A DNA stretch of 64,000 bases from Thioalkalivibrio sp. ALJ3 (GTDB lineage: Bacteria > Pseudomonadota > Gammaproteobacteria > Ectothiorhodospirales > Ectothiorhodospiraceae), in NCBI RefSeq assembly GCF_000377205.1, contig NZ_KB897908.1:124001-188000 (forward strand), written 5' to 3'. Positions 1 through 64,000 of this stretch are shown here, piece after piece. The translations under genes were made by a program, and so were the position numbers. The notes below the pieces were generated by a model that ran no database searches, was not told the DNA's origin, and worked only from the letters and a program-made list of their open reading frames with translations. Every line of letters starts with the position of its first letter. The stretch's first letter is position 1.

Positions 1-1
1 T

Positions 2-1489
2 GCCTGCTTCCGCTCGCTCACGCATTACGTGATGAATCGCTTCATCGAGACGCGTCGTCACAGCATCGGCAAGCGGCTGCTGGAAACCTACCTGCGCCAG
101 CCCTACGCGTTCTTTCTCGATCGCCACAGTGGCGACATGGCCAAGAACATCCTCTCCGAGGTGGACCAGCTCGTACAGAATGTCTTTCGGCCCGGGATGC
201 AGATGGTCGCCTACAGCGTCGTGCTTCTCGCACTGGTCATCCTGTTGGTGGTGGTCGACCCCTGGCTGGCGTTAGGTGTGGCGGTGGTCATCGGCGGGAT
301 GTACGCACTCATCTTTGGCAGTGTGCGCGGCCTGCTCGGTAGGGTGGGGCGCGATCGAGCACGCGCCAACCAGGAACGCTTCACTGCCGCCAGCGAGGCC
401 CTGGGCGGTATCAAGGACATCAAACTGCTCGGCCGCGAGCGCGCCTACCTGTCCCGGTTCGACGGCCCCTCCAGCCGTCAGGCTCGTCACCAAGCCACGA
501 ACCAGACGCTCAGCGAAGTCCCCAAGTTCATCATCGAGGCTGTCGGATTCGGTGGTGTGATCGCGCTTGCGCTGGTGCTGCTGGCCACCCAGGGTGGCAC
601 GGACAGCAATGCTCTGGGCGACATCCTGCCGATTCTTGGGCTTTATGCCTTTGCCGGTTACCGACTGCTCCCCGCCGCTCAGTACATCTACAAGGGCTTC
701 GCCAAATTACGGTTCGGTGGGGCGGCCGTGGACAATGCGTACAACGACCTTTGCCAGGGGGAGGCATTGGCCGAGCTCTATAAACGGGCCCCGGAGCCTC
801 TGGTCCCACAGCAGATGATTGCTCTGCAAAACATCCACTACACGTACCCGAACGCCGAGCACCCGGCGTTGAAGGGCATCAATCTGGAAATCCCGGTGGG
901 CACGTCCGTGGGGATCGTCGGTACGTCCGGCTCCGGCAAAACCACGCTGGTCGACGTACTCCTGGGGCTTTTGCGGCCCACTGAGGGGGCGATCGTGGTG
1001 GATGATCAGCCCATCACTGCCGACAATCTGCGCGCGTGGCAGCAGGCGCTGGGCTACGTGCCACAGAACATTTTCCTTACTGATTCCAGCGTGGCCGAGA
1101 ACATCGCGCTGGGTGTCCCTGCCGATCAGATCGACCATGAACAGGTCGAGCGATGCGCCCGTATGGCTCAGGTACACGACTTCATTGTGGGTGAGATGCC
1201 GCAGGGCTACGCCACCTTGGTCGGCGAGCGCGGAGTTCGGCTTTCAGGCGGCCAATTGCAGCGAATCGGCATAGCGCGCGCCCTTTACCACGACCCGCCC
1301 GTACTGGTGTTCGACGAGGCCACAAGCGCCCTGGATACCGAGACTGAGGCGGCACTCATGCAGGCCGTCGAGCGGCTCGCTGCAACCAAGACGCTCATCC
1401 TGATCGCGCATCGTTTGTCCACTGTAGAAAAGTGCAGTCAGGTTGTCTCCTTGTCGTCTGGACACTCAGACGTGCGGACACGGTTGTGA
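2..1489 (+). CDS. ABC exporter, fused permease/ATPase (PglK/MsbA-like), 5' end outside window
   Basis: Membrane exporter of the type that flips lipid-linked oligosaccharides. The reading frame is open from base 2, and the residues before the first in-window ATG (29) match the paralogue at 9025-10833, so about 90 N-terminal residues lie upstream. Visible are permease helices, Walker A GTSGSGKTT (from 920), signature LSGGQLQRI, Walker B VLVFDEATSALD and the H-loop AHR. The C-terminus stops about 20 residues after the H-loop, shorter than the paralogue, and its last residues do not match it; no other frame restores the tail. It heads the polysaccharide cluster and probably exports the product. 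The ATPase/permease assignment is firm; the substrate is inferred. Confidence 0.9.
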   Translation, partial: ACFRSLTHYVMNRFIETRRHSIGKRLLETYLRQPYAFFLDRHSGDMAKNILSEVDQLVQNVFRPGMQMVAYSVVLLALVILLVVVDPWLALGVAVVIGGMYALIFGSVRGLLGRVGRDRARANQERFTAASEALGGIKDIKLLGRERAYLSRFDGPSSRQARHQATNQTLSEVPKFIIEAVGFGGVIALALVLLATQGGTDSNALGDILPILGLYAFAGYRLLPAAQYIYKGFAKLRFGGAAVDNAYNDLCQGEALAELYKRAPEPLVPQQMIALQNIHYTYPNAEHPALKGINLEIPVGTSVGIVGTSGSGKTTLVDVLLGLLRPTEGAIVVDDQPITADNLRAWQQALGYVPQNIFLTDSSVAENIALGVPADQIDHEQVERCARMAQVHDFIVGEMPQGYATLVGERGVRLSGGQLQRIGIARALYHDPPVLVFDEATSALDTETEAALMQAVERLAATKTLILIAHRLSTVEKCSQVVSLSSGHSDVRTRL

Positions 1490-1526
1490 CAGATCAATCC
1501 ATCCAGCGCATCGGGCTTGCGTGAGC

Positions 1527-2207
1527 ATGCCTTCAAAGCCGCTCCTGGTGGAGTTCATCGGCCTGCCGGGAGCGGGCAAGTCCACGATTTGCCGCGCACT
1601 GGCCGAGCAGGCGGGTTCTGGATCGGATGTGCATGTGCCTTCGATCCAGCGAAGCTTGCTGGATCGAATGCTGCGCCGGTCCCGAATGGACTATATCGCT
1701 TCCATGGGGCACTTGAAGACGACCTTCCGAAGGCATCCGTATGTAGCCAATGGAACATTGCGAATGTACCTGGACGGCCTTCGACAGACCGAGCGGGATC
1801 GGCGTATCCAGCGTATGCGGCGCAACGCACTGGTGAGGGATTTGGTCCGGCATCTGACACTGCAAAGTCGGTCGGCCGGGGGTGTTTACGTAATGGATGA
1901 AGGCGTTGCCCAAAGGGGCGTGAGTGCGCTGCTTTCCGGTGTTTCGGGCAGGGTGATCATGCATCACTACGCCAACATGCCCCTCGCAGATGTTTACGTG
2001 TATGTGGAGGCAGACGATCAAATAGCCGCGGAGCGTCTCGAACAACGGGACGGTAAGGATTGGAAGCGAGCTGCGGCAAAGCACTATTGCGAACTGATCG
2101 ACCACATCCAGCAGCGGGGTCGGCCCATTATCCGTGTCTCGGGCGAACGGGATCCCGGTGAGTCGGCACTGATCATTCACCGGGAATTGCAAAAGTACAG
2201 AGCATAG
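1527..2207 (+). CDS. P-loop kinase-like protein of the polysaccharide cluster
   Basis: A 226-residue protein with a Walker A motif GLPGAGKST at residues 12-20 and a possible Walker B end at VMDEG. The overall form is that of a small nucleoside/sugar or adenylylsulfate kinase-like phosphotransferase, but no subfamily is recognisable. I start at ATG 1527 because the P-loop then falls at the usual distance from the N-terminus; GTG 1521 is a near alternative, and the longer frame from 1443 overlaps the exporter. It lies between the exporter and a methyltransferase in the same direction, which suggests modification of the glycan or its precursor. The substrate is unknown. Confidence 0.7.
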   Translation: MPSKPLLVEFIGLPGAGKSTICRALAEQAGSGSDVHVPSIQRSLLDRMLRRSRMDYIASMGHLKTTFRRHPYVANGTLRMYLDGLRQTERDRRIQRMRRNALVRDLVRHLTLQSRSAGGVYVMDEGVAQRGVSALLSGVSGRVIMHHYANMPLADVYVYVEADDQIAAERLEQRDGKDWKRAAAKHYCELIDHIQQRGRPIIRVSGERDPGESALIIHRELQKYRA

Positions 2208-2216
2208 TATCGCCGA

Positions 2217-2894
2217 ATGCTCATGGGCTTGGTTGGCCTTTGCGCTGAGATCATTGGGACCTGGAATATGAGAAAGCAGGTGGACAAGTCGCACTACGCC
2301 TTTGGCGACTACGTACACAAACGTCGGTGGGCGAGCGTGTGGCATCAGCTGGACGAGGTCACCAGGCTGGAACCCGAGCGGGTCCTGGAGGTGGGTCCGG
2401 GCCCGGGCCTGTTCAAGGCGGCGGCAGGCGTGATTGGCGTTCACGTCGAGACGCTGGATCTGGACCCGGAACTTCGTCCTGACTATGTCGCCTCGGTGTT
2501 CCATTTGCCCTTCGATGCGGATGTATTCGACGTCGTCTGCGCGTTCCAGATGCTGGAGCATTTGCCGTTCGAGCGGAGTCTCGAGGCCTTCCAGGAGATG
2601 GCCCGCGTGGCGCGAAAGGCGGTGGTCATCTCCTTGCCGGACGCGGCCACCCGTTGGCCGGTATCGATCCATGTGCCAAGGATCGGAGCGGTCAAATTTT
2701 CGATCCCCAAACCACGGCTAAAGGCACCACGGCATCAGTTCGATGGGCAGCACTACTGGGAGATCAACAAGGCGGGGTACTCACTGGAGCGAGTCACGAA
2801 TGCCTTTCTGACGGATGCCACGGTGCGCTTGGGCCGGACGTTCCGGGTTCCGGAGTACCCCTATCACCGCTTCTTCGTTTTCGAGAAACGGTGA
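2217..2894 (+). CDS. SAM-dependent class I methyltransferase
   Basis: A 225-residue Rossmann-fold methyltransferase. Motif I VLEVGPGPG (residues 56-64) binds SAM, followed by an acidic residue at the end of strand 2 (TLDLD), and the post-motif region has FDVVCAFQMLEHL as in the Methyltransf_11 family. The start may be ATG 2217 or ATG 2271. It follows the P-loop kinase by 9 bases and precedes a glycosyltransferase, so glycan or lipid-carrier methylation is the likely job. No substrate can be read from the sequence. Confidence 0.8.
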   Translation: MLMGLVGLCAEIIGTWNMRKQVDKSHYAFGDYVHKRRWASVWHQLDEVTRLEPERVLEVGPGPGLFKAAAGVIGVHVETLDLDPELRPDYVASVFHLPFDADVFDVVCAFQMLEHLPFERSLEAFQEMARVARKAVVISLPDAATRWPVSIHVPRIGAVKFSIPKPRLKAPRHQFDGQHYWEINKAGYSLERVTNAFLTDATVRLGRTFRVPEYPYHRFFVFEKR

Positions 2895-3050
2895 CGGGCC
2901 CACGTGTGATGTTGGGCGATGCCCCTGCAGGCCCTGCGTCGGCCCGAGTCGCGTCGCGGCGACCCCGGGTACGGGCAACCGAGTGGCAGCCTCGAGTAGC
3001 CTGGCGTGCCGCCGCTCGGTTCGGCTTCCCGAGCTCGTGACTCCCCTTCG

Positions 3051-3986
3051 ATGATGGTCAAGATCTCGGTAATCCTGCCAACCTATCGTCGCCCGGAGGC
3101 CACGCTGGCCGCCGTCGAAAGCGTACTTGAGCAGACGTATGGCCCCTGGGAGCTCATTGTCGTGGATGACAATGGCGAAGATTCTCGTTTCCAGATCGAA
3201 ACTCGCCGGCAGCTGGAGCCGTACCTTTCAACGGGTGCCGTGAAGTACGTCACACACAGGATCAACCGTGGTGGGGCCGCCGCCCGGAATACTGGCGCAG
3301 AATACGCAACAGGTGATCTCTTCGCGTTTCTGGACAGTGATGATTCCTGGTACCCCCGGAAGCTGGAATTGCATGCAGCGGCCTATCGGGCTGCGGGCGC
3401 GGAAAACACAGGATTTCTGTACAACCGCGAGCGGATCAGCGACGGGTATTCAGAAGTGTTGTCTGGTGAGCCGCCTTCGAGCGACCCGCTTGCTCAGCAG
3501 ATGAAGAAGTCCCTGGCGACCACCTCATCGCTCGTGATCCCATGTGAAGTTTTCAGGTCAATCGGGGGCTTTGCAGACCTGCCCTCTAGTCAGGAGGCCG
3601 ATATCATTCTGCGAATCCTCGCATCGGGCCGCGAGCCGGTCTTTGTTGACGAAGTGCTGACTCGGCGCGACGTGTCCGGTGACGAGCGGATCTCAGCCAA
3701 GAAAGCGCTCGAGGACGACTCCTGGATTGCCGTTCGCCGCCCGTACATGAAGCTGGTCGACGACCGCACTCGAGCCGCTGTTGTGCGTAACTACCACATG
3801 CAGAAGATGTCGCAGCTTGTGGCGGCTGGGCACCGGCGCATGGCCGCAAAGGAGTTGCTGGCTGCGCTCACTGCGAGCCCGTATAGCTGGCAGTCATACC
3901 TGCGGGCTGTACAGCTTGTTCTGCCGCGCACCTTCACGGAGCGCCTGTATCCGCGCTGGAGGCGAGGGTGGGGGCGGTTCTTTTGA
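3051..3986 (+). CDS. Glycosyltransferase family 2
   Basis: An inverting GT-A glycosyltransferase of 311 residues that transfers a sugar from a nucleotide-sugar onto the growing glycan at the inner membrane. The N-terminus ISVILPTYRRPEATL is the classic GT2 opening; VVDDN holds the first nucleotide-binding Asp pair and LDSDD (about residues 94-98) the metal-binding DxD. I start at ATG 3051 rather than the in-frame upstream ATG/GTG codons because GT2 domains normally begin within a few residues of the N-terminus. The C-terminal 90 residues are helical and basic. The sugar is not predictable. Confidence 0.88.
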   Translation: MMVKISVILPTYRRPEATLAAVESVLEQTYGPWELIVVDDNGEDSRFQIETRRQLEPYLSTGAVKYVTHRINRGGAAARNTGAEYATGDLFAFLDSDDSWYPRKLELHAAAYRAAGAENTGFLYNRERISDGYSEVLSGEPPSSDPLAQQMKKSLATTSSLVIPCEVFRSIGGFADLPSSQEADIILRILASGREPVFVDEVLTRRDVSGDERISAKKALEDDSWIAVRRPYMKLVDDRTRAAVVRNYHMQKMSQLVAAGHRRMAAKELLAALTASPYSWQSYLRAVQLVLPRTFTERLYPRWRRGWGRFF

Positions 3987-4075
3987 CCGTGTTGTCCGGG
4001 ATGCTGGATTGGTCGTCTGTCGACCGAGCTCCAGGCCTTGCGCGCCCCCATTCCGGCCACGGAGTCTGAGTGCCA

Positions 4076-5347
4076 ATGGTCACTACCTGGGTGCCTCCGT
4101 CATGGATGTCGGTGTCGAAGCGTCAAGCGGAAGTCACCCTGGCCGTCCTCCTGGGGCTGATGGTGCTCGTACCCCTTGTGCGCTCCGTGTTTGGGGTTGG
4201 TTATTGGGTCTGGGCGGTGCCCGCTGTGTTGAGTGTGGTCGCCGCCACACTGGTGGTCGTGGCGCGCCCATCTGTCGCCCGTCCGCAGTTGCTCGGCATT
4301 TCGTTGATGATGGCGTTTGTGGCGGCGCTGACGGCGTCATCGATGATCAATGGATCCCTTGAGACAGTCGACGCGATGCGTCTCGCCGTGCTGGTCGTCG
4401 CTCTTTCGCTTGGCACGGTATTGAGAGTGCCGGAGGCGTTTCGCGCCTTCGTGCTTGTCGTGGTGGGAGGGGGCTTGTTCTTTTCCGTGGCGGTGATTGG
4501 TGTGACGGTCACCGGGCTCGGGCTTGAGGTGTTGCAGGAGCGGGATGGCTACCTGGCTACGGGCCTGAGGCAAGCCATGGCGCTCGCCGCTGCGGCCGGC
4601 ATCCTGGTCGCTGTGGCGGCTTTCGGAGGCCGTTCACGGCGAACCATCATGCTCGTGCTCCTGTGCGCGGTGGCGGCCGTTGGGCTCGCGTTGAACCACG
4701 GCCGCGGTGCAATGTTGTGGGGCGTGGTGGCGGCCATGGTCGTGGTGGTCATAGGGCTTACGGCCAGCTTGATGCAGGGCGGCCGGTCGGTTCGCCTGGT
4801 GCGCGCCAGGCGGGCCATGTGGATCTGGCTGGCGGTCCCTGTGCTCCCGGTGGTCGTCACGTGGCTGGCGATGCTGGATCCACGCTCCGAGGGCCGGATA
4901 CGCCGTGTACTCGAGAACCCGCTAGAAGCGGAATCCCGATTCTTGATCTGGGAACGCTCGATTGAGGCCATTGCTCAAGCGCCATGGATGGGGGGCGGGG
5001 TTGGATCGTACCGCGACATCCACCCGACCTACGCACACAACGTCTTTCTGCATGCGGCGGAAGATGGCGGAATTCTCGCGACGTGGATCTTGATGATCCT
5101 GGTCGCAGCTGCTCTGGTTGGAGCCGTTGTACGCATCTGGCGGCGGCCCGAGTGGTGGGGCTATGGCCTGGTGGGGATTCTGCTGGTGGTCGCGCTGAGC
5201 GCTCAGACGAGCACAAACCTTTATGACTGGATCGCTTTGTTTGTTCCGCTGGGGATCGTCTGGGGGTATCTCTCAAAAAGACCACCTGGCGGTGCAGCCC
5301 TCGACAGTGCAGGCGGGCAGCGCTGGGTGTCGGCTCGCTCGTCGTAA
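4076..5347 (+). CDS. O-antigen ligase / Wzy-type polymerase family membrane protein
   Basis: A 423-residue polytopic inner-membrane protein with at least ten hydrophobic segments. A Wzy_C-like region GGVGSYRDIHPTYAHNVF around residues 308-324 contains the His-Asn pair (321-322) and a following Glu-Asp-Gly characteristic of the ligase/polymerase superfamily. It would either ligate the glycan to lipid A core or polymerise repeat units in the periplasm; the family does not separate these by sequence. GTG 4070 is an alternative start six bases upstream. It sits inside the glycosyltransferase operon, which supports the role. Confidence 0.85.
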   Translation: MVTTWVPPSWMSVSKRQAEVTLAVLLGLMVLVPLVRSVFGVGYWVWAVPAVLSVVAATLVVVARPSVARPQLLGISLMMAFVAALTASSMINGSLETVDAMRLAVLVVALSLGTVLRVPEAFRAFVLVVVGGGLFFSVAVIGVTVTGLGLEVLQERDGYLATGLRQAMALAAAAGILVAVAAFGGRSRRTIMLVLLCAVAAVGLALNHGRGAMLWGVVAAMVVVVIGLTASLMQGGRSVRLVRARRAMWIWLAVPVLPVVVTWLAMLDPRSEGRIRRVLENPLEAESRFLIWERSIEAIAQAPWMGGGVGSYRDIHPTYAHNVFLHAAEDGGILATWILMILVAAALVGAVVRIWRRPEWWGYGLVGILLVVALSAQTSTNLYDWIALFVPLGIVWGYLSKRPPGGAALDSAGGQRWVSARSS

Positions 5348-5459
5348 GTTCTTATGCGCGTTGAGTGGTCAGCGCTCGTGAGGGCCCGGGCTGGCCCTCG
5401 TTACGTGGCTACATCATTTGGATCGCCTGGAACCCCATCCGGAAAACCGTCGATTGATC

Positions 5460-6374
5460 ATGCGTTATTCATTGATTATCCCGCACTTTAACGACCCGGA
5501 GAGACTGGCCCGGTTGCTGAGGACCGTGCCGACTGACCGCGACGGGCTGGAGGTGATCGTGGTCGATGATTGCAGCCCGGATCCGTCAGCGCTTGACCCT
5601 CTAAAGGAGGAGTGGCCTCGGGTGCGCTGGATGTCGACCACAAGAAATGGGGGTGCGGGAGCGGCGCGCAACGTGGGGCTGGAACATGCTCGAGGCATGT
5701 GGCTCGTTTTCGCCGATGCCGACGACGAGTTTCTACCGGGCGCGTTCGATGTGTTTGACGAGCATGTCGGCCCCGGGGACGAGCTTGTTTATTTTCTGGC
5801 CGAAGCCGTGCAGGAAGTCGATCGCTCGCCATCCAACCGGACCGATCGGATGAACGAGCTATGCCTGGGGTATCTGGATGCCCCCTCCGACAAGAAACTG
5901 GAAGCGCTAAAGCTGGGGCATGTGAATCCTGTGGCGAAGGTCTATTCGCGCGATTTCATCGAATCGGTCATCGGCAGGTTCGAAGAGACGCATGTGAGTA
6001 ACGATGTTCGCTTCAATGTGTTGGCGGCCGTCCAGGCGACGCGCATACGAGTGGTTCCGAAGACGGTCTATAGGCTGTTTCGACGTAAGGGGAGCCTCAC
6101 AGGAGCAGAGAACGTGGAGGCGCTGCTGGCGAGGATGCGGGTTCTGGGGCGCGTCAACCAGGCGCTTGAGGTGCTGCCCGTGTCCGGCCGGATGCATGCG
6201 GGTGGCTATCTTTACCGGGGCTTGCAGCAAGGGCCCTTGGTGTTCTTCCGGGTGCTGCGGGAAGCCTTCGCAAATGGCTTGTTCTGGCCGATGTTTCGCC
6301 GACTGACGATCCGTGAAGTACTCGGCTTTGTGCGCCGATCCAGGCGCGCCGGGAGTGAGCGCGCGCGCATGTAG
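5460..6374 (+). CDS. Glycosyltransferase family 2
   Basis: A 304-residue GT2 enzyme. YSLIIPHFNDPERL opens the GT-A fold, VVDDCSPD carries the first Asp cluster and FADADDEF (DADD at 86-89) the DxD. The ATG at 5460 is preferred over ATG 5418 because the domain begins directly after it. It is separated by about 110 bases from the ligase gene, so it may have its own translation signals but is likely co-transcribed. The acceptor is unknown. Confidence 0.87.
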   Translation: MRYSLIIPHFNDPERLARLLRTVPTDRDGLEVIVVDDCSPDPSALDPLKEEWPRVRWMSTTRNGGAGAARNVGLEHARGMWLVFADADDEFLPGAFDVFDEHVGPGDELVYFLAEAVQEVDRSPSNRTDRMNELCLGYLDAPSDKKLEALKLGHVNPVAKVYSRDFIESVIGRFEETHVSNDVRFNVLAAVQATRIRVVPKTVYRLFRRKGSLTGAENVEALLARMRVLGRVNQALEVLPVSGRMHAGGYLYRGLQQGPLVFFRVLREAFANGLFWPMFRRLTIREVLGFVRRSRRAGSERARM

Positions 6375-6806
6375 ACGCCATTGCGGTGGTGGCTTGTGGA
6401 CCACGCATGAGGTATCCGACGGCGTCATGGTAATGCTATCCAGCGGGTAGGGCGGGGCGGGCAGTGCAGCCGTCAGAGCGATCCGCAGTGGCCGCGGAAG
6501 AAGCGGAAATAACCCCGGCGAGGCTCGCAAATTTCGGTACGGGTCACAGTTCAAACAAGACAGTGTCCGGTTCGTTGATCCGGGCAGTTTGTGCCTTTCA
6601 TGACCATGATAGGTTGGACTTGGTTATGCGGCTGCAAAGCGCTCGTGTGGTGCCCGGACCTTCCGGTTTTTGGCCGAAGCGACGGGTTTTCCATCAGGCG
6701 TTCTTTGCAGGTGTTGGTTGCCGGTTCGCGCAAACACAGGGGGGTGAAAGGCGGCCGGAGATCTCTACGACACAGGCGACGTGGACTCTACTGAGATGGG
6801 TTTCCC
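6375..6806 (+). other. Intergenic stretch without a convincing gene
   Basis: About 430 bases between two GT2 genes. A frame over 6464-6814 can be translated but has no recognisable motif, and its end overlaps the next gene. No hairpin-plus-T-run terminator or clear promoter is visible. It may contain a promoter for the following gene, but the sequence gives no firm signal. Confidence 0.5.
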
Positions 6807-7628
6807 GTGGATGAACTAGGGAATGCAGGCAGCCCCGCCGTTTCGGTCGTAATGCCCGTCTACAACGGTGAAAGGTTCGTAGAGGCAAGTATACGGTCGG
6901 TAATCGCGCAAACGTTTGCCGATTGGGAATTGATCGTAGTCGACGATGCCTCCAGCGATTCTTCCGGCTTGGTTATACGCAAGCTAGCGGAGGAAGATTC
7001 GCGAATCCGTGTAGTCCAGCTGGAGCACAATGGCGGCGCTGCGGTGGCGCGTAACAAGGCCACCGAGCTCGCCCGCGGAAGGTATATCGCCTTCCTGGAT
7101 GGAGATGACCTCTGGCTGCCCCACAAGCTTGATCGACAGGTCGCCTTCATGCGCGAGACAGGCGCCACGTTTTCCTACGGTGCCTATCAGCGGGTGGATG
7201 AAAACGGCTTCCCCATCTCGCCTGTTGGAGTCCCCACGCGGCTCCATTATTCCGACCTCCTCAAGACATGTTACGTGGGCTGTTTGACGGCCATGTATGA
7301 TACGAGCGTGTTGGGCAAACGCTATATGCCGCTGATTCGCAGGCGGCAGGATTATGCATTGTGGCTGGAACTGCTCAGAGACGGCGAGACAGCGATGGGT
7401 CTGAATGAAGTCCTCGGTCTGTATCGCGTCCGCTCTGATTCGATTTCGTCGAACAAGGCCTCAACGGCCTTCTATACCTGGCGGATGTATCGGGACGTAG
7501 AGGGGTTGTCGCCACCCAAGGCCTGGTACTACTTCGGCCAGTACGCACTGAGAGGCGTACTGCGACGCCGCTTCCCGGGCCTGGCAACCAGAATGGGGGT
7601 GCTGCACCCCATCAAGCGGCAACCATGA
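6807..7628 (+). CDS. Glycosyltransferase family 2
   Basis: A 273-residue GT2 enzyme: VSVVMPVYNGERFVEAS at the N-terminus, VVDDASSD for nucleotide binding and FLDGDDLW (DGDD at 98-101) for metal. A C-terminal QDYALWLELL segment is typical of the WcaA-like branch. The GTG start at 6807 places the domain 11 residues in; no ATG lies nearby in frame. Its stop overlaps the ATG of the next gene (ATGA at 7625-7628), so the two are probably translationally coupled. Confidence 0.88.
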   Translation: MDELGNAGSPAVSVVMPVYNGERFVEASIRSVIAQTFADWELIVVDDASSDSSGLVIRKLAEEDSRIRVVQLEHNGGAAVARNKATELARGRYIAFLDGDDLWLPHKLDRQVAFMRETGATFSYGAYQRVDENGFPISPVGVPTRLHYSDLLKTCYVGCLTAMYDTSVLGKRYMPLIRRRQDYALWLELLRDGETAMGLNEVLGLYRVRSDSISSNKASTAFYTWRMYRDVEGLSPPKAWYYFGQYALRGVLRRRFPGLATRMGVLHPIKRQP

Positions 7629-8572
7629 AGGTTCTGGTAACCGGAGCGACGGGCTTTGTGGGCGGCGCGGTGGTTTCCAGCCTGGCGCGTGAGCGCCGCT
7701 GGACCCCGGTGGCCGCTTCTCGTCGCCACGCGCTGTTGCCCGACGGTGCGGAGCTGGCAATAACCCCGTCGCTTGGCGCAGATGCGGATTGGAGCGATGC
7801 GCTGCAAGGCGTGGAGGGCGTAGTGCATGCGGCCGCGCGCGTCCACGTAATGGACGAGGAAGCGGCCGATCCGCTGGCGGAATATCGGCACACCAATGTG
7901 GAGGGCACGCTGGCACTGGCCTGGCAGGCCGCGCAGGCGGGTGTGCGGCGCTTCGTGTTCGTCAGCTCCATCAAGGTGAATGGCGAGCAGACGTCGCCCC
8001 ATTGTGCGTTTACCGCGGAGGATGCCCCGGCCCCGGTGGACCCCTATGGTGTTTCGAAGGCGGAAGCGGAGGCGGGGCTGTTTGCGCTGGCCCGCGAGAC
8101 TGGCATGGAGGTGGTCGTTGTTCGCCCCCCGCTGGTGTACGGCCCAGGCGCCGGAGGCAACTTCGCGCGGATGGCGCGCTGGGTGGGCAAGGGCGTGCCG
8201 CTCCCGCTGGGAGCACTGGACAATCGCCGCTCCCTGGTGGGGCTGGACAACCTCGTCGACCTGCTGGTTACGTGCCTGGAACACCCGGCGGCAGCAAACC
8301 GAGTGTTCCTCGCCGGGGACGGGGAAGACCTTTCAACGACGGGCCTGCTGCGAAGAGTGGCGGCGGCGATGGGGCGGCGAGCGCGGCTGGTGCCCGTGCC
8401 CCCGGCGCTCTTGCGCGCAGGGGCACGCGCCGTGGGCCGTGCCGAGATCGCCACGCGGCTGCTCGATTCCTTGCAGGTGGATATCACGCATACACGCCAG
8501 ACACTGAGCTGGGAGCCCCCCGTCAGTGTCGACGAAGGCCTAAGACGCGCCGTCGCGCCATCCCGGGGGTAA
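7625..8572 (+). CDS. NAD-dependent epimerase/dehydratase, WbpV-like nucleotide-sugar reductase
   Basis: A 315-residue extended short-chain dehydrogenase. The dinucleotide motif GATGFVG is at residues 7-13, the catalytic YxxxK at Tyr141/Lys145 (YGVSK), and HAAARVHVMDE plus VSSIKVNGE are typical of the WbpV group, which reduces UDP-4-keto-6-deoxy-GlcNAc at C4 during UDP-QuiNAc synthesis. The usual partner, a WbpL-type initiating glycosyltransferase, is not next to it here. Translationally coupled to the GT2 gene upstream. The WbpV role is inferred from family resemblance; another 4-keto sugar reductase is possible. Confidence 0.75.
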   Translation: MKVLVTGATGFVGGAVVSSLARERRWTPVAASRRHALLPDGAELAITPSLGADADWSDALQGVEGVVHAAARVHVMDEEAADPLAEYRHTNVEGTLALAWQAAQAGVRRFVFVSSIKVNGEQTSPHCAFTAEDAPAPVDPYGVSKAEAEAGLFALARETGMEVVVVRPPLVYGPGAGGNFARMARWVGKGVPLPLGALDNRRSLVGLDNLVDLLVTCLEHPAAANRVFLAGDGEDLSTTGLLRRVAAAMGRRARLVPVPPALLRAGARAVGRAEIATRLLDSLQVDITHTRQTLSWEPPVSVDEGLRRAVAPSRG

Positions 8573-8653
8573 AACCCAGGCCCCGCGCCTAACCTCCGCA
8601 CGCCATCCCGCAGAGATCCCCACCCCCACAAAACCCACCCACCCCCCGCCCCC

Positions 8654-8722
8654 GTAGGAGGCCAGCCCCCTGGCCGATAGGAAGCTGAAGGAGAGCAATC
8701 GCGCAGAGGGCTGCGCTCCTAC
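8654..8722. repeat. REPIN, hybrid type A/B
   Basis: Left half is a type A REP on the + strand (GTAGGAGGCCAG, four-base loop, CTGGCCGAT) and right half an inverted type B REP (ATCGCGCAG, loop, CTGCGCTCCTAC). The outer GTAGGAG and CTCCTAC ends pair. The same hybrid arrangement is found in the tandem array at 26091-26480. Confidence 0.85.
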
Positions 8723-8827
8723 AAGGAGACCACCCACAACGCCCCTCACCCGTCCACACCCCACCAAACCTTGAGCCCGACCCCAAAAACATGCTCCAAT
8801 CCGTGTTCAACTACTGAACGCACCCCT

Positions 8828-8895
8828 GTAGGAGGCCGACCCCTGGCCGATCACGCGTGCACGCCAAGCCATCGGCCAGAAGGCTCGCCTCCTAC
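8828..8895. repeat. REPIN, diverged type A/A
   Basis: Begins GTAGGAGGCC and ends GGCTCGCCTCCTAC, with CTGGCCGAT and ATCGGCCAG internally. The hairpin arms carry mismatches relative to other copies (GGCCGA instead of GGCCAG on the left), so it is a decayed copy. Confidence 0.75.
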
Positions 8896-9024
8896 CTGGA
8901 AGACCCGCCCGCGGAACCCAGCCCTCGTGAACACCCTCATCACCACCTGTAATGGCCACTCATTGGCGCCGCACTCGGGTCGCTCCACAACGCCGACACC
9001 CTCGTCGAGCCACAATAACGCCTC

Positions 9025-10833
9025 ATGCTGAACACCATCCGCAAACTGCACGCATTGCTCGATGCCCCAGGCCGGCGCCGTGCCTACCTGATGCTGCTGC
9101 TCATCGTGGCCCTGGCGTTCGTGGAAATGATCGGCGTGGCCTCCATCATGCCCTTCGTCATGGTGCTGGCGAACCCGGAAGTGGTCGAGACCAACCGCCA
9201 CCTGAACGCCGTCTACACCGCGCTCGGGTTCGAGAGTACCGATCGGTTCATGTTCTTCCTCGGCGTCGTCATGATGTTGGCGTTGCTCACCACCATCACC
9301 TTCAAGGCGCTGGTTACCTACCTGATGCAGCGCTTCATGCACATGCGCAGCTACGCCCTGAGCCGCCACCTGGTGGAAAGCTACCTGCGCCAGCCTTACG
9401 ACCACTTTCTTAACCGGCACAGCGCGGACCTTGGCAAGTCTATCCTCGCCGAGGCAGAACAGGTCGTAAAAGGCGCCCTGAAACCGCTCATGCTGTTCCT
9501 CGCCGGCGCGGCGGTAAGCCTCGCCATCATCATCCTGCTGTTCATCGTCGACCCAAGGTTGGCCGGAGCCATCACTGCGGGGCTGGCTCTGGGCTACGGC
9601 GGCATCTATCTCGTGGCTCGCGGCATTCTCAACCGCCTGGGCCGCCGCCGGGTGGCCGCCAATCGTGGCCGCTTCGAGGCGGTGCAGGAGTGCTTTGGTG
9701 GGATCAAAGAGGTAAAGGTCACCGGGCTGGAAGGTCCCTACCTGAAGCGCTTCGAGCAGCCCGCCAAGCGGTACGCCCGTACTCAGGCCTCCGCCGTGCT
9801 GTTCAAGGAGGTGCCAAAATACGCCCTCCAGGCCATGACCTACGGCGGTGCCTTTCTCGTCGTCCTTTACCTGCTGCGCCAGCCCGGGGGGCTTCAGGCG
9901 GCTATCCCTACGCTGGCCGTTTTCGCCCTCGGCGCGCAGCGGTTGTTGCCCGCCCTTGGCGACGTATACAAGAACCTGAGCCTGATGCGGTTCACCGACG
10001 CCGCCCTGGACAACCTGCACCAGGACCTCGCGCGCCTGCGGCGAGAAGAGACGCTGTCAACAAAGGAACTGAAAGGACGTCAGCCAGAGCCCCTGGGCCT
10101 GAACCACGCCATAGAGCTGGACCACATCAACTACACCTATCCCGGCGCGGAGCGCCCGGCGCTCAACGATCTAACCCTCACCATTCCGGCCCGCGCCACA
10201 GTCGGACTGGTGGGCGCCACCGGCAGCGGCAAGACCACCACGGTGGATATCATCCTCGGCCTGCTCACTCCCGGCGCAGGAGCGCTCAAAGTGGACGGGG
10301 CACCGATCACCCACGCAAACGTTCGCGCCTGGCAGCGCACCATCGGCTACGTACCACAGCATATCTACCTGTCCGACGATACCGTCGCCGCCAACATCGC
10401 CTTTGGTGTCCCGTCGGAGAAGATCGACCAGACCGCGGTAGAGCGTGCCGCCCGCATCGCCAACCTGCACGAGTTCGTGGTAAACGATATGCCCCAAGGC
10501 TACGCCACCCCCGTCGGCGAGCGCGGCGTACGCCTGTCCGGAGGCCAACGCCAACGTATAGGCATTGCCCGCGCCCTCTACCACGATCCCGAGGTGCTGA
10601 TCCTCGACGAGGCCACTAGCGCTTTGGACAACCTCACCGAGCAGGCAGTGATGGAGGCGGTGCACAATCTTGGGCACCGTAAGACCATTATCCTCATCGC
10701 ACACAGGCTCTCCACCGTGCGCGAGTGCGAACAGATCTTCCTGATGGAGACGGGCGAGGTGAAGGGGCAGGGGGGCTTCGACGAGCTCGCTGCGGCCAAT
10801 GAGCGGTTTCGGGCTATGGCTTTTACGTACTGA
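9025..10833 (+). CDS. ABC exporter, fused permease/ATPase (PglK/MsbA-like)
   Basis: A complete 602-residue half-transporter that acts as a dimer in the inner membrane. The permease domain spans about residues 1-330 with six hydrophobic segments. The ATPase has Walker A GATGSGKTT (from residue 397), signature LSGGQRQRI (from 504), Walker B VLILDEATSALD (from 524) and the H-loop AHR. It is a paralogue of the exporter at the left edge (shared RLRQPY-like and signature regions). Location in a polysaccharide cluster suggests a lipid-linked glycan flippase. Preceded by a REPIN-rich gap, so it may start a transcription unit. Confidence 0.92.
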   Translation: MLNTIRKLHALLDAPGRRRAYLMLLLIVALAFVEMIGVASIMPFVMVLANPEVVETNRHLNAVYTALGFESTDRFMFFLGVVMMLALLTTITFKALVTYLMQRFMHMRSYALSRHLVESYLRQPYDHFLNRHSADLGKSILAEAEQVVKGALKPLMLFLAGAAVSLAIIILLFIVDPRLAGAITAGLALGYGGIYLVARGILNRLGRRRVAANRGRFEAVQECFGGIKEVKVTGLEGPYLKRFEQPAKRYARTQASAVLFKEVPKYALQAMTYGGAFLVVLYLLRQPGGLQAAIPTLAVFALGAQRLLPALGDVYKNLSLMRFTDAALDNLHQDLARLRREETLSTKELKGRQPEPLGLNHAIELDHINYTYPGAERPALNDLTLTIPARATVGLVGATGSGKTTTVDIILGLLTPGAGALKVDGAPITHANVRAWQRTIGYVPQHIYLSDDTVAANIAFGVPSEKIDQTAVERAARIANLHEFVVNDMPQGYATPVGERGVRLSGGQRQRIGIARALYHDPEVLILDEATSALDNLTEQAVMEAVHNLGHRKTIILIAHRLSTVRECEQIFLMETGEVKGQGGFDELAAANERFRAMAFTY

Positions 10834-11156
10834 AAACCGCGGCTTCATTGCCAGCTTTAGGTATGTGCAGCCCGCGTCAAGTTTAAGTGGTTTCCACGCC
10901 AAATCGCAACCTGTAAGATTCGTGAATTGATCATCTATGCGCGGAACAGCCCGCGGAGTTCATCATGTCATACCAATCAGAATTTGTGCGTAAAACTTTG
11001 ACAAGAAGAAAGAATATAATATCTATCCGATAGGATTTATTAGAATGGACCAGCCTACAGCGCGGCTAGGTCATTAGCATCTCTTTATCTGTAGCTCGAG
11101 GATTGCAAGTGGGCTCGCTATTTGTGATTGGTTGACGTTGAAAATTTGGGGTCGCT
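10834..11156 (+). other. AT-rich intergenic junction
   Basis: About 320 bases where composition changes from GC-rich to AT-rich. There are several AT-rich hexamers compatible with promoters (for example around 11010-11040), but no repeat or terminator is clear. It marks the left edge of the AT-richer block 10.9-14.3 kb. Confidence 0.5.
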
Positions 11157-11996
11157 ATGTTCTCAATTGAAAAAAAATACATTCAGGATTTTTTTTATCG
11201 ATGGGTTCAAGGGAGTGAAAAGACGTTATTTGCAATAAAATTCAATTTAGTCAAGGGAGTGTTGAGGTATCGCGCGAGCCTTCGATGGGACGACAGGGCT
11301 AAACAATATACCATTATAGATGATGCCGGTTGCAAGGTGGTATTCCCTAGAAAAGAGCGCTTAAAAAAGTATAAGGATGGAGCCAATGCCCGGTTAGATG
11401 TGATTGAGAACGAGTACATGGCGGGCGAAGTGCCATTGGTTGATGGGGATATCGTTATTGATGTTGGTGCGAACGTTGGGGAGTTCTCAAAGGCGCTACG
11501 AAGAAGGGCTAAAATTAGGGTTCTTGCAGTTGAACCGGATGAGTTGGAAGTGGAAGCTCTCAAAATCAATATGGAGGGCATCGATCATGAAGTCTATGGC
11601 GTCGCATTATGGAGTGAATCTTGTTATAAAGAATTTTATCCCGGCAATGAAACTGGGGATTCATCACTCTTCCAATCCCGTGAAGACATACAACCACTAA
11701 GAGTCGAGTGTCGAACGTTAGACGAGATACTTTCGAATAGTAGAGTTGTTGAAAGTTGGGAAACGATTAAGTTGATGAAGCTTGAGACAGAAGGCGCTGA
11801 GCCGGAAGTGTTGTTGGGGGCGAAGAGGACATTGGAGCGGGTTCAGTTTGTGTCGGCGGACGTGGGAGCTGAACGTGGGATAAATAAGGAGTCCACTCTA
11901 TTGGAAGTCGAATCTATACTTCGCGATCAGGGATTCGAGCCGATTGGATTTTCGTTGCCCAGAGCGGTCATGCTTTTCCGAAATAGGAAGGTTTGA
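11157..11996 (+). CDS. FkbM-family methyltransferase
   Basis: A 279-residue SAM-dependent methyltransferase. VIDVGANVGEFSKAL (Asp102 in motif I), VLAVEPDE after strand 2 and KLETEGAEPEVLLGA are the hallmark motifs of the FkbM family, which O-methylates sugars in polyketides, lipopolysaccharide and glycolipids. Codon use is clearly AT-richer than the flanking genes. It is followed by a 227-base gap and a kinase. The target hydroxyl is unknown. Confidence 0.88.
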   Translation: MFSIEKKYIQDFFYRWVQGSEKTLFAIKFNLVKGVLRYRASLRWDDRAKQYTIIDDAGCKVVFPRKERLKKYKDGANARLDVIENEYMAGEVPLVDGDIVIDVGANVGEFSKALRRRAKIRVLAVEPDELEVEALKINMEGIDHEVYGVALWSESCYKEFYPGNETGDSSLFQSREDIQPLRVECRTLDEILSNSRVVESWETIKLMKLETEGAEPEVLLGAKRTLERVQFVSADVGAERGINKESTLLEVESILRDQGFEPIGFSLPRAVMLFRNRKV

Positions 11997-12223
11997 CGGC
12001 CGCTGGAATGCTTCTTTATGGTCGTCGTCTTTGTGGTGGGCCGAACTCGAAAACCTCGTCGCATTCACATCCGATGAGGTGGCTCGTGAACCCACAAACT
12101 TCGGCTGGTTCGAGTGTGCAGGCTTGGTTGGAACGTGACGCTCGGCGGCGCAGTTTTGGTGGTCTGGGTGTCGTGAATCGGTTCGTACAGAGATGCCGGC
12201 CCATTTCTAAACAAGAGGGCGCC

Positions 12224-12955
12224 ATGATTTATTACTTTGGACTGCCAGGTGCTGGCAAGACGACATTGGCGAAAAGAGTGGCGCTCTCAAACGGTGTTGC
12301 TCATAAATATGACGTTATAGCCAGGCCTGAGATGTGTTCAGAGTTGAGCTATCGATTTCGTTTTCTTCTGCGGAGCGGTTCGCAATTGAGAAAACAGCTC
12401 AGGATTTTTGACGCCTGGTCGTATCATAAGATCGCTAGCGATCCAGAGTTGGAAATGCGGATCGCTTTATTGTATGAGCTGTTTTTTTGTAACGTTAACT
12501 TTGATAGAGATAGCAGAAGAGGCCTTATGGGTCAGCTTAAAGCGATTGAAAGAGATTATGTGTTTGGGGTCGTGGCTCGGAAATATGATCAGGTATACTA
12601 TGATGACGATGGGCTGCTTCAGCGGTTGGTGTCTCTTTTTGGCTTTCGAGGGTGCGTAGATTCGTCATGGGTGTTTTCGAACTACATTATAGATTGCCTT
12701 CCTGTTGCCGCTAAAATTGTGTACGTGAAGTGCCCTGTTGATATCTGTATTTCGCGAATGCAAACGCGGAGTGCGGGAGTCCCGTTGCCCTTAAGAAACA
12801 GAGATGATTTTTCGCAAGGGCTTTTCGATGCGCAAACCTATACTCATGGTTTGTTCGATTGGTTATCTGGGAGGGGGTTCTCGGTTTGCAGTGTGGATAC
12901 CGTTGATCTCTCTCTAGATGAAGCGGTCGATGAAGTGAGAGGCTTCGTGTCGTGA
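12224..12955 (+). CDS. P-loop kinase-like protein
   Basis: A 243-residue protein opening with MIYYFGLPGAGKTT, a Walker A at residues 6-14. The start at ATG 12224 is supported by an AAGAGGGC stretch just upstream and by the P-loop position; the frame is open back to 11993 but that part has no motif. A CPVDICISRMQTR segment resembles the nucleotide-binding LID/Arg region of small kinases. It overlaps the next gene by GTGA. It is similar in layout to the kinases at 1527 and 16590. The substrate is unknown. Confidence 0.7.
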   Translation: MIYYFGLPGAGKTTLAKRVALSNGVAHKYDVIARPEMCSELSYRFRFLLRSGSQLRKQLRIFDAWSYHKIASDPELEMRIALLYELFFCNVNFDRDSRRGLMGQLKAIERDYVFGVVARKYDQVYYDDDGLLQRLVSLFGFRGCVDSSWVFSNYIIDCLPVAAKIVYVKCPVDICISRMQTRSAGVPLPLRNRDDFSQGLFDAQTYTHGLFDWLSGRGFSVCSVDTVDLSLDEAVDEVRGFVS

Positions 12956-14136
12956 AGAAAGCTCTTGTTGTGTTTTATAGTACGTCTAGTGGGGCGGGCT
13001 TCAAGGCCGAGAGGGTTTCTAATTACTTGGATAAGCTTGCAAGTGCTGGATTTAGTATTACTTACATTGGTCTTCCCGAGCGGGGAACGAGTGTCCGGAC
13101 CCATGAGGAGCAAACCAATTGCACAATTACACAATCTACGATGGCCCGGATGGCCTTAGCGTTGTTTTCTTTTGTACGATTGCGTGTTATCCCAAATACT
13201 TTTAAGAGATTTCTCGTTTGTCGGCTACTGTCGCGTAAGGCCTGCAATTTGATGTCAAAGATAGATCCTGACGTAGTCCTTACGCAGCCGTATTTTCTCG
13301 GGCTAGTTCGCCGGGCGAAGATGCATGAAATCCCGGTGTTGCTTGAGTGTGACACTGATTTTCCGAAGTATATGTGGGACCAACTTGAGATGGCCCATTC
13401 GGACGCAGGGCTTGGTCTTCGTGGAGATAGAGATCCTTGGGATTATTATCCTTATGTCAGATCAGCTGTCGCAGCGATTGATTTGGCGACGCGCGTTATC
13501 GTTTTTAGTCGGCATGCGAAAAGGACGTTTTTGAGTGCAGGTGTCGATGATCGAAAGATTGTTTGCCACACACCACCGGTAACACCGGTAGTAGAGGGTT
13601 GCCCGGAGTTGTCGACTGATCCGCTTTTTCTGTGGGTTGGCAATCACGGTGTAAGAAAAGGGCTTCATGTGGTGCTGGACGCTTGGAAAAAGTATAAGAA
13701 ACTTGGTGGGCCGGGTACGCTTAGAGTTTGTGGTGCTATCAGTCCGTCGCAGAGACGGATCAGGCGAGAGCTCAATAGGATTGATGGTGTCGAGGATCTT
13801 GGTCGTGTTGATCTAGATAAGCTTTTGGAGAAAGACATTCATGTTCTTATCAGCGTGAGTTATTCGGAAGGGTTTCCGAGAACCGTTCTGGAATCCATGT
13901 TGAGAGGGAGTCCAGTTGTGGCAAATTCAGTAGGGGGTGGGGAGATTTTGACACACTGGAGGGATGGGTGGGTCAGTGAGCTGGATGGAGGCCGTCTTTC
14001 GAATTGTCTTTTTGGTATTGCTGAGAATTGGGGCGATGTGCCAGGCGTTGGGCGCTCGGCAAGGTCACGGGCAATTGCAGTGACAGAGGGGTATTACGAA
14101 CGGGTGATGTCTGAGGTTCTCGCTCAGTGCTCGTGA
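12952..14136 (+). CDS. Glycosyltransferase family 4
   Basis: A 394-residue GT-B retaining glycosyltransferase. The C-terminal half has LFLWVGNHGVRKGLHVVLDAW (donor-site Rossmann fold) and SYSEGFPRTVLESML, the EX7E motif. The N-terminal half has the acceptor domain with DVVLTQPYFLGL. The GTG start overlaps the kinase stop. The gene is AT-richer than the neighbours, like the two before it. Confidence 0.87.
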   Translation: MKKALVVFYSTSSGAGFKAERVSNYLDKLASAGFSITYIGLPERGTSVRTHEEQTNCTITQSTMARMALALFSFVRLRVIPNTFKRFLVCRLLSRKACNLMSKIDPDVVLTQPYFLGLVRRAKMHEIPVLLECDTDFPKYMWDQLEMAHSDAGLGLRGDRDPWDYYPYVRSAVAAIDLATRVIVFSRHAKRTFLSAGVDDRKIVCHTPPVTPVVEGCPELSTDPLFLWVGNHGVRKGLHVVLDAWKKYKKLGGPGTLRVCGAISPSQRRIRRELNRIDGVEDLGRVDLDKLLEKDIHVLISVSYSEGFPRTVLESMLRGSPVVANSVGGGEILTHWRDGWVSELDGGRLSNCLFGIAENWGDVPGVGRSARSRAIAVTEGYYERVMSEVLAQCS

Positions 14137-14344
14137 TTCTATTTAAAATTGGTGTATTGACTCGTGTGTTGCTGGGTCTTAAAGGGTGTGTGGGCGGATG
14201 TTTTGAAACTACTTAGTGCTTTACAGGATTGGGGCATTAGTCGGGTTCCACGGCCCTTGGCGGCGTTAAGCTGGTTCGTCGCTGTATGGTCGTCCTTGAG
14301 ATCTGGCGTTGATATAGAAATGAACGTTATGCCCAGGTGCTTCC

Positions 14345-15478
14345 GTGTCTTTTAGGTGGCTCTACATTGCAAGTGGTCCCGTACCGTCGGAAGCAGCCAA
14401 TTCGGTTCATGTCGCGCACATGTGCGATGCGTTCATGGGGCATGGGCTGGAGGTAACCATTGCTCCTCCTTCTTTATCGTTACCGCGCTCGTCGCATTCA
14501 AGCTTGGGTCTCTATGGGGTGCAACGTACGATCGGGATTTATCCCCTGTGGAATCCGCAGGTTCGGGGCGGAGGGCTGGTCTACCGGCTGGCGCTGAGAT
14601 GGCTGTTGTGTACCTCTGGAGCGCACATGGCCTATGGACGGTCGCTCCAGGGCTGCCGCATTGCTGCCGAAAGCGGGATGCCTACGGTCTTCGAACTACA
14701 TAAGCCGGAGTGGGAGGTCAACGACCGCAATCGTGCCGACTTGGAGCGGCTTGTCGGGGGAAAAGGTTTCAGCGCAATCGTCTGTATTTCCGCAGCTTTG
14801 GAGGCCCATCTTGTGGGTGCGTTCCCGGAACTGAAAGGGCGGACTATCGTGGCCCATGACGCAGCGCCGACCTTAGGGAGGTCTGACGCCTTCGTCGAAT
14901 CGGAAGAGTTTGTTGTCGGCTACTTTGGCAGCCTTCACAAGGGGAAAGGTGTGGAGACCTTGCTGGAGGTTGCACCTCGCTGCCCCTGGGCCACCTTTCG
15001 GATTGTCGGCGGGGACCCCTCGACCATCCAGACTTGGCGAGAAGAGCACGTAATACCTGCCAATGTGCATTTCTTGGGGCATTATGCGCACCGCGAACTT
15101 CCCACAATGATGGCGGAGTGTGACGTGCTGGTGGCGCCCTATCTGGAGAAGGTGTCGGTTCATGGTGGGGGCGGGGATGTGGCGCGATGGATGTCGCCGC
15201 TAAAGCTGTTTGAATACATGGCAATGTTGCGTCCGATTGTGGCGGCCGACTTGCCGGTTCTGCGCGAGGTACTGAGAGATGGTGAGAATGCCTTGCTGGC
15301 CGGGCCGGGGAACGTAGAGGAGTGGGTGCGAGCGCTGGAACTGCTACGCGACGATGGGGAGTTGGCGCGGCGGTTGGGGGAGCAGGCTCGTTCGGACTAT
15401 GAAGCGCGGCATACATGGGATGCCCGTGCTGGTCATATCCTCTCGGAGCTGCGTCGGATTGGGGCAGTAAGCGCTTGA
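14345..15478 (+). CDS. Glycosyltransferase family 4
   Basis: A 377-residue GT-B enzyme starting at GTG 14345. FVVGYFGSLHKGKGVETLLEVA is the donor-binding motif and LKLFEYMAMLRPIVAADLPVLREV holds the family Glu residues. A 208-base gap separates it from the previous gene and GC content returns to the local norm. Its TGA overlaps the TTG start of the next gene. Confidence 0.87.
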   Translation: MSFRWLYIASGPVPSEAANSVHVAHMCDAFMGHGLEVTIAPPSLSLPRSSHSSLGLYGVQRTIGIYPLWNPQVRGGGLVYRLALRWLLCTSGAHMAYGRSLQGCRIAAESGMPTVFELHKPEWEVNDRNRADLERLVGGKGFSAIVCISAALEAHLVGAFPELKGRTIVAHDAAPTLGRSDAFVESEEFVVGYFGSLHKGKGVETLLEVAPRCPWATFRIVGGDPSTIQTWREEHVIPANVHFLGHYAHRELPTMMAECDVLVAPYLEKVSVHGGGGDVARWMSPLKLFEYMAMLRPIVAADLPVLREVLRDGENALLAGPGNVEEWVRALELLRDDGELARRLGEQARSDYEARHTWDARAGHILSELRRIGAVSA

Positions 15479-16593
15479 AGATTTTCTTTTACATCCAGTC
15501 GCTGACCGGCGGCGGGGCCGAGCGTGTAACGGCAGCCTTGGCCCGGCATCTGGTGGCCCAGGGCCATGATGTCGGCGTGGTGACCCTGGCTTCGGCGGAG
15601 GGGGATTTCTACCCGCTTGATGATCGTGTGCGCCGAGTCCCGCTGGACCTGGTGGGTGTCAACCGAGGGGTGGGCAAGCTCACCGCCAACTACAGGCGCT
15701 GGCGGGCACTGCACCGGGCTTTGAAGGCCGAGCAGCCCGATGTGGTGGTGGCGATGATGACGACATCCATCGTTCTCGCCATTCTTGCAGCCGTCGGTTT
15801 GCCCGTGCGGGTATACGGTTCCGAGCGCAACTACCCCGGGCGCAAGACGACCGGCCGCCCCTGGGCTTTACTGCGAAGGCTCGTCTACCGTTTGGCCGCT
15901 GGCCACATTGCGCAGACCCGGGAGGCGGCGGTCTGGCTGGAGCGCCACACTGGTGCGCGTAATGTTCATGTGATCCCCAACCCGGTGATCTGGCCGATTC
16001 CCTCCTTCCCCCCCGAGGTAGCCACGGGGAGCGTTGTGTCGCCGGAGCGCAAGGTCATCCTGGCGGTGGGCAGCAAGCCGGAGCAGAAGGGGTTCGACCT
16101 GCTGGTGCGTGCCTTCTCCACTCTGGCGAAAGATTGGCCCGAATGGGACCTGGTGATCCTCGGTGTGGACGCGGGCTCGTCGGCGGCCTGTGGCGGTAGT
16201 GCCGTGGTTGAGCGGCTGGCTGAGCAGAGTGGGCTATCGGAGCGGCTCCATCTGCCGGGACGAGTTGGCAATGTGATGGAGTGGTACGAGCGCGCCGATA
16301 TCTTTGTGCTCAGCTCCCGCTACGAGGGCTTCCCGAACGTGCTACTGGAGGCGATGGCCGCCGGGTGTCCATGCGTTGCGTTTGATTGTGATACGGGGCC
16401 GCGTGACATTATTGAGGATGGTGTAAATGGCTTGTTGGTGCCTGCTGAAGATGTCGAGAAGTTGCGCGACCGTATGGCTGGCTTGGTGGCCAATGCGGCT
16501 ATCCGGACGGAGCTTGGTGGGCAGGCCGTTCAGGTGCGGAAGGCATTTTCAGAGGAACGCATCATGGCGCTGTGGCAGCAGGTGTTGCAGTGA
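15475..16593 (+). CDS. Glycosyltransferase family 4
   Basis: A 372-residue GT-B enzyme. It opens with KIFFYIQSLTGGGAERVTA, the glycine-rich acceptor-side loop, and has ILAVGSKPEQKGFDLLVRAF and SRYEGFPNVLLEAMAAG (EX7E). I use TTG 15475 because it overlaps the upstream stop (TTGA) and puts the domain right at the N-terminus; the frame extends to 15415 but that part is inside the previous gene. It is most like the WabH/RfaG-type polysaccharide transferases. Confidence 0.9.
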   Translation: MKIFFYIQSLTGGGAERVTAALARHLVAQGHDVGVVTLASAEGDFYPLDDRVRRVPLDLVGVNRGVGKLTANYRRWRALHRALKAEQPDVVVAMMTTSIVLAILAAVGLPVRVYGSERNYPGRKTTGRPWALLRRLVYRLAAGHIAQTREAAVWLERHTGARNVHVIPNPVIWPIPSFPPEVATGSVVSPERKVILAVGSKPEQKGFDLLVRAFSTLAKDWPEWDLVILGVDAGSSAACGGSAVVERLAEQSGLSERLHLPGRVGNVMEWYERADIFVLSSRYEGFPNVLLEAMAAGCPCVAFDCDTGPRDIIEDGVNGLLVPAEDVEKLRDRMAGLVANAAIRTELGGQAVQVRKAFSEERIMALWQQVLQ

Positions 16594-17399
16594 TTGTTCA
16601 TTTCATTGGCGGTGCGGGTACCGGAAAATCCACGCTTTTGGGGCTCGCGGTAGCCGAGAGCGGATTCCTGGTGCCACCACAAGGCATAAGACGCATTCTT
16701 TCCCCTGCTGACTGGCTCCTTCCGTTGGCTTTTCCGCTGTCGTGGTCTCTAGGGCGTCTCCTGGTGGCTTGTAATCGCAAGGGTATCGATGGCCCCGGAG
16801 CCTGTACGTGGGCAGGGGTCGTTGCGATCCAGCGGGCTCGACAGTGGACATTGCCTCACCAACGCGTATATGTGATCGATCAAGCCATGGCCAATTCGTT
16901 GCGAAAAGATGGTGGCGCGAGCGCGGCAGCCCTTGTGGCGCGGCTGCCGCTGCCAGACATGGTTGTTCACGTTTCGGCTCCCGGCGCCGTCAGGGCGGCG
17001 CGGGTCGCGTTGCGTGACAAGTCGGACCATATGCCCAAACGCTACTTGGCCGGTGCACAGGCGATTGAGGCAGGAAGCGCTCGCGCACGACAGTGGAATG
17101 CGCTTTGGGGGCCAGATGAGGCTTTGCGTTGCCTGCGGGCGTGGAGTCGGTGGCAGTGCCGCCCCGTGCTGGACGACAGCATCCTTCAAACGATGTTGGA
17201 GGAGTCGATTGACCAGCCGTTGACGGAGAAGGATGGAGCGGCGTTACGAAACCAGCCCGTGCGCGAGCGGGAGAGGTGGTTACGTGATGCATTCGTGGAC
17301 CACGGCGTTCACTGGCTTGATGTCGTCAATGATGGCCGGGAGCCCGCGGAGGTGCATGCGCGGCGGATTGCCGAAGCGATTCATCAGTGGCGCGGCTGA
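16590..17399 (+). CDS. P-loop kinase-like protein
   Basis: A 269-residue protein with Walker A GGAGTGKST at residues 7-15 immediately after the start. GTG 16590 overlaps the preceding stop (GTGA) and gives the natural N-terminus. YVIDQAMANSLRKDGG may be the Walker B/lid area, and PDMVVHVSAPGAVRAAR is like the ligand-reporting strand of thymidylate-kinase-type proteins. Its end overlaps the next glycosyltransferase by 13 bases. Third such kinase in this cluster; the phosphate acceptor is unknown. Confidence 0.68.
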   Translation: MIVHFIGGAGTGKSTLLGLAVAESGFLVPPQGIRRILSPADWLLPLAFPLSWSLGRLLVACNRKGIDGPGACTWAGVVAIQRARQWTLPHQRVYVIDQAMANSLRKDGGASAAALVARLPLPDMVVHVSAPGAVRAARVALRDKSDHMPKRYLAGAQAIEAGSARARQWNALWGPDEALRCLRAWSRWQCRPVLDDSILQTMLEESIDQPLTEKDGAALRNQPVRERERWLRDAFVDHGVHWLDVVNDGREPAEVHARRIAEAIHQWRG

Positions 17400-18505
17400 G
17401 CCTGCTTGTCGCCAACCTGGGCGGTGGGGGGGCTCAGGGGGTTTGCGTGACGCTGGCCAACGGGCTGGCGGATCGGGGGCACGATGTGGAGGTCGTCGCT
17501 TTGACGACCAAGGATGCCCGCCGTATGGCAGATGTTAGTGCTCAGGTGCGCATCGTGGATCTGGGTGTGCAGCGCGCCCGCGGTGCCTGGCGCCCGCTGG
17601 TGGCGCATTACCGGGCGGCCCCTCCGGATGCGGTACTGGCGTTTGCTGTGGAACTGTGGGTGCTGATGATGGCTGTGCGGTGGCGCATGCGAGCGCGTTT
17701 CCGCCTGGTGGTGCGGACCATCAATACACTCAGTGCGGTCGCCGGTTCTTCTCGCTCGTTAACGCGGCGATGGCTGGATTATGGTCTTCGGGTGGTGTAC
17801 CGACGTGCGGATCATGTGGTGGCGCAGTCGCAGGGGATGGCGGCTGAACTGATGGAGCGGTACCGTGTGCCGCGCGACAGGCTTAGCGTAATTCCCAACC
17901 CTGTGTCCCCGGTTTTGCTGGCGGGGGGCGAGCAAAGCGTGCGGTTGCCCGTGGAGGGTCCGTACCTGCTGTATGCCGGTCGCCTTGAGCCACAGAAGGG
18001 TCTTGATCGGCTGCTCGCAGCCTTTGCCCGCACGATGGACCAATGCCCCGAGCTACAGCTCGTGATGCTCGGGGACGGAAGCCTGAAGGAAGACCTGGAA
18101 GCACAAGCCGAAGAGCTTGGAGCTGGAGACCGGGTGCATTTTCTGGGTTATCAGCACGATCTTGAGCCTTGGTATCGGCATGCTTGTGCGACAGTGCTGA
18201 CCTCGCATTATGAGGGCCTGCCGAATGTGCTGATCGAGTCGATCGCGCTGGGAACGCCGGTGGTGAGTTTCGACTGCCCGAATGGCCCGTCCGAGATCGT
18301 GGTCGACGGGGTGAATGGCTATCTGGTTCCCGAGGGCGACGTGGACAGGCTCAGGGATGCCTTTCTGAACATTCTCGCCGGAAATATTGACCGGGAGGCC
18401 GTGCGCGGAACCGCCAACCGGTTTCTCGTCGAACACGTTGTAGCCCGGTATGAATCTTTGCTGGTGAGTGGGGCGTGGCTGACTCGGTGCGAAACGGATG
18501 ATTGA
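17387..18505 (+). CDS. Glycosyltransferase family 4
   Basis: A 372-residue GT-B enzyme with the N-terminal loop LLVANLGGGGAQGVCV, YLLYAGRLEPQKGLDRLLAAF and SHYEGLPNVLIESIALG (EX7E), then VVSFDCPNGPSEIV. These match the capsule/LPS GT4 group. The GTG start lies within the end of the kinase gene, indicating coupled translation; the next gene begins directly after its stop. Confidence 0.9.
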   Translation: MARLSLLVANLGGGGAQGVCVTLANGLADRGHDVEVVALTTKDARRMADVSAQVRIVDLGVQRARGAWRPLVAHYRAAPPDAVLAFAVELWVLMMAVRWRMRARFRLVVRTINTLSAVAGSSRSLTRRWLDYGLRVVYRRADHVVAQSQGMAAELMERYRVPRDRLSVIPNPVSPVLLAGGEQSVRLPVEGPYLLYAGRLEPQKGLDRLLAAFARTMDQCPELQLVMLGDGSLKEDLEAQAEELGAGDRVHFLGYQHDLEPWYRHACATVLTSHYEGLPNVLIESIALGTPVVSFDCPNGPSEIVVDGVNGYLVPEGDVDRLRDAFLNILAGNIDREAVRGTANRFLVEHVVARYESLLVSGAWLTRCETDD

Positions 18506-19660
18506 ATGAGCGGTGGTCAGCTGGCAGATAAACAGCGGGGTGTGGTGAAGGTGGTATGGGTGGTGAGTACCCTGCGGCGAAGGGGACCCACGAATCAGCT
18601 TCATTCGTTGTTGGCTCATCTGGATCGTACGCGTTTTGTTCCATCGGTCGTGACGTTGTCGCCCGAGCCATCCGATTCTCTTTGGAAAGATTTTGCCGCC
18701 CTGGATGTGGAGTGCCTTTCTCTCGGGCTTTCTCGCTGGGAGGGGCTGCTCGTCGCGCGGCGTCGTCTTGAGCGGCTGCTCGAAACCATGACCCCGGATT
18801 TGGTGCATACGCATGGCATTCGTGCGGATCGACTTGCTGCCAGGCTGAAGGGCCCGTGGCCGCGGGTGGCTACGATCCACAACTTCCCGGAATTGGATTA
18901 TCCGCTGACCTATGGCAGGACTGTGGGGTGGCTCATGGTGTGCGCGCATGTGGCAGCCATGCGGCGATTGGATTTGTGCATCGGGGTGTCTGGAGCCGTG
19001 GCACAGAACTTGTCCGAACGGTATGGGGTTGAGCGTGCGGTTGGTATCCCGAATGGGGTTTTCTCCGTTGCGGATACCGTGGCTGACCTTGATGAGAAGC
19101 GGGCCCTGCGCCGTCGGTTGGAATTGCCTGAGAAGGGACCCATTGGAGTGGTGGTCGGCCATCTCTCAAGGCGCAAGAACCCATTGTTCCTGATCCGCCG
19201 GTGGCAGGCGCTCCAGCCAGCTGCGGGGGAGGCGCAGCTGCTTTTCCTGGGCGATGGCGAGTTGTTGGAGGCCTGCCGGGAAGAGGCGAAGGGGGATTCC
19301 TCCATCCATCTGATGGGTCGGGTAGGCAATGTGAATGAATACATGAGGGCCTGCGATCTCTATCTGTCGCCGTCTGTCGCCGAAGGTTTGCCAATGGCGG
19401 CGATTGAGGCGCTGGCGGCGGGACTGCCGCTGTTGTTGTCGGATATACCACCTCACCGTGAGATCGTCTCGCTGGCACCCAGTGTGGGACGGTTGTTCAG
19501 GGTGAATGATGCGGCGGATTTTGCGCTGCAGTTACAGAACCTGTTGGCCGCGGAACACGCGTCCATGGCGGAGGCCGCGCTGGCATTGGCGCGCGGCGAG
19601 CTTGGTGCGGCCACCATGGCAAGGCGTTATCAGGCCGAATACGAGCAGTTGTTGAAATGA
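18506..19660 (+). CDS. Glycosyltransferase family 4
   Basis: A 384-residue GT-B enzyme. KVVWVVSTLRRRGPTNQL is the acceptor-side opening, IGVVVGHLSRRKNPLFLI the donor-side strand and SVAEGLPMAAIEALAAG the EX7E motif. ATG 18506 directly abuts the previous TGA, and its own stop overlaps the next ATG by four bases, as expected for a tightly packed operon. Confidence 0.89.
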   Translation: MSGGQLADKQRGVVKVVWVVSTLRRRGPTNQLHSLLAHLDRTRFVPSVVTLSPEPSDSLWKDFAALDVECLSLGLSRWEGLLVARRRLERLLETMTPDLVHTHGIRADRLAARLKGPWPRVATIHNFPELDYPLTYGRTVGWLMVCAHVAAMRRLDLCIGVSGAVAQNLSERYGVERAVGIPNGVFSVADTVADLDEKRALRRRLELPEKGPIGVVVGHLSRRKNPLFLIRRWQALQPAAGEAQLLFLGDGELLEACREEAKGDSSIHLMGRVGNVNEYMRACDLYLSPSVAEGLPMAAIEALAAGLPLLLSDIPPHREIVSLAPSVGRLFRVNDAADFALQLQNLLAAEHASMAEAALALARGELGAATMARRYQAEYEQLLK

Positions 19661-20277
19661 TGCGCGAGCCTCTTCGTTGGTTACGGAACGTCGGCCGGGC
19701 CCAGTGGCAGGATGCGGGAATGCGTCTGCGTTACGGCAAAGGTGCTCCGCGCTTTGCTGAACGTATCTGGGTGGATCCACGGGCGCTGGATCGGCGTATT
19801 AATTTGTCGGGAGCTGGGTCAGGTGTTGTTCTAGGGGGGGGCTGGGATCAGGCCGCCAAACCCCTGCGTGAGGACGATCGGGTGACGATTGCCTGCCGGA
19901 AACATTGGCTGGAAGGATACACGTGGGATGAGGCGGGGGTGTTCGATCACTTTGCCAAGGCGCTGGAAAAGCGTGGACAAAGGGATGGGTGCCGAACCAT
20001 GGCGGACGTGCGCGCACGCTATGAGCGGCTGGACCGTTTGTTCGAGCAGGTGAAGGCCGAAGGTTTATTGCGGCCACAGGGTGAGATCGCGCCTTGGAGC
20101 TTCCGAGAGTACGACGGCATCCTGGTGCATGTGGATCGCCATGGGCGCCCCATTTTTGGGCGACGAGGGTGCCATCGGCTTGCTGTGGCACGACTGCTGG
20201 AGATCGAACGCATACCAGCCCAGGTGGGAGTGGTGCATGAAAAGGCACTTCCCGATTGGAGGGCGGCTTTCCAATGA
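19657..20277 (+). CDS. Unknown protein with ParB-like C-terminal segment
   Basis: A 206-residue protein I do not recognise as a named family. The C-terminal part ILVHVDRHGRPIFGRRGCHR followed by LAVARLLEIERIPAQV reads like the ParB/sulfiredoxin-type core, in which a conserved Gly-(x)-His-Arg loop binds phosphate. The N-terminal half is basic and aromatic with no membrane helix. It overlaps the genes on both sides by four bases, so it belongs to the polysaccharide operon. A role as a small kinase or regulator of surface glycan synthesis is conceivable but not shown. Confidence 0.55.
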   Translation: MMREPLRWLRNVGRAQWQDAGMRLRYGKGAPRFAERIWVDPRALDRRINLSGAGSGVVLGGGWDQAAKPLREDDRVTIACRKHWLEGYTWDEAGVFDHFAKALEKRGQRDGCRTMADVRARYERLDRLFEQVKAEGLLRPQGEIAPWSFREYDGILVHVDRHGRPIFGRRGCHRLAVARLLEIERIPAQVGVVHEKALPDWRAAFQ

Positions 20278-21245
20278 CGACTTTGGTGACGGGTGGTGCA
20301 GGGTATATTGGCAGCCACATGGTTCGCTATCTGCAGGAGCAGGGGCGGGCAGTGGTGGTTTTGGACGACTTGTCTACTGGGCATCGGTGGGCGGTCCCCG
20401 ATGGACTCCTGGAGGTGGCTGATCTGACGGACCGCGCGGCGGTGGAAGCCGTTTTCGCTCGTTATGACATTGAGGCGGTGATCCACTTTGCAGCGAGTAG
20501 TCTGGTAGGGGAGTCGCGGCGGCTGCCGTTGGCCTATTACGAGAACAATGTGGGCGGCACCCTCAACTTGGTGCATGCCTGTCTGAAACGTGGCGTGGAG
20601 CGATTTGTGTTTTCGTCCACCGCTGCGGTCTACGGTGAGCCGGGTGTGGACTTGATTGCCGAAGACCAGGCGTTGCATCCCATCAACCCCTATGGAGCGA
20701 CCAAGGCGGCCTGCGAACGGTTGCTGATGGATGTCGGTATTCCGCACGTGTCGCTGCGGTACTTCAACGCTGCCGGCGCAGCGCCGGATGCCCAACTGGG
20801 GGAATGTCATGAGCCGGAGACGCACCTGATTCCGCGCGTGTTGCAGGCTGCATCGGGGCGGGGTGATGAAATTACAGTGTTTGGAGAGGATTATCCGACT
20901 CCAGATGGAACCTGCGTACGGGACTACATCCACGTCCAGGATCTGGTCCAGGCTCATGCATTGGCTCTTGATTACCTCGAAAGCGGGGGCGGCTCGCGGG
21001 CGTTTAATTGTGGCTATGGGCGTGGATATTCGGTGCGTGACGTGATCGACGCTTGCAGCCAAGTAACTGGCCGGACGATTCCGGTGAGCTACGGACCACG
21101 CCGGGAAGGGGATCCGCCACGGCTGGTGGCCGATGGATCAGCGTTGCGGCAGATGATGGGCTGGGAACCAGCGTATGACGATCTGGAGACCATCGTTGCA
21201 GACGCTTGGCGGTGGGAACAGGCGCTGGCGAGCAAGCAACCTTGA
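20274..21245 (+). CDS. galE: UDP-glucose 4-epimerase
   Basis: A 323-residue cytosolic enzyme that interconverts UDP-glucose and UDP-galactose, supplying UDP-Gal to the transferases around it. Dinucleotide motif GGAGYIG at residues 7-13, Ser-Ser-Thr near SSTAAVYGEP, and catalytic Tyr140/Lys144 in NPYGATK. YFNAAGA and GDEITVFGEDYPTPDGTCVR are the GalE substrate-binding regions. The start at ATG 20274 overlaps the previous stop (ATGA). Length is slightly short for GalE (about 338) but complete. Confidence 0.92.
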   Translation: MTTLVTGGAGYIGSHMVRYLQEQGRAVVVLDDLSTGHRWAVPDGLLEVADLTDRAAVEAVFARYDIEAVIHFAASSLVGESRRLPLAYYENNVGGTLNLVHACLKRGVERFVFSSTAAVYGEPGVDLIAEDQALHPINPYGATKAACERLLMDVGIPHVSLRYFNAAGAAPDAQLGECHEPETHLIPRVLQAASGRGDEITVFGEDYPTPDGTCVRDYIHVQDLVQAHALALDYLESGGGSRAFNCGYGRGYSVRDVIDACSQVTGRTIPVSYGPRREGDPPRLVADGSALRQMMGWEPAYDDLETIVADAWRWEQALASKQP

Positions 21246-21359
21246 ACTCATATTGCCTGGATCGGCTCATGGGTGGATTACACTGTTTTTGCCCCACTGC
21301 ATTCCATCGGGAGGCGCGTTCTGGTTATTCGGTATACAGCATTGACTGAGGGTAACCAG

Positions 21360-22181
21360 TTGGGCATCTCTGTGCTGATGGCAGTCCATGCCAGCGACGC
21401 TACGGATCTTTTGGACGCAGCGATTGCCAGTATCACCGTCGAGCAGACTCGGAAGCCGGACCAGTTGGTGTTGGTCAAGGATGGCCCGTTGCCTGTGAAA
21501 CACAGCCAGGTGGTGGACCGGTGGCAGTCTCGGCTTGGGCAAGGACTGGAGGTGGTCTCGCTCCATGAAAGTTCTGGCCTCGGAGGGGCGCTGAACACTG
21601 GACTTCAACGGTGCCAGTATCCCCTAGTGGCGAGAATGGACGCAGACGACCTGGCGTTTCCGGTACGCCTGGAGCGTCAGGGCGCCTTCATGGAGAAGAA
21701 CCTGGATATCGCTTTGGTGGGTAGTTCGGCTCAGGAGCTGGATCTGGAGGGGAATCCGGGCCCGCTCAGGCGAGTGGCCGAGGAACATGACGCGCTGGTA
21801 GGGCGGCTTTGGGCGTGTCCGTTTATTCACCCCTCGGTGATGTTTCGGCGGGATCTGATACGGGGTGTTGGTGGTTATGATGCGTCGCTTCGACGGCGGC
21901 AGGATTATGAGTTGTGGTTTCGTGTGGCGCAGGCAGGAGGGCGCTTCGCGAACATCGGAGAGCCGTTGATCTGGTACCGGTTTAATCGTGATACGCACAA
22001 GAAGCAAAGCACCTTGGCGGCGTGGAGGCAGGGTGTAATCGGCTTTCGCGGCTCACGAAAGGTGGGCCTGCCTGTCTGGAAGCAGGTGGCCTGTTTTGCT
22101 CCTTTTTTCAGGTCGTTGCTACCGCTGTGGGCGCAGCATGGAGTCTATCGCCTGTCGAGCCCGTTCGACCCCCGCCGATAA
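21360..22181 (+). CDS. Glycosyltransferase family 2
   Basis: A GT2 enzyme of about 273 residues. ISVLMAVHASDATDLLDAAI opens the fold, LVLVKDGP is the first nucleotide contact and ARMDADD (DADD at 94-97) the metal site; RQDYELWFRVA is the WcaA-like C-terminal motif. TTG 21360 is preferred since the domain starts there with GAGGG upstream; the frame is open from GTG 21273. It ends the polysaccharide locus and is followed at once by a REPIN. Confidence 0.85.
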   Translation: MGISVLMAVHASDATDLLDAAIASITVEQTRKPDQLVLVKDGPLPVKHSQVVDRWQSRLGQGLEVVSLHESSGLGGALNTGLQRCQYPLVARMDADDLAFPVRLERQGAFMEKNLDIALVGSSAQELDLEGNPGPLRRVAEEHDALVGRLWACPFIHPSVMFRRDLIRGVGGYDASLRRRQDYELWFRVAQAGGRFANIGEPLIWYRFNRDTHKKQSTLAAWRQGVIGFRGSRKVGLPVWKQVACFAPFFRSLLPLWAQHGVYRLSSPFDPRR

Positions 22182-22192
22182 CGGCATGGCGC

Positions 22193-22263
22193 ATAGGAGG
22201 CCAGCCTTTGGCCGATATCCCACGCCAGACCAACCCCCATCGGCCAGAGGGCTGGCCTCCTAC
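22193..22263. repeat. REPIN, type A/A
   Basis: Inverted pair of type A REPs, ATAGGAGGCCAG ... CTCCTAC with GGCCAG/CTGGCC-type hairpin arms (left arm slightly decayed to CCTTTGGCC). Its right end contains the stop codon of the PIN toxin gene at 22260-22694. Confidence 0.85.
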
Positions 22264-22694
22264 AGGGGGGTGAGATCGGAGAATGTAGGGACGCCGAAAA
22301 ATTCTGCTGATGCCAGGAGTGCCTGATCGAGGGTTAGCAATGGAGCCCCGCTGGCCTCGGCGCACGCCAGATGCAGGGCGTCCAGCGTCCTCAGGCTTGT
22401 ACGGCGTGTGAGCAGCCAGTGCATGGCTCGGTCAAAGGCACTTGGGTCCAGTGCAACGAGGCGAAAACGCCCCTCGCGAACGTCTTCGTGAAAGGCCGAC
22501 TCGATCCGGTTGGCCTGGGCCTCGTCCAGTTCACCCATGCGGACCCACCGGGCCAGTGCCGAAGCAAACTCGACACGCACCAGTTCACTGATGACGGGCG
22601 GCTGGCGCTGTGCGAGCAAGAGTCGTTCGATGGTGTCACTGGCGGGTTCGCTGCGGTAAAACGGCAGGACTGCACTGGTGTCTGCGTAGAACAT
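22260..22694 (-). CDS. VapC-like PIN-domain toxin
   Basis: A 144-residue PIN-domain ribonuclease, the toxin of a type II pair. MFYADTSAVLPFY has the first catalytic Asp, ELVRVEFASAL the conserved Glu, and TLDALHLACAE the third Asp, followed by LLTLDQALLASA. The start codon overlaps the antitoxin stop (TGATG). The stop codon (22260-22262) lies inside the outer end of the adjacent REPIN, so the last residues DLTPL are partly encoded by the repeat. Normally neutralised by the antitoxin upstream. Confidence 0.85.
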   Translation of the reverse strand: MFYADTSAVLPFYRSEPASDTIERLLLAQRQPPVISELVRVEFASALARWVRMGELDEAQANRIESAFHEDVREGRFRLVALDPSAFDRAMHWLLTRRTSLRTLDALHLACAEASGAPLLTLDQALLASAEFFGVPTFSDLTPL

Positions 22695-22930
22695 CAGTAG
22701 CGTTCGGTATCCCGCAGGGTGCGAACCGTATCGACGGACGCCTCCCGCATGGCCGGCACGCTCTGCCGCAAGTCTGCACGGGAACGAAACGCCGGGGGCT
22801 CCCCCGCGGGCCGTACCACGCGTGCGACAGGCCGACCCCGACGCAGGATGCAGACCTCCTCGCCTCGCTCTACCTCTTTCAGGATGCTCGAGAGCTGTTC
22901 GCGCGCATCGCGGACGTTGACCTCTTTCAT
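22694..22930 (-). CDS. Phd/YefM-type antitoxin
   Basis: A 78-residue antitoxin. MKEVNVRDAREQLSSILKEVERGEEV with the RRGRPVARV turn is the typical Phd/YefM DNA-binding N-terminal domain; the tail wraps and inhibits the PIN toxin. I start at CAT 22928-22930 rather than the longer frame to 22969 because the family begins M-K-x-V. It directly precedes and overlaps the toxin gene. An antitoxin-toxin complex usually represses its own promoter. Confidence 0.85.
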   Translation of the reverse strand: MKEVNVRDAREQLSSILKEVERGEEVCILRRGRPVARVVRPAGEPPAFRSRADLRQSVPAMREASVDTVRTLRDTERY

Positions 22931-23087
22931 GTCGCTCCAGATTTCAATGTGTACACATAAACTGTACACAAAATCCGGTTCAGGGCAAGCGACGAGAAGC
23001 CGGCTTGCCGCGAAATGCCTGCGTGCGTCGGGTTGTGGTTAGGGGCCTTCGCGGGTGGGTCCGGCCCCACAGAGGGAAGCATTCGGT

Positions 23088-23156
23088 GTAGGAGGCCAGC
23101 CCTCTGGCCGATTGGATGTTGGACAGGCCCAATCGGCCAGAGGGCTGGCCTCCTAC
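23088..23156. repeat. REPIN, type A/A
   Basis: A clean copy: GTAGGAGGCCAG, CCCT loop, CTGGCCGATT, 20-base middle, then the inverted copy ending GGCCTCCTAC. It lies between the first and second toxin-antitoxin modules. Confidence 0.9.
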
Positions 23157-23238
23157 AGGGGGGTGGCAGCGGGGGCCTTGGAATGTGGTTGGGTGGGGGA
23201 TATGCTTGAGGCATATGCAAAGGATGTGGGGTTTGGCG

Positions 23239-23475
23239 ATGAAGCGGCGCACGGCGAGTTTGTTCCGAAATGGACGTAGCCAGGCAGTTCGGCTGCCCAA
23301 GGGTTTTGCGTTCGATGCGGATGAGGTGGTGATTGAAAAGCGTGGGGATGCATTGATTCTGCGCGCCAAGCCGAGGTCCTGGGATGATTATTTCCAGGGG
23401 GCTGGAGAGACCCTGCCGGATGACTTTCCCGATTCGATCGAGGATCGCGTGGCGCAGGATCGCGAGGCGTTGTGA
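23239..23475 (+). CDS. VapB-type antitoxin (AbrB/SpoVT fold)
   Basis: A 78-residue antitoxin. KRRTASLFRNGRSQAVRLPK is the swapped-hairpin DNA-binding domain of VapB proteins; the acidic tail GETLPDDFPDSIED binds the toxin. ATG 23239 is chosen since it gives the family N-terminus; in-frame ATG 23224 and longer starts are possible. Three bases separate it from vapC. Probably autoregulates the pair. Confidence 0.87.
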   Translation: MKRRTASLFRNGRSQAVRLPKGFAFDADEVVIEKRGDALILRAKPRSWDDYFQGAGETLPDDFPDSIEDRVAQDREAL

Positions 23476-23478
23476 TCT

Positions 23479-23886
23479 ATGCGTTACATGCTGGATACGA
23501 ACATCTGTATCTACATCATGAAACGCCGACCGCCGGAGGTGCACGCCCGGCTGCGTGGTGTCCCAGTTGGGGAGGTGGGCCTTTCTGCTGTCGTTCTGGC
23601 GGAATTGCGGTATGGGGTTCGCCGGTCAAGTCAGAGGGAACGTAGCGAGGCTGCACTGGAGCGCTTTCTGGCTTTTGCGAGGGTGTGCGACTGGCCGGAA
23701 GAAGCGGCCGAACATTACGGCGACATCCGCGCCGAGCTGGAACGCGTGGGTACTCCGATTGGTGCAAACGACCTGTTGATCGCAGCGCATGCTCGGGCCA
23801 TTGGGGCCGTGCTGGTAACGAATAACGGACGTGAATTCGAGCGTGTATCCGGGCTGCAGGTGGAGAATTGGGTGGCGGCGCATTGA
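23479..23886 (+). CDS. VapC toxin (PIN domain)
   Basis: A 135-residue PIN nuclease. MRYMLDTNICIYIMKRRP holds the first Asp, SAVVLAELRYGV the Glu, IGANDLLIAAHA the third acid, and LVTNNGREFERVSGL the fourth; this is the MvpT/VapC branch that cleaves initiator tRNA or other tRNA in studied members. It follows its antitoxin at once. Target not predictable. Confidence 0.88.
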   Translation: MRYMLDTNICIYIMKRRPPEVHARLRGVPVGEVGLSAVVLAELRYGVRRSSQRERSEAALERFLAFARVCDWPEEAAEHYGDIRAELERVGTPIGANDLLIAAHARAIGAVLVTNNGREFERVSGLQVENWVAAH

Positions 23887-23956
23887 CCGCGTGTCGGTAT
23901 CGCGGCGGCGGGGGGCTTCGCGGGCGGGCCCGCTCCCACAGGGGGTGGCAGTCGGT

Positions 23957-24025
23957 GTAGGAGGCCAGCCCCCTGGCCGATGGGGCCTGTCCAACATCCA
24001 ATCGGCCAGGGGGCTGGCCTCCTAC
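23957..24025. repeat. REPIN, type A/A
   Basis: Inverted REP pair GTAGGAGGCCAG ... CTGGCCTCCTAC with CCCC/GGGG loops, between the second and third toxin-antitoxin modules. The middle is nearly the reverse complement of the middle in the 23088 copy (both contain a GGCCTGTCC/GGACAGGCC word), showing that the two are related in inverted orientation. Confidence 0.9.
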
Positions 24026-24052
24026 AGGGATGGGGTTGGGTTGGTGTGGGTG

Positions 24053-24077
24053 ATCGGCCAGGGGGCTGGCCTCCTAC
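24053..24077 (-). repeat. Single REP, type A, inverted
   Basis: A lone inverted type A unit (ATCGGCCAG, loop, CTGGCCTCCTAC), only 15 bases upstream of the palindromic operator of the RelBE-like module. Confidence 0.85.
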
Positions 24078-24091
24078 ATAGAGAGGGGTTT

Positions 24092-24107
24092 GCTATACTT
24101 GTATAGC
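24092..24107 (+). promoter_or_regulatory. Palindromic operator/promoter of the RelBE-like module
   Basis: GCTATACTTGTATAGC has perfect 7-base arms around TT. A TATACT -10-like hexamer lies inside it, so binding of the RHH antitoxin would cover the promoter. It lies 20 bases before the antitoxin ATG, with GGAGG between. Arms are seen directly; autoregulation is inferred from how RelB-type antitoxins work. Confidence 0.7.
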
Positions 24108-24127
24108 AGCTGTCTGGAGGAAGAAAC

Positions 24128-24352
24128 ATGTTGGCTTTGCGTCTGCCTGAAGATGTCGAGAAGCGTTTGGCCGCTTTGGCGAAAGCGACAGGGCGCAGCA
24201 AAAGCTTCTATGCGCGCGAAGCGATCGTGCAGCACCTTGAGGATCTCGAAGACATCTATTTGGCTGAGCAGCGCCTGATTGACCACCGCAAGGGAAGCGG
24301 AGAAACGGTCTCCATGGATGAGATGAGGCGCCGACTTGAGCTGGACGATTGA
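24128..24352 (+). CDS. RelB-like ribbon-helix-helix antitoxin
   Basis: A 74-residue protein. MLALRLPEDVEKRLAALAKA is the ribbon and first helix, TGRSKSFYAREAIVQHL the second helix of the RHH DNA-binding domain; the C-terminal 30 residues bind toxin. GGAGG is placed eight bases before the ATG. It overlaps the toxin gene by 17 bases and is preceded by a perfect palindrome that is its likely operator. Confidence 0.87.
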   Translation: MLALRLPEDVEKRLAALAKATGRSKSFYAREAIVQHLEDLEDIYLAEQRLIDHRKGSGETVSMDEMRRRLELDD

Positions 24353-24605
24353 GTTCGACAAGCGCGTAGAGAAGGACCTGCGAGCGCTCGATAAGCAAGC
24401 AGTAAACCGCATTCTGAAGTATCTGGCCGAGCGGGTCGCGCCCGCGGATGATCCTCGCCGGTTCGGTAAACCGCTTTCTGGGGAGTTGGGCGAGTATTGG
24501 CGGTATCGAGTGGGGCCCTACCGCGTGCTGGCCACCATCGAGGACGAAGCGCTGCGGATACTCGTCGTTCGGGTGGCGCATCGGAACCATGTTTACCGAC
24601 AGTAG
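24336..24605 (+). CDS. RelE/ParE-superfamily toxin
   Basis: An 89-residue protein starting at TTG 24336. WTIEFDKRVEKDLRALDK, PLSGELGEYWRYRVGPYRVL and the C-terminal RVAHRNHVYRQ match the RelE family of ribosome-dependent mRNA interferases. The start inside the antitoxin gene is typical. The conserved basic and Arg residues of the C-terminus are present, so it looks functional. Confidence 0.87.
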   Translation: MSWTIEFDKRVEKDLRALDKQAVNRILKYLAERVAPADDPRRFGKPLSGELGEYWRYRVGPYRVLATIEDEALRILVVRVAHRNHVYRQ

Positions 24606-24701
24606 CGCATTCGCCTTTGGTGCGAATTTGGGTTTCTGTCGTTTCCTTCCGTATGAAAGGCGTATCGCGCACGGGCCGCACCTCTACAACGGGTATTCGG
24701 A

Positions 24702-24773
24702 GTAGGAGGCCAGCCCCCTGGCCGATCACCCACGCCAGACCAACCCCAATCGGCCAGGGGGCTGGCCTCCTAC
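24702..24773. repeat. REPIN, type A/A
   Basis: GTAGGAGGCCAG ... GGCCTCCTAC with a middle (CACCCACGCCAGACCAACCC) that nearly matches the copy at 22193. Lies just after the RelE-like gene. Confidence 0.9.
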
Positions 24774-24859
24774 GGGTACGGGTACGGGATGGTGGGGTGG
24801 GTGGTTTTGTGATGGGGTTTGGATTAGCGTGCGGGGTGTCGTGAGTTGGAGAGGTTGTG

Positions 24860-25291
24860 ATGGACGAGTGGGCCGAGCGTTTGGCGGGGTTGGGGACTTC
24901 GGAGATTGGGCGTGTCATCGAAGGGATGCTGCGCGGGATGGGGTATGTGCTGGTGGATGCGCCGCCGGATGATCGCAATGTGTGGCAGGAGTATGTGGTG
25001 GCTCCGGCGCGCGGTGGCGACGACGCACCGCGCTTGATTGTGGGCGTGGCGCGTGATCGTGACAGCGAGGTGGAGCCGCCGGAGCTGGAGGCCTTTGCCG
25101 CGGGGCGCGAGGGAGTTGATCGCGGGATGTATGTGAGCCTGGCCGGGTTTGCGCCGGAGGCGCGTGAGCAGGCGGCGGAGCTGGCGATGCCGGTGATTTT
25201 GCTGGAGCCGGCGGATGTGGCGGAGCGGCTGCGCAGCCACTGGGGTGCGCTGGATGGCGAGACGCAGGCGCTGGTCGAGGGGCGTGGCTAG
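24860..25291 (+). CDS. Degenerate Mrr-like restriction endonuclease-fold protein
   Basis: A 143-residue protein with the fold of Mrr-type nuclease domains: an N-terminal helix pair (GTSEIGRVIEGMLRGMGY), a core strand LIVGVARDR and DRGMYVSLAGFAPEAREQAAELAMPVILLEP, which matches the Mrr end. The usual Gln-x-Lys is replaced (VAR), and no clear catalytic Asp precedes it, so nuclease activity is doubtful. GTG 24857 is an alternative start. It is followed by a strong hairpin. Function unknown; it lies between two toxin-antitoxin modules. Confidence 0.55.
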   Translation: MDEWAERLAGLGTSEIGRVIEGMLRGMGYVLVDAPPDDRNVWQEYVVAPARGGDDAPRLIVGVARDRDSEVEPPELEAFAAGREGVDRGMYVSLAGFAPEAREQAAELAMPVILLEPADVAERLRSHWGALDGETQALVEGRG

Positions 25292-25320
25292 CGGTTTGAT
25301 CAAGGCGTGATGTTTCTTCA

Positions 25321-25353
25321 AGAGAGGCCCTTCCCCATCGGAAGGGCCTCTCT
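25321..25353. terminator. Bidirectional terminator-like hairpin
   Basis: A 14-base stem AGAGAGGCCCTTCC / GGAAGGGCCTCTCT with a five-base loop (CCATC) lies between convergent genes (24860-25291 plus, 25368-25742 minus). T-runs on either side are weak, so factor-independent termination is plausible, not certain. Confidence 0.65.
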
Positions 25354-25367
25354 CGTTTGGCGGGTAT

Positions 25368-25742
25368 CTAAAGCCTGTACGGAACGCGGATGCCCGGGAG
25401 TTCGGGCGAGAAGGCCTTGGTATCCCGTGTGACGAGAAGGGCCCCCTGGGTATCGGCTGTTGCGAGGATGATCGCATCGGGCAGGCGTAGCCGATGTGTC
25501 TTGCGTAGTTGTACGGCTGCTTCGGCGATCGGCTGGTCGATTGGCGTGATTTCGAAGGTCTCGAGAAACTGCCGGACTTCCTGTTCTTCTTGTTTTTCTT
25601 TGCAGCCGACGAGGATTTCCATCCAGGTGATCTGACTGATGAGGCGCACCGGATAGAGGGCAAACTCCTCGGCGGCTTGAGGCTGGCCATTGAGGTAGTC
25701 CACCAGGATGTTGGTGTCAAAGACGGCCTTCACCGCGACCAC
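25368..25742 (-). CDS. VapC-like PIN-domain toxin
   Basis: A 124-residue PIN protein. VKAVFDTNILVDYLNG has the first Asp, SQITWMEILVG the Glu, HRLRLPDAIILATAD the third acid, and LLVTRDTKAFSPELPGIRV the end. It overlaps its antitoxin gene by 13 bases. This toxin follows a CopG-like RHH antitoxin rather than an AbrB-type VapB, a mixed pairing known in PIN toxins. Confidence 0.86.
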   Translation of the reverse strand: MVAVKAVFDTNILVDYLNGQPQAAEEFALYPVRLISQITWMEILVGCKEKQEEQEVRQFLETFEITPIDQPIAEAAVQLRKTHRLRLPDAIILATADTQGALLVTRDTKAFSPELPGIRVPYRL

Positions 25743-25951
25743 TCATCGCGTCGCGCCTCTTGATACTCCACCCCGTCCTGGCGTTGTCCCCAGATGCCGA
25801 ATGCCGGGGCGTCCTGCCCCGGGGGCGGGTGGTCCTTCAGGTAGGACCTGACCGCGCGGCGGATGGCTTCGGTCTGGGAGATCTTCTCCCGGCGTGCCAG
25901 TGCCTTGATGGCGCGCAGTTCCTGTTCGGGGATGTCGACGATGGTGCGCAT
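25730..25951 (-). CDS. Ribbon-helix-helix antitoxin (CopG-like)
   Basis: A 73-residue protein. MRTIVDIPEQELRAIKALAR and KISQTEAIRRAVRSYL are the ribbon and helices of an RHH domain; the tail FGIWGQRQDGVEYQEARRDEW probably binds the PIN toxin. Upstream is a near-perfect palindrome (25965-25983), its likely operator. Confidence 0.83.
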   Translation of the reverse strand: MRTIVDIPEQELRAIKALARREKISQTEAIRRAVRSYLKDHPPPGQDAPAFGIWGQRQDGVEYQEARRDEWSR

Positions 25952-25964
25952 GGCTTCGGAATCC

Positions 25965-25983
25965 GATATCAGAAAGTGATATC
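25965..25983 (-). promoter_or_regulatory. Palindromic operator upstream of RHH/PIN module
   Basis: GATATCAGAAAGTGATATC has perfect 7-base arms and a five-base spacer, 14 bases upstream of the antitoxin start. RHH antitoxins commonly bind such sites; the role here is inferred from position. Confidence 0.65.
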
Positions 25984-26090
25984 AGCCATATTGGGGCGCC
26001 CGCGGATGGATTTCAATGCCGAGTGTTGGCGGCTTGGTGGTGCGTGATCATCACCCAGGGGGATGGGTTTCTGCAGATGGGCCTAGATTC

Positions 26091-26480
26091 GCAGGAGGCC
26101 AGCCCTCTGGCCGATGGGGTTGGGCTGGCGTGGGTGATCGCGCAGGGGGCTGCGCTCCTACAGGAGTGGTTGGGGTTGGCGTAGGAGGCCAGCCCTCTGG
26201 CCGATGGGGTTGGGTTGGCGTGGTTTATCGCGCAGGGGGCTGCGCTCCTACAGGGGGCGGTTGGGGTTGGCGTAGGAGGCCAGCCCTCTGGCCGATGGGG
26301 TTGGGTTGGCGTGGGTAATCGCGCAGGGGGCTGCGCTCCTACAGGGGTGGTTGGGGTTGGCGTAGGAGGCCAGCCCTCTGGCCGATGGGGTTGGGTTGGC
26401 GTGGGTGATCGCGCAGGGGGCTGCGCTCCTACAGGGGGCGGTTGGGGTTGGATGTAGGAGGCCAGCCCTCTGGCCGATTT
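26091..26480. repeat. Tandem REP array, four hybrid A/B units plus a half unit
   Basis: Units begin at 26091, 26181, 26272, 26362 and 26454, a 90-92 base period. Each has a type A REP (GTAGGAGGCCAG, loop, CTGGCCGAT), a G/T-rich spacer, an inverted type B REP (ATCGCGCAG, GGGG, CTGCGCTCCTAC) and a second G-rich spacer. The first unit has GCAGGAGG at its start and the fifth is only the A half. This is a BIME-like cluster. It lies between a toxin-antitoxin module and the 3' end of glgB. Confidence 0.9.
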
Positions 26481-26505
26481 GGGCCTGTCCGGTAGTAGTG
26501 CGCCG

Positions 26506-28716
<2,211 letters not shown>

Positions 28717-28784
28717 ACTCGAATCACGCTCCGTGTTTAGCCGGGGTCACAACCCCGAAGAGGTTTATTGGCAAGGATGGGTGC

Positions 28785-30050
28785 ATGAATCCGCAACCGC
28801 AACGTTTTGTTAGTCGTCTGACCCGCGAGACTCTGGCCCTGATCCTCGCCGGTGGGCGCGGTTCGCGGCTGAAGCAACTGACGCTCTGGCGGGCCAAGCC
28901 GGCCGTACCGTTTGGCGGCAAGTTCCGCATCATCGACTTTCCCCTCTCCAACTGTATCAACTCGGGCATTCGCCAGGTCGCGGTGCTGACGCAGTACAAG
29001 GCGCATTCGCTGATCCAGCATATCCAGCGTGGCTGGAGCTTCCTGCGCGGGGAGTTCGGCGAGTTTATCGAGCTGTTGCCGGCGCAACAGCGCATCGAGA
29101 CGTCCTGGTACCAGGGCACGGCGGACGCGGTCTACCAGAACATCGACATCATCCGGCAGCATGCCCCGCGGTACGTGCTGATCCTGGCCGGCGACCACAT
29201 CTACAAGATGGACTACGGCCAGATGATCGCCTTCCACGTGGAGAGCGGGGCGGACATGACGGTGGGCTGCCTGGAGGTGGAGCGCGAGCGTGCCAAGGCC
29301 TTTGGCGTGATGGGTGTGGATGCCTCCAGCCGTATTACGTCGTTTGCCGAAAAGCCGGACGACCCGGCGAGCATTCCGGGCAAGAGCACCCACTCGCTGG
29401 CCTCGATGGGGATCTACGTGATCAACACCGAGTTCCTGTTCGATCAACTGATCACCGATGCGGACGACACCTTCTCCACGCACGACTTCGGCAAGGACAT
29501 CATCCCCAGCATCATCGAGCGCTTTCAGGTGATGGCCTACCCGTTCCGCGACGAGCAGGGCGCGCGCCAGGGCTACTGGCGTGATGTGGGGACGATCGAC
29601 TCCTACTGGCAGGCGAACCTGGAGCTGATCGGCGTGACGCCGGAGCTGAACCTGTACGACTCCGACTGGCCGATCTGGACGTATCAGGAGCAGCTGCCGC
29701 CGGCCAAGTTCGTGTTCGACGACGACGATCGCCGGGGCATGGCGATCGACTCCATGGTGTCGGGTGGATGCATCATCTCGGGCAGCACGATCCGCCACTC
29801 GCTGCTGTTCTCCAACGTGCAGGTGAACGCCGGTTCCACGGTGGAAGACGCGGTAGTCCTGCCCAGCGTGACGGTCGGCGAGGACTGCGTGATCCAGAAG
29901 GCGGTGATCGACAAGGGCTGCAGGGTGCCCGACGGAACCCAGATCGGTGTGGACGACGAGGCGGATGCCCGCGACTACTACATATCGCCCGAAGGCGTGC
30001 GGGTGGTGACACCCGAGATGCTCGGGCAGGCCACGCACTATGTCCGCTAG
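28785..30050 (+). CDS. glgC: Glucose-1-phosphate adenylyltransferase
   Basis: A 421-residue enzyme forming ADP-glucose, the committed glycogen precursor. [17 protein letters not shown] and [21 protein letters not shown] are the nucleotidyltransferase motifs (the [10 protein letters not shown] segment includes effector/PPi contacts); [12 protein letters not shown] and [15 protein letters not shown] follow, and the C-terminus is the left-handed beta-helix. ATG 28785 with AAGGA upstream is preferred over the frame from 28710. It overlaps the next gene by 11 bases. Confidence 0.95.
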
Positions 30051-31782
30051 TACCACGCTGGTGCCGACTCCACCCAAACTCGATGTGGTGCTGTGCTGGC
30101 ATATGCACCAGCCACAGTACTTCGAAAGCGGCGCCGGCGAGTACGCGCTGCCCTGGACGTACCTCCACGCGCTGAAGGACTACACGGACATGGCCGCCCA
30201 CCTGGAGGCCTGCCCGAAGGCGCGCGCGGTAGTCAATTTCGCGCCGATCCTGCTGGAGCAGCTGGCGGATTATGGTGAGCGCCTCGATGTCTGTGTGCGC
30301 GAGCACCGGCCGGTGGGCGATCCGGTACTGGATTTGCTGCACATGGATGTGGTGCCGACGGATCTCGCACAGCGCCAGGAGATCCTGCGCGTGTGCCTGC
30401 GGGCCCATGCCCCGCGGATGATCGAGCCGTTCCCGCTGTTCCAGCGGCTCGCCGATATCGCCCGTAACGCGCTGGATGAACCGCTGCTCTTGGGGCATCT
30501 GGACGCCCGCTTTTTCCAGGACCTGGCCACCTGCTACCACCTGGCCTGGATGGGCGAGACCATCCGTTGGGCGTATCCCGAGGTACGCGGCTGGCTGAAG
30601 ACCGATACCAGCTTCGAGCCCGGCATGCGCCAGCGTCTGCTGACGCTGATCCGCGACGAGGTGAAGGGCATCCTGCCGCGCTATCGCGAGCTGGCGGACA
30701 GTGGCCGGGTCGAGCTCTCGTTTACCCCGTACGCCCATCCGATCATGCCGCTTATGATCGATCTGGCCTCGGCCCGCGAGGCCATGCCGGAGATCGAACT
30801 GCCCAAGGCCCCCGCCTATCCCGACGGGGAAGCGCGGGTGCGCTGGCATATCGAGCGCGGGCTGGAGATCTTCGAGAAGCATTTTGGCTTTCGGCCTCAT
30901 GGGTGCTGGCCGTCCGAAGGGAGCCTGAGCGAGGCCACCGTCCGTCTGCTGGACGAATACAAGCTGTGCTGGACGGCCAGTGGCCAGACGGTGCTCGCCA
31001 ACAGCCTTGCGGCGGCGGGCGAGACGGCCGAGTCCAATACCGGCTCGGCCGAGGAGGAGGGCTGGCTGCACAGGCCTTACCAGCTACAGGGAAGCAAGAT
31101 CGAGCTGTTCTTCCGCGATGACGGACTGTCCGATGCCATTGGTTTTCGGTATGCGGACTGGCATGCGGACGACGCGGTGGGGGATTTCATCCACCACTTG
31201 GAAAACATCGCTGCCGTCTCGCCCCAGGGCGGGGTGGTTTCGGTGATTCTGGATGGCGAGAACGCCTGGGAGTACTACCCGGAGAACGGGTACCACTTCC
31301 TCAATGCGTTGTACGAACGGCTGGGTAAGCACACCGGGCTGAACCTCTGCACCTTCTTCGATGTGTGCCGCCGCAGCGGGAAGAGCCGTGACCGCGGCGA
31401 ACTGTCGGGGCTGGTCGCCGGAAGCTGGGTATACGGGACGTTCTCTACCTGGATTGGCGACCCGGACAAGAACCGGGGCTGGGACAGCCTGATCGAGGCC
31501 CGCGAGGCGGTGGACCGGGCAGTGGCCGAGGATCCCTCGCTGGATACCCCGGCATTGCGCGAACAACTGGCGATCTGCGAAGGATCTGACTGGTGCTGGT
31601 GGTTCGGCGCGTACAACCCTGCCGGCTCGGTTAGTGACTTCGAGCAGCTTTATCGCCGGCATCTGGCACGGCTTTATCAGCTCGCCAATCTCAACGTTCC
31701 CGAGTCCCTGGGCGAGGTGCTGTCGGTAGGCGGCGGGGATCCGGCCGCCGGCGGCACGATGCGCATGGGACAGACGGGCTGA
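30040..31782 (+). CDS. Glycoside hydrolase family 57 alpha-glucan enzyme
   Basis: A 580-residue GH57 protein. [11 protein letters not shown] is the family motif 1 (His-Gln-Pro), LVSFT-like [15 protein letters not shown] motif 2, [14 protein letters not shown] motif 3 with the probable nucleophile Glu, and [15 protein letters not shown] motif 4 with the acid Asp. Members act as branching enzymes, amylopullulanases or glucanotransferases, so the exact reaction is open. It lies between glgC and malQ with overlapping ends, consistent with a role in glycogen metabolism. Confidence 0.88.
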
Positions 31783-33251
31783 TGGTGGGCGAGGCCCACT
31801 GTAACCCCCTGATGCGGAGACGGCGGGCGGGAGTCCTGCTGCATCCTACCTCCCTGCCAGGAAGCGAACCGGTCGGTACACTCGGCGGCGAGGCCTACGC
31901 CTTTCTCGAATGGGCTCGCCGGGCAGGGTTTTCGCTATGGCAGATCCTGCCGCTTCATCCTCCACACGAGGACGGCTCGCCCTACGCGAGTATCTCCGCG
32001 TTTGCCGGCGATACTCGCCTGATCGATCCCCGGCTGCTGGCCGAGCGGGTCGGGTTGTCCGCGGACACCGGCACCGGGGAAGCGATGCTGGCCCGGGCGC
32101 ATGCCCGGTTGAACGATACGCCGGCGGTCTGGCGGGAGGCCTATGAGCGATTCTGCCAGGAGCAGGGGCCGGTCTGGCTGGACGACTATGCGCGCTTCGT
32201 GGCGATCCGCGCACGCGAGCAGGATCGGCCCTGGTGGGAATGGTCGCCGGAGTTGCGCGATCGCGATCCGGATGCCCTGGAACGGGTCGAGGAGGAGGCG
32301 CGCGAAGAGCTGGAGCGCGTGCGCTTTTCCCAGTTCGTGTTTTTCGACCAGTGGCACGACCTGCGCCGTCAGGCGGCCGATTTGGGCATTCTGATCCTGG
32401 GCGATATGCCGATCTTCGTCGCGCATGATTCGGCCGATGTCTGGGCTCATCGCGACCTGTTCGACCTGGACGAGACGGGGCACCCGGTCACCGTGGCGGG
32501 GGTTCCCCCCGACTACTTCTCCGAGACCGGGCAGCGCTGGGGCAATCCCCATTATCGCTGGGACCGCCTGGAGGAGACCGGCTACCGCTGGTGGGTCGAG
32601 CGCATGCGCTGGGTGCTTCAGACGGTGGATGCGGTGCGCATCGACCATTTTCGAGGCTTCGAGGCGAGTTGGGGGATCCCGGCCGAAGAGTCCGATGCGA
32701 CCAACGGGCGCTGGGTGCCGGGCCCGGGCGAGCCGTTTTTCCGCCGGTTGCAGGACGAGCTGGGTACGCTGCCGTTGCTGGCGGAGGACCTCGGCGTGAT
32801 CACCGCCGAGGTGACGGCGCTGCGCCAGCATTTCGACCTGCCGGGCATGCGCATCCTGCAGTTCGCCTTCGAGGGCGGCTGGGACAACCCGTATCTGCCG
32901 GACAACCACGACGAGGCCAGCGCCGTTTATACCGGGACGCACGACAACGACACCACGCTGGGCTGGTTTTACTCGCTCTCTGCCGAGATGCAGGCGCATG
33001 TGATCAATACGCTGAACGAGGGCGGTGCCGAGGAGATGCCGTGGCCGCTGATCCGTGCCGCCTATCGTTCCGTGGCGCAGCTGGCCATTGTCCCCATGCA
33101 GGACGCGCTCGCCCTCGACGCACGAGCCCGCATGAATCGTCCCGGCACGATGGACGATGGCAACTGGCGCTGGCGCTTCTCCTGGAAGCAGGTGCCTGAG
33201 GGCCGCGCCGCCGAACTGCAGGCCCTGGCGCGCGAAACGAATCGGTTGTAG
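31782..33251 (+). CDS. malQ: 4-alpha-glucanotransferase (amylomaltase)
   Basis: A 489-residue GH77 enzyme that disproportionates alpha-1,4-glucans. RRAGVLLHPTSLPG, the nucleophile Asp in AVRIDHFRGFEASWGIP, the acid/base Glu in LPLLAEDLGVIT and YTGTHDNDTTLGWF are present. It starts at ATG 31782 overlapping the previous stop (TGATG). It ends the glgC-GH57-malQ unit and is followed by a tRNA gene. Confidence 0.94.
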   Translation: MVGEAHCNPLMRRRRAGVLLHPTSLPGSEPVGTLGGEAYAFLEWARRAGFSLWQILPLHPPHEDGSPYASISAFAGDTRLIDPRLLAERVGLSADTGTGEAMLARAHARLNDTPAVWREAYERFCQEQGPVWLDDYARFVAIRAREQDRPWWEWSPELRDRDPDALERVEEEAREELERVRFSQFVFFDQWHDLRRQAADLGILILGDMPIFVAHDSADVWAHRDLFDLDETGHPVTVAGVPPDYFSETGQRWGNPHYRWDRLEETGYRWWVERMRWVLQTVDAVRIDHFRGFEASWGIPAEESDATNGRWVPGPGEPFFRRLQDELGTLPLLAEDLGVITAEVTALRQHFDLPGMRILQFAFEGGWDNPYLPDNHDEASAVYTGTHDNDTTLGWFYSLSAEMQAHVINTLNEGGAEEMPWPLIRAAYRSVAQLAIVPMQDALALDARARMNRPGTMDDGNWRWRFSWKQVPEGRAAELQALARETNRL

Positions 33252-33307
33252 GGACTTCCCGCCCGCCATTGCCAGCCTGTCCCGCATCCCGGAGAATGCC
33301 GGCCACC

Positions 33308-33397
33308 GGAGGGGTGGCAGAGCGGTTGAATGCACCGGTCTTGAAAACCGGCAGGGACTCACGTCCCTCGTGGGTTCAAATCCCACCCCCTCCGCCA
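33308..33397 (+). tRNA. tRNA-Ser (UGA)
   Basis: A 90-base serine tRNA with the long variable arm. Acceptor GGAGGGG pairs with CCCCTCC and the CCA is encoded (to 33397). The anticodon loop CTTGAAA (33340-33346) has anticodon TGA at 33342-33344; T-arm GTGGGTTCAAATCCCAC. Confidence 0.95.
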
Positions 33398-33448
33398 TTT
33401 CCCAGGGTTTGCACGGTTTAGCCCGTCGCGGGATCGTGCAAGACACTC

Positions 33449-33483
33449 GTAGGGTGCGGTTGAGCGCCGCGAAACGCACCATG
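33449..33483. repeat. Interspersed GGTGCG/CGCACC palindrome
   Basis: A short imperfect palindrome, TAGGGTGCGGTTGAGCGCC onward to GCACC, of a type scattered through many proteobacterial genomes. Arms GGTGCG and CGCACC flank a GC-rich middle. It lies between the two tRNA genes; role unknown. Confidence 0.45.
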
Positions 33484-33618
33484 CCCTGCGTCGAGCGAAA
33501 GCCCGATGCGATTCGCTTTGCTCATCACATCCTGCGGTGGTGCGACGAATTGACCCTTGTGGCGGATCGGGTCTCCCTTGACGCCGATTCCGGCTGGACG
33601 TAATCTTGCCGCCGTTCT

Positions 33619-33693
33619 GGGCGGTTAGCTCAGCGGTAGAGCACTGCCTTCACACGGCAGGGGTCACTAGTTCGAACCTAGTACCGCCCACCA
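33619..33693 (+). tRNA. tRNA-Val (CAC), integration target
   Basis: A 75-base valine tRNA. Acceptor GGGCGGT pairs with ACCGCCC, CCA encoded. Anticodon loop TTCACAC, anticodon CAC at 33651-33653, T-arm CTAGTTCGAACCTAG. Its 3' part and terminator are repeated at 56739-56840, showing that an element integrated in it; this copy is the intact one. Confidence 0.95.
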
Positions 33694-33747
33694 GCATTAT
33701 CAAAGGGTTAGGTCCACGCGGGCCTAACCCTTTTTTGTTGGGGGTGC
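33646..33747 (+). repeat. Left island boundary repeat (att)
   Basis: 102 bases identical to 56739-56840 except one base (C33717 versus T56810). It begins in the tRNA-Val anticodon stem (GCCTTCACACGG), covers the 3' half of the tRNA and its terminator, and ends GGGGGTGC. This is the expected product of integrase-mediated insertion. Confidence 0.92.
33705..33736 (+). terminator. Terminator of tRNA-Val
   Basis: GGGTTAGG...CCTAACCC stem followed by TTTTTT. It is part of the integration repeat and is repeated at 56798-56829. Confidence 0.85.
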
Positions 33748-33759
33748 AGTAGGGGTGCA
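33741..33759 (+). repeat. Possible integrase arm site, left
   Basis: GGGGTGCAGTAGGGGTGCA: two GGGGTGCA words at an 11-base period, directly at the inner edge of the left boundary. A near-identical pair occurs at 56592-56610 next to the integrase start. Two helical-turn spacing suggests protein binding; role inferred. Confidence 0.5.
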
Positions 33760-34144
33760 TGGTGTCCAAGGTTGGCACCGATGAATCCCGCACTATTGCT
33801 CGTGGTGGCCCAGATCTACCTGAGCATTGAATGCGGAGGTGTCCCGCCGTATTGCCTGGCCTTATTCCCTCTCTCTCCGCCACTGCGAGCTGAAGCACTC
33901 CGCTGAGGCATAGCCCCCGCACACGGCAGCACCGCTGGCTTAAAACCGCATGGCAGAGCGCCATCCCGGTGGCCCTGCTGTGACGTGCCGTCTCGCTCAT
34001 CGCTCGTTCATCCCCGGACCCAAAGCGGCTCCGAAATTGGGTATGACCAGCTTTTCCCGAGCCGGGTACAGGGGGCTCGCTGGATCCTGGTGTCATAAGG
34101 CCTTGCATAGGGTGAGTGAACCCCCAGAAGCCGAGGAGGCACTC

Positions 34145-34486
34145 ATGAGAAAGGTCGTATCACATCAAGCATCGCAATTGGCCGGGACCTCGCAAGACCG
34201 AGGAAAGTTGGTCGAGCGTTTAGCCCGTGCACAGCAGAGTAGCAGTGGGGACGCGGATTCTTTCGCCGCACACCTCACCGCCAACGGAGTAACTATCTAC
34301 CACCGCCGCATTCCGAGCGACGACTGGAGGCAGGTCGGCGTGCAAGTTCGGCTAGTCCTTCATCTGGAAGATGATGATGACCAGTGGATTTCTTCGGAAA
34401 TCTGGCTGCCTGCGGGGCGTCATAGCCCGGAAGAGCAGCAGCACTATGCTGATCTAATGTTCCGGGCACTAGCCGGAGCAGCTTAA
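34145..34486 (+). CDS. Small hypothetical protein of the island edge
   Basis: A 113-residue protein with no family I recognise. ATG 34145 is chosen because GAGGAGG lies seven bases upstream. The N-terminal half is Gln/Ser-rich; the middle (TANGVTIYHRRIPSDDWRQV) and an acidic stretch (EDDDDQW) are followed by a short helical end. A strong terminator follows at once, which supports a real gene. No TM helix. Function unknown. Confidence 0.65.
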   Translation: MRKVVSHQASQLAGTSQDRGKLVERLARAQQSSSGDADSFAAHLTANGVTIYHRRIPSDDWRQVGVQVRLVLHLEDDDDQWISSEIWLPAGRHSPEEQQHYADLMFRALAGAA

Positions 34487-34501
34487 TGCATCACCATTCG
34501 A

Positions 34502-34526
34502 CCCCGGCCAGTGCCGGGGTTTTTTT
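34502..34526 (+). terminator. Rho-independent terminator
   Basis: CCCCGGC/GCCGGGG stem with CAGT loop followed by seven T, 15 bases after the small hypothetical gene. Confidence 0.9.
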
Positions 34527-35458
34527 GTGGGCAACCCTCCGTACTTAGTGCCGAATTGGCTTCGTCCCTGACCGTCGAGTCACAGGGATGAGTAATCACG
34601 TGATAGTGGTCACCCCGATGGGGTGGCTGTCCGTCTTATCTCCCTGGCGTTGAGCCGCAGGTAGCGCTGGGTCCAGTGCATTCGATGACTCAGGGTGGTT
34701 CGTCCGCCACGATGCGCCAGCAGGCGTGTCCAGGCACCGCTGATGTGATGACACCCCTGATCGGAGTGCACCACCAGGACCGGTCCAGGCTGCTGGCTCT
34801 GCTGCGTCATACGCAGCGTAATGTAGGCCAGCTCGGATTCCAGTGGTCGGATCATGGGCCGCTCACCATCCTGCGGGGCATATGTTCAGCATCGCCGCAG
34901 CCGATGTCGTTCACCGCCACCGGTGGGGTGTCATGGCGCTGCATCGGAGCCATGAACGCTCGGTTCTATGCTAGGCACCACTCCTGTTCCCCCATCTCAG
35001 GCGCGAGTCCGAAAGTCCGATGCTTACGCCCTTCGTAGCGCTTCGACCCAAGGGGCAGTGCAAGTATCGTGCTTGAGTCTGGGTCGAGAGGGGGTGTTTT
35101 TGAGGATTCTGTGGATTCTGAGCGCTGTGGTGGAATCTGAATGGCTGGGATTGTGACCCCATCCAGGATGAGTGGTGTTCAGCTTATGGCTAGGCGGCGT
35201 TGATGTGGAATGGATGGCTGAAATGGGGGTAACAGCCTCCTCGGATTACAGCTAGGTCAGGTGACCCTGAAGGATCTTCCACCCCCTTCTGGTTGGGGGT
35301 GACCCCTCTCTGTCGGTAGGGCGGTTAAAATAGGGCAGGCTTATAAATGTGCCAACCATAAACTGGCCACAATATCCTCAAAATACACAATCTATGCCGC
35401 TGCTTGTGATCCCTTCGGGGTAGCTACCAGCGGCCTTTCGGCAGGAGAAGAGGCCAAA
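34527..35458. other. Intergenic region with a decayed transposase
   Basis: About 930 bases with no intact gene. It holds an IS3-type transposase remnant (annotated) and a CACCCCC/GGGGGTG hairpin at 35280-35301. Otherwise nothing is recognisable; the region probably accumulated through insertion and decay. Confidence 0.6.
34610..34900 (-). pseudogene. IS3-family transposase (OrfB) remnant
   Basis: An 81-residue frame (34610-34855) reads PLESELAYITLRM, then QPGPVLVVHSDQGCHH and SGAWTRLLAHRG, which follows the DDE integrase core of IS3 OrfB. Just upstream in another frame is PRRMVSGP, matching the preceding RRIVGW-type segment, so a frameshift separates the two. The downstream signature (MSRKGNC-like) is decayed. 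No ends were found; this is a short remnant. Confidence 0.55.
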
Positions 35459-35491
35459 GCTAAAACGGCTGGTACCTCAAGGCACCAGCCG
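35459..35491 (-). terminator. Terminator of the DUF3987 gene
   Basis: Read on the minus strand: CGGCTGGT/ACCAGCCG stem followed by TTTTAG and CTTT, 24 bases after the stop of the minus-strand gene. Confidence 0.75.
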
Positions 35492-35514
35492 CGGATCGTA
35501 GGCCTCAGGCCGAG

Positions 35515-37041
35515 CTACTGGCCAAGGAATATCGGGTTGACCTCAAACTGGACGGAGCGACGCCCAGCGCCCCTCTGGCCCGTTTCTAATCGCCGAATAT
35601 AACCCCGTTCCTCGAGCACCATGAGAGGCTTTTCGAGCTCTCGGGACTCCTTGAAGGATGCCCTCAAGGCCTGGTGAACATCCCGTTGTGTGAACGTCTC
35701 AAGCTTCTGTTTCGAGATCCAGCCCCAAACGCGTGTCGCGGCACCTCTCGGGCTTTTGTTATCTGTTGTGTCCAGCACCGCCAAGCTATGTTGGTAGAAG
35801 GTTCGCATCATGGAGATGGCGCACTGCATGGTTTTCAAGGAGACATCAACCTTTGATGGACTTCGATGGGCATGTTCGAGCGCATGCAGCACGCCAGCGA
35901 TTCGTGCTGTCGCGCCTGGCGCCTTACCCGCCCAGTCTTGCGCGTGTTCCGCCAGTTCGTCCGGCCGCATGTCGTGCTCGATCTCAAGGGCGAACTGCCG
36001 AAGCTCCACCCGGGCCTCATCCGCGATTGTTAGCGTCCACGAGCCTTGGTTGGTGTCTTCTTCGCAGTCAAGGATTGCCTCAACTGCCGCCTCGAAATCG
36101 ATCTTGGCTTGTTGATCCAATGGTACTTCAACCAATTGCCTGTATCCCAAGGTGCTTTTCGGTTGCAGGTACAGGAAGCGAGCCAGCAGTCCTCGATCAC
36201 GGAAGTCGTCCAATCCGGATAGGCTTTCGAGAATCGAAGGTTGTGGTGTGACGCAGATCGTTACGAGGGGCTCGGAAAGCAATACGGAGTCCCTGCCGAC
36301 CCTGTGGACCTGTTCAGCATCCCCTGAGTGACTCTTCAGCATCAAGTCGAGGTTTGGGGTTCCGCGCTGGTATCGCCCGGCCAAGAACCCGAAGAGCCCC
36401 GCTTCCGATGACATCCAGGCCATGCGCTCTTGGTGTTCCGCTAACAAAATGGCGAGCTTTTCTGGGGTTGAATCACTGGTCCAAAGGAGTGGGAGCACCA
36501 CCTCTTCCCGTTTTTTTTCTTCGAGTGCCTGGAGCTCAGATAGCTTTTGATCGGACACGTTAGGGTCCGCTGTGGAAGCCAGAGACTTTGTTAAGCGCTT
36601 TATCTTCGCATCAATGATCTGGTTGTGGGCATCGACCTCCTGCTTTAATGCCTGAAGCCTCTTCGCTTCACGTTTTTGCCATCCCACCAATACCTGTGTG
36701 CAGATTTTGTGGACAGCCGACTTCCGTTGTCCGGAGGATAACGCTGTCGCGAGCCAAAGATTCGTAGGCTCATGATGTCCCGGAGCGGTTTCAATTCGGA
36801 ACCGGCGGGCGGTCGCAACCGCCGCGACGCCAAGTAATTGTGTGAACGCTAACTCGACCGGCGTTTCGGTATGGTGAGCGATCGACTCTGCGTGGCATCG
36901 AAGCACGTCGGGAGCGAGTCGCAAGTCCATTCCGGAAAGCTCTTCGGTGAAAATAGGCTGGAGTGGCGGCCACCCCAGGGTTGGGGCCTGACAGTCACTC
37001 GTGGACCCGGTAGCCGTGGAGGGATTGACGAAGGAGGCCAT
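35515..37041 (-). CDS. DUF3987 (YfjI-like) protein of mobile elements
   Basis: A 508-residue cytosolic protein. The body (about residues 40-400) follows the DUF3987 family: LWLATALSSGQRKSAVHKI (degenerate P-loop area), MSSEAGLFGFLAGRY, SDSTPEKLAILL and VTICVTPQPSILESL with FRDRGLLARFLYL. The C-terminal about 90 residues are a winged-helix-like tail. Such genes sit with an excisionase-like HTH gene in prophages and islands and are thought to serve replication; it overlaps that gene here (37041). The coiled segment at 120-190 is long and charged. Confidence 0.85.
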   Translation of the reverse strand: MASFVNPSTATGSTSDCQAPTLGWPPLQPIFTEELSGMDLRLAPDVLRCHAESIAHHTETPVELAFTQLLGVAAVATARRFRIETAPGHHEPTNLWLATALSSGQRKSAVHKICTQVLVGWQKREAKRLQALKQEVDAHNQIIDAKIKRLTKSLASTADPNVSDQKLSELQALEEKKREEVVLPLLWTSDSTPEKLAILLAEHQERMAWMSSEAGLFGFLAGRYQRGTPNLDLMLKSHSGDAEQVHRVGRDSVLLSEPLVTICVTPQPSILESLSGLDDFRDRGLLARFLYLQPKSTLGYRQLVEVPLDQQAKIDFEAAVEAILDCEEDTNQGSWTLTIADEARVELRQFALEIEHDMRPDELAEHAQDWAGKAPGATARIAGVLHALEHAHRSPSKVDVSLKTMQCAISMMRTFYQHSLAVLDTTDNKSPRGAATRVWGWISKQKLETFTQRDVHQALRASFKESRELEKPLMVLEERGYIRRLETGQRGAGRRSVQFEVNPIFLGQ

Positions 37042-37262
37042 TACGCACCCCCTACGGTATGTTTGATGATCCAGGATCGGATGTCATCGATGCTATACCG
37101 GACGCAGCGCCCAATCTTGACGTAGGGAAGGTCGCGGAGGGCATTCGTCTGGAGCCTGTGCAAACGGGCGTTTTTCAGTGTGTAGGTAGAGACGCCGAGC
37201 AATTCGGCGGCTTCCGATTCCGGGACAAGCTGAGGTTTCTGAGGATCCTGTTCTGGTTTCAA
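37041..37262 (-). CDS. Helix-turn-helix excisionase-like protein
   Basis: A 73-residue protein: VPESEAAELLGVSTYTLKNA (winged helix HTH_17), YVKIGRCVRYSIDDIRSWI the wing. Similar to AlpA/Xis-type proteins of integrative elements, which bind near att sites or activate integrase genes. It shares an end base with the DUF3987 gene, so both are probably one transcript. Confidence 0.85.
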   Translation of the reverse strand: MKPEQDPQKPQLVPESEAAELLGVSTYTLKNARLHRLQTNALRDLPYVKIGRCVRYSIDDIRSWIIKHTVGGA

Positions 37263-37279
37263 TGATGTGCACCTTGTGT

Positions 37280-37420
37280 TGGTGCGGTACGTTCTGTTGA
37301 CGACACAAGCAGTGGAGTGTACCTTCAGTGTCTCCGAGGACCGCTATCCTCGGCTTGAAGTACCGCGTTACAGAGTTAGGATTGAATTACCCCCGGCCGG
37401 TTTCCGTCCGGGGGTTTTTT
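37280..37420 (+). ncRNA. Possible small RNA with terminator
   Basis: A CCGAGGA/TCCTCGG hairpin (37334-37353) is followed by a strong terminator (CCCCCGG/CCGGGGG then TTTTTT, 37390-37420) on the + strand although no + strand gene precedes it. It starts beside the divergent HTH gene. A small regulatory RNA would explain the terminator; only structure supports it. Confidence 0.35.
37390..37420 (+). terminator. Rho-independent terminator without an obvious gene
   Basis: CCCCCGG (37390-37396) pairs with CCGGGGG (37408-37414) and six T follow. Strong, + strand. Confidence 0.8.
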
Positions 37421-37700
37421 GTGTCTCCACGCTATACATTGTCGCATGATTGAGAAGGGTAGGTTGGAAAAAAATTTCCATGGCGCTGAAAGTATTGCAT
37501 TTTTGTATTGCATGCAGCGGCTAGCTCTGGGTGGCGTTTGAGGTCAACACAGTCATTGGAGTGCATACAACAGGGGCTGGATCGAGTAACCCAGTGAGGA
37601 AACGATAGGGCGGAGTTCGGGGGCGATCCGTTCGCACATGCGGTGCGGTGCTGCAACAATGTGGGTATCGGTAACCGGGTCACACACAGGGGAGCAGGGC

Positions 37701-39680
37701 TTGAACACGGAGAATCATTCGGAGACCGCCGCGTGGATCTGGACGGTGGCGGATCTGCTGCGGGGGGACTTCAAGCAGTCGCAGTACGGGCGGGTGATCC
37801 TGCCGTTCACGCTGCTGCGGCGGCTGGAGTGCGTGCTGGAGCCGACCAAGGACGGCGTGCTGGCTGCTGCAAAGGAGCACGAGAACAAGTCGGAGACGGT
37901 CCGCGAGCAATTCCTGCTGCGGCAAGCGGAGCAGCCGTTCTTCAATACCTCACCGCTGTCGCTCGCGAGTCTGTCGGATACGCAGACGGCCGAGGACCTG
38001 ATGAGCTACATCGAGTCCTTCAGCAAGGATGCGCGCGAGATCTTCGATCACTTCCACTTCGAGGACTTCGTCGAGCAGCTCGCCAGCAACAACCTGCTGT
38101 ACCAGGTGGTGCAGCGCTTCGCCGCCATCGACCTGCGCCCGGCGCGGCTGTCCAACTTCGGCATGGGGCTGGTGTTCGAGGAGTTGATCCGCAAGTTCGC
38201 GGAAAGCTCCAACGAGACCGCCGGGGAGCACTTCACCCCGCGTGACGTGGTGCACCTGACCACCTCGCTGGTGCTCACCGGGCAGGACCACAAGCTCCAG
38301 CCACACGGCATCGTCACTGTTTACGACCCGACCTGCGGCACCGGCGGCTTCCTGTCCGAGAGCGAGGAGTACATCCAGCAGATCAGCCAGGATGTCAGCG
38401 TGTCCCTGCACGGGCAGGAGCTGAACCCCGAGTCCTATGCGATCTGCAAGGCGGACATGCTGATCAAGGGCCAGAAGGTCGAGAACATCAAGCTCGGCAA
38501 CACCCTGTCCGACGACCAGCTCGAAGAACTGCGCGCCGACTACATGCTCGCCAACCCGCCGTTCGGCGTGGAGTGGAAGAAGGTCCAGAAGCAGGTGGTG
38601 GACGAGCACCAGCACAAGGGCTTCAACGGCCGTTTCGGCCCCGGCCTGCCGCGTGTATCCGACGGCTCTTTGCTGTTCCTGCTGCACCTGGTCAGCAAGA
38701 TGCGTGACCCGCGCAAGGGTGGCTCGCGCATCGGCATCATCCTCAATGGCTCTCCGCTGTTCACCGGTGGGGCCGGCAGCGGCGAGTCCGAGATCCGCCG
38801 CTACCTGCTGCAGCACGACATGGTGGAGGCCATCATCGGCCTGCCCACCGACATGTTCTACAATACCGGCATCGCCACCTACATCTGGGTGCTGAACAAC
38901 AACAAGCCGGCCGAGCGTCGGGGCCGCGTGCAGCTCATCGACGCCACCGAGCGCTACGCGAAGATGCGCAAGTCGCTCGGCTCCAAGCGCCAGTACATCG
39001 ACGACGCCAATATCGACGCCATCGTGCGCAGCTACGGCGCCTTCGAAGAGAGCGACAAGAGCAAGATCTTCCCGAACGAGGCCTTCGGCTACCGCCGCAT
39101 CACCGTCGAACGCCCACTGCGCCTGAATTTCCAGGCCAGCCCCGAGCGCATCGAACGCATGCTGGCCGAAAAGCCGATCCAGAAGCTGGACGAGACCACC
39201 CGCCTGGGTGTGCAGGCCGCCTGCGAGCGGCTGGACGCCGAGCGCACGTACACCAACCGCGAGGACTTCCTGACCGACCTGAAGGCCCAGTTGAAGGCGC
39301 TGGACGTAAAGCTGCCCGCCGCCGCGCTGAAAGCCGTGTGGAACGGCCTGAGCGAACGCGACCCGGAAGCCGACATCTGCACCGACAAGAAGGGTAATCC
39401 GGAACCGGACAGCGACCTGCGCGATACCGAGAACGTCCCGCTGGGCGAGGACGTGTTCGAGTACTTCGAGCGCGAGGTGAAGCCGCACGTCCCCGATGCG
39501 TGGATCGACGAGGACAAGCGCGACGAACAGGACGGTGAGATCGGCATCGTCGGCTTCGAGATCCCCTTCAACCGCCACTTCTACGTGTTCCAGCCCCCAC
39601 GTCCGCTGGAAGAGATCGACGCCGACCTGAAGGCCGTCACCACCCGCATCAAGCAGATGATCGAGGAGCTGTCAGCGTGA
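37701..39680 (+). CDS. hsdM: Type I restriction-modification DNA methylase subunit
   Basis: A 659-residue N6-adenine methyltransferase subunit. The TTG at 37701 is chosen: it gives the family N-terminus L(M)[13 protein letters not shown] followed by [16 protein letters not shown], and GGGGAGCAGGG lies just upstream; ATGs at 37638 and 37659 would add unmatched residues. Motif [10 protein letters not shown] (209-217), motif IV NPPF (285-288). It methylates the host sites and, with HsdS and HsdR, forms the restriction complex. Its stop overlaps the hsdS GTG. Confidence 0.93.
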
Positions 39681-41086
39681 GCTTCCCGAAGTATCCCGAG
39701 TACAAGGACTCCGGTGTCGAATGGCTGGGCGAGGTGCCGGCGCATTGGCAGATACGCAAATTCAGGCACGTCTTCCAAGAGAGTAGTGAAAAAATCGATG
39801 AAAAGCCCGTAGGCGTGATGCTATCTGTTTCGGGTTATCGAGGGGTGGAGGTTAAGCAGTACGAGGATGACAATAAACGCCGGACGCATGAAGAGTTAAT
39901 CGGCTACCGGATTGTTCGCCCGGGCCAGCTCGTTGTCAACACAATGTGGTTGAATTATGCAGGGTTGGGTGTTTCCGAATACGTAGGGCATGTAAGCCCC
40001 GCATATCGCAGCTATTGGATTCTGCCTGATCTTGAAAGTCGATTCGCTCATCATCTTATGAGAAGTCAGGCGTACGTTACGGGCTACACAAAATATTTGA
40101 CGGGAATTCGACCCAACTCGCTGCAGATGAGCCGCGATGATCTCTTGTCGTTGCCGGTATTGGTTCCAAGTGTGAGCGAGCAGCGGGTAATTGCCGCCTT
40201 CCTCGACCACGAGACTGGGAAGATCGATGCGCTGATCGAGGAGCAGCGGCGGCTGATCGAGCTGCTGAAGGAGAAGCGGCAGGCGGTGATTTCCCACGCC
40301 GTTACCAAGGGTCTCGACCCCAACGTGCCCATGAAGGATTCCGGCGTCGAATGGTTGGGCGAGGTTCCGGCTCAGTGGGACGTAGTAATGTTGCGTCGGG
40401 TCTTAGAAGGAATAGAGCAAGGCTGGAGTCCAGAGTGCCACAGCACGCCAGCAGAGAATGGCATGTGGGGGATCCTCAAGGCAGGGGCGGTGAATAACGG
40501 AGTTTATCGAGAAAGCGAGAACAAAGCCCTCCCTCACGCCCTACATCCGCGGCCAGATCTGGAGGTCTGCAGTGGGGACGTTCTGATGTGCCGCGCCAGC
40601 GGATCTACAGACCTCATTGGGTCGGTGGCCTATGTGGAATCTTCACGCGGAAATCTAATGCTATCGGATAAGCTCTTCCGATTGATCTTCAGTCTGAAGG
40701 TGTCGGCCAAGTTTGTCGCTCGAACATTGGGCAGCAACCCATTGCGTCGTCAGATTGAGCAATCGATCAACGGGGCTGAGGGTCTAGCTAATAACCTATC
40801 CCAAGCAACAATCAAGGGGCTATATATCACGGTGCCTCCGCTACACGAGCAGGACGAGATAGTCGGCCATATTGAACAACAAACGGGGCAGATCGAAGGA
40901 CTCTTGGATGCATCCAAAAATGCGGTTGATGTGTTGCAAGAGCGTCGTTCTTCCCTGATCTCTGCAGCGGTCACCGGCAAGATCGACGTGCGTGGTTGGG
41001 CGGGTGCTGCTGAGCAGGAGGAATCGGAGCTTGCAATGGTCGCGGAGGAGCAGGCCGGATACTCGGCGCAGGGAGGTGCGACGTGA
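39677..41086 (+). CDS. hsdS: Type I restriction-modification specificity subunit
   Basis: A 469-residue subunit with two target-recognition domains. Each half opens with [13 protein letters not shown](H/Q)W, and coiled-coil spacers [20 protein letters not shown] and [20 protein letters not shown] follow the TRDs. The sequence recognised cannot be read. GTG 39677 overlaps hsdM. Its stop overlaps a further GTG that opens the truncated GIY-YIG gene. Low-complexity acidic end ([14 protein letters not shown]) is unusual but harmless. Confidence 0.92.
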
Positions 41087-41238
41087 CACGGGGTCGGAGC
41101 TTCCGCCTCTTCCTGGTCGATGGCACCCCGCATGGGCTGTTGACGACCCAGATCATGAACTGGACTGGGCATGTGCTGATTCGTCCGCTTGGCAAGCTCT
41201 GCGAGCTAGTCCGGGGCAGGGGCCAGAAGTCTTTATGA
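41083..41238 (+). pseudogene. Truncated GIY-YIG nuclease gene (first 51 codons)
   Basis: GTG 41083 overlaps the hsdS stop. The 51 residues read [31 protein letters not shown] and IRPLGKLCELV, which match the N-terminus of the GIY-YIG proteins that often follow hsdS in type I operons (TRGRSIRLFLVDGTPNG type). The nuclease domain itself is absent: the frame ends TGA at 41236-41238, overlapping the ATG of the next gene. So the gene was cut by insertion or recombination; the remnant may still couple translation. Confidence 0.75.
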
Positions 41239-41888
41239 GCGAAGGTAATCAATTCACCCTTCTGATTGGATCTTGCGCGCGCGGAACATCCACGTTTGAA
41301 TCCGACATTGATGTCGTTCGTATTGGCCATCGGCGCGCAGCAGATGTCAGCGTGATTCCTGAAGTAGCCGATGTCCTTGGACCATTAAGTTACGTGGATT
41401 ACGATCAGGCGACATTCTTCAGGCTTTACCACAAGGGTTCACTTTTTATAAAGCATATCCTGTCCGAGGGCAGGCTCCTAGGGGGATCTAAAAGTGCATG
41501 GTCTCTACTCCAACGATCGTTTCATGTTCAAGAAGATTTCACCCAAGAGATCGAGTCGCAGCTCGAGCTCTACCGCTGGCTAAGAGATCCATCGCAGTTC
41601 GAAGGTGCTGAGTATGCGCTGCTATCATATACCTTCCGTGCATTAAAGAATTTAGGGGTGTTCTCTATGGCGCAGCAAGGGCGATATATTTTTGAAAAAC
41701 GAGAAGTTCTCGAAGCGTTTCTCCCCCAGCTCCCCGAGGAGGATATAGACTTACTTATTCGAGTGAATCGAATCTTTGAACGGCACCTCGAACCGAGTGA
41801 AATCTCTCCAGAATTATTAACGTTCGCCCCCCTTCTGGATTTTTTCGATCGGATTGACCGCACGCTCAATGAAAGGATCATGATGTGA
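41235..41888 (+). CDS. Minimal nucleotidyltransferase (polymerase-beta superfamily)
   Basis: A 217-residue protein. LLIGSCARGTSTFESDIDVV gives G12-S13 and the two catalytic Asp24 and Asp26; a third acid may be Asp55 in LSYVDYD. This is the MNT-type core that in other systems adenylylates proteins or RNA. The C-terminal two thirds is helical. ATG 41235 overlaps the truncated GIY-YIG stop (ATGA). Its DNA is AT-richer than hsdM/hsdR. Followed by two overlapping genes of unknown role. Not a HEPN/MNT pair by sequence; the partner is unknown. Confidence 0.78.
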   Translation: MSEGNQFTLLIGSCARGTSTFESDIDVVRIGHRRAADVSVIPEVADVLGPLSYVDYDQATFFRLYHKGSLFIKHILSEGRLLGGSKSAWSLLQRSFHVQEDFTQEIESQLELYRWLRDPSQFEGAEYALLSYTFRALKNLGVFSMAQQGRYIFEKREVLEAFLPQLPEEDIDLLIRVNRIFERHLEPSEISPELLTFAPLLDFFDRIDRTLNERIMM

Positions 41889-42238
41889 TCAAGGACAAAA
41901 TACGTCGCGAGATTGAAAGAGCAATTTCCGATCCGGAAGTGTACGTAAAGGGTCATGATCTTGGGCGCTTGCGCGTTGCCTTCGACGGAATGTGCTCGCA
42001 AATTTGTCACCAGGTAACAGGTTCCACCCCTCATAATCGCATGATGTTAAGAAGGCGATTGAACAAGTTTATTGAAGAGAATCCGGATCATGAGAACGTC
42101 GGGCTAGTTCAAACGGTGAACGCGGCTCTTCGGGAGAGCGAAAATACACTCTTTAGAAAGGACTACGTGGATCATTCGGAATCCATTGAACGGTTCATTT
42201 CGGAATTCCTAACCGATGTGCTTCGAGCTTTGTCGTGA
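41885..42238 (+). CDS. Unknown small protein of the inserted module
   Basis: A 117-residue charged protein without recognised domain and without TM segments; helical throughout (RREIERAISDPEVYV..., RRRLNKFIEENPD, IERFISEFLTDVLRAL). GTG 41885 overlaps the nucleotidyltransferase stop and its own stop overlaps the start of the next gene, so the three are one operon. It may be an adaptor or substrate of the nucleotidyltransferase; this is inference from position. Confidence 0.65.
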   Translation: MIKDKIRREIERAISDPEVYVKGHDLGRLRVAFDGMCSQICHQVTGSTPHNRMMLRRRLNKFIEENPDHENVGLVQTVNAALRESENTLFRKDYVDHSESIERFISEFLTDVLRALS

Positions 42239-42678
42239 TGGATAAGAGTGCGGATATCGCCTTGGCAGCTTGGAGTCAATACCAAGATCTAGTTCGCAAT
42301 TCGTCGGACGCGATTTGGAAGATTCGAGCGACATTCTACGCGATAGTGTCTGCGCTAATGAGTGCAGCATATGCAACAGAACAAGCGTTTATCTATATGT
42401 TAGTGCTTCTCGCGTCTCTGCTGTTCCTTATGCTTGAAGGGGGGCACAAAAGGATTGAGATTCAGTACATTCGAAAGTCTCTTGAAATAGAGAGAACGTT
42501 AACTGATATATTGGCCGGGGAGCCTGAGCCATTCCTTCCATCTGAGGGCATTAGCACGAAGTTGTCAACGCCTTCTTTGAAGGATTGGAGGGATTTATTT
42601 ATGCTCAAGAGGTATTTGTTTTGGTTGCCCTATGTTGTAGTAACCGTAATAGCGTCTCTTCTCTACCTATATGGCTAA
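42238..42678 (+). CDS. Three-helix membrane protein of the inserted module
   Basis: A 146-residue protein with hydrophobic segments at about 30-48, 50-68 and 125-145 (FYAIVSALMSAAYA, IYMLVLLASLLFLML, WLPYVVVTVIASLLYLY). An aromatic N-terminal stretch WSQYQDLVRNSSDAIWK precedes the first. Layout recalls small SLATT/RipA-like membrane proteins that act as effectors in some defence systems, but I see no definitive motif. GTG 42235 is an alternative start overlapping the previous stop. Confidence 0.65.
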   Translation: MDKSADIALAAWSQYQDLVRNSSDAIWKIRATFYAIVSALMSAAYATEQAFIYMLVLLASLLFLMLEGGHKRIEIQYIRKSLEIERTLTDILAGEPEPFLPSEGISTKLSTPSLKDWRDLFMLKRYLFWLPYVVVTVIASLLYLYG

Positions 42679-42934
42679 CGGGATCCTTCTAGTTCAAGCA
42701 TCCTGGATAACGGCATGGTAGCCGTAGCCCTTCGCTTCCGTAGAGGCCGTGGTTGTTGAGCGTCATTGGTGTTGCTGCCATCGAGACTGGGACGGTGGAG
42801 AAGGGGCGGTTGGCTCGATGAACGGATATACCCTTGTCGATTGGGCAGCGGGCGCGGTGGCGTGTTTGCCATAATCGGCCGGGGCTAGGGCTCAGCTACC
42901 CGAATGAAAACCAAGCTATGGTGTGAGGAAGCCA

Positions 42935-45900
42935 ATGGCGGACAGCAGGGAAGCGCAGTTTCAGCAGGACATCATCGATGCGATGACCGCCGATGGCTGG
43001 CTGACCGGTCCGGCAGGCGGGTATGACGCCGCGAATGCGCTGTACATCGAGGATCTGGTCGCCTATCTGCGGGACGCTTGGCCGCAGCGCTGGGAGAAGT
43101 TCGCTGCAAAGAACCCGCAGGATCCGCAGAAGGCCCTGGTGCGCGCGGTCACCCGAGAGCTGGAGCGCGACGGCACGCTGGAAGTGCTGCGCCACGGGGT
43201 GAAGACCCCGGGGGTGAAGCTGGAGCTGTGCAGCTTCAAGCCCGATCACGAGATGAACCCCGAGTCCCTGGCGCGCTACCGCGCCAACCGCCTGCGGGTG
43301 GTGCCGGAGGTCTCGTACTCGCCGCATGCGCGTAGCGGCGAGTACAACCCGCGGCTGGACCTGGTGCTGTTCGTCAACGGCATCCCCACCGCCACGCTGG
43401 AGCTGAAGAGCGAATTCAAGCAGTCGGTGGAGAACGCCAAGCGCCAGTACCGGCGCGACCGCCCGCTGAAGGACCCGGTCACCCGCAAGCCGGAACCGCT
43501 GTTGACCTTTAAGCGCGGCGCGCTCGTGCACTTTGCGGTCAGCCAGGACCAGGTGGCGATGACCACGCGCCTGAACGGCAAGGACACCTTCTTTCTGCCC
43601 TTCAACCTGGGCACGGAAGACGGTGGGTCCGGCAATCCCGCACCCCCGGACGCAGACAGCTACGCCACCGGTTACCTGTGGCAGCGCGTGTTCCAGCCGG
43701 ATGCCTGGCTCCGGATCATCGGCCGCTTCCTGCACCTGGAGCATAAGACCGAGGAGGACTTCCACGGCAAGCGCCGCAAGAAGGAGGCGTTGATCTTCCC
43801 GCGCTTTCACCAGTGGGACGTGGTGAACCGCCTGATCGAAGCCACGCGCGAGGAAGGGGCCGGGCGGCGCTACCTGATCCAGCACAGCGCTGGCTCCGGC
43901 AAGTCCAACTCCATCGCCTGGATCGCGCACCAGCTCGCCGCGCTGTACGACGAGGTAGGCGGCAAGCTGTTCAACTCCGTGGTGGTGGTCACTGATCGCA
44001 CGGTGCTGGACGACCAGCTCCAGGACACCATCTACCAGTTCGATCATGCGCACGGCGTGGTGCGGCCGATCACCCGCGATGTCGGTAGCCAGAGCAAGTC
44101 GGAGCAACTGGCCGAGGCGCTGGCCGAGCAGACCCGCATTATCATCGTGACCATTCAGACCTTCCCGGCGCTGTTCGACGCCCTGGACAAGCGCCCGGAC
44201 CTGGCTGCCGGGCGCTACGCGGTGATCGCCGACGAGGCGCATTCCTCGCAGACCGGCTCCTCCGCCACCAAGCTGAAGGCGATTCTCGGAACGGACAAGC
44301 CGGAAGACGAGGAGATCAGCGCCGAAGAGCTGCTGGACGCGGCCGTGGCCGCGCGCAAGCCCGCCGAGCGCATCAGCTACTACGCCTTCACCGCCACCCC
44401 CAAGGCGAAGACCCTGGAGCTGTTCGGCCGCCCGCCCGACCCGGATCTGCCGCCCTCGGCGGACAACAAGCCCGAGCCCTTCCATCTGTACTCCATGCGC
44501 CAGGCGATCGAGGAAGGCTTCATCCTCGACGTGCTGAAGAACTACACCACGTACTCCACGGCTTGGAAGCTGGCGCACCCGCACGCCGACGAGCAGGAGG
44601 TGGAGTCGCGCAAGGCCTCGACCAAGATCGCCCGCTGGGTACGCCTGCACCCGTACAACATCTCGCAGAGGGTGGAGGTGATCGTCGAGCACTTCCGCGC
44701 TAACGTGCGCCACCTGCTGGACGGCCAGGCCAAGGCGATGGTGGTGACCGGCAGCCGCCAGGAGGCCGTGCGCTACGCGCTGGCCATGCGCGCGTACATC
44801 CAGGGCAAGGGCTACACCGACGTGCACGCGCTGGTCGCCTTCTCCGGCTCCGTCCTGCCGGACGAGGTGATCCCCGAGGAGGTGACCGAGACCAGCTCGC
44901 TGCTGAACCCGGGGCTGAAGGGCCGCGACCTGGCCGAAGCGTTCAAGACCGACGAATACAACGTGATGATCGTCGCCAACAAGTTCCAGACCGGGTTCGA
45001 CCAGCCTAAGCTCTGCGCCATGTACGTGGACAAGAAGCTGCAGGGCGTGGAGTGCGTGCAGACCCTCTCGCGCCTGAACCGCACCTTTCCGGGCAAGGAG
45101 GCGACCTTTGTCCTCGACTTCTTCAATGACGCCGAAGACATCCTCGAGGCCTTCCGCCCGTACTACAACAAGGCCGAGCTGGCCGACGTCTCCGACCACC
45201 AGATCGTCTACGACCTGCAGAAGAGCCTGGACGCCGCCGGGATCTACCACTGGGACGAGGTGGAGAACTTCGCCCGCGCCTTCTTTGATCCGAAGGCCGG
45301 CGCCAGCCAGCTCAGTTACTACTGCCAGCCCGCGAAGGAGCGCTACCACACCCGCTACAAGGCGGTGCTGGAGCAGATCCAGACCTGGAAGGCCGCCCAC
45401 GCCGAAGCCGAGCGCAACAATAATAAGGCCGGCCTGCACCGCGCCGAACAGGAGCTGAAGGACGCCCACACCACCCGCGACGAGCTCGACTTGTTCCGCA
45501 AGAACCTGCAGAGCTTCGTGCGCAGCTACGAGTTCCTGTCACAGATCGTCGACTTCGAAGACCGCGAGCTGGAACAGCTCAACGTCTACGCCCGCGCCCT
45601 GCACCCGCTGCTGCGCATCGAAAACATCGAAGAAGACGCCATCGACGTCGACGAGCTGGAGCTGACCCACTACCGCCTGAACAAGCGTGCTGAACAGCGC
45701 CTGAGCCTCGCCGAGGACGGCGCCGACTACGACGGCCTCAAACCTGTCTCCGACGTCGGCTCCGGCAAGCCCCACGACCCGGAAAAGAAACGCCTCTCCG
45801 AGATCATCGACCAGCTCAACGAATTGTTTGGCGCCGAAGTGAGCGACGAAGACAAGCTCCAGTTCGCCAACGGCATCGCCGACCGCATCCGCCGCGACGA

Positions 45901-46129
45901 CGCCGTGATGGCCCAGGTCGAGAATCACAGCCCCGACCAAGTGATGCACGGCCTGTTCCCCAAGCGCGTCACCGACACCGTCCTCGACGCCATGACCGAC
46001 CACGAAAAACTTTCCATGCAGGTCCTCGACGACCCGGAGCGCCAACGCGACTTCGCCCTGCTGATCCTGCGCCTGCTGACCGCCGGGGCAGGCGACCAAC
46101 GCTCGACACCCACGAGGCCCGCTCCATGA
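42935..46129 (+). CDS. hsdR: Type I restriction enzyme endonuclease subunit
   Basis: A 1064-residue nuclease-translocase. N-terminal PD-(D/E)XK nuclease with Asp142 and Glu156-x-Lys158 (LELKSE); helicase P-loop SAGSGKS (Gly320-Ser324); DEAH at 433-436 (IADEAHSS); motif III TATP; motif VI near QTLSRLNRTFPGK. It restricts unmodified DNA after translocation. ATG 42935 with GAGGAAG upstream is preferred over 42923. Separated from the membrane gene by 256 bases, unlike the tight spacing elsewhere, as expected if a module was inserted. Confidence 0.93.
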   Translation: MADSREAQFQQDIIDAMTADGWLTGPAGGYDAANALYIEDLVAYLRDAWPQRWEKFAAKNPQDPQKALVRAVTRELERDGTLEVLRHGVKTPGVKLELCSFKPDHEMNPESLARYRANRLRVVPEVSYSPHARSGEYNPRLDLVLFVNGIPTATLELKSEFKQSVENAKRQYRRDRPLKDPVTRKPEPLLTFKRGALVHFAVSQDQVAMTTRLNGKDTFFLPFNLGTEDGGSGNPAPPDADSYATGYLWQRVFQPDAWLRIIGRFLHLEHKTEEDFHGKRRKKEALIFPRFHQWDVVNRLIEATREEGAGRRYLIQHSAGSGKSNSIAWIAHQLAALYDEVGGKLFNSVVVVTDRTVLDDQLQDTIYQFDHAHGVVRPITRDVGSQSKSEQLAEALAEQTRIIIVTIQTFPALFDALDKRPDLAAGRYAVIADEAHSSQTGSSATKLKAILGTDKPEDEEISAEELLDAAVAARKPAERISYYAFTATPKAKTLELFGRPPDPDLPPSADNKPEPFHLYSMRQAIEEGFILDVLKNYTTYSTAWKLAHPHADEQEVESRKASTKIARWVRLHPYNISQRVEVIVEHFRANVRHLLDGQAKAMVVTGSRQEAVRYALAMRAYIQGKGYTDVHALVAFSGSVLPDEVIPEEVTETSSLLNPGLKGRDLAEAFKTDEYNVMIVANKFQTGFDQPKLCAMYVDKKLQGVECVQTLSRLNRTFPGKEATFVLDFFNDAEDILEAFRPYYNKAELADVSDHQIVYDLQKSLDAAGIYHWDEVENFARAFFDPKAGASQLSYYCQPAKERYHTRYKAVLEQIQTWKAAHAEAERNNNKAGLHRAEQELKDAHTTRDELDLFRKNLQSFVRSYEFLSQIVDFEDRELEQLNVYARALHPLLRIENIEEDAIDVDELELTHYRLNKRAEQRLSLAEDGADYDGLKPVSDVGSGKPHDPEKKRLSEIIDQLNELFGAEVSDEDKLQFANGIADRIRRDDAVMAQVENHSPDQVMHGLFPKRVTDTVLDAMTDHEKLSMQVLDDPERQRDFALLILRLLTAGAGDQRSTPTRPAP

Positions 46130-46297
46130 ACAAGCGTCTCAGGGCATTGGCGCTCACTTCGGCAACCCGAGGGGTTGAAACGCACAACACCGCCATCCCG
46201 CAGTTCGGTTGCCAAGCGGTCTCCCATCTGCGCGTTGGTAACCGGACGGTATGGACCGCCTTGCTTGCGGCATATCACGGCCATGTCGGTGTTATCC

Positions 46298-46349
46298 AGA
46301 ATCTGTATAACGCAAAATGTTCCAGATTCTGTCTAATACACTGTTAGGC
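46298..46349 (+). repeat. Possible upstream cassette junction
   Basis: Inverted repeat CAGAATCTG (46298-46306) / CAGATTCTG (46323-46331), then GTTAGGC (46343-46349), a consensus core-type heptamer directly before the first cassette gene. No L-box pair is clear, so this may be an attI- or attC-like end, not certain. Confidence 0.4.
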
Positions 46350-46364
46350 TTACAAGGAGAAAGT

Positions 46365-46682
46365 ATGAGCCCGCTCGTAGAAGAAGCATTAATAAGTCTG
46401 ACCAACCGAGTGAATCTCTCAACCGGCCTTCTGCACTATTCTGACGAGTCAGCAGCAAAGGAACTATTTAAATTGCTGCATAAAGAGGGAGAGATACTTA
46501 ACGAAGATGAAATCGCATCCTGGGCCGCGAAGAATGGATGGAAGGATAAGCACGCTAAAGATTTAGGCGAACTTGCGGGGCGTATGGGCGGAGGTGGCCG
46601 CGTTGTCGTGCGCAATAAAGGAATGTGGCGAGACGACATCATTGACCAACTTCGTCAAAGAGCCAACAGCAATGGAGCCTAA
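46365..46682 (+). CDS. DUF1889 (YoaC-like) protein, cassette gene 1
   Basis: A 105-residue protein. DESAAKELFKLLHKEG, EIASWAAKNGWKDKHAKDL and GRVVVRNKGMW follow the pattern of E. coli YoaC (DUF1889; NESTAKGIFKYL... and ERIVIKNPEYF). ATG 46365 has AAGGAG eight bases upstream. It is followed at its stop codon by an attC site, so it is a gene-cassette open frame. Function of the family is unknown. Confidence 0.75.
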   Translation: MSPLVEEALISLTNRVNLSTGLLHYSDESAAKELFKLLHKEGEILNEDEIASWAAKNGWKDKHAKDLGELAGRMGGGGRVVVRNKGMWRDDIIDQLRQRANSNGA

Positions 46683-46761
46683 CAAATCGCTCAAGTTCGT
46701 TCCGCGCTTCGCGCTCCACCGGACGCGGCTAACGCCGCGCCGCTTAGCTTAGACGTTAGGT
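46677..46761 (+). repeat. attC site 1
   Basis: R'' GCCTAAC (46677-46683), L'' GCTCAAG (46689-46695), L' CTTAGC (46743-46748) and R' GTTAGGT (46755-46761). The L arms pair except for one extra C in L'', the extrahelical base that marks real attC sites. 85 bases long. Confidence 0.88.
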
Positions 46762-46782
46762 GTTGTCATAGAGGGTTCGGCG

Positions 46783-47310
46783 ATGTCTAGAGAATGGGAG
46801 CGCTACGAGCAGGTTGCGGCAGAGCTTCTCAACCTGATCGCCAATGAGCTCGGTGTGGATCGCTTCGAGGGGAAGCAAACCATTCCCGGCGCCAGCGGCA
46901 CGCACTGGGAGATCGACGCGAAGGGCGTCACAGAGGATTGTGAGCGCATAGTTGTCGTTGAGGTGCGGAACACGAAGGCTCGCCAATCACAGGCCAAGGT
47001 AGGGGCGCTTGCGTTCACCCTTCTCGACACCGGTTCTGATGGGGGTATTATCGTTTCGCCTTTGCCACTCCAGGCCGGTGCAAAGAAGGTCGCGGCCCAC
47101 GCGGGCGTCCATCACGTCCAGATCGACGCAGGCAGCACTCCCCGGCAGTTTGCAATGAAATTCCTCAACAAGCTCTTCATGGGCATAACAGTCTCCGCAA
47201 CCGCGAGAGCAGAGGCGTCATGTGTCGTCCGCCGCGTCTGTAAGCAATGCGGCCAGCGCTTTGAAGTCGCTGAGAACGAAAACGTTTGCCCTGCTTGCGC
47301 CAACACCTAA
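46783..47310 (+). CDS. Restriction-endonuclease-like protein with zinc ribbon, cassette gene 2
   Basis: A 175-residue protein. The body has Mrr-like core features: Asp45 in EIDAKGV, strand VVVEVRNTK (Glu60-x-Arg62), then GGIIVSPLPLQAGAKKVAAHAGVHH. Lys of the usual ExK is Arg here, so activity is uncertain. The C-terminus CKQCGQRFEVAENENVCPAC is a zinc ribbon. It lies between attC1 and attC2 in the cassette direction. A DNA- or RNA-targeting defence nuclease is the likeliest reading. Confidence 0.72.
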   Translation: MSREWERYEQVAAELLNLIANELGVDRFEGKQTIPGASGTHWEIDAKGVTEDCERIVVVEVRNTKARQSQAKVGALAFTLLDTGSDGGIIVSPLPLQAGAKKVAAHAGVHHVQIDAGSTPRQFAMKFLNKLFMGITVSATARAEASCVVRRVCKQCGQRFEVAENENVCPACANT

Positions 47311-47394
47311 CTATGCGTTCAAGCCGACGCGGGGAGACGCCATCGCGTTTCCTGATGTTTGGTTGGCCCGCGGCCGCTTAACGCGGCGTTAAAG
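47305..47394 (+). repeat. attC site 2
   Basis: R'' ACCTAAC (47305-47311), L'' GCGTTCAAGC (47315-47324), L' GCTTAACGC (47376-47384) and R' GTTAAAG (47388-47394), each spacer three bases. L'' has one extra C against L'. 90 bases, a textbook site. Confidence 0.9.
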
Positions 47395-47407
47395 CTAAAG
47401 GACGAGC

Positions 47408-47710
47408 ATGGCTCAAGTTGACATCAGGAAAGGTGAGTTAACCGATGCAAAAGCAGTGACGAAGATAGTAAATCGGGCTTATCGTCCTGACGCTGGATCG
47501 GAAGGTTGGACACTTGAATCAGCTTTGGTCAGTGGAGATCGAATAGGCCAGGATAAGGTGGCCATGGCTATCCGCTCCAGCACTGTCTTGGTTGGGAGCA
47601 GTGAACGAGGCTTGGTCGGTTGCGTACAGGTTGAGGTAACTGAACGCGTTAAAAATCGGCTGCACGGCGACCGGTCTTCCGCTGCTTCGCAGCAACAAAC
47701 CCGCGCGTGA
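47408..47710 (+). pseudogene. GNAT acetyltransferase, 3'-truncated, cassette gene 3
   Basis: The first 80 residues match the N-terminal half of GNAT acetyltransferases (VDIRKGELTDAKAVTKIVNRAY ... VLVGSSERGLVGCVQVEV), but the acetyl-CoA pyrophosphate-binding loop is missing. After that the frame runs into an attC site, ending at 47710. So the cassette carries a gene cut at its 3' end by an attC. ATG 47408 has AAAGGA upstream. Confidence 0.7.
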
Positions 47711-47724
47711 GCCGGCCGTTATGC
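47645..47724 (+). repeat. attC site 3, partly decayed
   Basis: L'' CGGCTGCAC (47657-47665) pairs with L' GTGAGCCG (47707-47714) except for an extra G in L''; R' GTTATGC (47718-47724). The R'' end near GCGTTAA is not canonical, so the site may be weak. Confidence 0.72.
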
Positions 47725-47740
47725 CGAATAAGGAGTGCCC

Positions 47741-48247
47741 ATGGTTATAGTGGTGCAGATCGCTGGCTATGTTGTGTTGCTTGTGGTGACCACCACGCTC
47801 GGCTTCATGGGAAAGCCCGCCGAAATGGGCTTGGCGATTATCGCTGGTGCAATCGCGCTGGCATTTTCTGATCTCGACAAATTCAGCCGTATCAAAGGCG
47901 CGGGGTTTGAGGCGGAACTGCGCGAAAAATTCAAGAAGGTAGAAGCAGTCATAGAGAAGGAAACCGAGCCACTGGCGTCTGGCGAGGAGCGCAAGCCAGT
48001 GCCGGATGTATCGCGTATCGATGCCGCCACCCGGTCAGTTGTTAACGCTTTGCACCACCCGGACTACACGTGGCGCTATTTTGGCGGTATAAAGAAGGAT
48101 ACAGGGCTGTCCTCCGAGGAAGTCCGCCGTGCACTCGACTGGCTGGTAGAGAACGGCTACGCCCAACGAACCCTGGGCAGTAAGGGAGCGGTTTGGAACC
48201 TCACTGATGAAGGAAGATACCTAAGTGCGGTCATTGATTTCACATAG
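47741..48247 (+). CDS. Membrane-anchored winged-helix-like protein, cassette gene 4
   Basis: A 168-residue protein. Two N-terminal hydrophobic segments (QIAGYVVLLVVTTTLGFM and GLAIIAGAIALAF) are followed by a charged coiled stretch (LREKFKKVEAVIEKETE) and a C-terminal winged-helix-like domain (DYTWRYFGGIKKDTGLSSEEV ... NGYAQRTLGSKGAVWNLTDEG). ATG 47741 has AAGGAG six bases upstream; GTG 47735 is in frame. Function unknown; the fold suggests a membrane sensor with nucleic-acid or protein-binding tail. Confidence 0.65.
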   Translation: MVIVVQIAGYVVLLVVTTTLGFMGKPAEMGLAIIAGAIALAFSDLDKFSRIKGAGFEAELREKFKKVEAVIEKETEPLASGEERKPVPDVSRIDAATRSVVNALHHPDYTWRYFGGIKKDTGLSSEEVRRALDWLVENGYAQRTLGSKGAVWNLTDEGRYLSAVIDFT

Positions 48248-48306
48248 CATAATAGGCCGCTCAACTGAACGATCCTGTCGTCGCGCCGGTCAGCGGCGCG
48301 TTATAC
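48247..48306 (+). repeat. attC site 4
   Basis: R'' GCATAAT (48247-48253) and R' GTTATAC (48300-48306) with internal arms GCCGCT (near 48256-48262) and AGCGGC (near 48292-48297). 60 bases, typical small attC length. L-box extra base less clear than in sites 1 and 2. Confidence 0.7.
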
Positions 48307-48320
48307 GTGAAGGCTAAGTG

Positions 48321-48875
48321 ATGCTTGATGGTTTAGATCCAATGCAGCTCGCAAAGAGGCTTGAATATCAACATGGGTGTGACCATGAACGTCACCAAAA
48401 ATGGGCCGACGCAGCATTTAAGTTAATGAGCTCGGATCCATGGGTGATGATGACAATTCAAAGTCTAGGCGTACTCGATTCGAAGCTGATAAAGGAAGAT
48501 GAATATATACTGGGAAACAAACGTTCTAGCAGCCCGGCGGGAGACTTGAACGAGCAAATAACCATGTCCTATTTGTGGGTGTTGGGAGCGTATGAGGTTG
48601 TTCGCACCCTTGATCAGAGAGCCCGAGAAAATCGCAGCAGCGAAGACGAAACTAGGAAAAGTCTTCAGCAACTAAAAAGGAAGTTCGAACGTATTCGCAT
48701 GCCCTTGGCAAAATTGGAGGCAGCTAGAAGGTACAAGGATACTGATCGGCAGTTCGCATTTCCTGGAATAAACACTGATTACGGAACGGTTTGGCATGTA
48801 GGGGAGAACGTTTGGATCACTCGCCGTGAATTATCCGATTCTATGCTTGAGTTAATGGAAAAATATGAAGTGTAA
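48321..48875 (+). CDS. Unknown protein, cassette gene 5
   Basis: A 184-residue soluble protein I do not recognise. It has a helical core (NEQITMSYLWVLGAYEVVRTL, RKSLQQLKRKFERIRMPLAKLEA) and an aromatic end (YGTVWHVGENVWITRREL). No TM segments. GTG 48318 is in frame just upstream. It sits between attC4 and attC5, so it is a cassette gene. Function unknown. Confidence 0.65.
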   Translation: MLDGLDPMQLAKRLEYQHGCDHERHQKWADAAFKLMSSDPWVMMTIQSLGVLDSKLIKEDEYILGNKRSSSPAGDLNEQITMSYLWVLGAYEVVRTLDQRARENRSSEDETRKSLQQLKRKFERIRMPLAKLEAARRYKDTDRQFAFPGINTDYGTVWHVGENVWITRRELSDSMLELMEKYEV

Positions 48876-48935
48876 CATTTCGCTTCAGCCGACATCGGCG
48901 CAGATGCGCCTCAGCGGCTGAGCTCTGCGTTTGCG
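48870..48935 (+). repeat. attC site 5, decayed
   Basis: R'' GTGTAAC (48870-48876, overlapping the stop), L'' GCTTCAGCCG (48882-48891) and L' CGGCTGAGC (48915-48923), with one extra T in L''. R' GTTTGCG (48929-48935) departs from GTTRRRY. Confidence 0.72.
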
Positions 48936-49033
48936 GCTCGAGGTGGCGAGTGTTCTAGAGGGATGTTTGAGCTGGCGAAAGTAGACGATTGACCCAAAAT
49001 ATGGGGTGAGCGGTGTGGCTGTGAAGGACGGTT

Positions 49034-52000
49034 CTACGCTAATCTGAGCTGGATCCAGTCGGGGACTCCGTCCTGAAACATGGGTTCGACTTGTTCGCGG
49101 GTCGGCGCTTCAAGGGTCCGGTAATGCTGTTGCTTCCAAACTCCGTCTTCTAGGGTGTAGAGGGTGGTGAAAACGGTCCTACCGCCGAATGTCATTGATC
49201 CCATAGAACCGCCGTAGACGCCTTTTTCTCCAGCGATTACCCAGACGGCAGCGAGGTTCTGGTCCGCAAGAACGGACAGGAAAGCGGCTCGATCCACGAG
49301 GCCGGCATGGGGTCCTTTCTCCGAAAGAGAGGGATCCCAGAATCGCACGAATCCACCATCGTCGACGTACGTCGCGGCTTTGCCGTCAGAGAGGTGAAGC
49401 CCCATGTGGTCGCAAAGCCAAGGAGCGGGGATGGCGACTCGAATCGTGTTGTCGAGTGAATAGTCAAAGTCACCCTGCGCACAGGTGTAGGTGCCTGCCG
49501 TTGCTCGCGTGGGGTAGGGCAGGGCGGGATAGGTCTCTGTTTCAAACCAATCGGGAAGATCTTCCAGAACGGGATGCCATGGGTATTCGCCGAAATATGT
49601 CTGGTGCCCTGACACGTCGAGGGAAGGAACCGCGCGAGGGTCGATAAGGGATTGGTGCTTGAGCGCTTCCAACGCAGCCGGTAGGTCGTCGCGAGGTACA
49701 ACGAAGCAGGAAATACGGGACGATGTTTCCCGTTGAAGGCTGTCCCCTCCAGACGACCACTCGCGGACTGACAGAAAATTTTGCAGGGTTAACCAGCGGC
49801 GGTCGTCGGGATCGGTGAGGTCGAGGCACTGGCTGTCGTCGATGAAGCCATCATCGCCATACATCCAGATAAATCGTTCTTCGGTCGTTGTCGACTCAAG
49901 CCGTGGCAGGATGGGTGCCCACCATGTCGGCTCCGGAAAGGTCGTCCAGCCGTCGTCATACGACCGCCTGATCAGGAGAGACGGGTCTAGATCCCGGAGC
50001 GTGCCGAAACACTCCCCGTCGTACGGCGCGGGTTCCTTCGCCCCCCAGCGGTCACCGATGAAAGCGCGGTTGTCGGCCAGGCGGGCGCCGAGTTCGTAGA
50101 GTGCCATCCATTGGTACTTTTTGCCGATTCGTTCAATGGCATTGGACCTTCGGTCGCGGCTCGGCAGCCTCCCCGAATCGAAATCATTGTGGAGCTCCTC
50201 CGACCAGCCAAGGTCGTGTGCTCGCATGCAGACCCAGCGACGCGCCCAAGACAGGTTGAAAATGGCGAGTTCTCGGCTCGCCGAGCCATTGAACATGCCG
50301 TCGGCCCACCATTCGCCAGCTCGGGTGCGATAGTCCTCCCATTGTTCGGAGGACAGCGCCTCCTGGAACCGCTTCAGAGCCAAGTCGTAGGCTTCACGTT
50401 CGGGAGTCTTGTCCCGGCGTGAGAGATTGTCTAGCGCCTTTCTGCACTTCAAAACGTCCGAATAGCGTTCCTGGGTGTCCACATTCGCGAAGCAATCGAA
50501 ATCAGATTTCCATTCCTTGGCAATATCCTGCGGTGACGGGAGGCGTTTCACGCCAATCGGGGCTGCGCTCCAGTGCGAGATGTAGGGGTCGATGATGTAG
50601 CGCGCGAAGTCGCCGTCCTTAACGGTAGACCTGACAATGTCATCTGTGAGGGTCGCGCCGCTGGGATAGGTGGCAGTGTATCCCTCGATGATGTCATCGG
50701 GGACAATCTCCAGGGGCCAGGGGCTTTGGTAGGGTGGCCGTACCTTGGCGATGTCCACGCTCTCGGGGCAGCCGCCTTGTGAAAGCGCATACTCCACGAG
50801 CCATCGACCATGATCGCGGAGCAACGTGTTGGGCGGAGGCGCGCCATCGGCAAACAGGCGCATGTATACCTCCGTCGTGAGGCCCTCAAGCTCCTCACGG
50901 TTCAGGAATCCCTGTAAGGTGCCTCCATAGATCGCGGCAAGAAGGCGTTCCCGAAGGTAGTCGTCATCGACCGCCCAGAATCGCTCCAGCAGTCGGTGCA
51001 TCAGCCACCCGCGCGGCGCGAAGAGGGTTGCCAGGGCCTTGGTCGCTCTGTCCCGAAGGGGGCGGTGGGATGTCGTGAGGAACCAAGTCAGCGCCACGCT
51101 GGCTAGTTCGGCCCGCCGGTCCTCTATCTGCCCAAAACCACCGGTCCAGACCCAGTCGACCAAAGTCCAGTAGGCCGCTTCGTCGTCCCTAGCGTGTTCG
51201 GCCACGGGAATAGACCAGAATGCATCCCGCTCCGGCATCGGCAAGCTTTGGAGCTTTTCGTCAAGGAAGTCGGCGTTGAACTCGTTGTCAGGCTCAGTGG
51301 CGATGCGCAGGAGGATATCCATCGTCCCGCCAAGCCCAAAAATCTCCTGGACAAGGTCGAGGGTCCGGCGCGTGAATGTGCGTTGGTCTCGCCAGAGGAG
51401 GCTTTCCTCGAAGGCATGCGATAGTGGCCACATGTGCGCGTCTGGAGCGAAGTCCATGATTTCCCGTCCATAGCGCTCGGGCAACTGAACCGCGAGCGCT
51501 TCCACAACGCCCGCCATGCGCCAGGATGGCTCCCCTGCGAGATAGGCATGCAAGGGGCCGCCTTCGGAAAAAGCCGCCGTAGGGTCATCGCCCTCAACAT
51601 ACCTGTCCAGTAGTGAGGCAGCGATCATGTGGTCGCTGAAGCGTTGGAAGGTGAAGCGAACGACGTGGTCATTGTCGGCGTTGTCGCCTTGGACTTCGGC
51701 CGACAGCAGGCCTTCGCTAGTCAGTTCTTCCAAAAGCTCGCCGCGAAGGCCGCCGTTTGTTGTCTGGATGTGGTCCAGACTCGTGAGGGTCTCCTCCATT
51801 GGCAGATAGTCGCTCAGTCTGTCTGCCATTCTCTTGGCCAAGGCATCGACCGCCTTTTGCACGACCCTCCTGTGAGTTGAGAGCCCGAGGCGCCCATCCA
51901 CCTGTCGGCTGACCGCCTCCAAATAGAACTTGAAGATATTGGTGGCGCCATGCAGGCCCTTCGGGAATTCCTGGACGCCATCCCGTTCCAACGTGTCGCA

Positions 52001-53566
52001 GCAGGTCCGCAGGAAGAGGGGGTTGGAAAACTCTGGGGCGGGCACCGGGGTGCCTGGCAGGACGAACCCGCGCGCTTTCAGGTACGCCCGGGCGTCCTCG
52101 GGCCTGAATCCAGGATGTTCCAGGCGGGGGAGCCTGTCTTCGTCCAGTGTGTCTGGAAGAACGCGGGACAAGAATGTCGTCCGGCACGACAGGACTACCG
52201 CAAGATGCGGGTAACCCTGGACCTTGTGGAGGAGCCCAGCCAAGCGGTCCGGCCACAAGTCTAGCCCGTGCTTTTCGTTCAAGGCGTCGATGATGAGCAA
52301 CCCCCGGACACCGGCCCCTTCCGCTGCCGCATCAAGGGCACCTAGGAAGTCGTCTGTCGTTGTCCCGGTCGGGAGATCGAGTCCCCCAATAATCTGGGGC
52401 CACGGATCGCCATCGGTGAAGTGCTGGCCGAGCAATAGGACAGCGGGCCGGCCCTTATCGATCTGGTATTGTGCGACGTCGGCCAAGAGGTGGGACTTGC
52501 CGACGCCGCCTTCACCTGTGATGACGACGGCTCGATCATCCACGTGCTGCCACAGGGGATCGTTCAGTGCCTCCGCGATTGTTTCTAGCCGGTTTTCAAG
52601 CTCGGAGAGCCAATACCGGGCTTTGTTCTGCGTCTCCTCATCGCCGCCGGCCGTGCACCCGTGATCCATCCACCAACGGAAAGTCTGCGCGACAGCGTCC
52701 TTGGCTTTGGCCAGCCGACGCTTCCACTCAGGGATAGGGGAGGTTTCACAAGGCTCGGGCGGCCGGGCCTCAAGAGCGGTTTGTAATTCCTCAATTGCAC
52801 CGCTCAGATCGCAGGGCAGTGGAGCCTCCGCGTCCGGCTCAAGTTTGGTGCAGGTGCGGACAGCACCGGTGGCGAATCGTTGGAACCCCTTGGTCCACGT
52901 CTGGCGTTCCCGCCACAGGGCCGGATCGCGACTGAGCCCGAGAAGGGCACGGCGGATGGGTAGGTCGACATGGCTCTCTGCCGTGTAGCGGTTCCCCAAG
53001 TCCGCTAGTGCCGTTATCAGCTTCGCCTTGCACCAGTCAGATGAAAGCAGTTGCTTGTTGAACCAGAACAGGATGCGACCGGTGCCGAGTGCGCCACTCC
53101 GCGTCAGGCGTTCCTTGATGGTGCTTGCCGACCATAAGTCGATCACGAGGGTGCGCCCCTCGGCTTGCGCCTGAGCCTCCCGTTTTTCTTTCCAGGTTCT
53201 CCACTTTCCGATGGCGCCGGGATCTTCTGAGCCACCAGGATTCGAAAGATCAAATGGGATGCAGACGATGAAGGTGGTGAGGTATGGATGCCGCTGAAGC
53301 GCTGAATCAAGAGAGTCGCTGAGGGAGCGTGTGAGGTTGGCGTCCATCTTCCAGAAATACTTTGCCTGCCATCCGCACTCGGTGCCGTCCGGTCGGCGGA
53401 AGAAGCATTCTAGCCCGGCGTCTCGCCCCCGACCTTTGCGGTAGAAGACCGAGTCGTCGGGCCGAGGGTCCAGGGCCGCGAGTTGGCAACATAGTTCCTC
53501 GAAGGCTCGGTCGCGAGAACCCTCGTGTTCTCGGATCTGCTCGAATTGTATGTCGGGCAAAGCCAT
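49034..53566 (-). CDS. Giant STAND NTPase with N-terminal Mrr-like nuclease (Avs-like)
   Basis: A 1510-residue protein with the plan of Avs (AVAST) antiphage proteins: N-terminal Mrr-type nuclease domain (FEELCCQLA, RGRDAGLE with Asp49, GWQAKYF with Gln67-x-Lys69), then a central STAND NTPase (Walker A ITGEGGVGKSHLL with Lys357, Walker B LLIIDALNE with Asp427), then about 900 residues of helical repeat sensor. By architecture Avs2/Avs4-like proteins are closest; they detect phage terminase or portal and cut DNA. The start at 53566 gives the natural N-terminus MALPDIQFEQIRE; the frame extends to 53611. It stands alone on the minus strand. Confidence 0.8.
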   Translation of the reverse strand: MALPDIQFEQIREHEGSRDRAFEELCCQLAALDPRPDDSVFYRKGRGRDAGLECFFRRPDGTECGWQAKYFWKMDANLTRSLSDSLDSALQRHPYLTTFIVCIPFDLSNPGGSEDPGAIGKWRTWKEKREAQAQAEGRTLVIDLWSASTIKERLTRSGALGTGRILFWFNKQLLSSDWCKAKLITALADLGNRYTAESHVDLPIRRALLGLSRDPALWRERQTWTKGFQRFATGAVRTCTKLEPDAEAPLPCDLSGAIEELQTALEARPPEPCETSPIPEWKRRLAKAKDAVAQTFRWWMDHGCTAGGDEETQNKARYWLSELENRLETIAEALNDPLWQHVDDRAVVITGEGGVGKSHLLADVAQYQIDKGRPAVLLLGQHFTDGDPWPQIIGGLDLPTGTTTDDFLGALDAAAEGAGVRGLLIIDALNEKHGLDLWPDRLAGLLHKVQGYPHLAVVLSCRTTFLSRVLPDTLDEDRLPRLEHPGFRPEDARAYLKARGFVLPGTPVPAPEFSNPLFLRTCCDTLERDGVQEFPKGLHGATNIFKFYLEAVSRQVDGRLGLSTHRRVVQKAVDALAKRMADRLSDYLPMEETLTSLDHIQTTNGGLRGELLEELTSEGLLSAEVQGDNADNDHVVRFTFQRFSDHMIAASLLDRYVEGDDPTAAFSEGGPLHAYLAGEPSWRMAGVVEALAVQLPERYGREIMDFAPDAHMWPLSHAFEESLLWRDQRTFTRRTLDLVQEIFGLGGTMDILLRIATEPDNEFNADFLDEKLQSLPMPERDAFWSIPVAEHARDDEAAYWTLVDWVWTGGFGQIEDRRAELASVALTWFLTTSHRPLRDRATKALATLFAPRGWLMHRLLERFWAVDDDYLRERLLAAIYGGTLQGFLNREELEGLTTEVYMRLFADGAPPPNTLLRDHGRWLVEYALSQGGCPESVDIAKVRPPYQSPWPLEIVPDDIIEGYTATYPSGATLTDDIVRSTVKDGDFARYIIDPYISHWSAAPIGVKRLPSPQDIAKEWKSDFDCFANVDTQERYSDVLKCRKALDNLSRRDKTPEREAYDLALKRFQEALSSEQWEDYRTRAGEWWADGMFNGSASRELAIFNLSWARRWVCMRAHDLGWSEELHNDFDSGRLPSRDRRSNAIERIGKKYQWMALYELGARLADNRAFIGDRWGAKEPAPYDGECFGTLRDLDPSLLIRRSYDDGWTTFPEPTWWAPILPRLESTTTEERFIWMYGDDGFIDDSQCLDLTDPDDRRWLTLQNFLSVREWSSGGDSLQRETSSRISCFVVPRDDLPAALEALKHQSLIDPRAVPSLDVSGHQTYFGEYPWHPVLEDLPDWFETETYPALPYPTRATAGTYTCAQGDFDYSLDNTIRVAIPAPWLCDHMGLHLSDGKAATYVDDGGFVRFWDPSLSEKGPHAGLVDRAAFLSVLADQNLAAVWVIAGEKGVYGGSMGSMTFGGRTVFTTLYTLEDGVWKQQHYRTLEAPTREQVEPMFQDGVPDWIQLRLA

Positions 53567-53779
53567 CAGGGCATTCCGGTTGCTGGTTAGGCGCCAACAT
53601 CCTAGGCGCACGGGGTATTGCTGCCAAGCAACACGGCATGTGTTCTTGCATCACTCGTTGGGTGGCTAACGCGGCAGGCGCACCTCGCTCAACGTCTGCT
53701 TCCTGATCGTACGTCAGGCACCGAGGCGAAGGTGGGGAACCAAACGGCGTCTACGCCGTGGTGATGGGAAGATTAATGA

Positions 53780-53953
53780 CTGGCCCCAGCCAGGCTTTAA
53801 TCGCGCAGCCGCCCCAGCGGCAGAGCCCGTGAGGCTGTAGGCGCGCCCACGCGCCGAAAAGTCTGTGAGCCCCGAGGCGAACAGACGTGCCGAGAAGGGC
53901 CTAGTCGGCGCCCCCGGCGACTAGGAACCCCTTGTCGCCCCAGCGACAAGGGG
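53780..53953 (+). other. Array of hairpins with CCCA loops
   Basis: Stems with the same CCCA loop: CTGGC/GCCAG (53780-53793), GCCGC/GCGGC (53808-53821), GGCGCG/CGCGCC (53840-53855) and the 11-base stem CCCCTTGTCGC/GCGACAAGGGG (53928-53953). GTCTGT/ACAGAC (53861-53886) and CCTAGTCG/CGACTAGG (53900-53925) lie between. The pattern recurs too regularly to be by chance. Confidence 0.65.
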
Positions 53954-53984
53954 TGGTCCTGGCCGCCCCCGGCGACCTTGTGGT

Positions 53985-54077
53985 CGGCGGGAAACCTCAA
54001 AGAGTCGAATGAGCCACCGGGCGAGTGATGACCGGAGTCGTCCCGCTGCGCGGGGCGAGATTTGAGGTTTCCCGCCG
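53985..54077. repeat. 17-base perfect inverted repeat
   Basis: CGGCGGGAAACCTCAAA at 53985-54001 and its exact complement at 54061-54077, 59 bases apart. Such spaced arms suggest a protein-binding or DNA-structure site, perhaps for the island's replication or transfer; role inferred. Confidence 0.65.
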
Positions 54078-54319
54078 GGAGCAAAGCGGAGGCGGGGGCG
54101 GGGCAAGGCCCGTCGCGTTCAGCGGCGGGGTGCGCAGGGCCTTGCGTCCAGCGAGGCCCGTAGTGGCAAGGCGATGGCGTTCAGCCAGCGCCGCGCAGAG
54201 CGCCCGAATGGGCGTTCGAAGTTGTGTCACGCGCGAAGGGGTGTGACCGGTGGCAGCAAGCGTAGGGGTGTCACAGGGCCGCGCACATGGGGGTGTAAGC
54301 CAAAACAGGAGCACTCCCA

Positions 54320-55240
54320 ATGAAAGTGCCTAATGAGATCCTCTTCGATAACGCGCCGGTTCCGTCACCCAAAGAGTCGCATCTACAGGCGGAATCGGTC
54401 CTTTACTCACCCGAAACGGGCGGGCGCCAGCAGGTTGGGCCGAGCCAAGAAAAGGCACCCGACGGTCGCGTGACGGGCACGCACAACGAGTTGCTGTTGC
54501 TGCATGCGATTGAGCGCCTCGGGCATTCGACGAGCTGGCAACTCTCGATGATGAGTCGGCTTTCTCGCCGGTCCGTACAGCGTGTTTTGAAACGGCTTCA
54601 GGACCGAAGGATGGTCTCGATGAAGCGACTTCCAGACGGCGATCCAGTGTATGTGATGCGTCAGGCCGGGGCTTCCGAACTGAGCCTTCACCTCGGGCGT
54701 GAGGTGAGGCGGACAAACGACGATGCGAGCTTCATCAAGAGTCGTTTGTGGCGCCACCGGAAGCTGGCGAATGACACGGCGTGTGAGCTCTCCCAACGCC
54801 ACCCCGTTCTTACAGAGCGCGAGATCCAGGCAGGACGGAACCCGGCTGGGCGTCGCGACATCCTGCCGGGGAAGGTGCCAGACCTGATGTTCAAAACCTC
54901 TGATGGTTGGACGTGGGTCGAAGTCGAACGGGCGTGGAAGAAGCGGCGAGAGTACCGAAGGCTCATCCATACCGTTGAAATGATCACGAAGCCCAAACTC
55001 GAGCGGAGGCCGGGTCCGATGCTTGCTGGCGATGCAATTTCTTCGATCGTTTTTCTGGTGAGCGATGAGCTCGAGGCACGGCGGCACATCACGCGTTTTT
55101 CGAAGCACTACAATCTCCAGGCTGGGTATGACATACCGGACCATCTCATTGCCTATTTTCGCTCGGTAGGAGTCATGTGGTGGGAGAGGCGCTACCTCCG
55201 TTTTGATGATGCCGCGACCTTATTCTATAGCTACTGTTGA
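54320..55240 (+). CDS. Replication-relaxation-like protein of the island
   Basis: A 306-residue protein. A wHTH at about residues 55-110 (LLLLHAIERLGHSTSWQL ... RRSVQRVLKRLQDRRMVSMKRL) is followed by a PD-(D/E)XK-like segment KVPDLMF (Asp188) and WVEVERAWKKRREY (Glu201-x-Glu203). This is the layout of replication-relaxation proteins of integrative elements. It lies just right of the structured hairpin region, a possible target. A strong terminator follows. Confidence 0.68.
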   Translation: MKVPNEILFDNAPVPSPKESHLQAESVLYSPETGGRQQVGPSQEKAPDGRVTGTHNELLLLHAIERLGHSTSWQLSMMSRLSRRSVQRVLKRLQDRRMVSMKRLPDGDPVYVMRQAGASELSLHLGREVRRTNDDASFIKSRLWRHRKLANDTACELSQRHPVLTEREIQAGRNPAGRRDILPGKVPDLMFKTSDGWTWVEVERAWKKRREYRRLIHTVEMITKPKLERRPGPMLAGDAISSIVFLVSDELEARRHITRFSKHYNLQAGYDIPDHLIAYFRSVGVMWWERRYLRFDDAATLFYSYC

Positions 55241-55245
55241 TCACT

Positions 55246-55270
55246 GCCCCGGCTTGTCCGGGGCTTATTT
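55246..55270 (+). terminator. Rho-independent terminator
   Basis: GCCCCGG/CCGGGGC stem with CTTGT loop, followed by TTATTT, six bases after the stop of 54320-55240. Confidence 0.85.
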
Positions 55271-55374
55271 GCGTGTGGATTCTGGCTTCCTGTGCCCTTG
55301 CGCTCTGTTATTCATCACCACCTGAGATCAGGAGGCGCCAGCCAGACGTGCCTCCGAGGTTTGAATGGAGTTGG

Positions 55375-56583
55375 TTAGGCCGTATCAAGTAGCTGGACAG
55401 CGGCGGCCTTCTGCTTGGGTGCCAGGTGGGCGTAGCGAAGGGTTTGCTTGATGTCGGAATGACCAAGGAGCTCGCGGACTGTATTAAGGTCTACCGCATG
55501 CATGACCAACTTTGAAGCGAATGTATGCCGTAAATCGTGGAACCGGATGTCTGGCAATCCGGCTCGATTCTTCAGGCGTTTCCACGACGACTTGAGGTCT
55601 TTCATAGGTTGTCCGTCGCTTCCGGGGAATACATACGGAGACGGCTTACCTCTTCCTGCCCACGAAGAGAACACTCGAGAAGCCTCCGCATTGAGCGGGA
55701 CGTGTCTGGTCATAGCGGACTTCGCATTTGCCCCATCGACCGTCAGGATGTTCCGGTCAAGGTCGACATTGTTCCATCGGAGCTGTAAGAGCTCGCCGCG
55801 CCGGAGTCCTGTATTCAACGCAAGGAGCACCAGGGGGGTGAGATGGTCTGGGGGGCGATTCGGAGAAATTTCGGTTTTCTCCGGCTTTCGCCGTTCCCGT
55901 CGCCATAGATTCATTGAGGATCTCTTCCGGCGGGCTAGCTCATCACGTTCTTCGAGAGCGAGCCGAAGGCGTTTCTCCTCGGCCTCACCCAGGTAACGCG
56001 GTTCACGGTTGTTGTCGGTGCGGAGGGCTTTCAGTGTCGGGATCGGGTAATGCTCTAGGTATTGCCACTCTTCAGCGCGTCGTAGAGCGGCTTTGAGGTC
56101 GTTGAGCTCACGGTTGATCGTGCTCGCTTTTTTGCCTTCCCGAAGTCGTTGCTCTCTGATTTTCTCGATGTCGTGAATCGAGATCGAGGAAAGCTGCCTG
56201 TCCCATAGCGTGCCGAAAACCGAACTCAATCGCTTGACGGTGGCCTGGCCGGTACGGTTGCGTGCCACGAGCCACGGTCCATATGTTTCTCGGATGAAGT
56301 GACCGAAAGTCATAACGTCCGATCGGAGTTTCTTGCTTCGTGGATCCTTCCCCAATGCGGCCTCGCTGAGGATCCGAGTGGCTTCCTCTCGTGCTTGAGC
56401 TGGTGTCAGGTGTGCTGAAGAGCCGATGGTGATCGCACGGCCGCGAGCATACTGCGCTCGATAGGAGTGACGGCCGTTAGGTCGAAAGCGCAGGATGAAT
56501 CCAGGCAGGTCGGTGTCATAGATATCGACTTCCGATTCAGAGGAGAAGGTATTAAGGAGGGACTTCGTGATCTTCTTTTTCAT
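55375..56583 (-). CDS. Tyrosine-family site-specific integrase
   Basis: A 402-residue phage-type integrase. Arm-binding N-terminus (LPGFILRFRPNGRHSYRAQYA), SAM-like core domain and catalytic domain: Arg261 (GLRRGE), Lys288, His349/Arg352 (HDLRHT), His375 (LGHSD), Tyr384 (RYAHL). It inserts the island into tRNA-Val; its ATG lies 155 bases from the right repeat. Two GGGGTGCA words sit just upstream and a matching pair sits at the left boundary. Confidence 0.93.
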   Translation of the reverse strand: MKKKITKSLLNTFSSESEVDIYDTDLPGFILRFRPNGRHSYRAQYARGRAITIGSSAHLTPAQAREEATRILSEAALGKDPRSKKLRSDVMTFGHFIRETYGPWLVARNRTGQATVKRLSSVFGTLWDRQLSSISIHDIEKIREQRLREGKKASTINRELNDLKAALRRAEEWQYLEHYPIPTLKALRTDNNREPRYLGEAEEKRLRLALEERDELARRKRSSMNLWRRERRKPEKTEISPNRPPDHLTPLVLLALNTGLRRGELLQLRWNNVDLDRNILTVDGANAKSAMTRHVPLNAEASRVFSSWAGRGKPSPYVFPGSDGQPMKDLKSSWKRLKNRAGLPDIRFHDLRHTFASKLVMHAVDLNTVRELLGHSDIKQTLRYAHLAPKQKAAAVQLLDTA

Positions 56584-56591
56584 GGTTGCTC

Positions 56592-56610
56592 GGGGTGCAA
56601 TAGGGGTGCA
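56592..56610 (-). repeat. Possible integrase arm site, right
   Basis: GGGGTGCAATAGGGGTGCA, one base different from the left pair at 33741-33759, nine bases upstream of the integrase start. Likely Int or Xis binding; also placed to control the int promoter. Confidence 0.5.
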
Positions 56611-56738
56611 GTGGAGTTATCCCTCAGTATACTCCATGAGCACGGAGGTACCCTGGAAAAAATGTTTAAGTATAATTAAAACAGCGAGATACAGTGTTCC
56701 GATGGGTTCGAGGGTGCCTTGGCGTGCGGATTCGGAAC

Positions 56739-56840
56739 GCCTTCACACGGCAGGGGTCACTAGTTCGAACCTAGTACCGCCCACCAGCATTATCAAAGGG
56801 TTAGGTCCATGCGGGCCTAACCCTTTTTTGTTGGGGGTGC
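56739..56840 (+). repeat. Right island boundary repeat (att)
   Basis: Copy of 33646-33747 (one mismatch). It contains the 3' half of tRNA-Val with CCA, but no 5' half precedes it, so it is a remnant, and a terminator (56798-56829). The last codons and stop of the sigma factor gene to the right lie in it on the minus strand. Confidence 0.92.
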
Positions 56841-58133
56841 GGCTGCGTGCGCGCGGTCAAGCAGCAGGCGTTTCTCCGCTTCATTTCCGGAATGCGCGGC
56901 AGCCCGCCGGAACGCCGCTGCCGCGGCCTCGCGTTCGCCGCAGCGCTCCAACAGATCCCCGCGTACGGCGTGCAGAGGCACGTAGCTGAATAGCGCCTGG
57001 GCATCAATGTCGGCGTCGAGCGCAGCCAGTACCTGCGCAGGGTCGTCGAACTGGGCGGCGGCCTGGGCCTGATGGATGCGTGCGGCTGGCGATCCCGTGG
57101 TCGCGAACAACGTTGCGTAGTGACCCGCGATCTGTGGCCAGTCGGTGTCGGAAAAGCTGGGCGCTGTCGCATGGCAGGCGGCGATGGCGGCTTGAAGGCG
57201 AAATGGGCTCGGCCCGGCGTTCTGATCTCGGGCGAGCCTGTTGGCGCGGGACAGGGCGATCAGGCCGCGGCGGATGCCGCCGCGATCCCACGCGCCGCGA
57301 TCCTGGTTCTTGAGCAGAACTGGGTTGCCTTGCGCATCCATGCGCGCGGCCAGGCGCGCACCATGCAGTTCGATCAGGCCGAGCAGTGCCTGGGTCTCGA
57401 TGTCCTCGGGGATGGCCTGTGCGAGCACGCGGGCCATACGCAGTGCCTCATGACAGAACTCGCCGTGCGTCCAGGCATCGCCCTGGCTGGCTACATGCCC
57501 CTCGGTGAACAGCCGGTAGATCACTTCGTGCACGGATCCCAGGCGTTCCCGGCATTCGGTCGCCGATGGCGTTTCGAACCGGACGTTGGCTTGGGCGAGT
57601 TTGCGTTTGCCGCGGACGATGCGCTGCGCGATGGTGGTCTCGGAGACCAGGAAGGCACGGGCGAGGGCGGTGTTGTCGAGCCCGGCGAGGGTGCGCAGGG
57701 CAAGTGCGCAGCGAGTGTCGGGGGAGAGGATTGGGTGGCAGGCGATGAACAGCAGGGCGAGCGTGTCGTGACGGACATCGTCGCTCCATTGGGGCGTCGA
57801 TGCCCCCAGGTGGCTGCATGCGATTTCACGGCCGTAATCGGCGACCAGGGCATCGCCCCGATGTTCGCGTCGCAGGTGGTCGACCGCGCGGTTGCGCGCC
57901 GTATGAAGCAGCCACGCGGTCGGGTTTTCCGGGATTCCCTGGGTGGGCCAGTGTCTGAGGGCGGCGATCAGGGCATCCTGTGCCACGTCCTCGGCGAGGG
58001 CGTAGTTGCCGCTCCAGCGCGCCAGGGATGCGACGATACGGCTCGCATCCAGACGCCAGATGGACTCGATGCGGCGCTGGGTATCCTGCTCCCCAGGTGC
58101 CGGATGTGCACCGGACTGGTCGCGGCCGCTCAC
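56817..58133 (-). CDS. ECF sigma factor with C-terminal extension (ECF42-like)
   Basis: A 438-residue protein. Region 2 (ALAEDVAQDALIAALRHWP ... NPTAWLLHTARNRAVDHLRR) and region 4 (GLDNTALARAFLVSETTIAQRI) of an ECF sigma are followed by about 250 residues of TPR-like extension ending PTKKG. Such proteins with YCII/DGPF neighbours make up the ECF42 group, whose extension is needed for activity. GTG 58133 overlaps the DUF1428 stop. The last six codons fall in the island repeat. Confidence 0.85.
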   Translation of the reverse strand: MSGRDQSGAHPAPGEQDTQRRIESIWRLDASRIVASLARWSGNYALAEDVAQDALIAALRHWPTQGIPENPTAWLLHTARNRAVDHLRREHRGDALVADYGREIACSHLGASTPQWSDDVRHDTLALLFIACHPILSPDTRCALALRTLAGLDNTALARAFLVSETTIAQRIVRGKRKLAQANVRFETPSATECRERLGSVHEVIYRLFTEGHVASQGDAWTHGEFCHEALRMARVLAQAIPEDIETQALLGLIELHGARLAARMDAQGNPVLLKNQDRGAWDRGGIRRGLIALSRANRLARDQNAGPSPFRLQAAIAACHATAPSFSDTDWPQIAGHYATLFATTGSPAARIHQAQAAAQFDDPAQVLAALDADIDAQALFSYVPLHAVRGDLLERCGEREAAAAAFRRAAAHSGNEAEKRLLLDRAHAAAPPTKKG

Positions 58134-58495
58134 CGTTCCACCAGTACCTCGAAGCCGCCCCAGAACATGCGCTGCAGGTCGAACGGTGGGTCTTGGTCCG
58201 GTGTTTTGTCCGGACAAGGCAGGCGAGGGTCCGCCATGACGTCGGCATTGACGCGATCCCGATGCTCGCGCGATTCGAAGCGGATCCACGAAAACACCAC
58301 CGTTTCGTTATCGCGGGCCTGGACGCTGCGCGGGAACGACGTCACCTCGCCCGGCGCGACGTCATCAGCCACGCACTCGATGACTTCCAGTGCGCCGTGC
58401 TCGCGCCAGATTTGTGCGGCGAGGTCCGCCTGCTGGCGGTAGTCCTCGATCCGGTCTCGTGGAATCGGTATTACATAGCCGTCAACGTAGTTCAT
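58130..58495 (-). CDS. DUF1428 protein
   Basis: A 121-residue protein: YVDGYVIPIPRDRIEDYR, AQIWREHGALEVIECVADD and FDLQRMFWGGFEVLV are DUF1428 family marks (dimeric alpha-beta barrel). Commonly placed with YCII proteins and ECF sigma factors. The enzyme role is unknown. It overlaps the sigma factor by four bases. Confidence 0.85.
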   Translation of the reverse strand: MNYVDGYVIPIPRDRIEDYRQQADLAAQIWREHGALEVIECVADDVAPGEVTSFPRSVQARDNETVVFSWIRFESREHRDRVNADVMADPRLPCPDKTPDQDPPFDLQRMFWGGFEVLVER

Positions 58496-58590
58496 GGTCT
58501 GGCTCCTTTGGAGAATCGGACGGGATAAGGGCGGGTACCCGAGCGAGCCGGGCCCCGGTCGTGCGGTAGGGGGCCGTTTTCTGGTCTGGG

Positions 58591-59508
58591 TTAGCGATCA
58601 TCGTATGCACCTTGCAGGGCAGCGAGATCGACTTTCTTCATCTTGAGGATGCACTGGGTGACCCGGCTGAGCTTGTCCGGATCGGGATCTTTCAGCATGT
58701 GGGACAGCTGTTCGGGGACGATATGCCAGGAGATCCCGTATGGGTCCTTGAGCCAGCCGCATTGCTCGGCCTCCGGGAAGGCCGACAGGGATTCCCAGCG
58801 CTGGTCGATCTCCTGCTGGTCGGCGCAGTTCACGACGAATGATATGGCATCGTTGAAGGCGAAATCGTGCTCCTGCGCGCTGTCCATAGCGGCGAACCAT
58901 TGGCCTTCCAACATGAAGTCGGTGAACATCACCGTTCCTTCGCGGTCGGGTTCCATGTCGCTGGGGTAGCGGACGAGCTGCCCGCGCTGCGAATGGCGAA
59001 ACTTCGACAGGTAGAAATCGGATGCCTCTTCCGCCTTGCCGCAGACATTTCCGACAAACAGTAGCGACGGAATGATCGGCGGGCGTTCTTCCCCTCGCGG
59101 ATCGGTCAGGATCAGCTGCCATGACAGCCCGAACCGGTCCTGAATCCAGCCGTAGCGCTCGCTGAATGGATAGCGGTCCAGTGGCATGAGTACCTGGCCG
59201 CCGTCGGCAAGCTTCGCCCAGATCTCGTCGATCCGTGCTCTGGCGTCGGGATCACGCGAGGGGTCGAAATTGACCATGAACGAGATCGACGGGTTGAATC
59301 GGGACATCGAGCCCGCGTTGATCGCCATGAACGCATGACCCCATAGAGCGAACGACACGACGTCGCAGTCGCCCCCCGGTGTATCATGTAGCGTGGTCAG
59401 GTGTGTGATGCTCGAGTCGGGAAAGATCGAGCAATAAGAGTCCGCCGCCTCCCGGGCCTCGTTGTCGAACATGAGGTGGGGAACAATGATTTGGGATAAA
59501 TGGCTCAT
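58591..59508 (-). CDS. Tandem VOC (PhnB-like) protein
   Basis: A 305-residue protein with two PhnB-type halves: LMFDNEAREAADSYCSIFPDS ... DRFGLSWQLI in the first and LLFVGNVCGKAEEASDFYLSKF ... WLKDPYGISWHIVPEQL in the second. Vicinal-oxygen-chelate proteins bind metal and small molecules; no substrate is predictable. The start overlaps the GNAT stop by four bases. Confidence 0.87.
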   Translation of the reverse strand: MSHLSQIIVPHLMFDNEAREAADSYCSIFPDSSITHLTTLHDTPGGDCDVVSFALWGHAFMAINAGSMSRFNPSISFMVNFDPSRDPDARARIDEIWAKLADGGQVLMPLDRYPFSERYGWIQDRFGLSWQLILTDPRGEERPPIIPSLLFVGNVCGKAEEASDFYLSKFRHSQRGQLVRYPSDMEPDREGTVMFTDFMLEGQWFAAMDSAQEHDFAFNDAISFVVNCADQQEIDQRWESLSAFPEAEQCGWLKDPYGISWHIVPEQLSHMLKDPDPDKLSRVTQCILKMKKVDLAALQGAYDDR

Positions 59509-60104
59509 GGCGTCTCGTCTCCTGTTTCGGAGCGCTTGATCGCGAAGGCCCCGGTGTGGGGAACCTCGGTGTTCCCCAAGTCGGTGCCGGAGTGCGATGG
59601 GGGTGCATTGCGCGGATTGTTCAGGGGCAAGTCGAAGTGGAGCACGTCCTCGCGCTGGCCCAGGCCGCTGTAGAGCGCTATGGCGGCATTGTCGGTTCGG
59701 TCGGCCTGGACAAATACCACCCAGGCACCCAGCTCGGCGGCGATGGCCTGGGTGTGGCGGATCAGGGCTGTGGCAATGCCGCGTCGGCGGAAGTCGTCGG
59801 CCACGGCGAGATCATAGATGTAGACCTCGCTGCGGGCCTGTTCGAGTTTGTCCAGGACATAAGCGACCAGCCCGCCGACGACGTGGCCTTCCGTTTCGGC
59901 GATCAGGGCGATGAACGTTTCTCTTGCCAGCAGGCGCTTGAGGTAGTCGTCGGAGGGACGCGCACCCGAGTAGGTGCCCGGCTCCCCAAACACGGCTGTA
60001 AACAGGTCGAGCAGGGCATGCGCGGCTGTCCGATCCGCCGGACCAAGGCGCCGGATCTTGAGCAAGGACCGCTCCTTCTGCGGGGGTGCTGGGTCAGCCG
60101 CCAT
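59505..60104 (-). CDS. GNAT acetyltransferase, AAC(3)-I-like
   Basis: A 199-residue GNAT enzyme. VFGEPGTYSGARPSDDYL, FIALIAETEGHVVGGLVAYVL, SEVYIYDLAVADDFRRRGIA (acetyl-CoA loop) and FVQADRTDNAAIALYSGLGQ match the AAC(3)-I aminoglycoside acetyltransferase group. About 40 residues follow the usual end (PSHSGTDLGNTEVPHTGAF), an extension not found in the short enzymes. Resistance is possible, not shown; chromosomal housekeeping relatives exist. Confidence 0.8.
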   Translation of the reverse strand: MAADPAPPQKERSLLKIRRLGPADRTAAHALLDLFTAVFGEPGTYSGARPSDDYLKRLLARETFIALIAETEGHVVGGLVAYVLDKLEQARSEVYIYDLAVADDFRRRGIATALIRHTQAIAAELGAWVVFVQADRTDNAAIALYSGLGQREDVLHFDLPLNNPRNAPPSHSGTDLGNTEVPHTGAFAIKRSETGDETP

Positions 60105-60549
60105 CGGGGATCTCGGGTTCGACCAGGTAGGCGAGCAGGGTCAGCGATTCCTGCCAGCCGAGGACACAGAGCTCCGGTGGTATTGCCTCCGGCAGACCTT
60201 CCTGAAGCATATCCAGTGCGGTGCCGCAGGAGACTGGATCCAGCGTTACGGTGAGCGTCATCTCGCCGCCGAGCGAGGGATCGTCGAAGCGGTCGCTGAC
60301 GACAATTCGACGGCCCGGCTCCAGTTCGCGGTACTCGCCACTAAACTCGTGATGAGTCCCCGTAGCAAAGTTGACGAAACTCATCCGGTAGCCGCCGCCT
60401 ACGCGAGCATCCATCTCGTGGACGCGTGCGGTAAAGCCGTACGGTGCATTCCATTTGGTAATAGCGTCGGGTTCCAAGAATGCGCGATAGACGCGCTCCG
60501 GCGGCGCGCGCAGGACGCGGTGCAGGTGAACATTGCGGTCAATGGACAT
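60094..60549 (-). CDS. SRPBCC (AHSA1-like) protein
   Basis: A 151-residue START-like protein: VLRAPPERVYRAFLEPDAITKWNAPYG, VGGGYRMSF and the helix end QEGLPEAIPPELCVLGWQESLTLLA mark the AHSA1 branch. These hydrophobic-pocket proteins often accompany ECF sigma/YCII operons. It overlaps the GNAT start. Confidence 0.87.
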   Translation of the reverse strand: MSIDRNVHLHRVLRAPPERVYRAFLEPDAITKWNAPYGFTARVHEMDARVGGGYRMSFVNFATGTHHEFSGEYRELEPGRRIVVSDRFDDPSLGGEMTLTVTLDPVSCGTALDMLQEGLPEAIPPELCVLGWQESLTLLAYLVEPEIPDGG

Positions 60550-60591
60550 GGCTGATGGCCTCCGATAGGTGGGAGAAGGGGCGTGATGCCG

Positions 60592-60948
60592 TCAGCGTTG
60601 GTGGCAGGGGGCGCATTCGCGTACCTCGACCGTTGCAAATCGCGCGGCGGGGCAGCGTGTGGCCCATTCCACCGCTTCTTCGCGGTCGGCGCAGTCGATC
60701 AGGAAGAATCCGCCGATCATCTCGCGTGACTCGATGAACGGGCCGTCGATGAAACGGGTTTTTCCTTCGTCGGATCGGATGCGGACGCCGTGGCGGTCGG
60801 GTCGCAGGGATTCGCTGGCAAGCAACTGGCCACGCGCGTCGAGTTCGGCGCCAAAAGCGAGCATTTCCGCGTAAAGCGCCTGCCCCTCGGCATCGCTGCG
60901 GGCATCGCGGTCGCCGTGATCTTCGAGGATGAGCAACAGAAAGTTCAT
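60592..60948 (-). CDS. YCII/DGPF-domain protein
   Basis: A 118-residue protein with FLLLILEDHGDRD, DGPFIESREMIGGFFLIDCAD and the C-terminal EVREC. The DGPF motif is the mark of the YCII-related family that is linked to ECF42 sigma factors; enzymes of this family may be peroxidase-like, but the role is unproven. Confidence 0.87.
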   Translation of the reverse strand: MNFLLLILEDHGDRDARSDAEGQALYAEMLAFGAELDARGQLLASESLRPDRHGVRIRSDEGKTRFIDGPFIESREMIGGFFLIDCADREEAVEWATRCPAARFATVEVRECAPCHQR

Positions 60949-60960
60949 CGTGGGTATCCC

Positions 60961-61344
60961 CTAACGCATTGAGTGGAGACCGAATCGATTGCCGTCCGGA
61001 TCGCGTGCGATGACGCAGAATCCGTAGTCGCCAATCGACTCCTTGGGGCTTTCGATCGAACCACCGGCGGTCGCGACGCGTTCCGCCTCGATCCCGCAGT
61101 CGTCGCAGCCGAAATAGACCATGCAGCCGCCGGAACCGACCGGGTTGTCGGGACCCTGTACCAGCGCGCCAGCACACCCCGGCCGGTCCTCCTCCATCGG
61201 AAACATCCAGATCTCCGTGCTGGGGGCGAATGCGCTGGTATCGGCTTGTGTGAGCGACATGTCCAGGACGGCTTCGTAGAACGCACGGGCACGGCCGATA
61301 TCCTCGGTGGGAATCTCGAACCAGACGACGGGATTGGCGGCCAT
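60961..61344 (-). CDS. VOC-family (glyoxalase-like) protein
   Basis: A 127-residue single-domain VOC protein: VVWFEIPTEDIGRARAFYEAVL, MVYFGCDDCGIEAERV and ARDPDGNRFGLHS. ATG 61344 is preferred, with AGAGGAGA upstream, over the frame to 61419. It is the first gene of the operon that ends in the sigma factor. Confidence 0.88.
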   Translation of the reverse strand: MAANPVVWFEIPTEDIGRARAFYEAVLDMSLTQADTSAFAPSTEIWMFPMEEDRPGCAGALVQGPDNPVGSGGCMVYFGCDDCGIEAERVATAGGSIESPKESIGDYGFCVIARDPDGNRFGLHSMR

Positions 61345-61518
61345 GGTGGTATCTCCTCTGGCGGGATCAAACAAACGGGCGCGGTTCAGCGGGCCCTTTG
61401 AACTGTAGACGAACGGCAATCGGGAAAATCGACATGGTTGGTGAAACTAGTCGAAAGGGTCTGGAGGGGGCTGCGATCGATCGGGACTGCGAGCGGCTGT
61501 ACGGCGGACGGATTACGA

Positions 61519-61584
61519 GGGGCCAGACGTGCGAAAGGGGCCACTTGGGCCCCTTTGCTTGAATCTGGCGGAGAGGGAGGGATT
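61519..61584 (-). repeat. Duplicated tRNA-Ser 3' end, distal copy
   Basis: 66 bases nearly identical to 61703-61768: a GGGGCCAGACGTGCGAAAGG start, a hairpin (GGGGCC ... GGCCCC), then CTGGCGGAGAGGGAGGGATT, the 3' end of the tRNA-Ser gene on the minus strand. No 5' tRNA portion follows, so it is a fragment. Confidence 0.8.
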
Positions 61585-61702
61585 ACTCGGCGCGGCGCGC
61601 CTCGCCCTGCGGGCCGTCGCCTGCGGCGACGTTCGGGTGCCGCTGCGCGTCACTCGTCGAACCACCATTCTCTATTCCTCGGGTTCGAATCCCGATACCT
61701 CA

Positions 61703-61839
<137 letters not shown>

Positions 61840-61917
61840 GAATTGGATCACCGCGCGGGGTCGAGCCGCGACGGCGGAGCGAATCCTAGCAGATTCGGAG
61901 GCCGCAGCGGTAGCGCG

Positions 61918-62562
61918 TCAGGGCATCAGGCGGGTGACCTTCCAGCCATCGTCCGTCCGGTGGTACTGGAAGCGGTCGTGCAGGCGGCCCGCCCGGCCCT
62001 GCCAGAATTCGAACAGTTCGGGTTGCAGGCGGTAGCCGATCCAGGCGGGGTCCCGCGGGATCGCGCCTTCCGGGTATTGCTTCTCCAGTGCGTGAACGCG
62101 GGCCTCGAGTTCGGCGCGCGTGCCGATGGGCTGGCTCTGGATCGACGCGGCTGCGGCCAGCTGGCTGGCGCGCGGGCGCTGGGCGAAGTAGTCATCCGCG
62201 GCCTCGGCGGGCAGGGCGGTTACGCTGCCTTCGACGCGAATCTGGCGCTCGGTCTCGGGCCAGTAGAACAGGAGTGCGGCGCGCGGGTTCTCGGTGAGGT
62301 CCTGGCCCTTGCGGCTGCGGGAGTCGGTGTACCAGCAGAGGTCATCGCCTTCCACGTGTTTGAGCAGAACGGTTCGCGCGGACGGCTGGCCGTCGGCGTC
62401 GGCGGTGGCGAGGATCATCGCGGTGGGGTCCGGGTTTCCGGCTTCGTGCGCGTCTTTCAGCCAGCGGTCGAGCAGGGTCAGCGGATTGTCGAGCAGGTCG
62501 CGGCGGTGGAGTTCGCCCTGGGTGTAGTCGCGGCGGGTGTGGCGGTGGTCGGTGGGGCTCAT
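61918..62562 (-). CDS. pdxH: Pyridoxamine 5'-phosphate oxidase
   Basis: A 214-residue FMN enzyme that makes pyridoxal 5'-phosphate. AMILATADADGQPSARTVLLKHV and RSRKGQDLTENPRAALLFYW hold FMN contacts, SQLAAAASIQSQPI and WIGYRLQPELFEFWQGRAGRLHDR form the family end, and the C-terminal RLMP is the PdxH terminus. Length is normal (E. coli 218). Confidence 0.95.
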   Translation of the reverse strand: MSPTDHRHTRRDYTQGELHRRDLLDNPLTLLDRWLKDAHEAGNPDPTAMILATADADGQPSARTVLLKHVEGDDLCWYTDSRSRKGQDLTENPRAALLFYWPETERQIRVEGSVTALPAEAADDYFAQRPRASQLAAAASIQSQPIGTRAELEARVHALEKQYPEGAIPRDPAWIGYRLQPELFEFWQGRAGRLHDRFQYHRTDDGWKVTRLMP

Positions 62563-62692
62563 CGGGTCTCCCGGTGGCGTTTACAACCATGATAATGGCA
62601 GCTGTCTCGGACGGCACGGGAAATTTGCAGTGCCTTTTTTGTCACAGGGACATTGCACATTCCCGTGTGTACCTAACAGCAAGGAGCGGAAG

Positions 62693-64000
62693 ATGGCTGG
62701 AGCGAAGATCGCGGCGGTAGAACCCAAGGGTGTCGAGCTCAAGAAGGGGGAGGAGTACTACTTCTGCCGCTGCGGGCGATCAAAGGACCAGCCGTTCTGT
62801 GACGGCTCGCACGAGGGTACGGGGCTTGAGCCCATCGCCTTTACTCCCAAGGAAGACGGCGAGGCGTTTCTTTGCCAGTGCAAGCAGTCGGGTGATCTTC
62901 CGTATTGCGACGGCACGCACCAGCAGTTCGACGAGGACGATATTGGCACCGAGCCGGAGTCAAAGGGCGAATCGGACCAGGATGAAGGTAACGAGGCGCC
63001 GGACCCGAGCAATACCGAGACGGAGCCGCATGTCGAGTTGATCCATCGCATGGCCCGTTCGGGGCTGGACGAGGTGGGCCACTACGGGCCGACGGTGGCG
63101 ATGGGCGTTCCGCGCAGCCGGCTCCCGATCTGGGACGACCTGCAACTGCTGGTGGCGCAGCTGGCGAGCCGGCCGCTGCCGGACGGCGCGCCGGTCGAGA
63201 CGGGCCTGGTGATTGGGCCGGAGGCCAAGCGGCCGCTGCAACTGGATATCCCGATGCTGGTGTCGGATATGAGCTTTGGCGCGTTGTCGCGCGAGGCGAA
63301 GATTGCGCTGGCGCGCGGCGCGGAGCAGGCCGGCACGGGGATCTGCTCCGGCGAGGGTGGGATGCTCGACGCCGAACAAGCGGAGAACTCGCGCTATCTG
63401 TTCGAATTGGGCCCGGCACGGTTTGGCTATTCCGAAGAGGTGCTGGAACAGGTGCAGGCCTTCCACTTCAAGGCCGGTCAGGCGGCCAAAACGGGCGTCG
63501 GCGGTGTGCTGCCGGGGGCGAAGGTGAGTGACGAGATCGCTCGGGTGCGCGGGATCGACGCGGGACAGGATGCGCTCTCTCCGCCGAGCCTGGACGGGTT
63601 CGAGACGCCCTCGGATTATCGTCGATTTGCGGCCGAGGTACGGGAAAAGACCGGGGGCATTCCCGTCGGCTTCAAGCTGTCGGCCAACCATATCGAGGCG
63701 GATCTGGCCTTTGCCCTGGAGGCGGGGGCGGACTACGTGATCCTGGACGGTCGCGGTGGGGGGACCGGCGCCTCGCCCGCGCTGCTGCGCGATCACATCA
63801 GTGTGCCCACGATCCCGGCGCTGGGCCGTGCGCGGCGCTTCCTGGATGCCAATGGCGCCAGTGGCCGGGTCACGTTGCTGGTGACGGGTGGGCTGCGTAC
63901 ACCCGCAGACTTCGTGAAGGCCCTGGCGCTGGGGGCGGACGGCATTGCGCTGGCGAATGCCGCGATCCAGGCGGTGGGCTGTGTGGGTGCGCGGATCTGC
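62693..64000 (+). CDS. Dual CDGSH iron-sulfur / glutamate synthase-domain fusion, 3' end outside window
   Basis: Open from ATG 62693 (AAGGAG seven bases upstream) to the window end, 436 residues. Two CDGSH-type Fe-S sites: C25-x-C27, C36-DGS-H40 and C61-x-C63, C72-DGT-H76. An acidic linker (about 80-105) leads to an FMN-type glutamate synthase domain: DIPMLVSDMSFGALSREAK, EQAGTGICSGEGGM, DYVILDGRGGGTGASPALL and GRVTLLVTGGLRTP. A ferredoxin-like input to a flavin oxidoreductase is the natural reading. It is on the opposite strand from pdxH. Confidence 0.88.
   Translation, partial: MAGAKIAAVEPKGVELKKGEEYYFCRCGRSKDQPFCDGSHEGTGLEPIAFTPKEDGEAFLCQCKQSGDLPYCDGTHQQFDEDDIGTEPESKGESDQDEGNEAPDPSNTETEPHVELIHRMARSGLDEVGHYGPTVAMGVPRSRLPIWDDLQLLVAQLASRPLPDGAPVETGLVIGPEAKRPLQLDIPMLVSDMSFGALSREAKIALARGAEQAGTGICSGEGGMLDAEQAENSRYLFELGPARFGYSEEVLEQVQAFHFKAGQAAKTGVGGVLPGAKVSDEIARVRGIDAGQDALSPPSLDGFETPSDYRRFAAEVREKTGGIPVGFKLSANHIEADLAFALEAGADYVILDGRGGGTGASPALLRDHISVPTIPALGRARRFLDANGASGRVTLLVTGGLRTPADFVKALALGADGIALANAAIQAVGCVGARIC

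Follow-up and report, generated by a model that had tools for sequence, protein, structure and literature searches.

A one-strand array of fixed-loop hairpins beside a MOBC-type relaxase gene, a probable mobilisation region of an integrative mobilizable element in Thioalkalivibrio

The 64,000-nt stretch of Thioalkalivibrio sp. ALJ3 analysed here (hereafter, the window) raises the question of what a run of hairpins sharing the loop CCCA is for, a run in which a sequence-only reading had seen selection on folding and, as options, a replication or transfer origin, a structured RNA or a decoy target. The run belongs to a ~23-kb element sitting in a tRNA-Val gene, whose att direct repeats extend at least over the positions given in Table 1. 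The segment between them was taken as an integrated element because of the tRNA-Val direct repeat and the tyrosine integrase gene; an integrase gene and att repeats flanking the segment at a tRNA gene are the features of an integrative mobilizable element (IME). No T4SS domain was found among those element genes searched, which were part of the ORFs. Type I restriction-modification genes and an Avs2 gene are carried as cargo, and the space between them (46317-48875) holds small genes, one with DUF1889 (E 1e-11) and the others without significant Pfam matches. Elsewhere in the window, on the minus strand, a tRNA-Ser(CGA) and then a borderline match to RtT RNA (46.3 bits, cut-off 45) were found at 61566-61696 and 61750-61839. 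The hairpin array itself lies at the integrase end of the element, within a 708-bp non-coding stretch (53612-54319) from Avs2 to a Replic_Relax (PF13814) gene, which agrees with the replication-relaxation-like and divergent Avs-like neighbours proposed from the letters of the sequence.

CCCA-loop hairpins with stems of at least 5 bp numbered four in the whole window, all within 53780-53954, out of 98 hairpins with four-base loops, none of which had the reverse loop TGGG. The four stems described beforehand are therefore real, and the lengths of 5, 5 and 6 bp were borne out, while the last one has 12 bp and not 11. The extent assigned to them (53780-53953) does contain hairpins but is too short, as the folded region continues past 53954 to ~54217, with a total of ~450 bases. 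The DNA fold of 53770-53960 reached -65.2 kcal/mol vs. -35.2 ± 3.2 in shuffles (z -9.3), and the z values for 53765-54225 were -10.3 (DNA, plus strand), -6.5 (DNA, minus strand) and -7.5 (RNA, plus strand). Moreover, dinucleotide shuffles of 53700-54320 gave a mean of 0.006 CCCA hairpins, compared to the four seen. The long-stem region (53985..54077) bears the motif GCGGGNAA, found again in relatives. Thus, as in an oriT, a non-coding region adjoining a relaxase gene presents both inverted and direct repeats.

Table 1. Positions of the features of the element and of its hairpin array in the window
Feature	Position	Strand	Detail
attL-like copy, 3' half of tRNA-Val(CAC) gene 33619-33693	33646..33698	+	direct repeat with at least 56739-56791
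Type I restriction-modification genes, cargo	37638..46129	+	M 37638-39680, S 39677-41086, R 42923-46129
Avs2 gene, cargo, divergent from array	49034..53611	-	PADLOC Avs2 E 0
Hairpin 1, loop CCCA	53771..53802	+	inner perfect 5-bp stem 53780-53793; extended 14-nt arms 86% paired
Hairpin 2, GCCGC-CCCA-GCGGC, 5 bp	53808..53821	+	
Hairpin AGCC-CGTGA-GGCT	53824..53836	+	read from sequence; present in DNA fold
Hairpin 3, GGCGCG-CCCA-CGCGCC, 6 bp	53840..53855	+	T. halophilus: GGCACGC-CCCA-GCGTGCC
Hairpin 4, GTCTGT...ACAGAC, inner GCC-CCGA-GGC	53861..53886	+	
Hairpin 5, CCTAGTCGgCG-CCCC-CGgCGACTAGG	53900..53925	+	
Hairpin 6, loop CCCA, perfect 12-bp stem	53927..53954	+	
Perfect 17-bp stem CGGCGGGAAACCTCAAA / TTTGAGGTTTCCCGCCG	53985-54001 / 54061-54077	+	encloses hairpin 54038-54058
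GTTCA-loop hairpin CCCGTCGC-GTTCA-GCGGCGGG	54109..54129	+	
GTCCA-loop hairpin GGGCCTTGC-GTCCA-GCGAGGCCC	54137..54159	+	
GTTCA-loop hairpin GGCG-a-TGGC-GTTCA-GCCA-g-CGCC	54170..54192	+	sequence, fold
GAAT-loop hairpin	54198..54217	+	T. halophilus: GAAA
GGGGTGTSAC imperfect direct repeats	54217..54300	+	14-nt family at 54217, 54234, 54261; further GGGGGTGTAAG near 54290
Replic_Relax / MOBC-type relaxase gene	54320..55240	+	PF13814 E 5e-6, 27.2 bits vs. curated cut-off 25.3
Tyrosine integrase gene	55375..56583	-	PF00589 E 6e-34; Arm-DNA-bind_3 5e-10
attR-like copy of tRNA-Val 3' half, right end of element	56739..56798	+	direct repeat

The family PF13814 is called MobC by CONJscan (PMC5357655), and MOBC relaxases, whose types are CloDF13 MobC and pAD1 TraX, are PD-(D/E)XK enzymes (PMC12857230). 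In the protein of the window, a putative PD...ExE nuclease motif comprises E166, K185, PD188 and W199-x-E201-x-E203, with E...PD...ExE invariant over seven relatives. The comparison of its profile with a CloDF13-type MobC by hhalign gave an E-value of 2.8e-6, PD...EVE being common to both. At the N-terminus, residues 43-128 of the structure model matched a MarR-type winged HTH (Z 13.7); this model (pLDDT 73.8) was built from two sequences and supports the winged helix only, the nuclease half matching nothing in the structure search. Likewise, a PDB profile search with the relaxase returned wHTH regulators only.

A DNA search of 96 related genomes yielded one full homologue of the array, in Thioalkalivibrio halophilus (72% identity over 490 bp), likewise upstream of a relaxase gene, whose product is 52% identical to that of the window. 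There, hairpin 4 is GCCCGGTCGCG-CCCA-CGCGACCGGGC, with three two-sided changes with respect to the window, and hairpin 5 is GGCAGTCGCG-CCCA-CGCGACTGCC, its stem altered and its loop CCCA. Over eight hand-aligned helices, 44 pairs were unchanged, 11 had two-sided changes and 3 one-sided changes, and 2 were broken. On contig 97 of T. halophilus HL17 (3333 bp; L010/L011), a TrfA/RepC-like replication gene was found beside the array and the relaxase gene, from which it appears that a replicating plasmid also carries the array. Plasmid DNA and protein searches with the array and relaxase of the window gave no match, and T. halophilus was the sole match of the relaxase among genome and viral contigs.

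More distant relaxases, 26-30% identical to that of the window, were found in four genomes (G038, G094, G268 and G307), in which the upstream DNA is no longer alignable and the hairpins keep the CCCA and GTYCA loops. The CCCA hairpins came first, followed by the long stem, in which several of them carry GCGGGNAA, then by the GTYCA hairpins and the relaxase gene; integrase and tRNA genes adjoined as in the window. Inside the array of G038, ARAGORN called a tRNA-Gly (L035 10948-11039, minus strand), a call that is probably spurious and due to the hairpins. When 399 genomes were searched with a relaxase profile, eight more loci were found, with such hairpins in six of them (L038, L039, L040, L041, L043 and L045) and no array in the other two (L042 and L044). 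In T. halophilus and at ten more loci from other gammaproteobacteria, the array adjoins a MOBC-type relaxase gene, and this pairing is found in tRNA-inserted elements.

The distant loci have a common core formed by GGGGGAGCC, stem P1, inner hairpins, P1' and GGGGGCGNAGCCCC. A two-anchor pattern run on the 399 genomes, which demanded one triloop-type hairpin per locus but did not impose the GNA sequence on it or call for CCYA/GTYCA loops, recovered six known loci and gave new ones (L054, L059, L062, L063, L064, L065 and L069), with CCYA and GTYCA hairpins around the core and none on the opposite strand. As the pattern alone is unspecific (a reversed control matches too), a locus was counted as an array only when loop hairpins were present. 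A PF13814 gene lies downstream in L063 (E 2.7e-7), and some pattern-found arrays adjoin winged-helix genes without a PF13814 match; the neighbour gene of L054 combines a PD...EVE motif with a winged helix (hhalign E 6e-4, probability 29%), and that of L064 shows a weak resemblance to a winged helix only. In L071 (G487:C181), the core is interrupted by an apparent transposase gene soon after the GGGGGCGAAGCCCC hairpin. Furthermore, cores with CCCA hairpins were seen in two IMG/VR contigs classed as viral (L072 14432-14527 and L074 14333-14409), which are likely to be mobilizable elements or prophage edges.

No such array was found in the firmicute MOBC plasmid pAM373 or upstream of a relaxase-like gene of Variovorax. 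In Thauera pTha01 (L030 1800-2320), a 1-kb gap before a Replic_Relax-like gene has GGGGGCGNAGCCCC hairpins and a long stem, without CCYA/GTYCA loops, possibly as a diverged form of the array. With the array absent from pAM373 and Variovorax and only similar hairpins in Thauera, it is not required by MOBC relaxases generally and therefore belongs to a proteobacterial branch of MOBC systems.

The folding is conserved on one strand, with covarying stems and fixed loops. Over 20 arrays and stems of at least 4 bp, CCYA hairpins numbered 40 on the array strand and none on the opposite one (shuffle mean 0.57), GTYCA hairpins 34 and none (0.12) and C-GNA-G triloops 42 and one (2.4). In the same arrays, GNRA loops appeared 8 times on the array strand and twice on the opposite one (shuffle mean 2.7), and UNCG loops 0 and 2 times (0.9). 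An unbiased census of 13 arrays (stems of at least 5 bp) returned CCCA (18) and CCTA (5) as the top four-base loops, and GTCCA (13) and GTTCA (4) as the top five-base loops. In 268 kb of flanking sequence, loop hairpins of these types cluster at the arrays only, and the array strand outfolds its complement in 20 of the 20 arrays, RNA parameters included. Since the MAFFT alignment of the cores misplaces stems, the arms were paired by script and their partners dealt between loci. For stem P1 in 19 loci, 145 of 171 positions were paired vs. 108.4 ± 4.8 with dealt arms (0/20,000), a figure that is conservative because bulges were disallowed. Selection on folding is thus upheld, the stems of relatives changing while their loops stay. 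When the check put forward with that claim was carried out, both base-pair covariation and homologues with retained loops were found, and the claim was not refuted.

In the plasmid CloDF13 (9,957 bp), prototype of the MOBC class, whose gene order is oriT-mobB-mobC (PMC2262945), all five CCYA/GTYCA hairpins (stems of at least 4 bp) lie at 9598-9855, on one strand and upstream of mobB. The array is therefore present in the CloDF13 oriT region, the oriT being placed by its position upstream of mobB. As in the window, CCCA loops precede GTCCA loops on one strand and the relaxase is of the same family: mobC is apparently frame-shifted in the CloDF13 record, and the intact MobC of a close relative, annotated as a MobC family replication-relaxation protein and typed as MOBC by MOB-suite, matched PF13814 at 1.7e-22. 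In contrast to the window element, in which no MobB was seen, CloDF13 is a plasmid with the coupling protein MobB, its hairpins are fewer and shorter, and its array points away from mobB/mobC, whereas the arrays of the IMEs are oriented with the relaxase gene. These hairpins may already be recorded as inverted repeats in the primary CloDF13 oriT paper; in the open-access literature, no title or abstract dealt with shared-loop hairpin arrays at MOBC oriTs.

Among the options first offered, a transfer origin has the strongest support, since MOBC-type relaxase genes go together with the array and the oriT region of CloDF13 contains it. The array is thus probably the cis-acting mobilisation region of a MOBC (Replic_Relax) IME, either the oriT or most of it. 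According to this reading, the integrase would excise the element and the relaxase would bind close to its own gene, plausibly through its winged helix at the GGGGTGTSAC direct repeats. These are candidate relaxase binding repeats by analogy with TraX of pAD1 (MOBC, Firmicutes), a relaxase with wHTH and PD-(D/E)XK parts whose binding sites are direct repeats distant from nic (PMC12857230). The direct repeats of the window lie between the array and the relaxase gene, while pAM373, a MOBC plasmid related to pAD1, differs from the window in having no hairpin array. The relaxase would then nick the DNA inside or beside the array, and strand displacement would leave the strand with the CCYA, GTYCA and C-GNA-G loops, presumably the transferred one, single-stranded and folded as a string of fixed-loop hairpins. 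The relaxase or partner proteins would recognise these hairpins, so that the relaxosome could be assembled or kept together and the transferred strand held, piloted or re-closed, with a helper element supplying the conjugation machine for transfer. By contrast, the decoy target proposed at the outset found no support, because Avs2 belongs to the cargo of the present element alone, and no such gene adjoins the CloDF13 array.

As regards the folding molecule, DNA is placed ahead of RNA, although not decisively. In favour of DNA, the motif C(GNA)G forms a miniloop that is hyperstable in DNA. Mini-hairpins of extraordinary stability have been described (PMC10527192). Mispairs in generic stems were uninformative as a DNA/RNA test, G.T and A.C amounting to 40 and 44, with no difference. 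A structured non-coding RNA of ~450 nt, another of the options first offered, is somewhat unlikely as the product of the array; it would serve mobilisation or play some different role in the element, with its fixed loops binding a protein repeatedly. The strand-specific fold, with its RNA z value and the better array strand under RNA parameters in every array, is compatible with this, as are the RNA-like G.T at pair 3 of P1 in 13 of 19 loci and possible terminators at the array end in L040 and L038. Moreover, Salmonella Genomic Island 1 (SGI1) requires a self-encoded RNA adjoining its oriT (PMC9299015); this sgm-sRNA resembles the window array as a structured element beside the oriT and mobilisation genes of an IME (PMC9299015), but it is an RNA, and the SGI1 relaxase is unrelated and tyrosine-recombinase-like. 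Against an RNA, no Rfam 15 family reached its gathering score in the array of the window or those of 18 further loci, nor did relaxed thresholds give a convincing match for the arrays; terminators (2 on the plus vs. 1 on the minus strand in 20 arrays) showed no general signal, and a promoter scan found none before the array in the window. The lack of UNCG loops on the array strand, the few GNRA loops, the equal generic mispairs and the different orientation relative to the relaxase gene in CloDF13 argue in the same direction.

Single-strand promoters (Frpo) act in plasmid leading regions. It is quite improbable that the folded strand is a start signal of this sort, that is, a primase landing site or an Frpo-like promoter from which the recipient would begin synthesis of the complementary strand or early expression. 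The confinement of the fixed-loop hairpins to one strand would suit it, and IME arrays point to the relaxase gene, the next one downstream; in addition, leading regions, first in as single strands, house early-acting genes (PMC11541004). However, none of the hairpins was identified as promoter-like, one promoter would not need so many near-equivalent ones, and the CloDF13 array points away from the mob genes. Finally, it is highly improbable that the array does no more than regulate the relaxase gene (or Avs2) as an untranslated leader or attenuator, or that it arose by chance from the high G+C content of the DNA. In the window and in 11 other loci found by the relaxase, it does immediately precede the start codon of that gene, but in CloDF13, L054 and L064 the neighbour gene does not follow it in the same orientation, and chance is refuted by the excess over shuffles and by covarying arrays in other elements that keep their loops across families.

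Returning to the mobilisation region, attC sites and single-strand promoter or primase hairpins (Frpo, ssi) function by the folding of one specific strand. These have one or two hairpins, whereas the window array has ~8-10 with a fixed loop vocabulary. How MOBC systems pilot and re-close the strand is an open question because their relaxases are restriction-enzyme-like and no covalent relaxase-DNA intermediate has been observed (TraX; PMC12857230). Tentatively, and as an idea that we consider unlikely as it stands, the array might be a noncovalent handle: its one-strand hairpins with three fixed loop types would offer relaxosome proteins a shape by which to hold the transferred strand, first in the donor and later in the recipient. 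In any case, a conserved strand-specific array in oriT regions is a concrete candidate for strand piloting or re-closing in MOBC systems, and it is testable by mutation. Moreover, CCYA, GTYCA and C-GNA-G hairpins with the GGGGGAGCC...GGGGGCGNAGCCCC core provide a signature for mobilizable elements, which also reaches elements, among them defence islands like the present one with Avs2 and type I restriction-modification, that relaxase similarity by itself hardly reveals.
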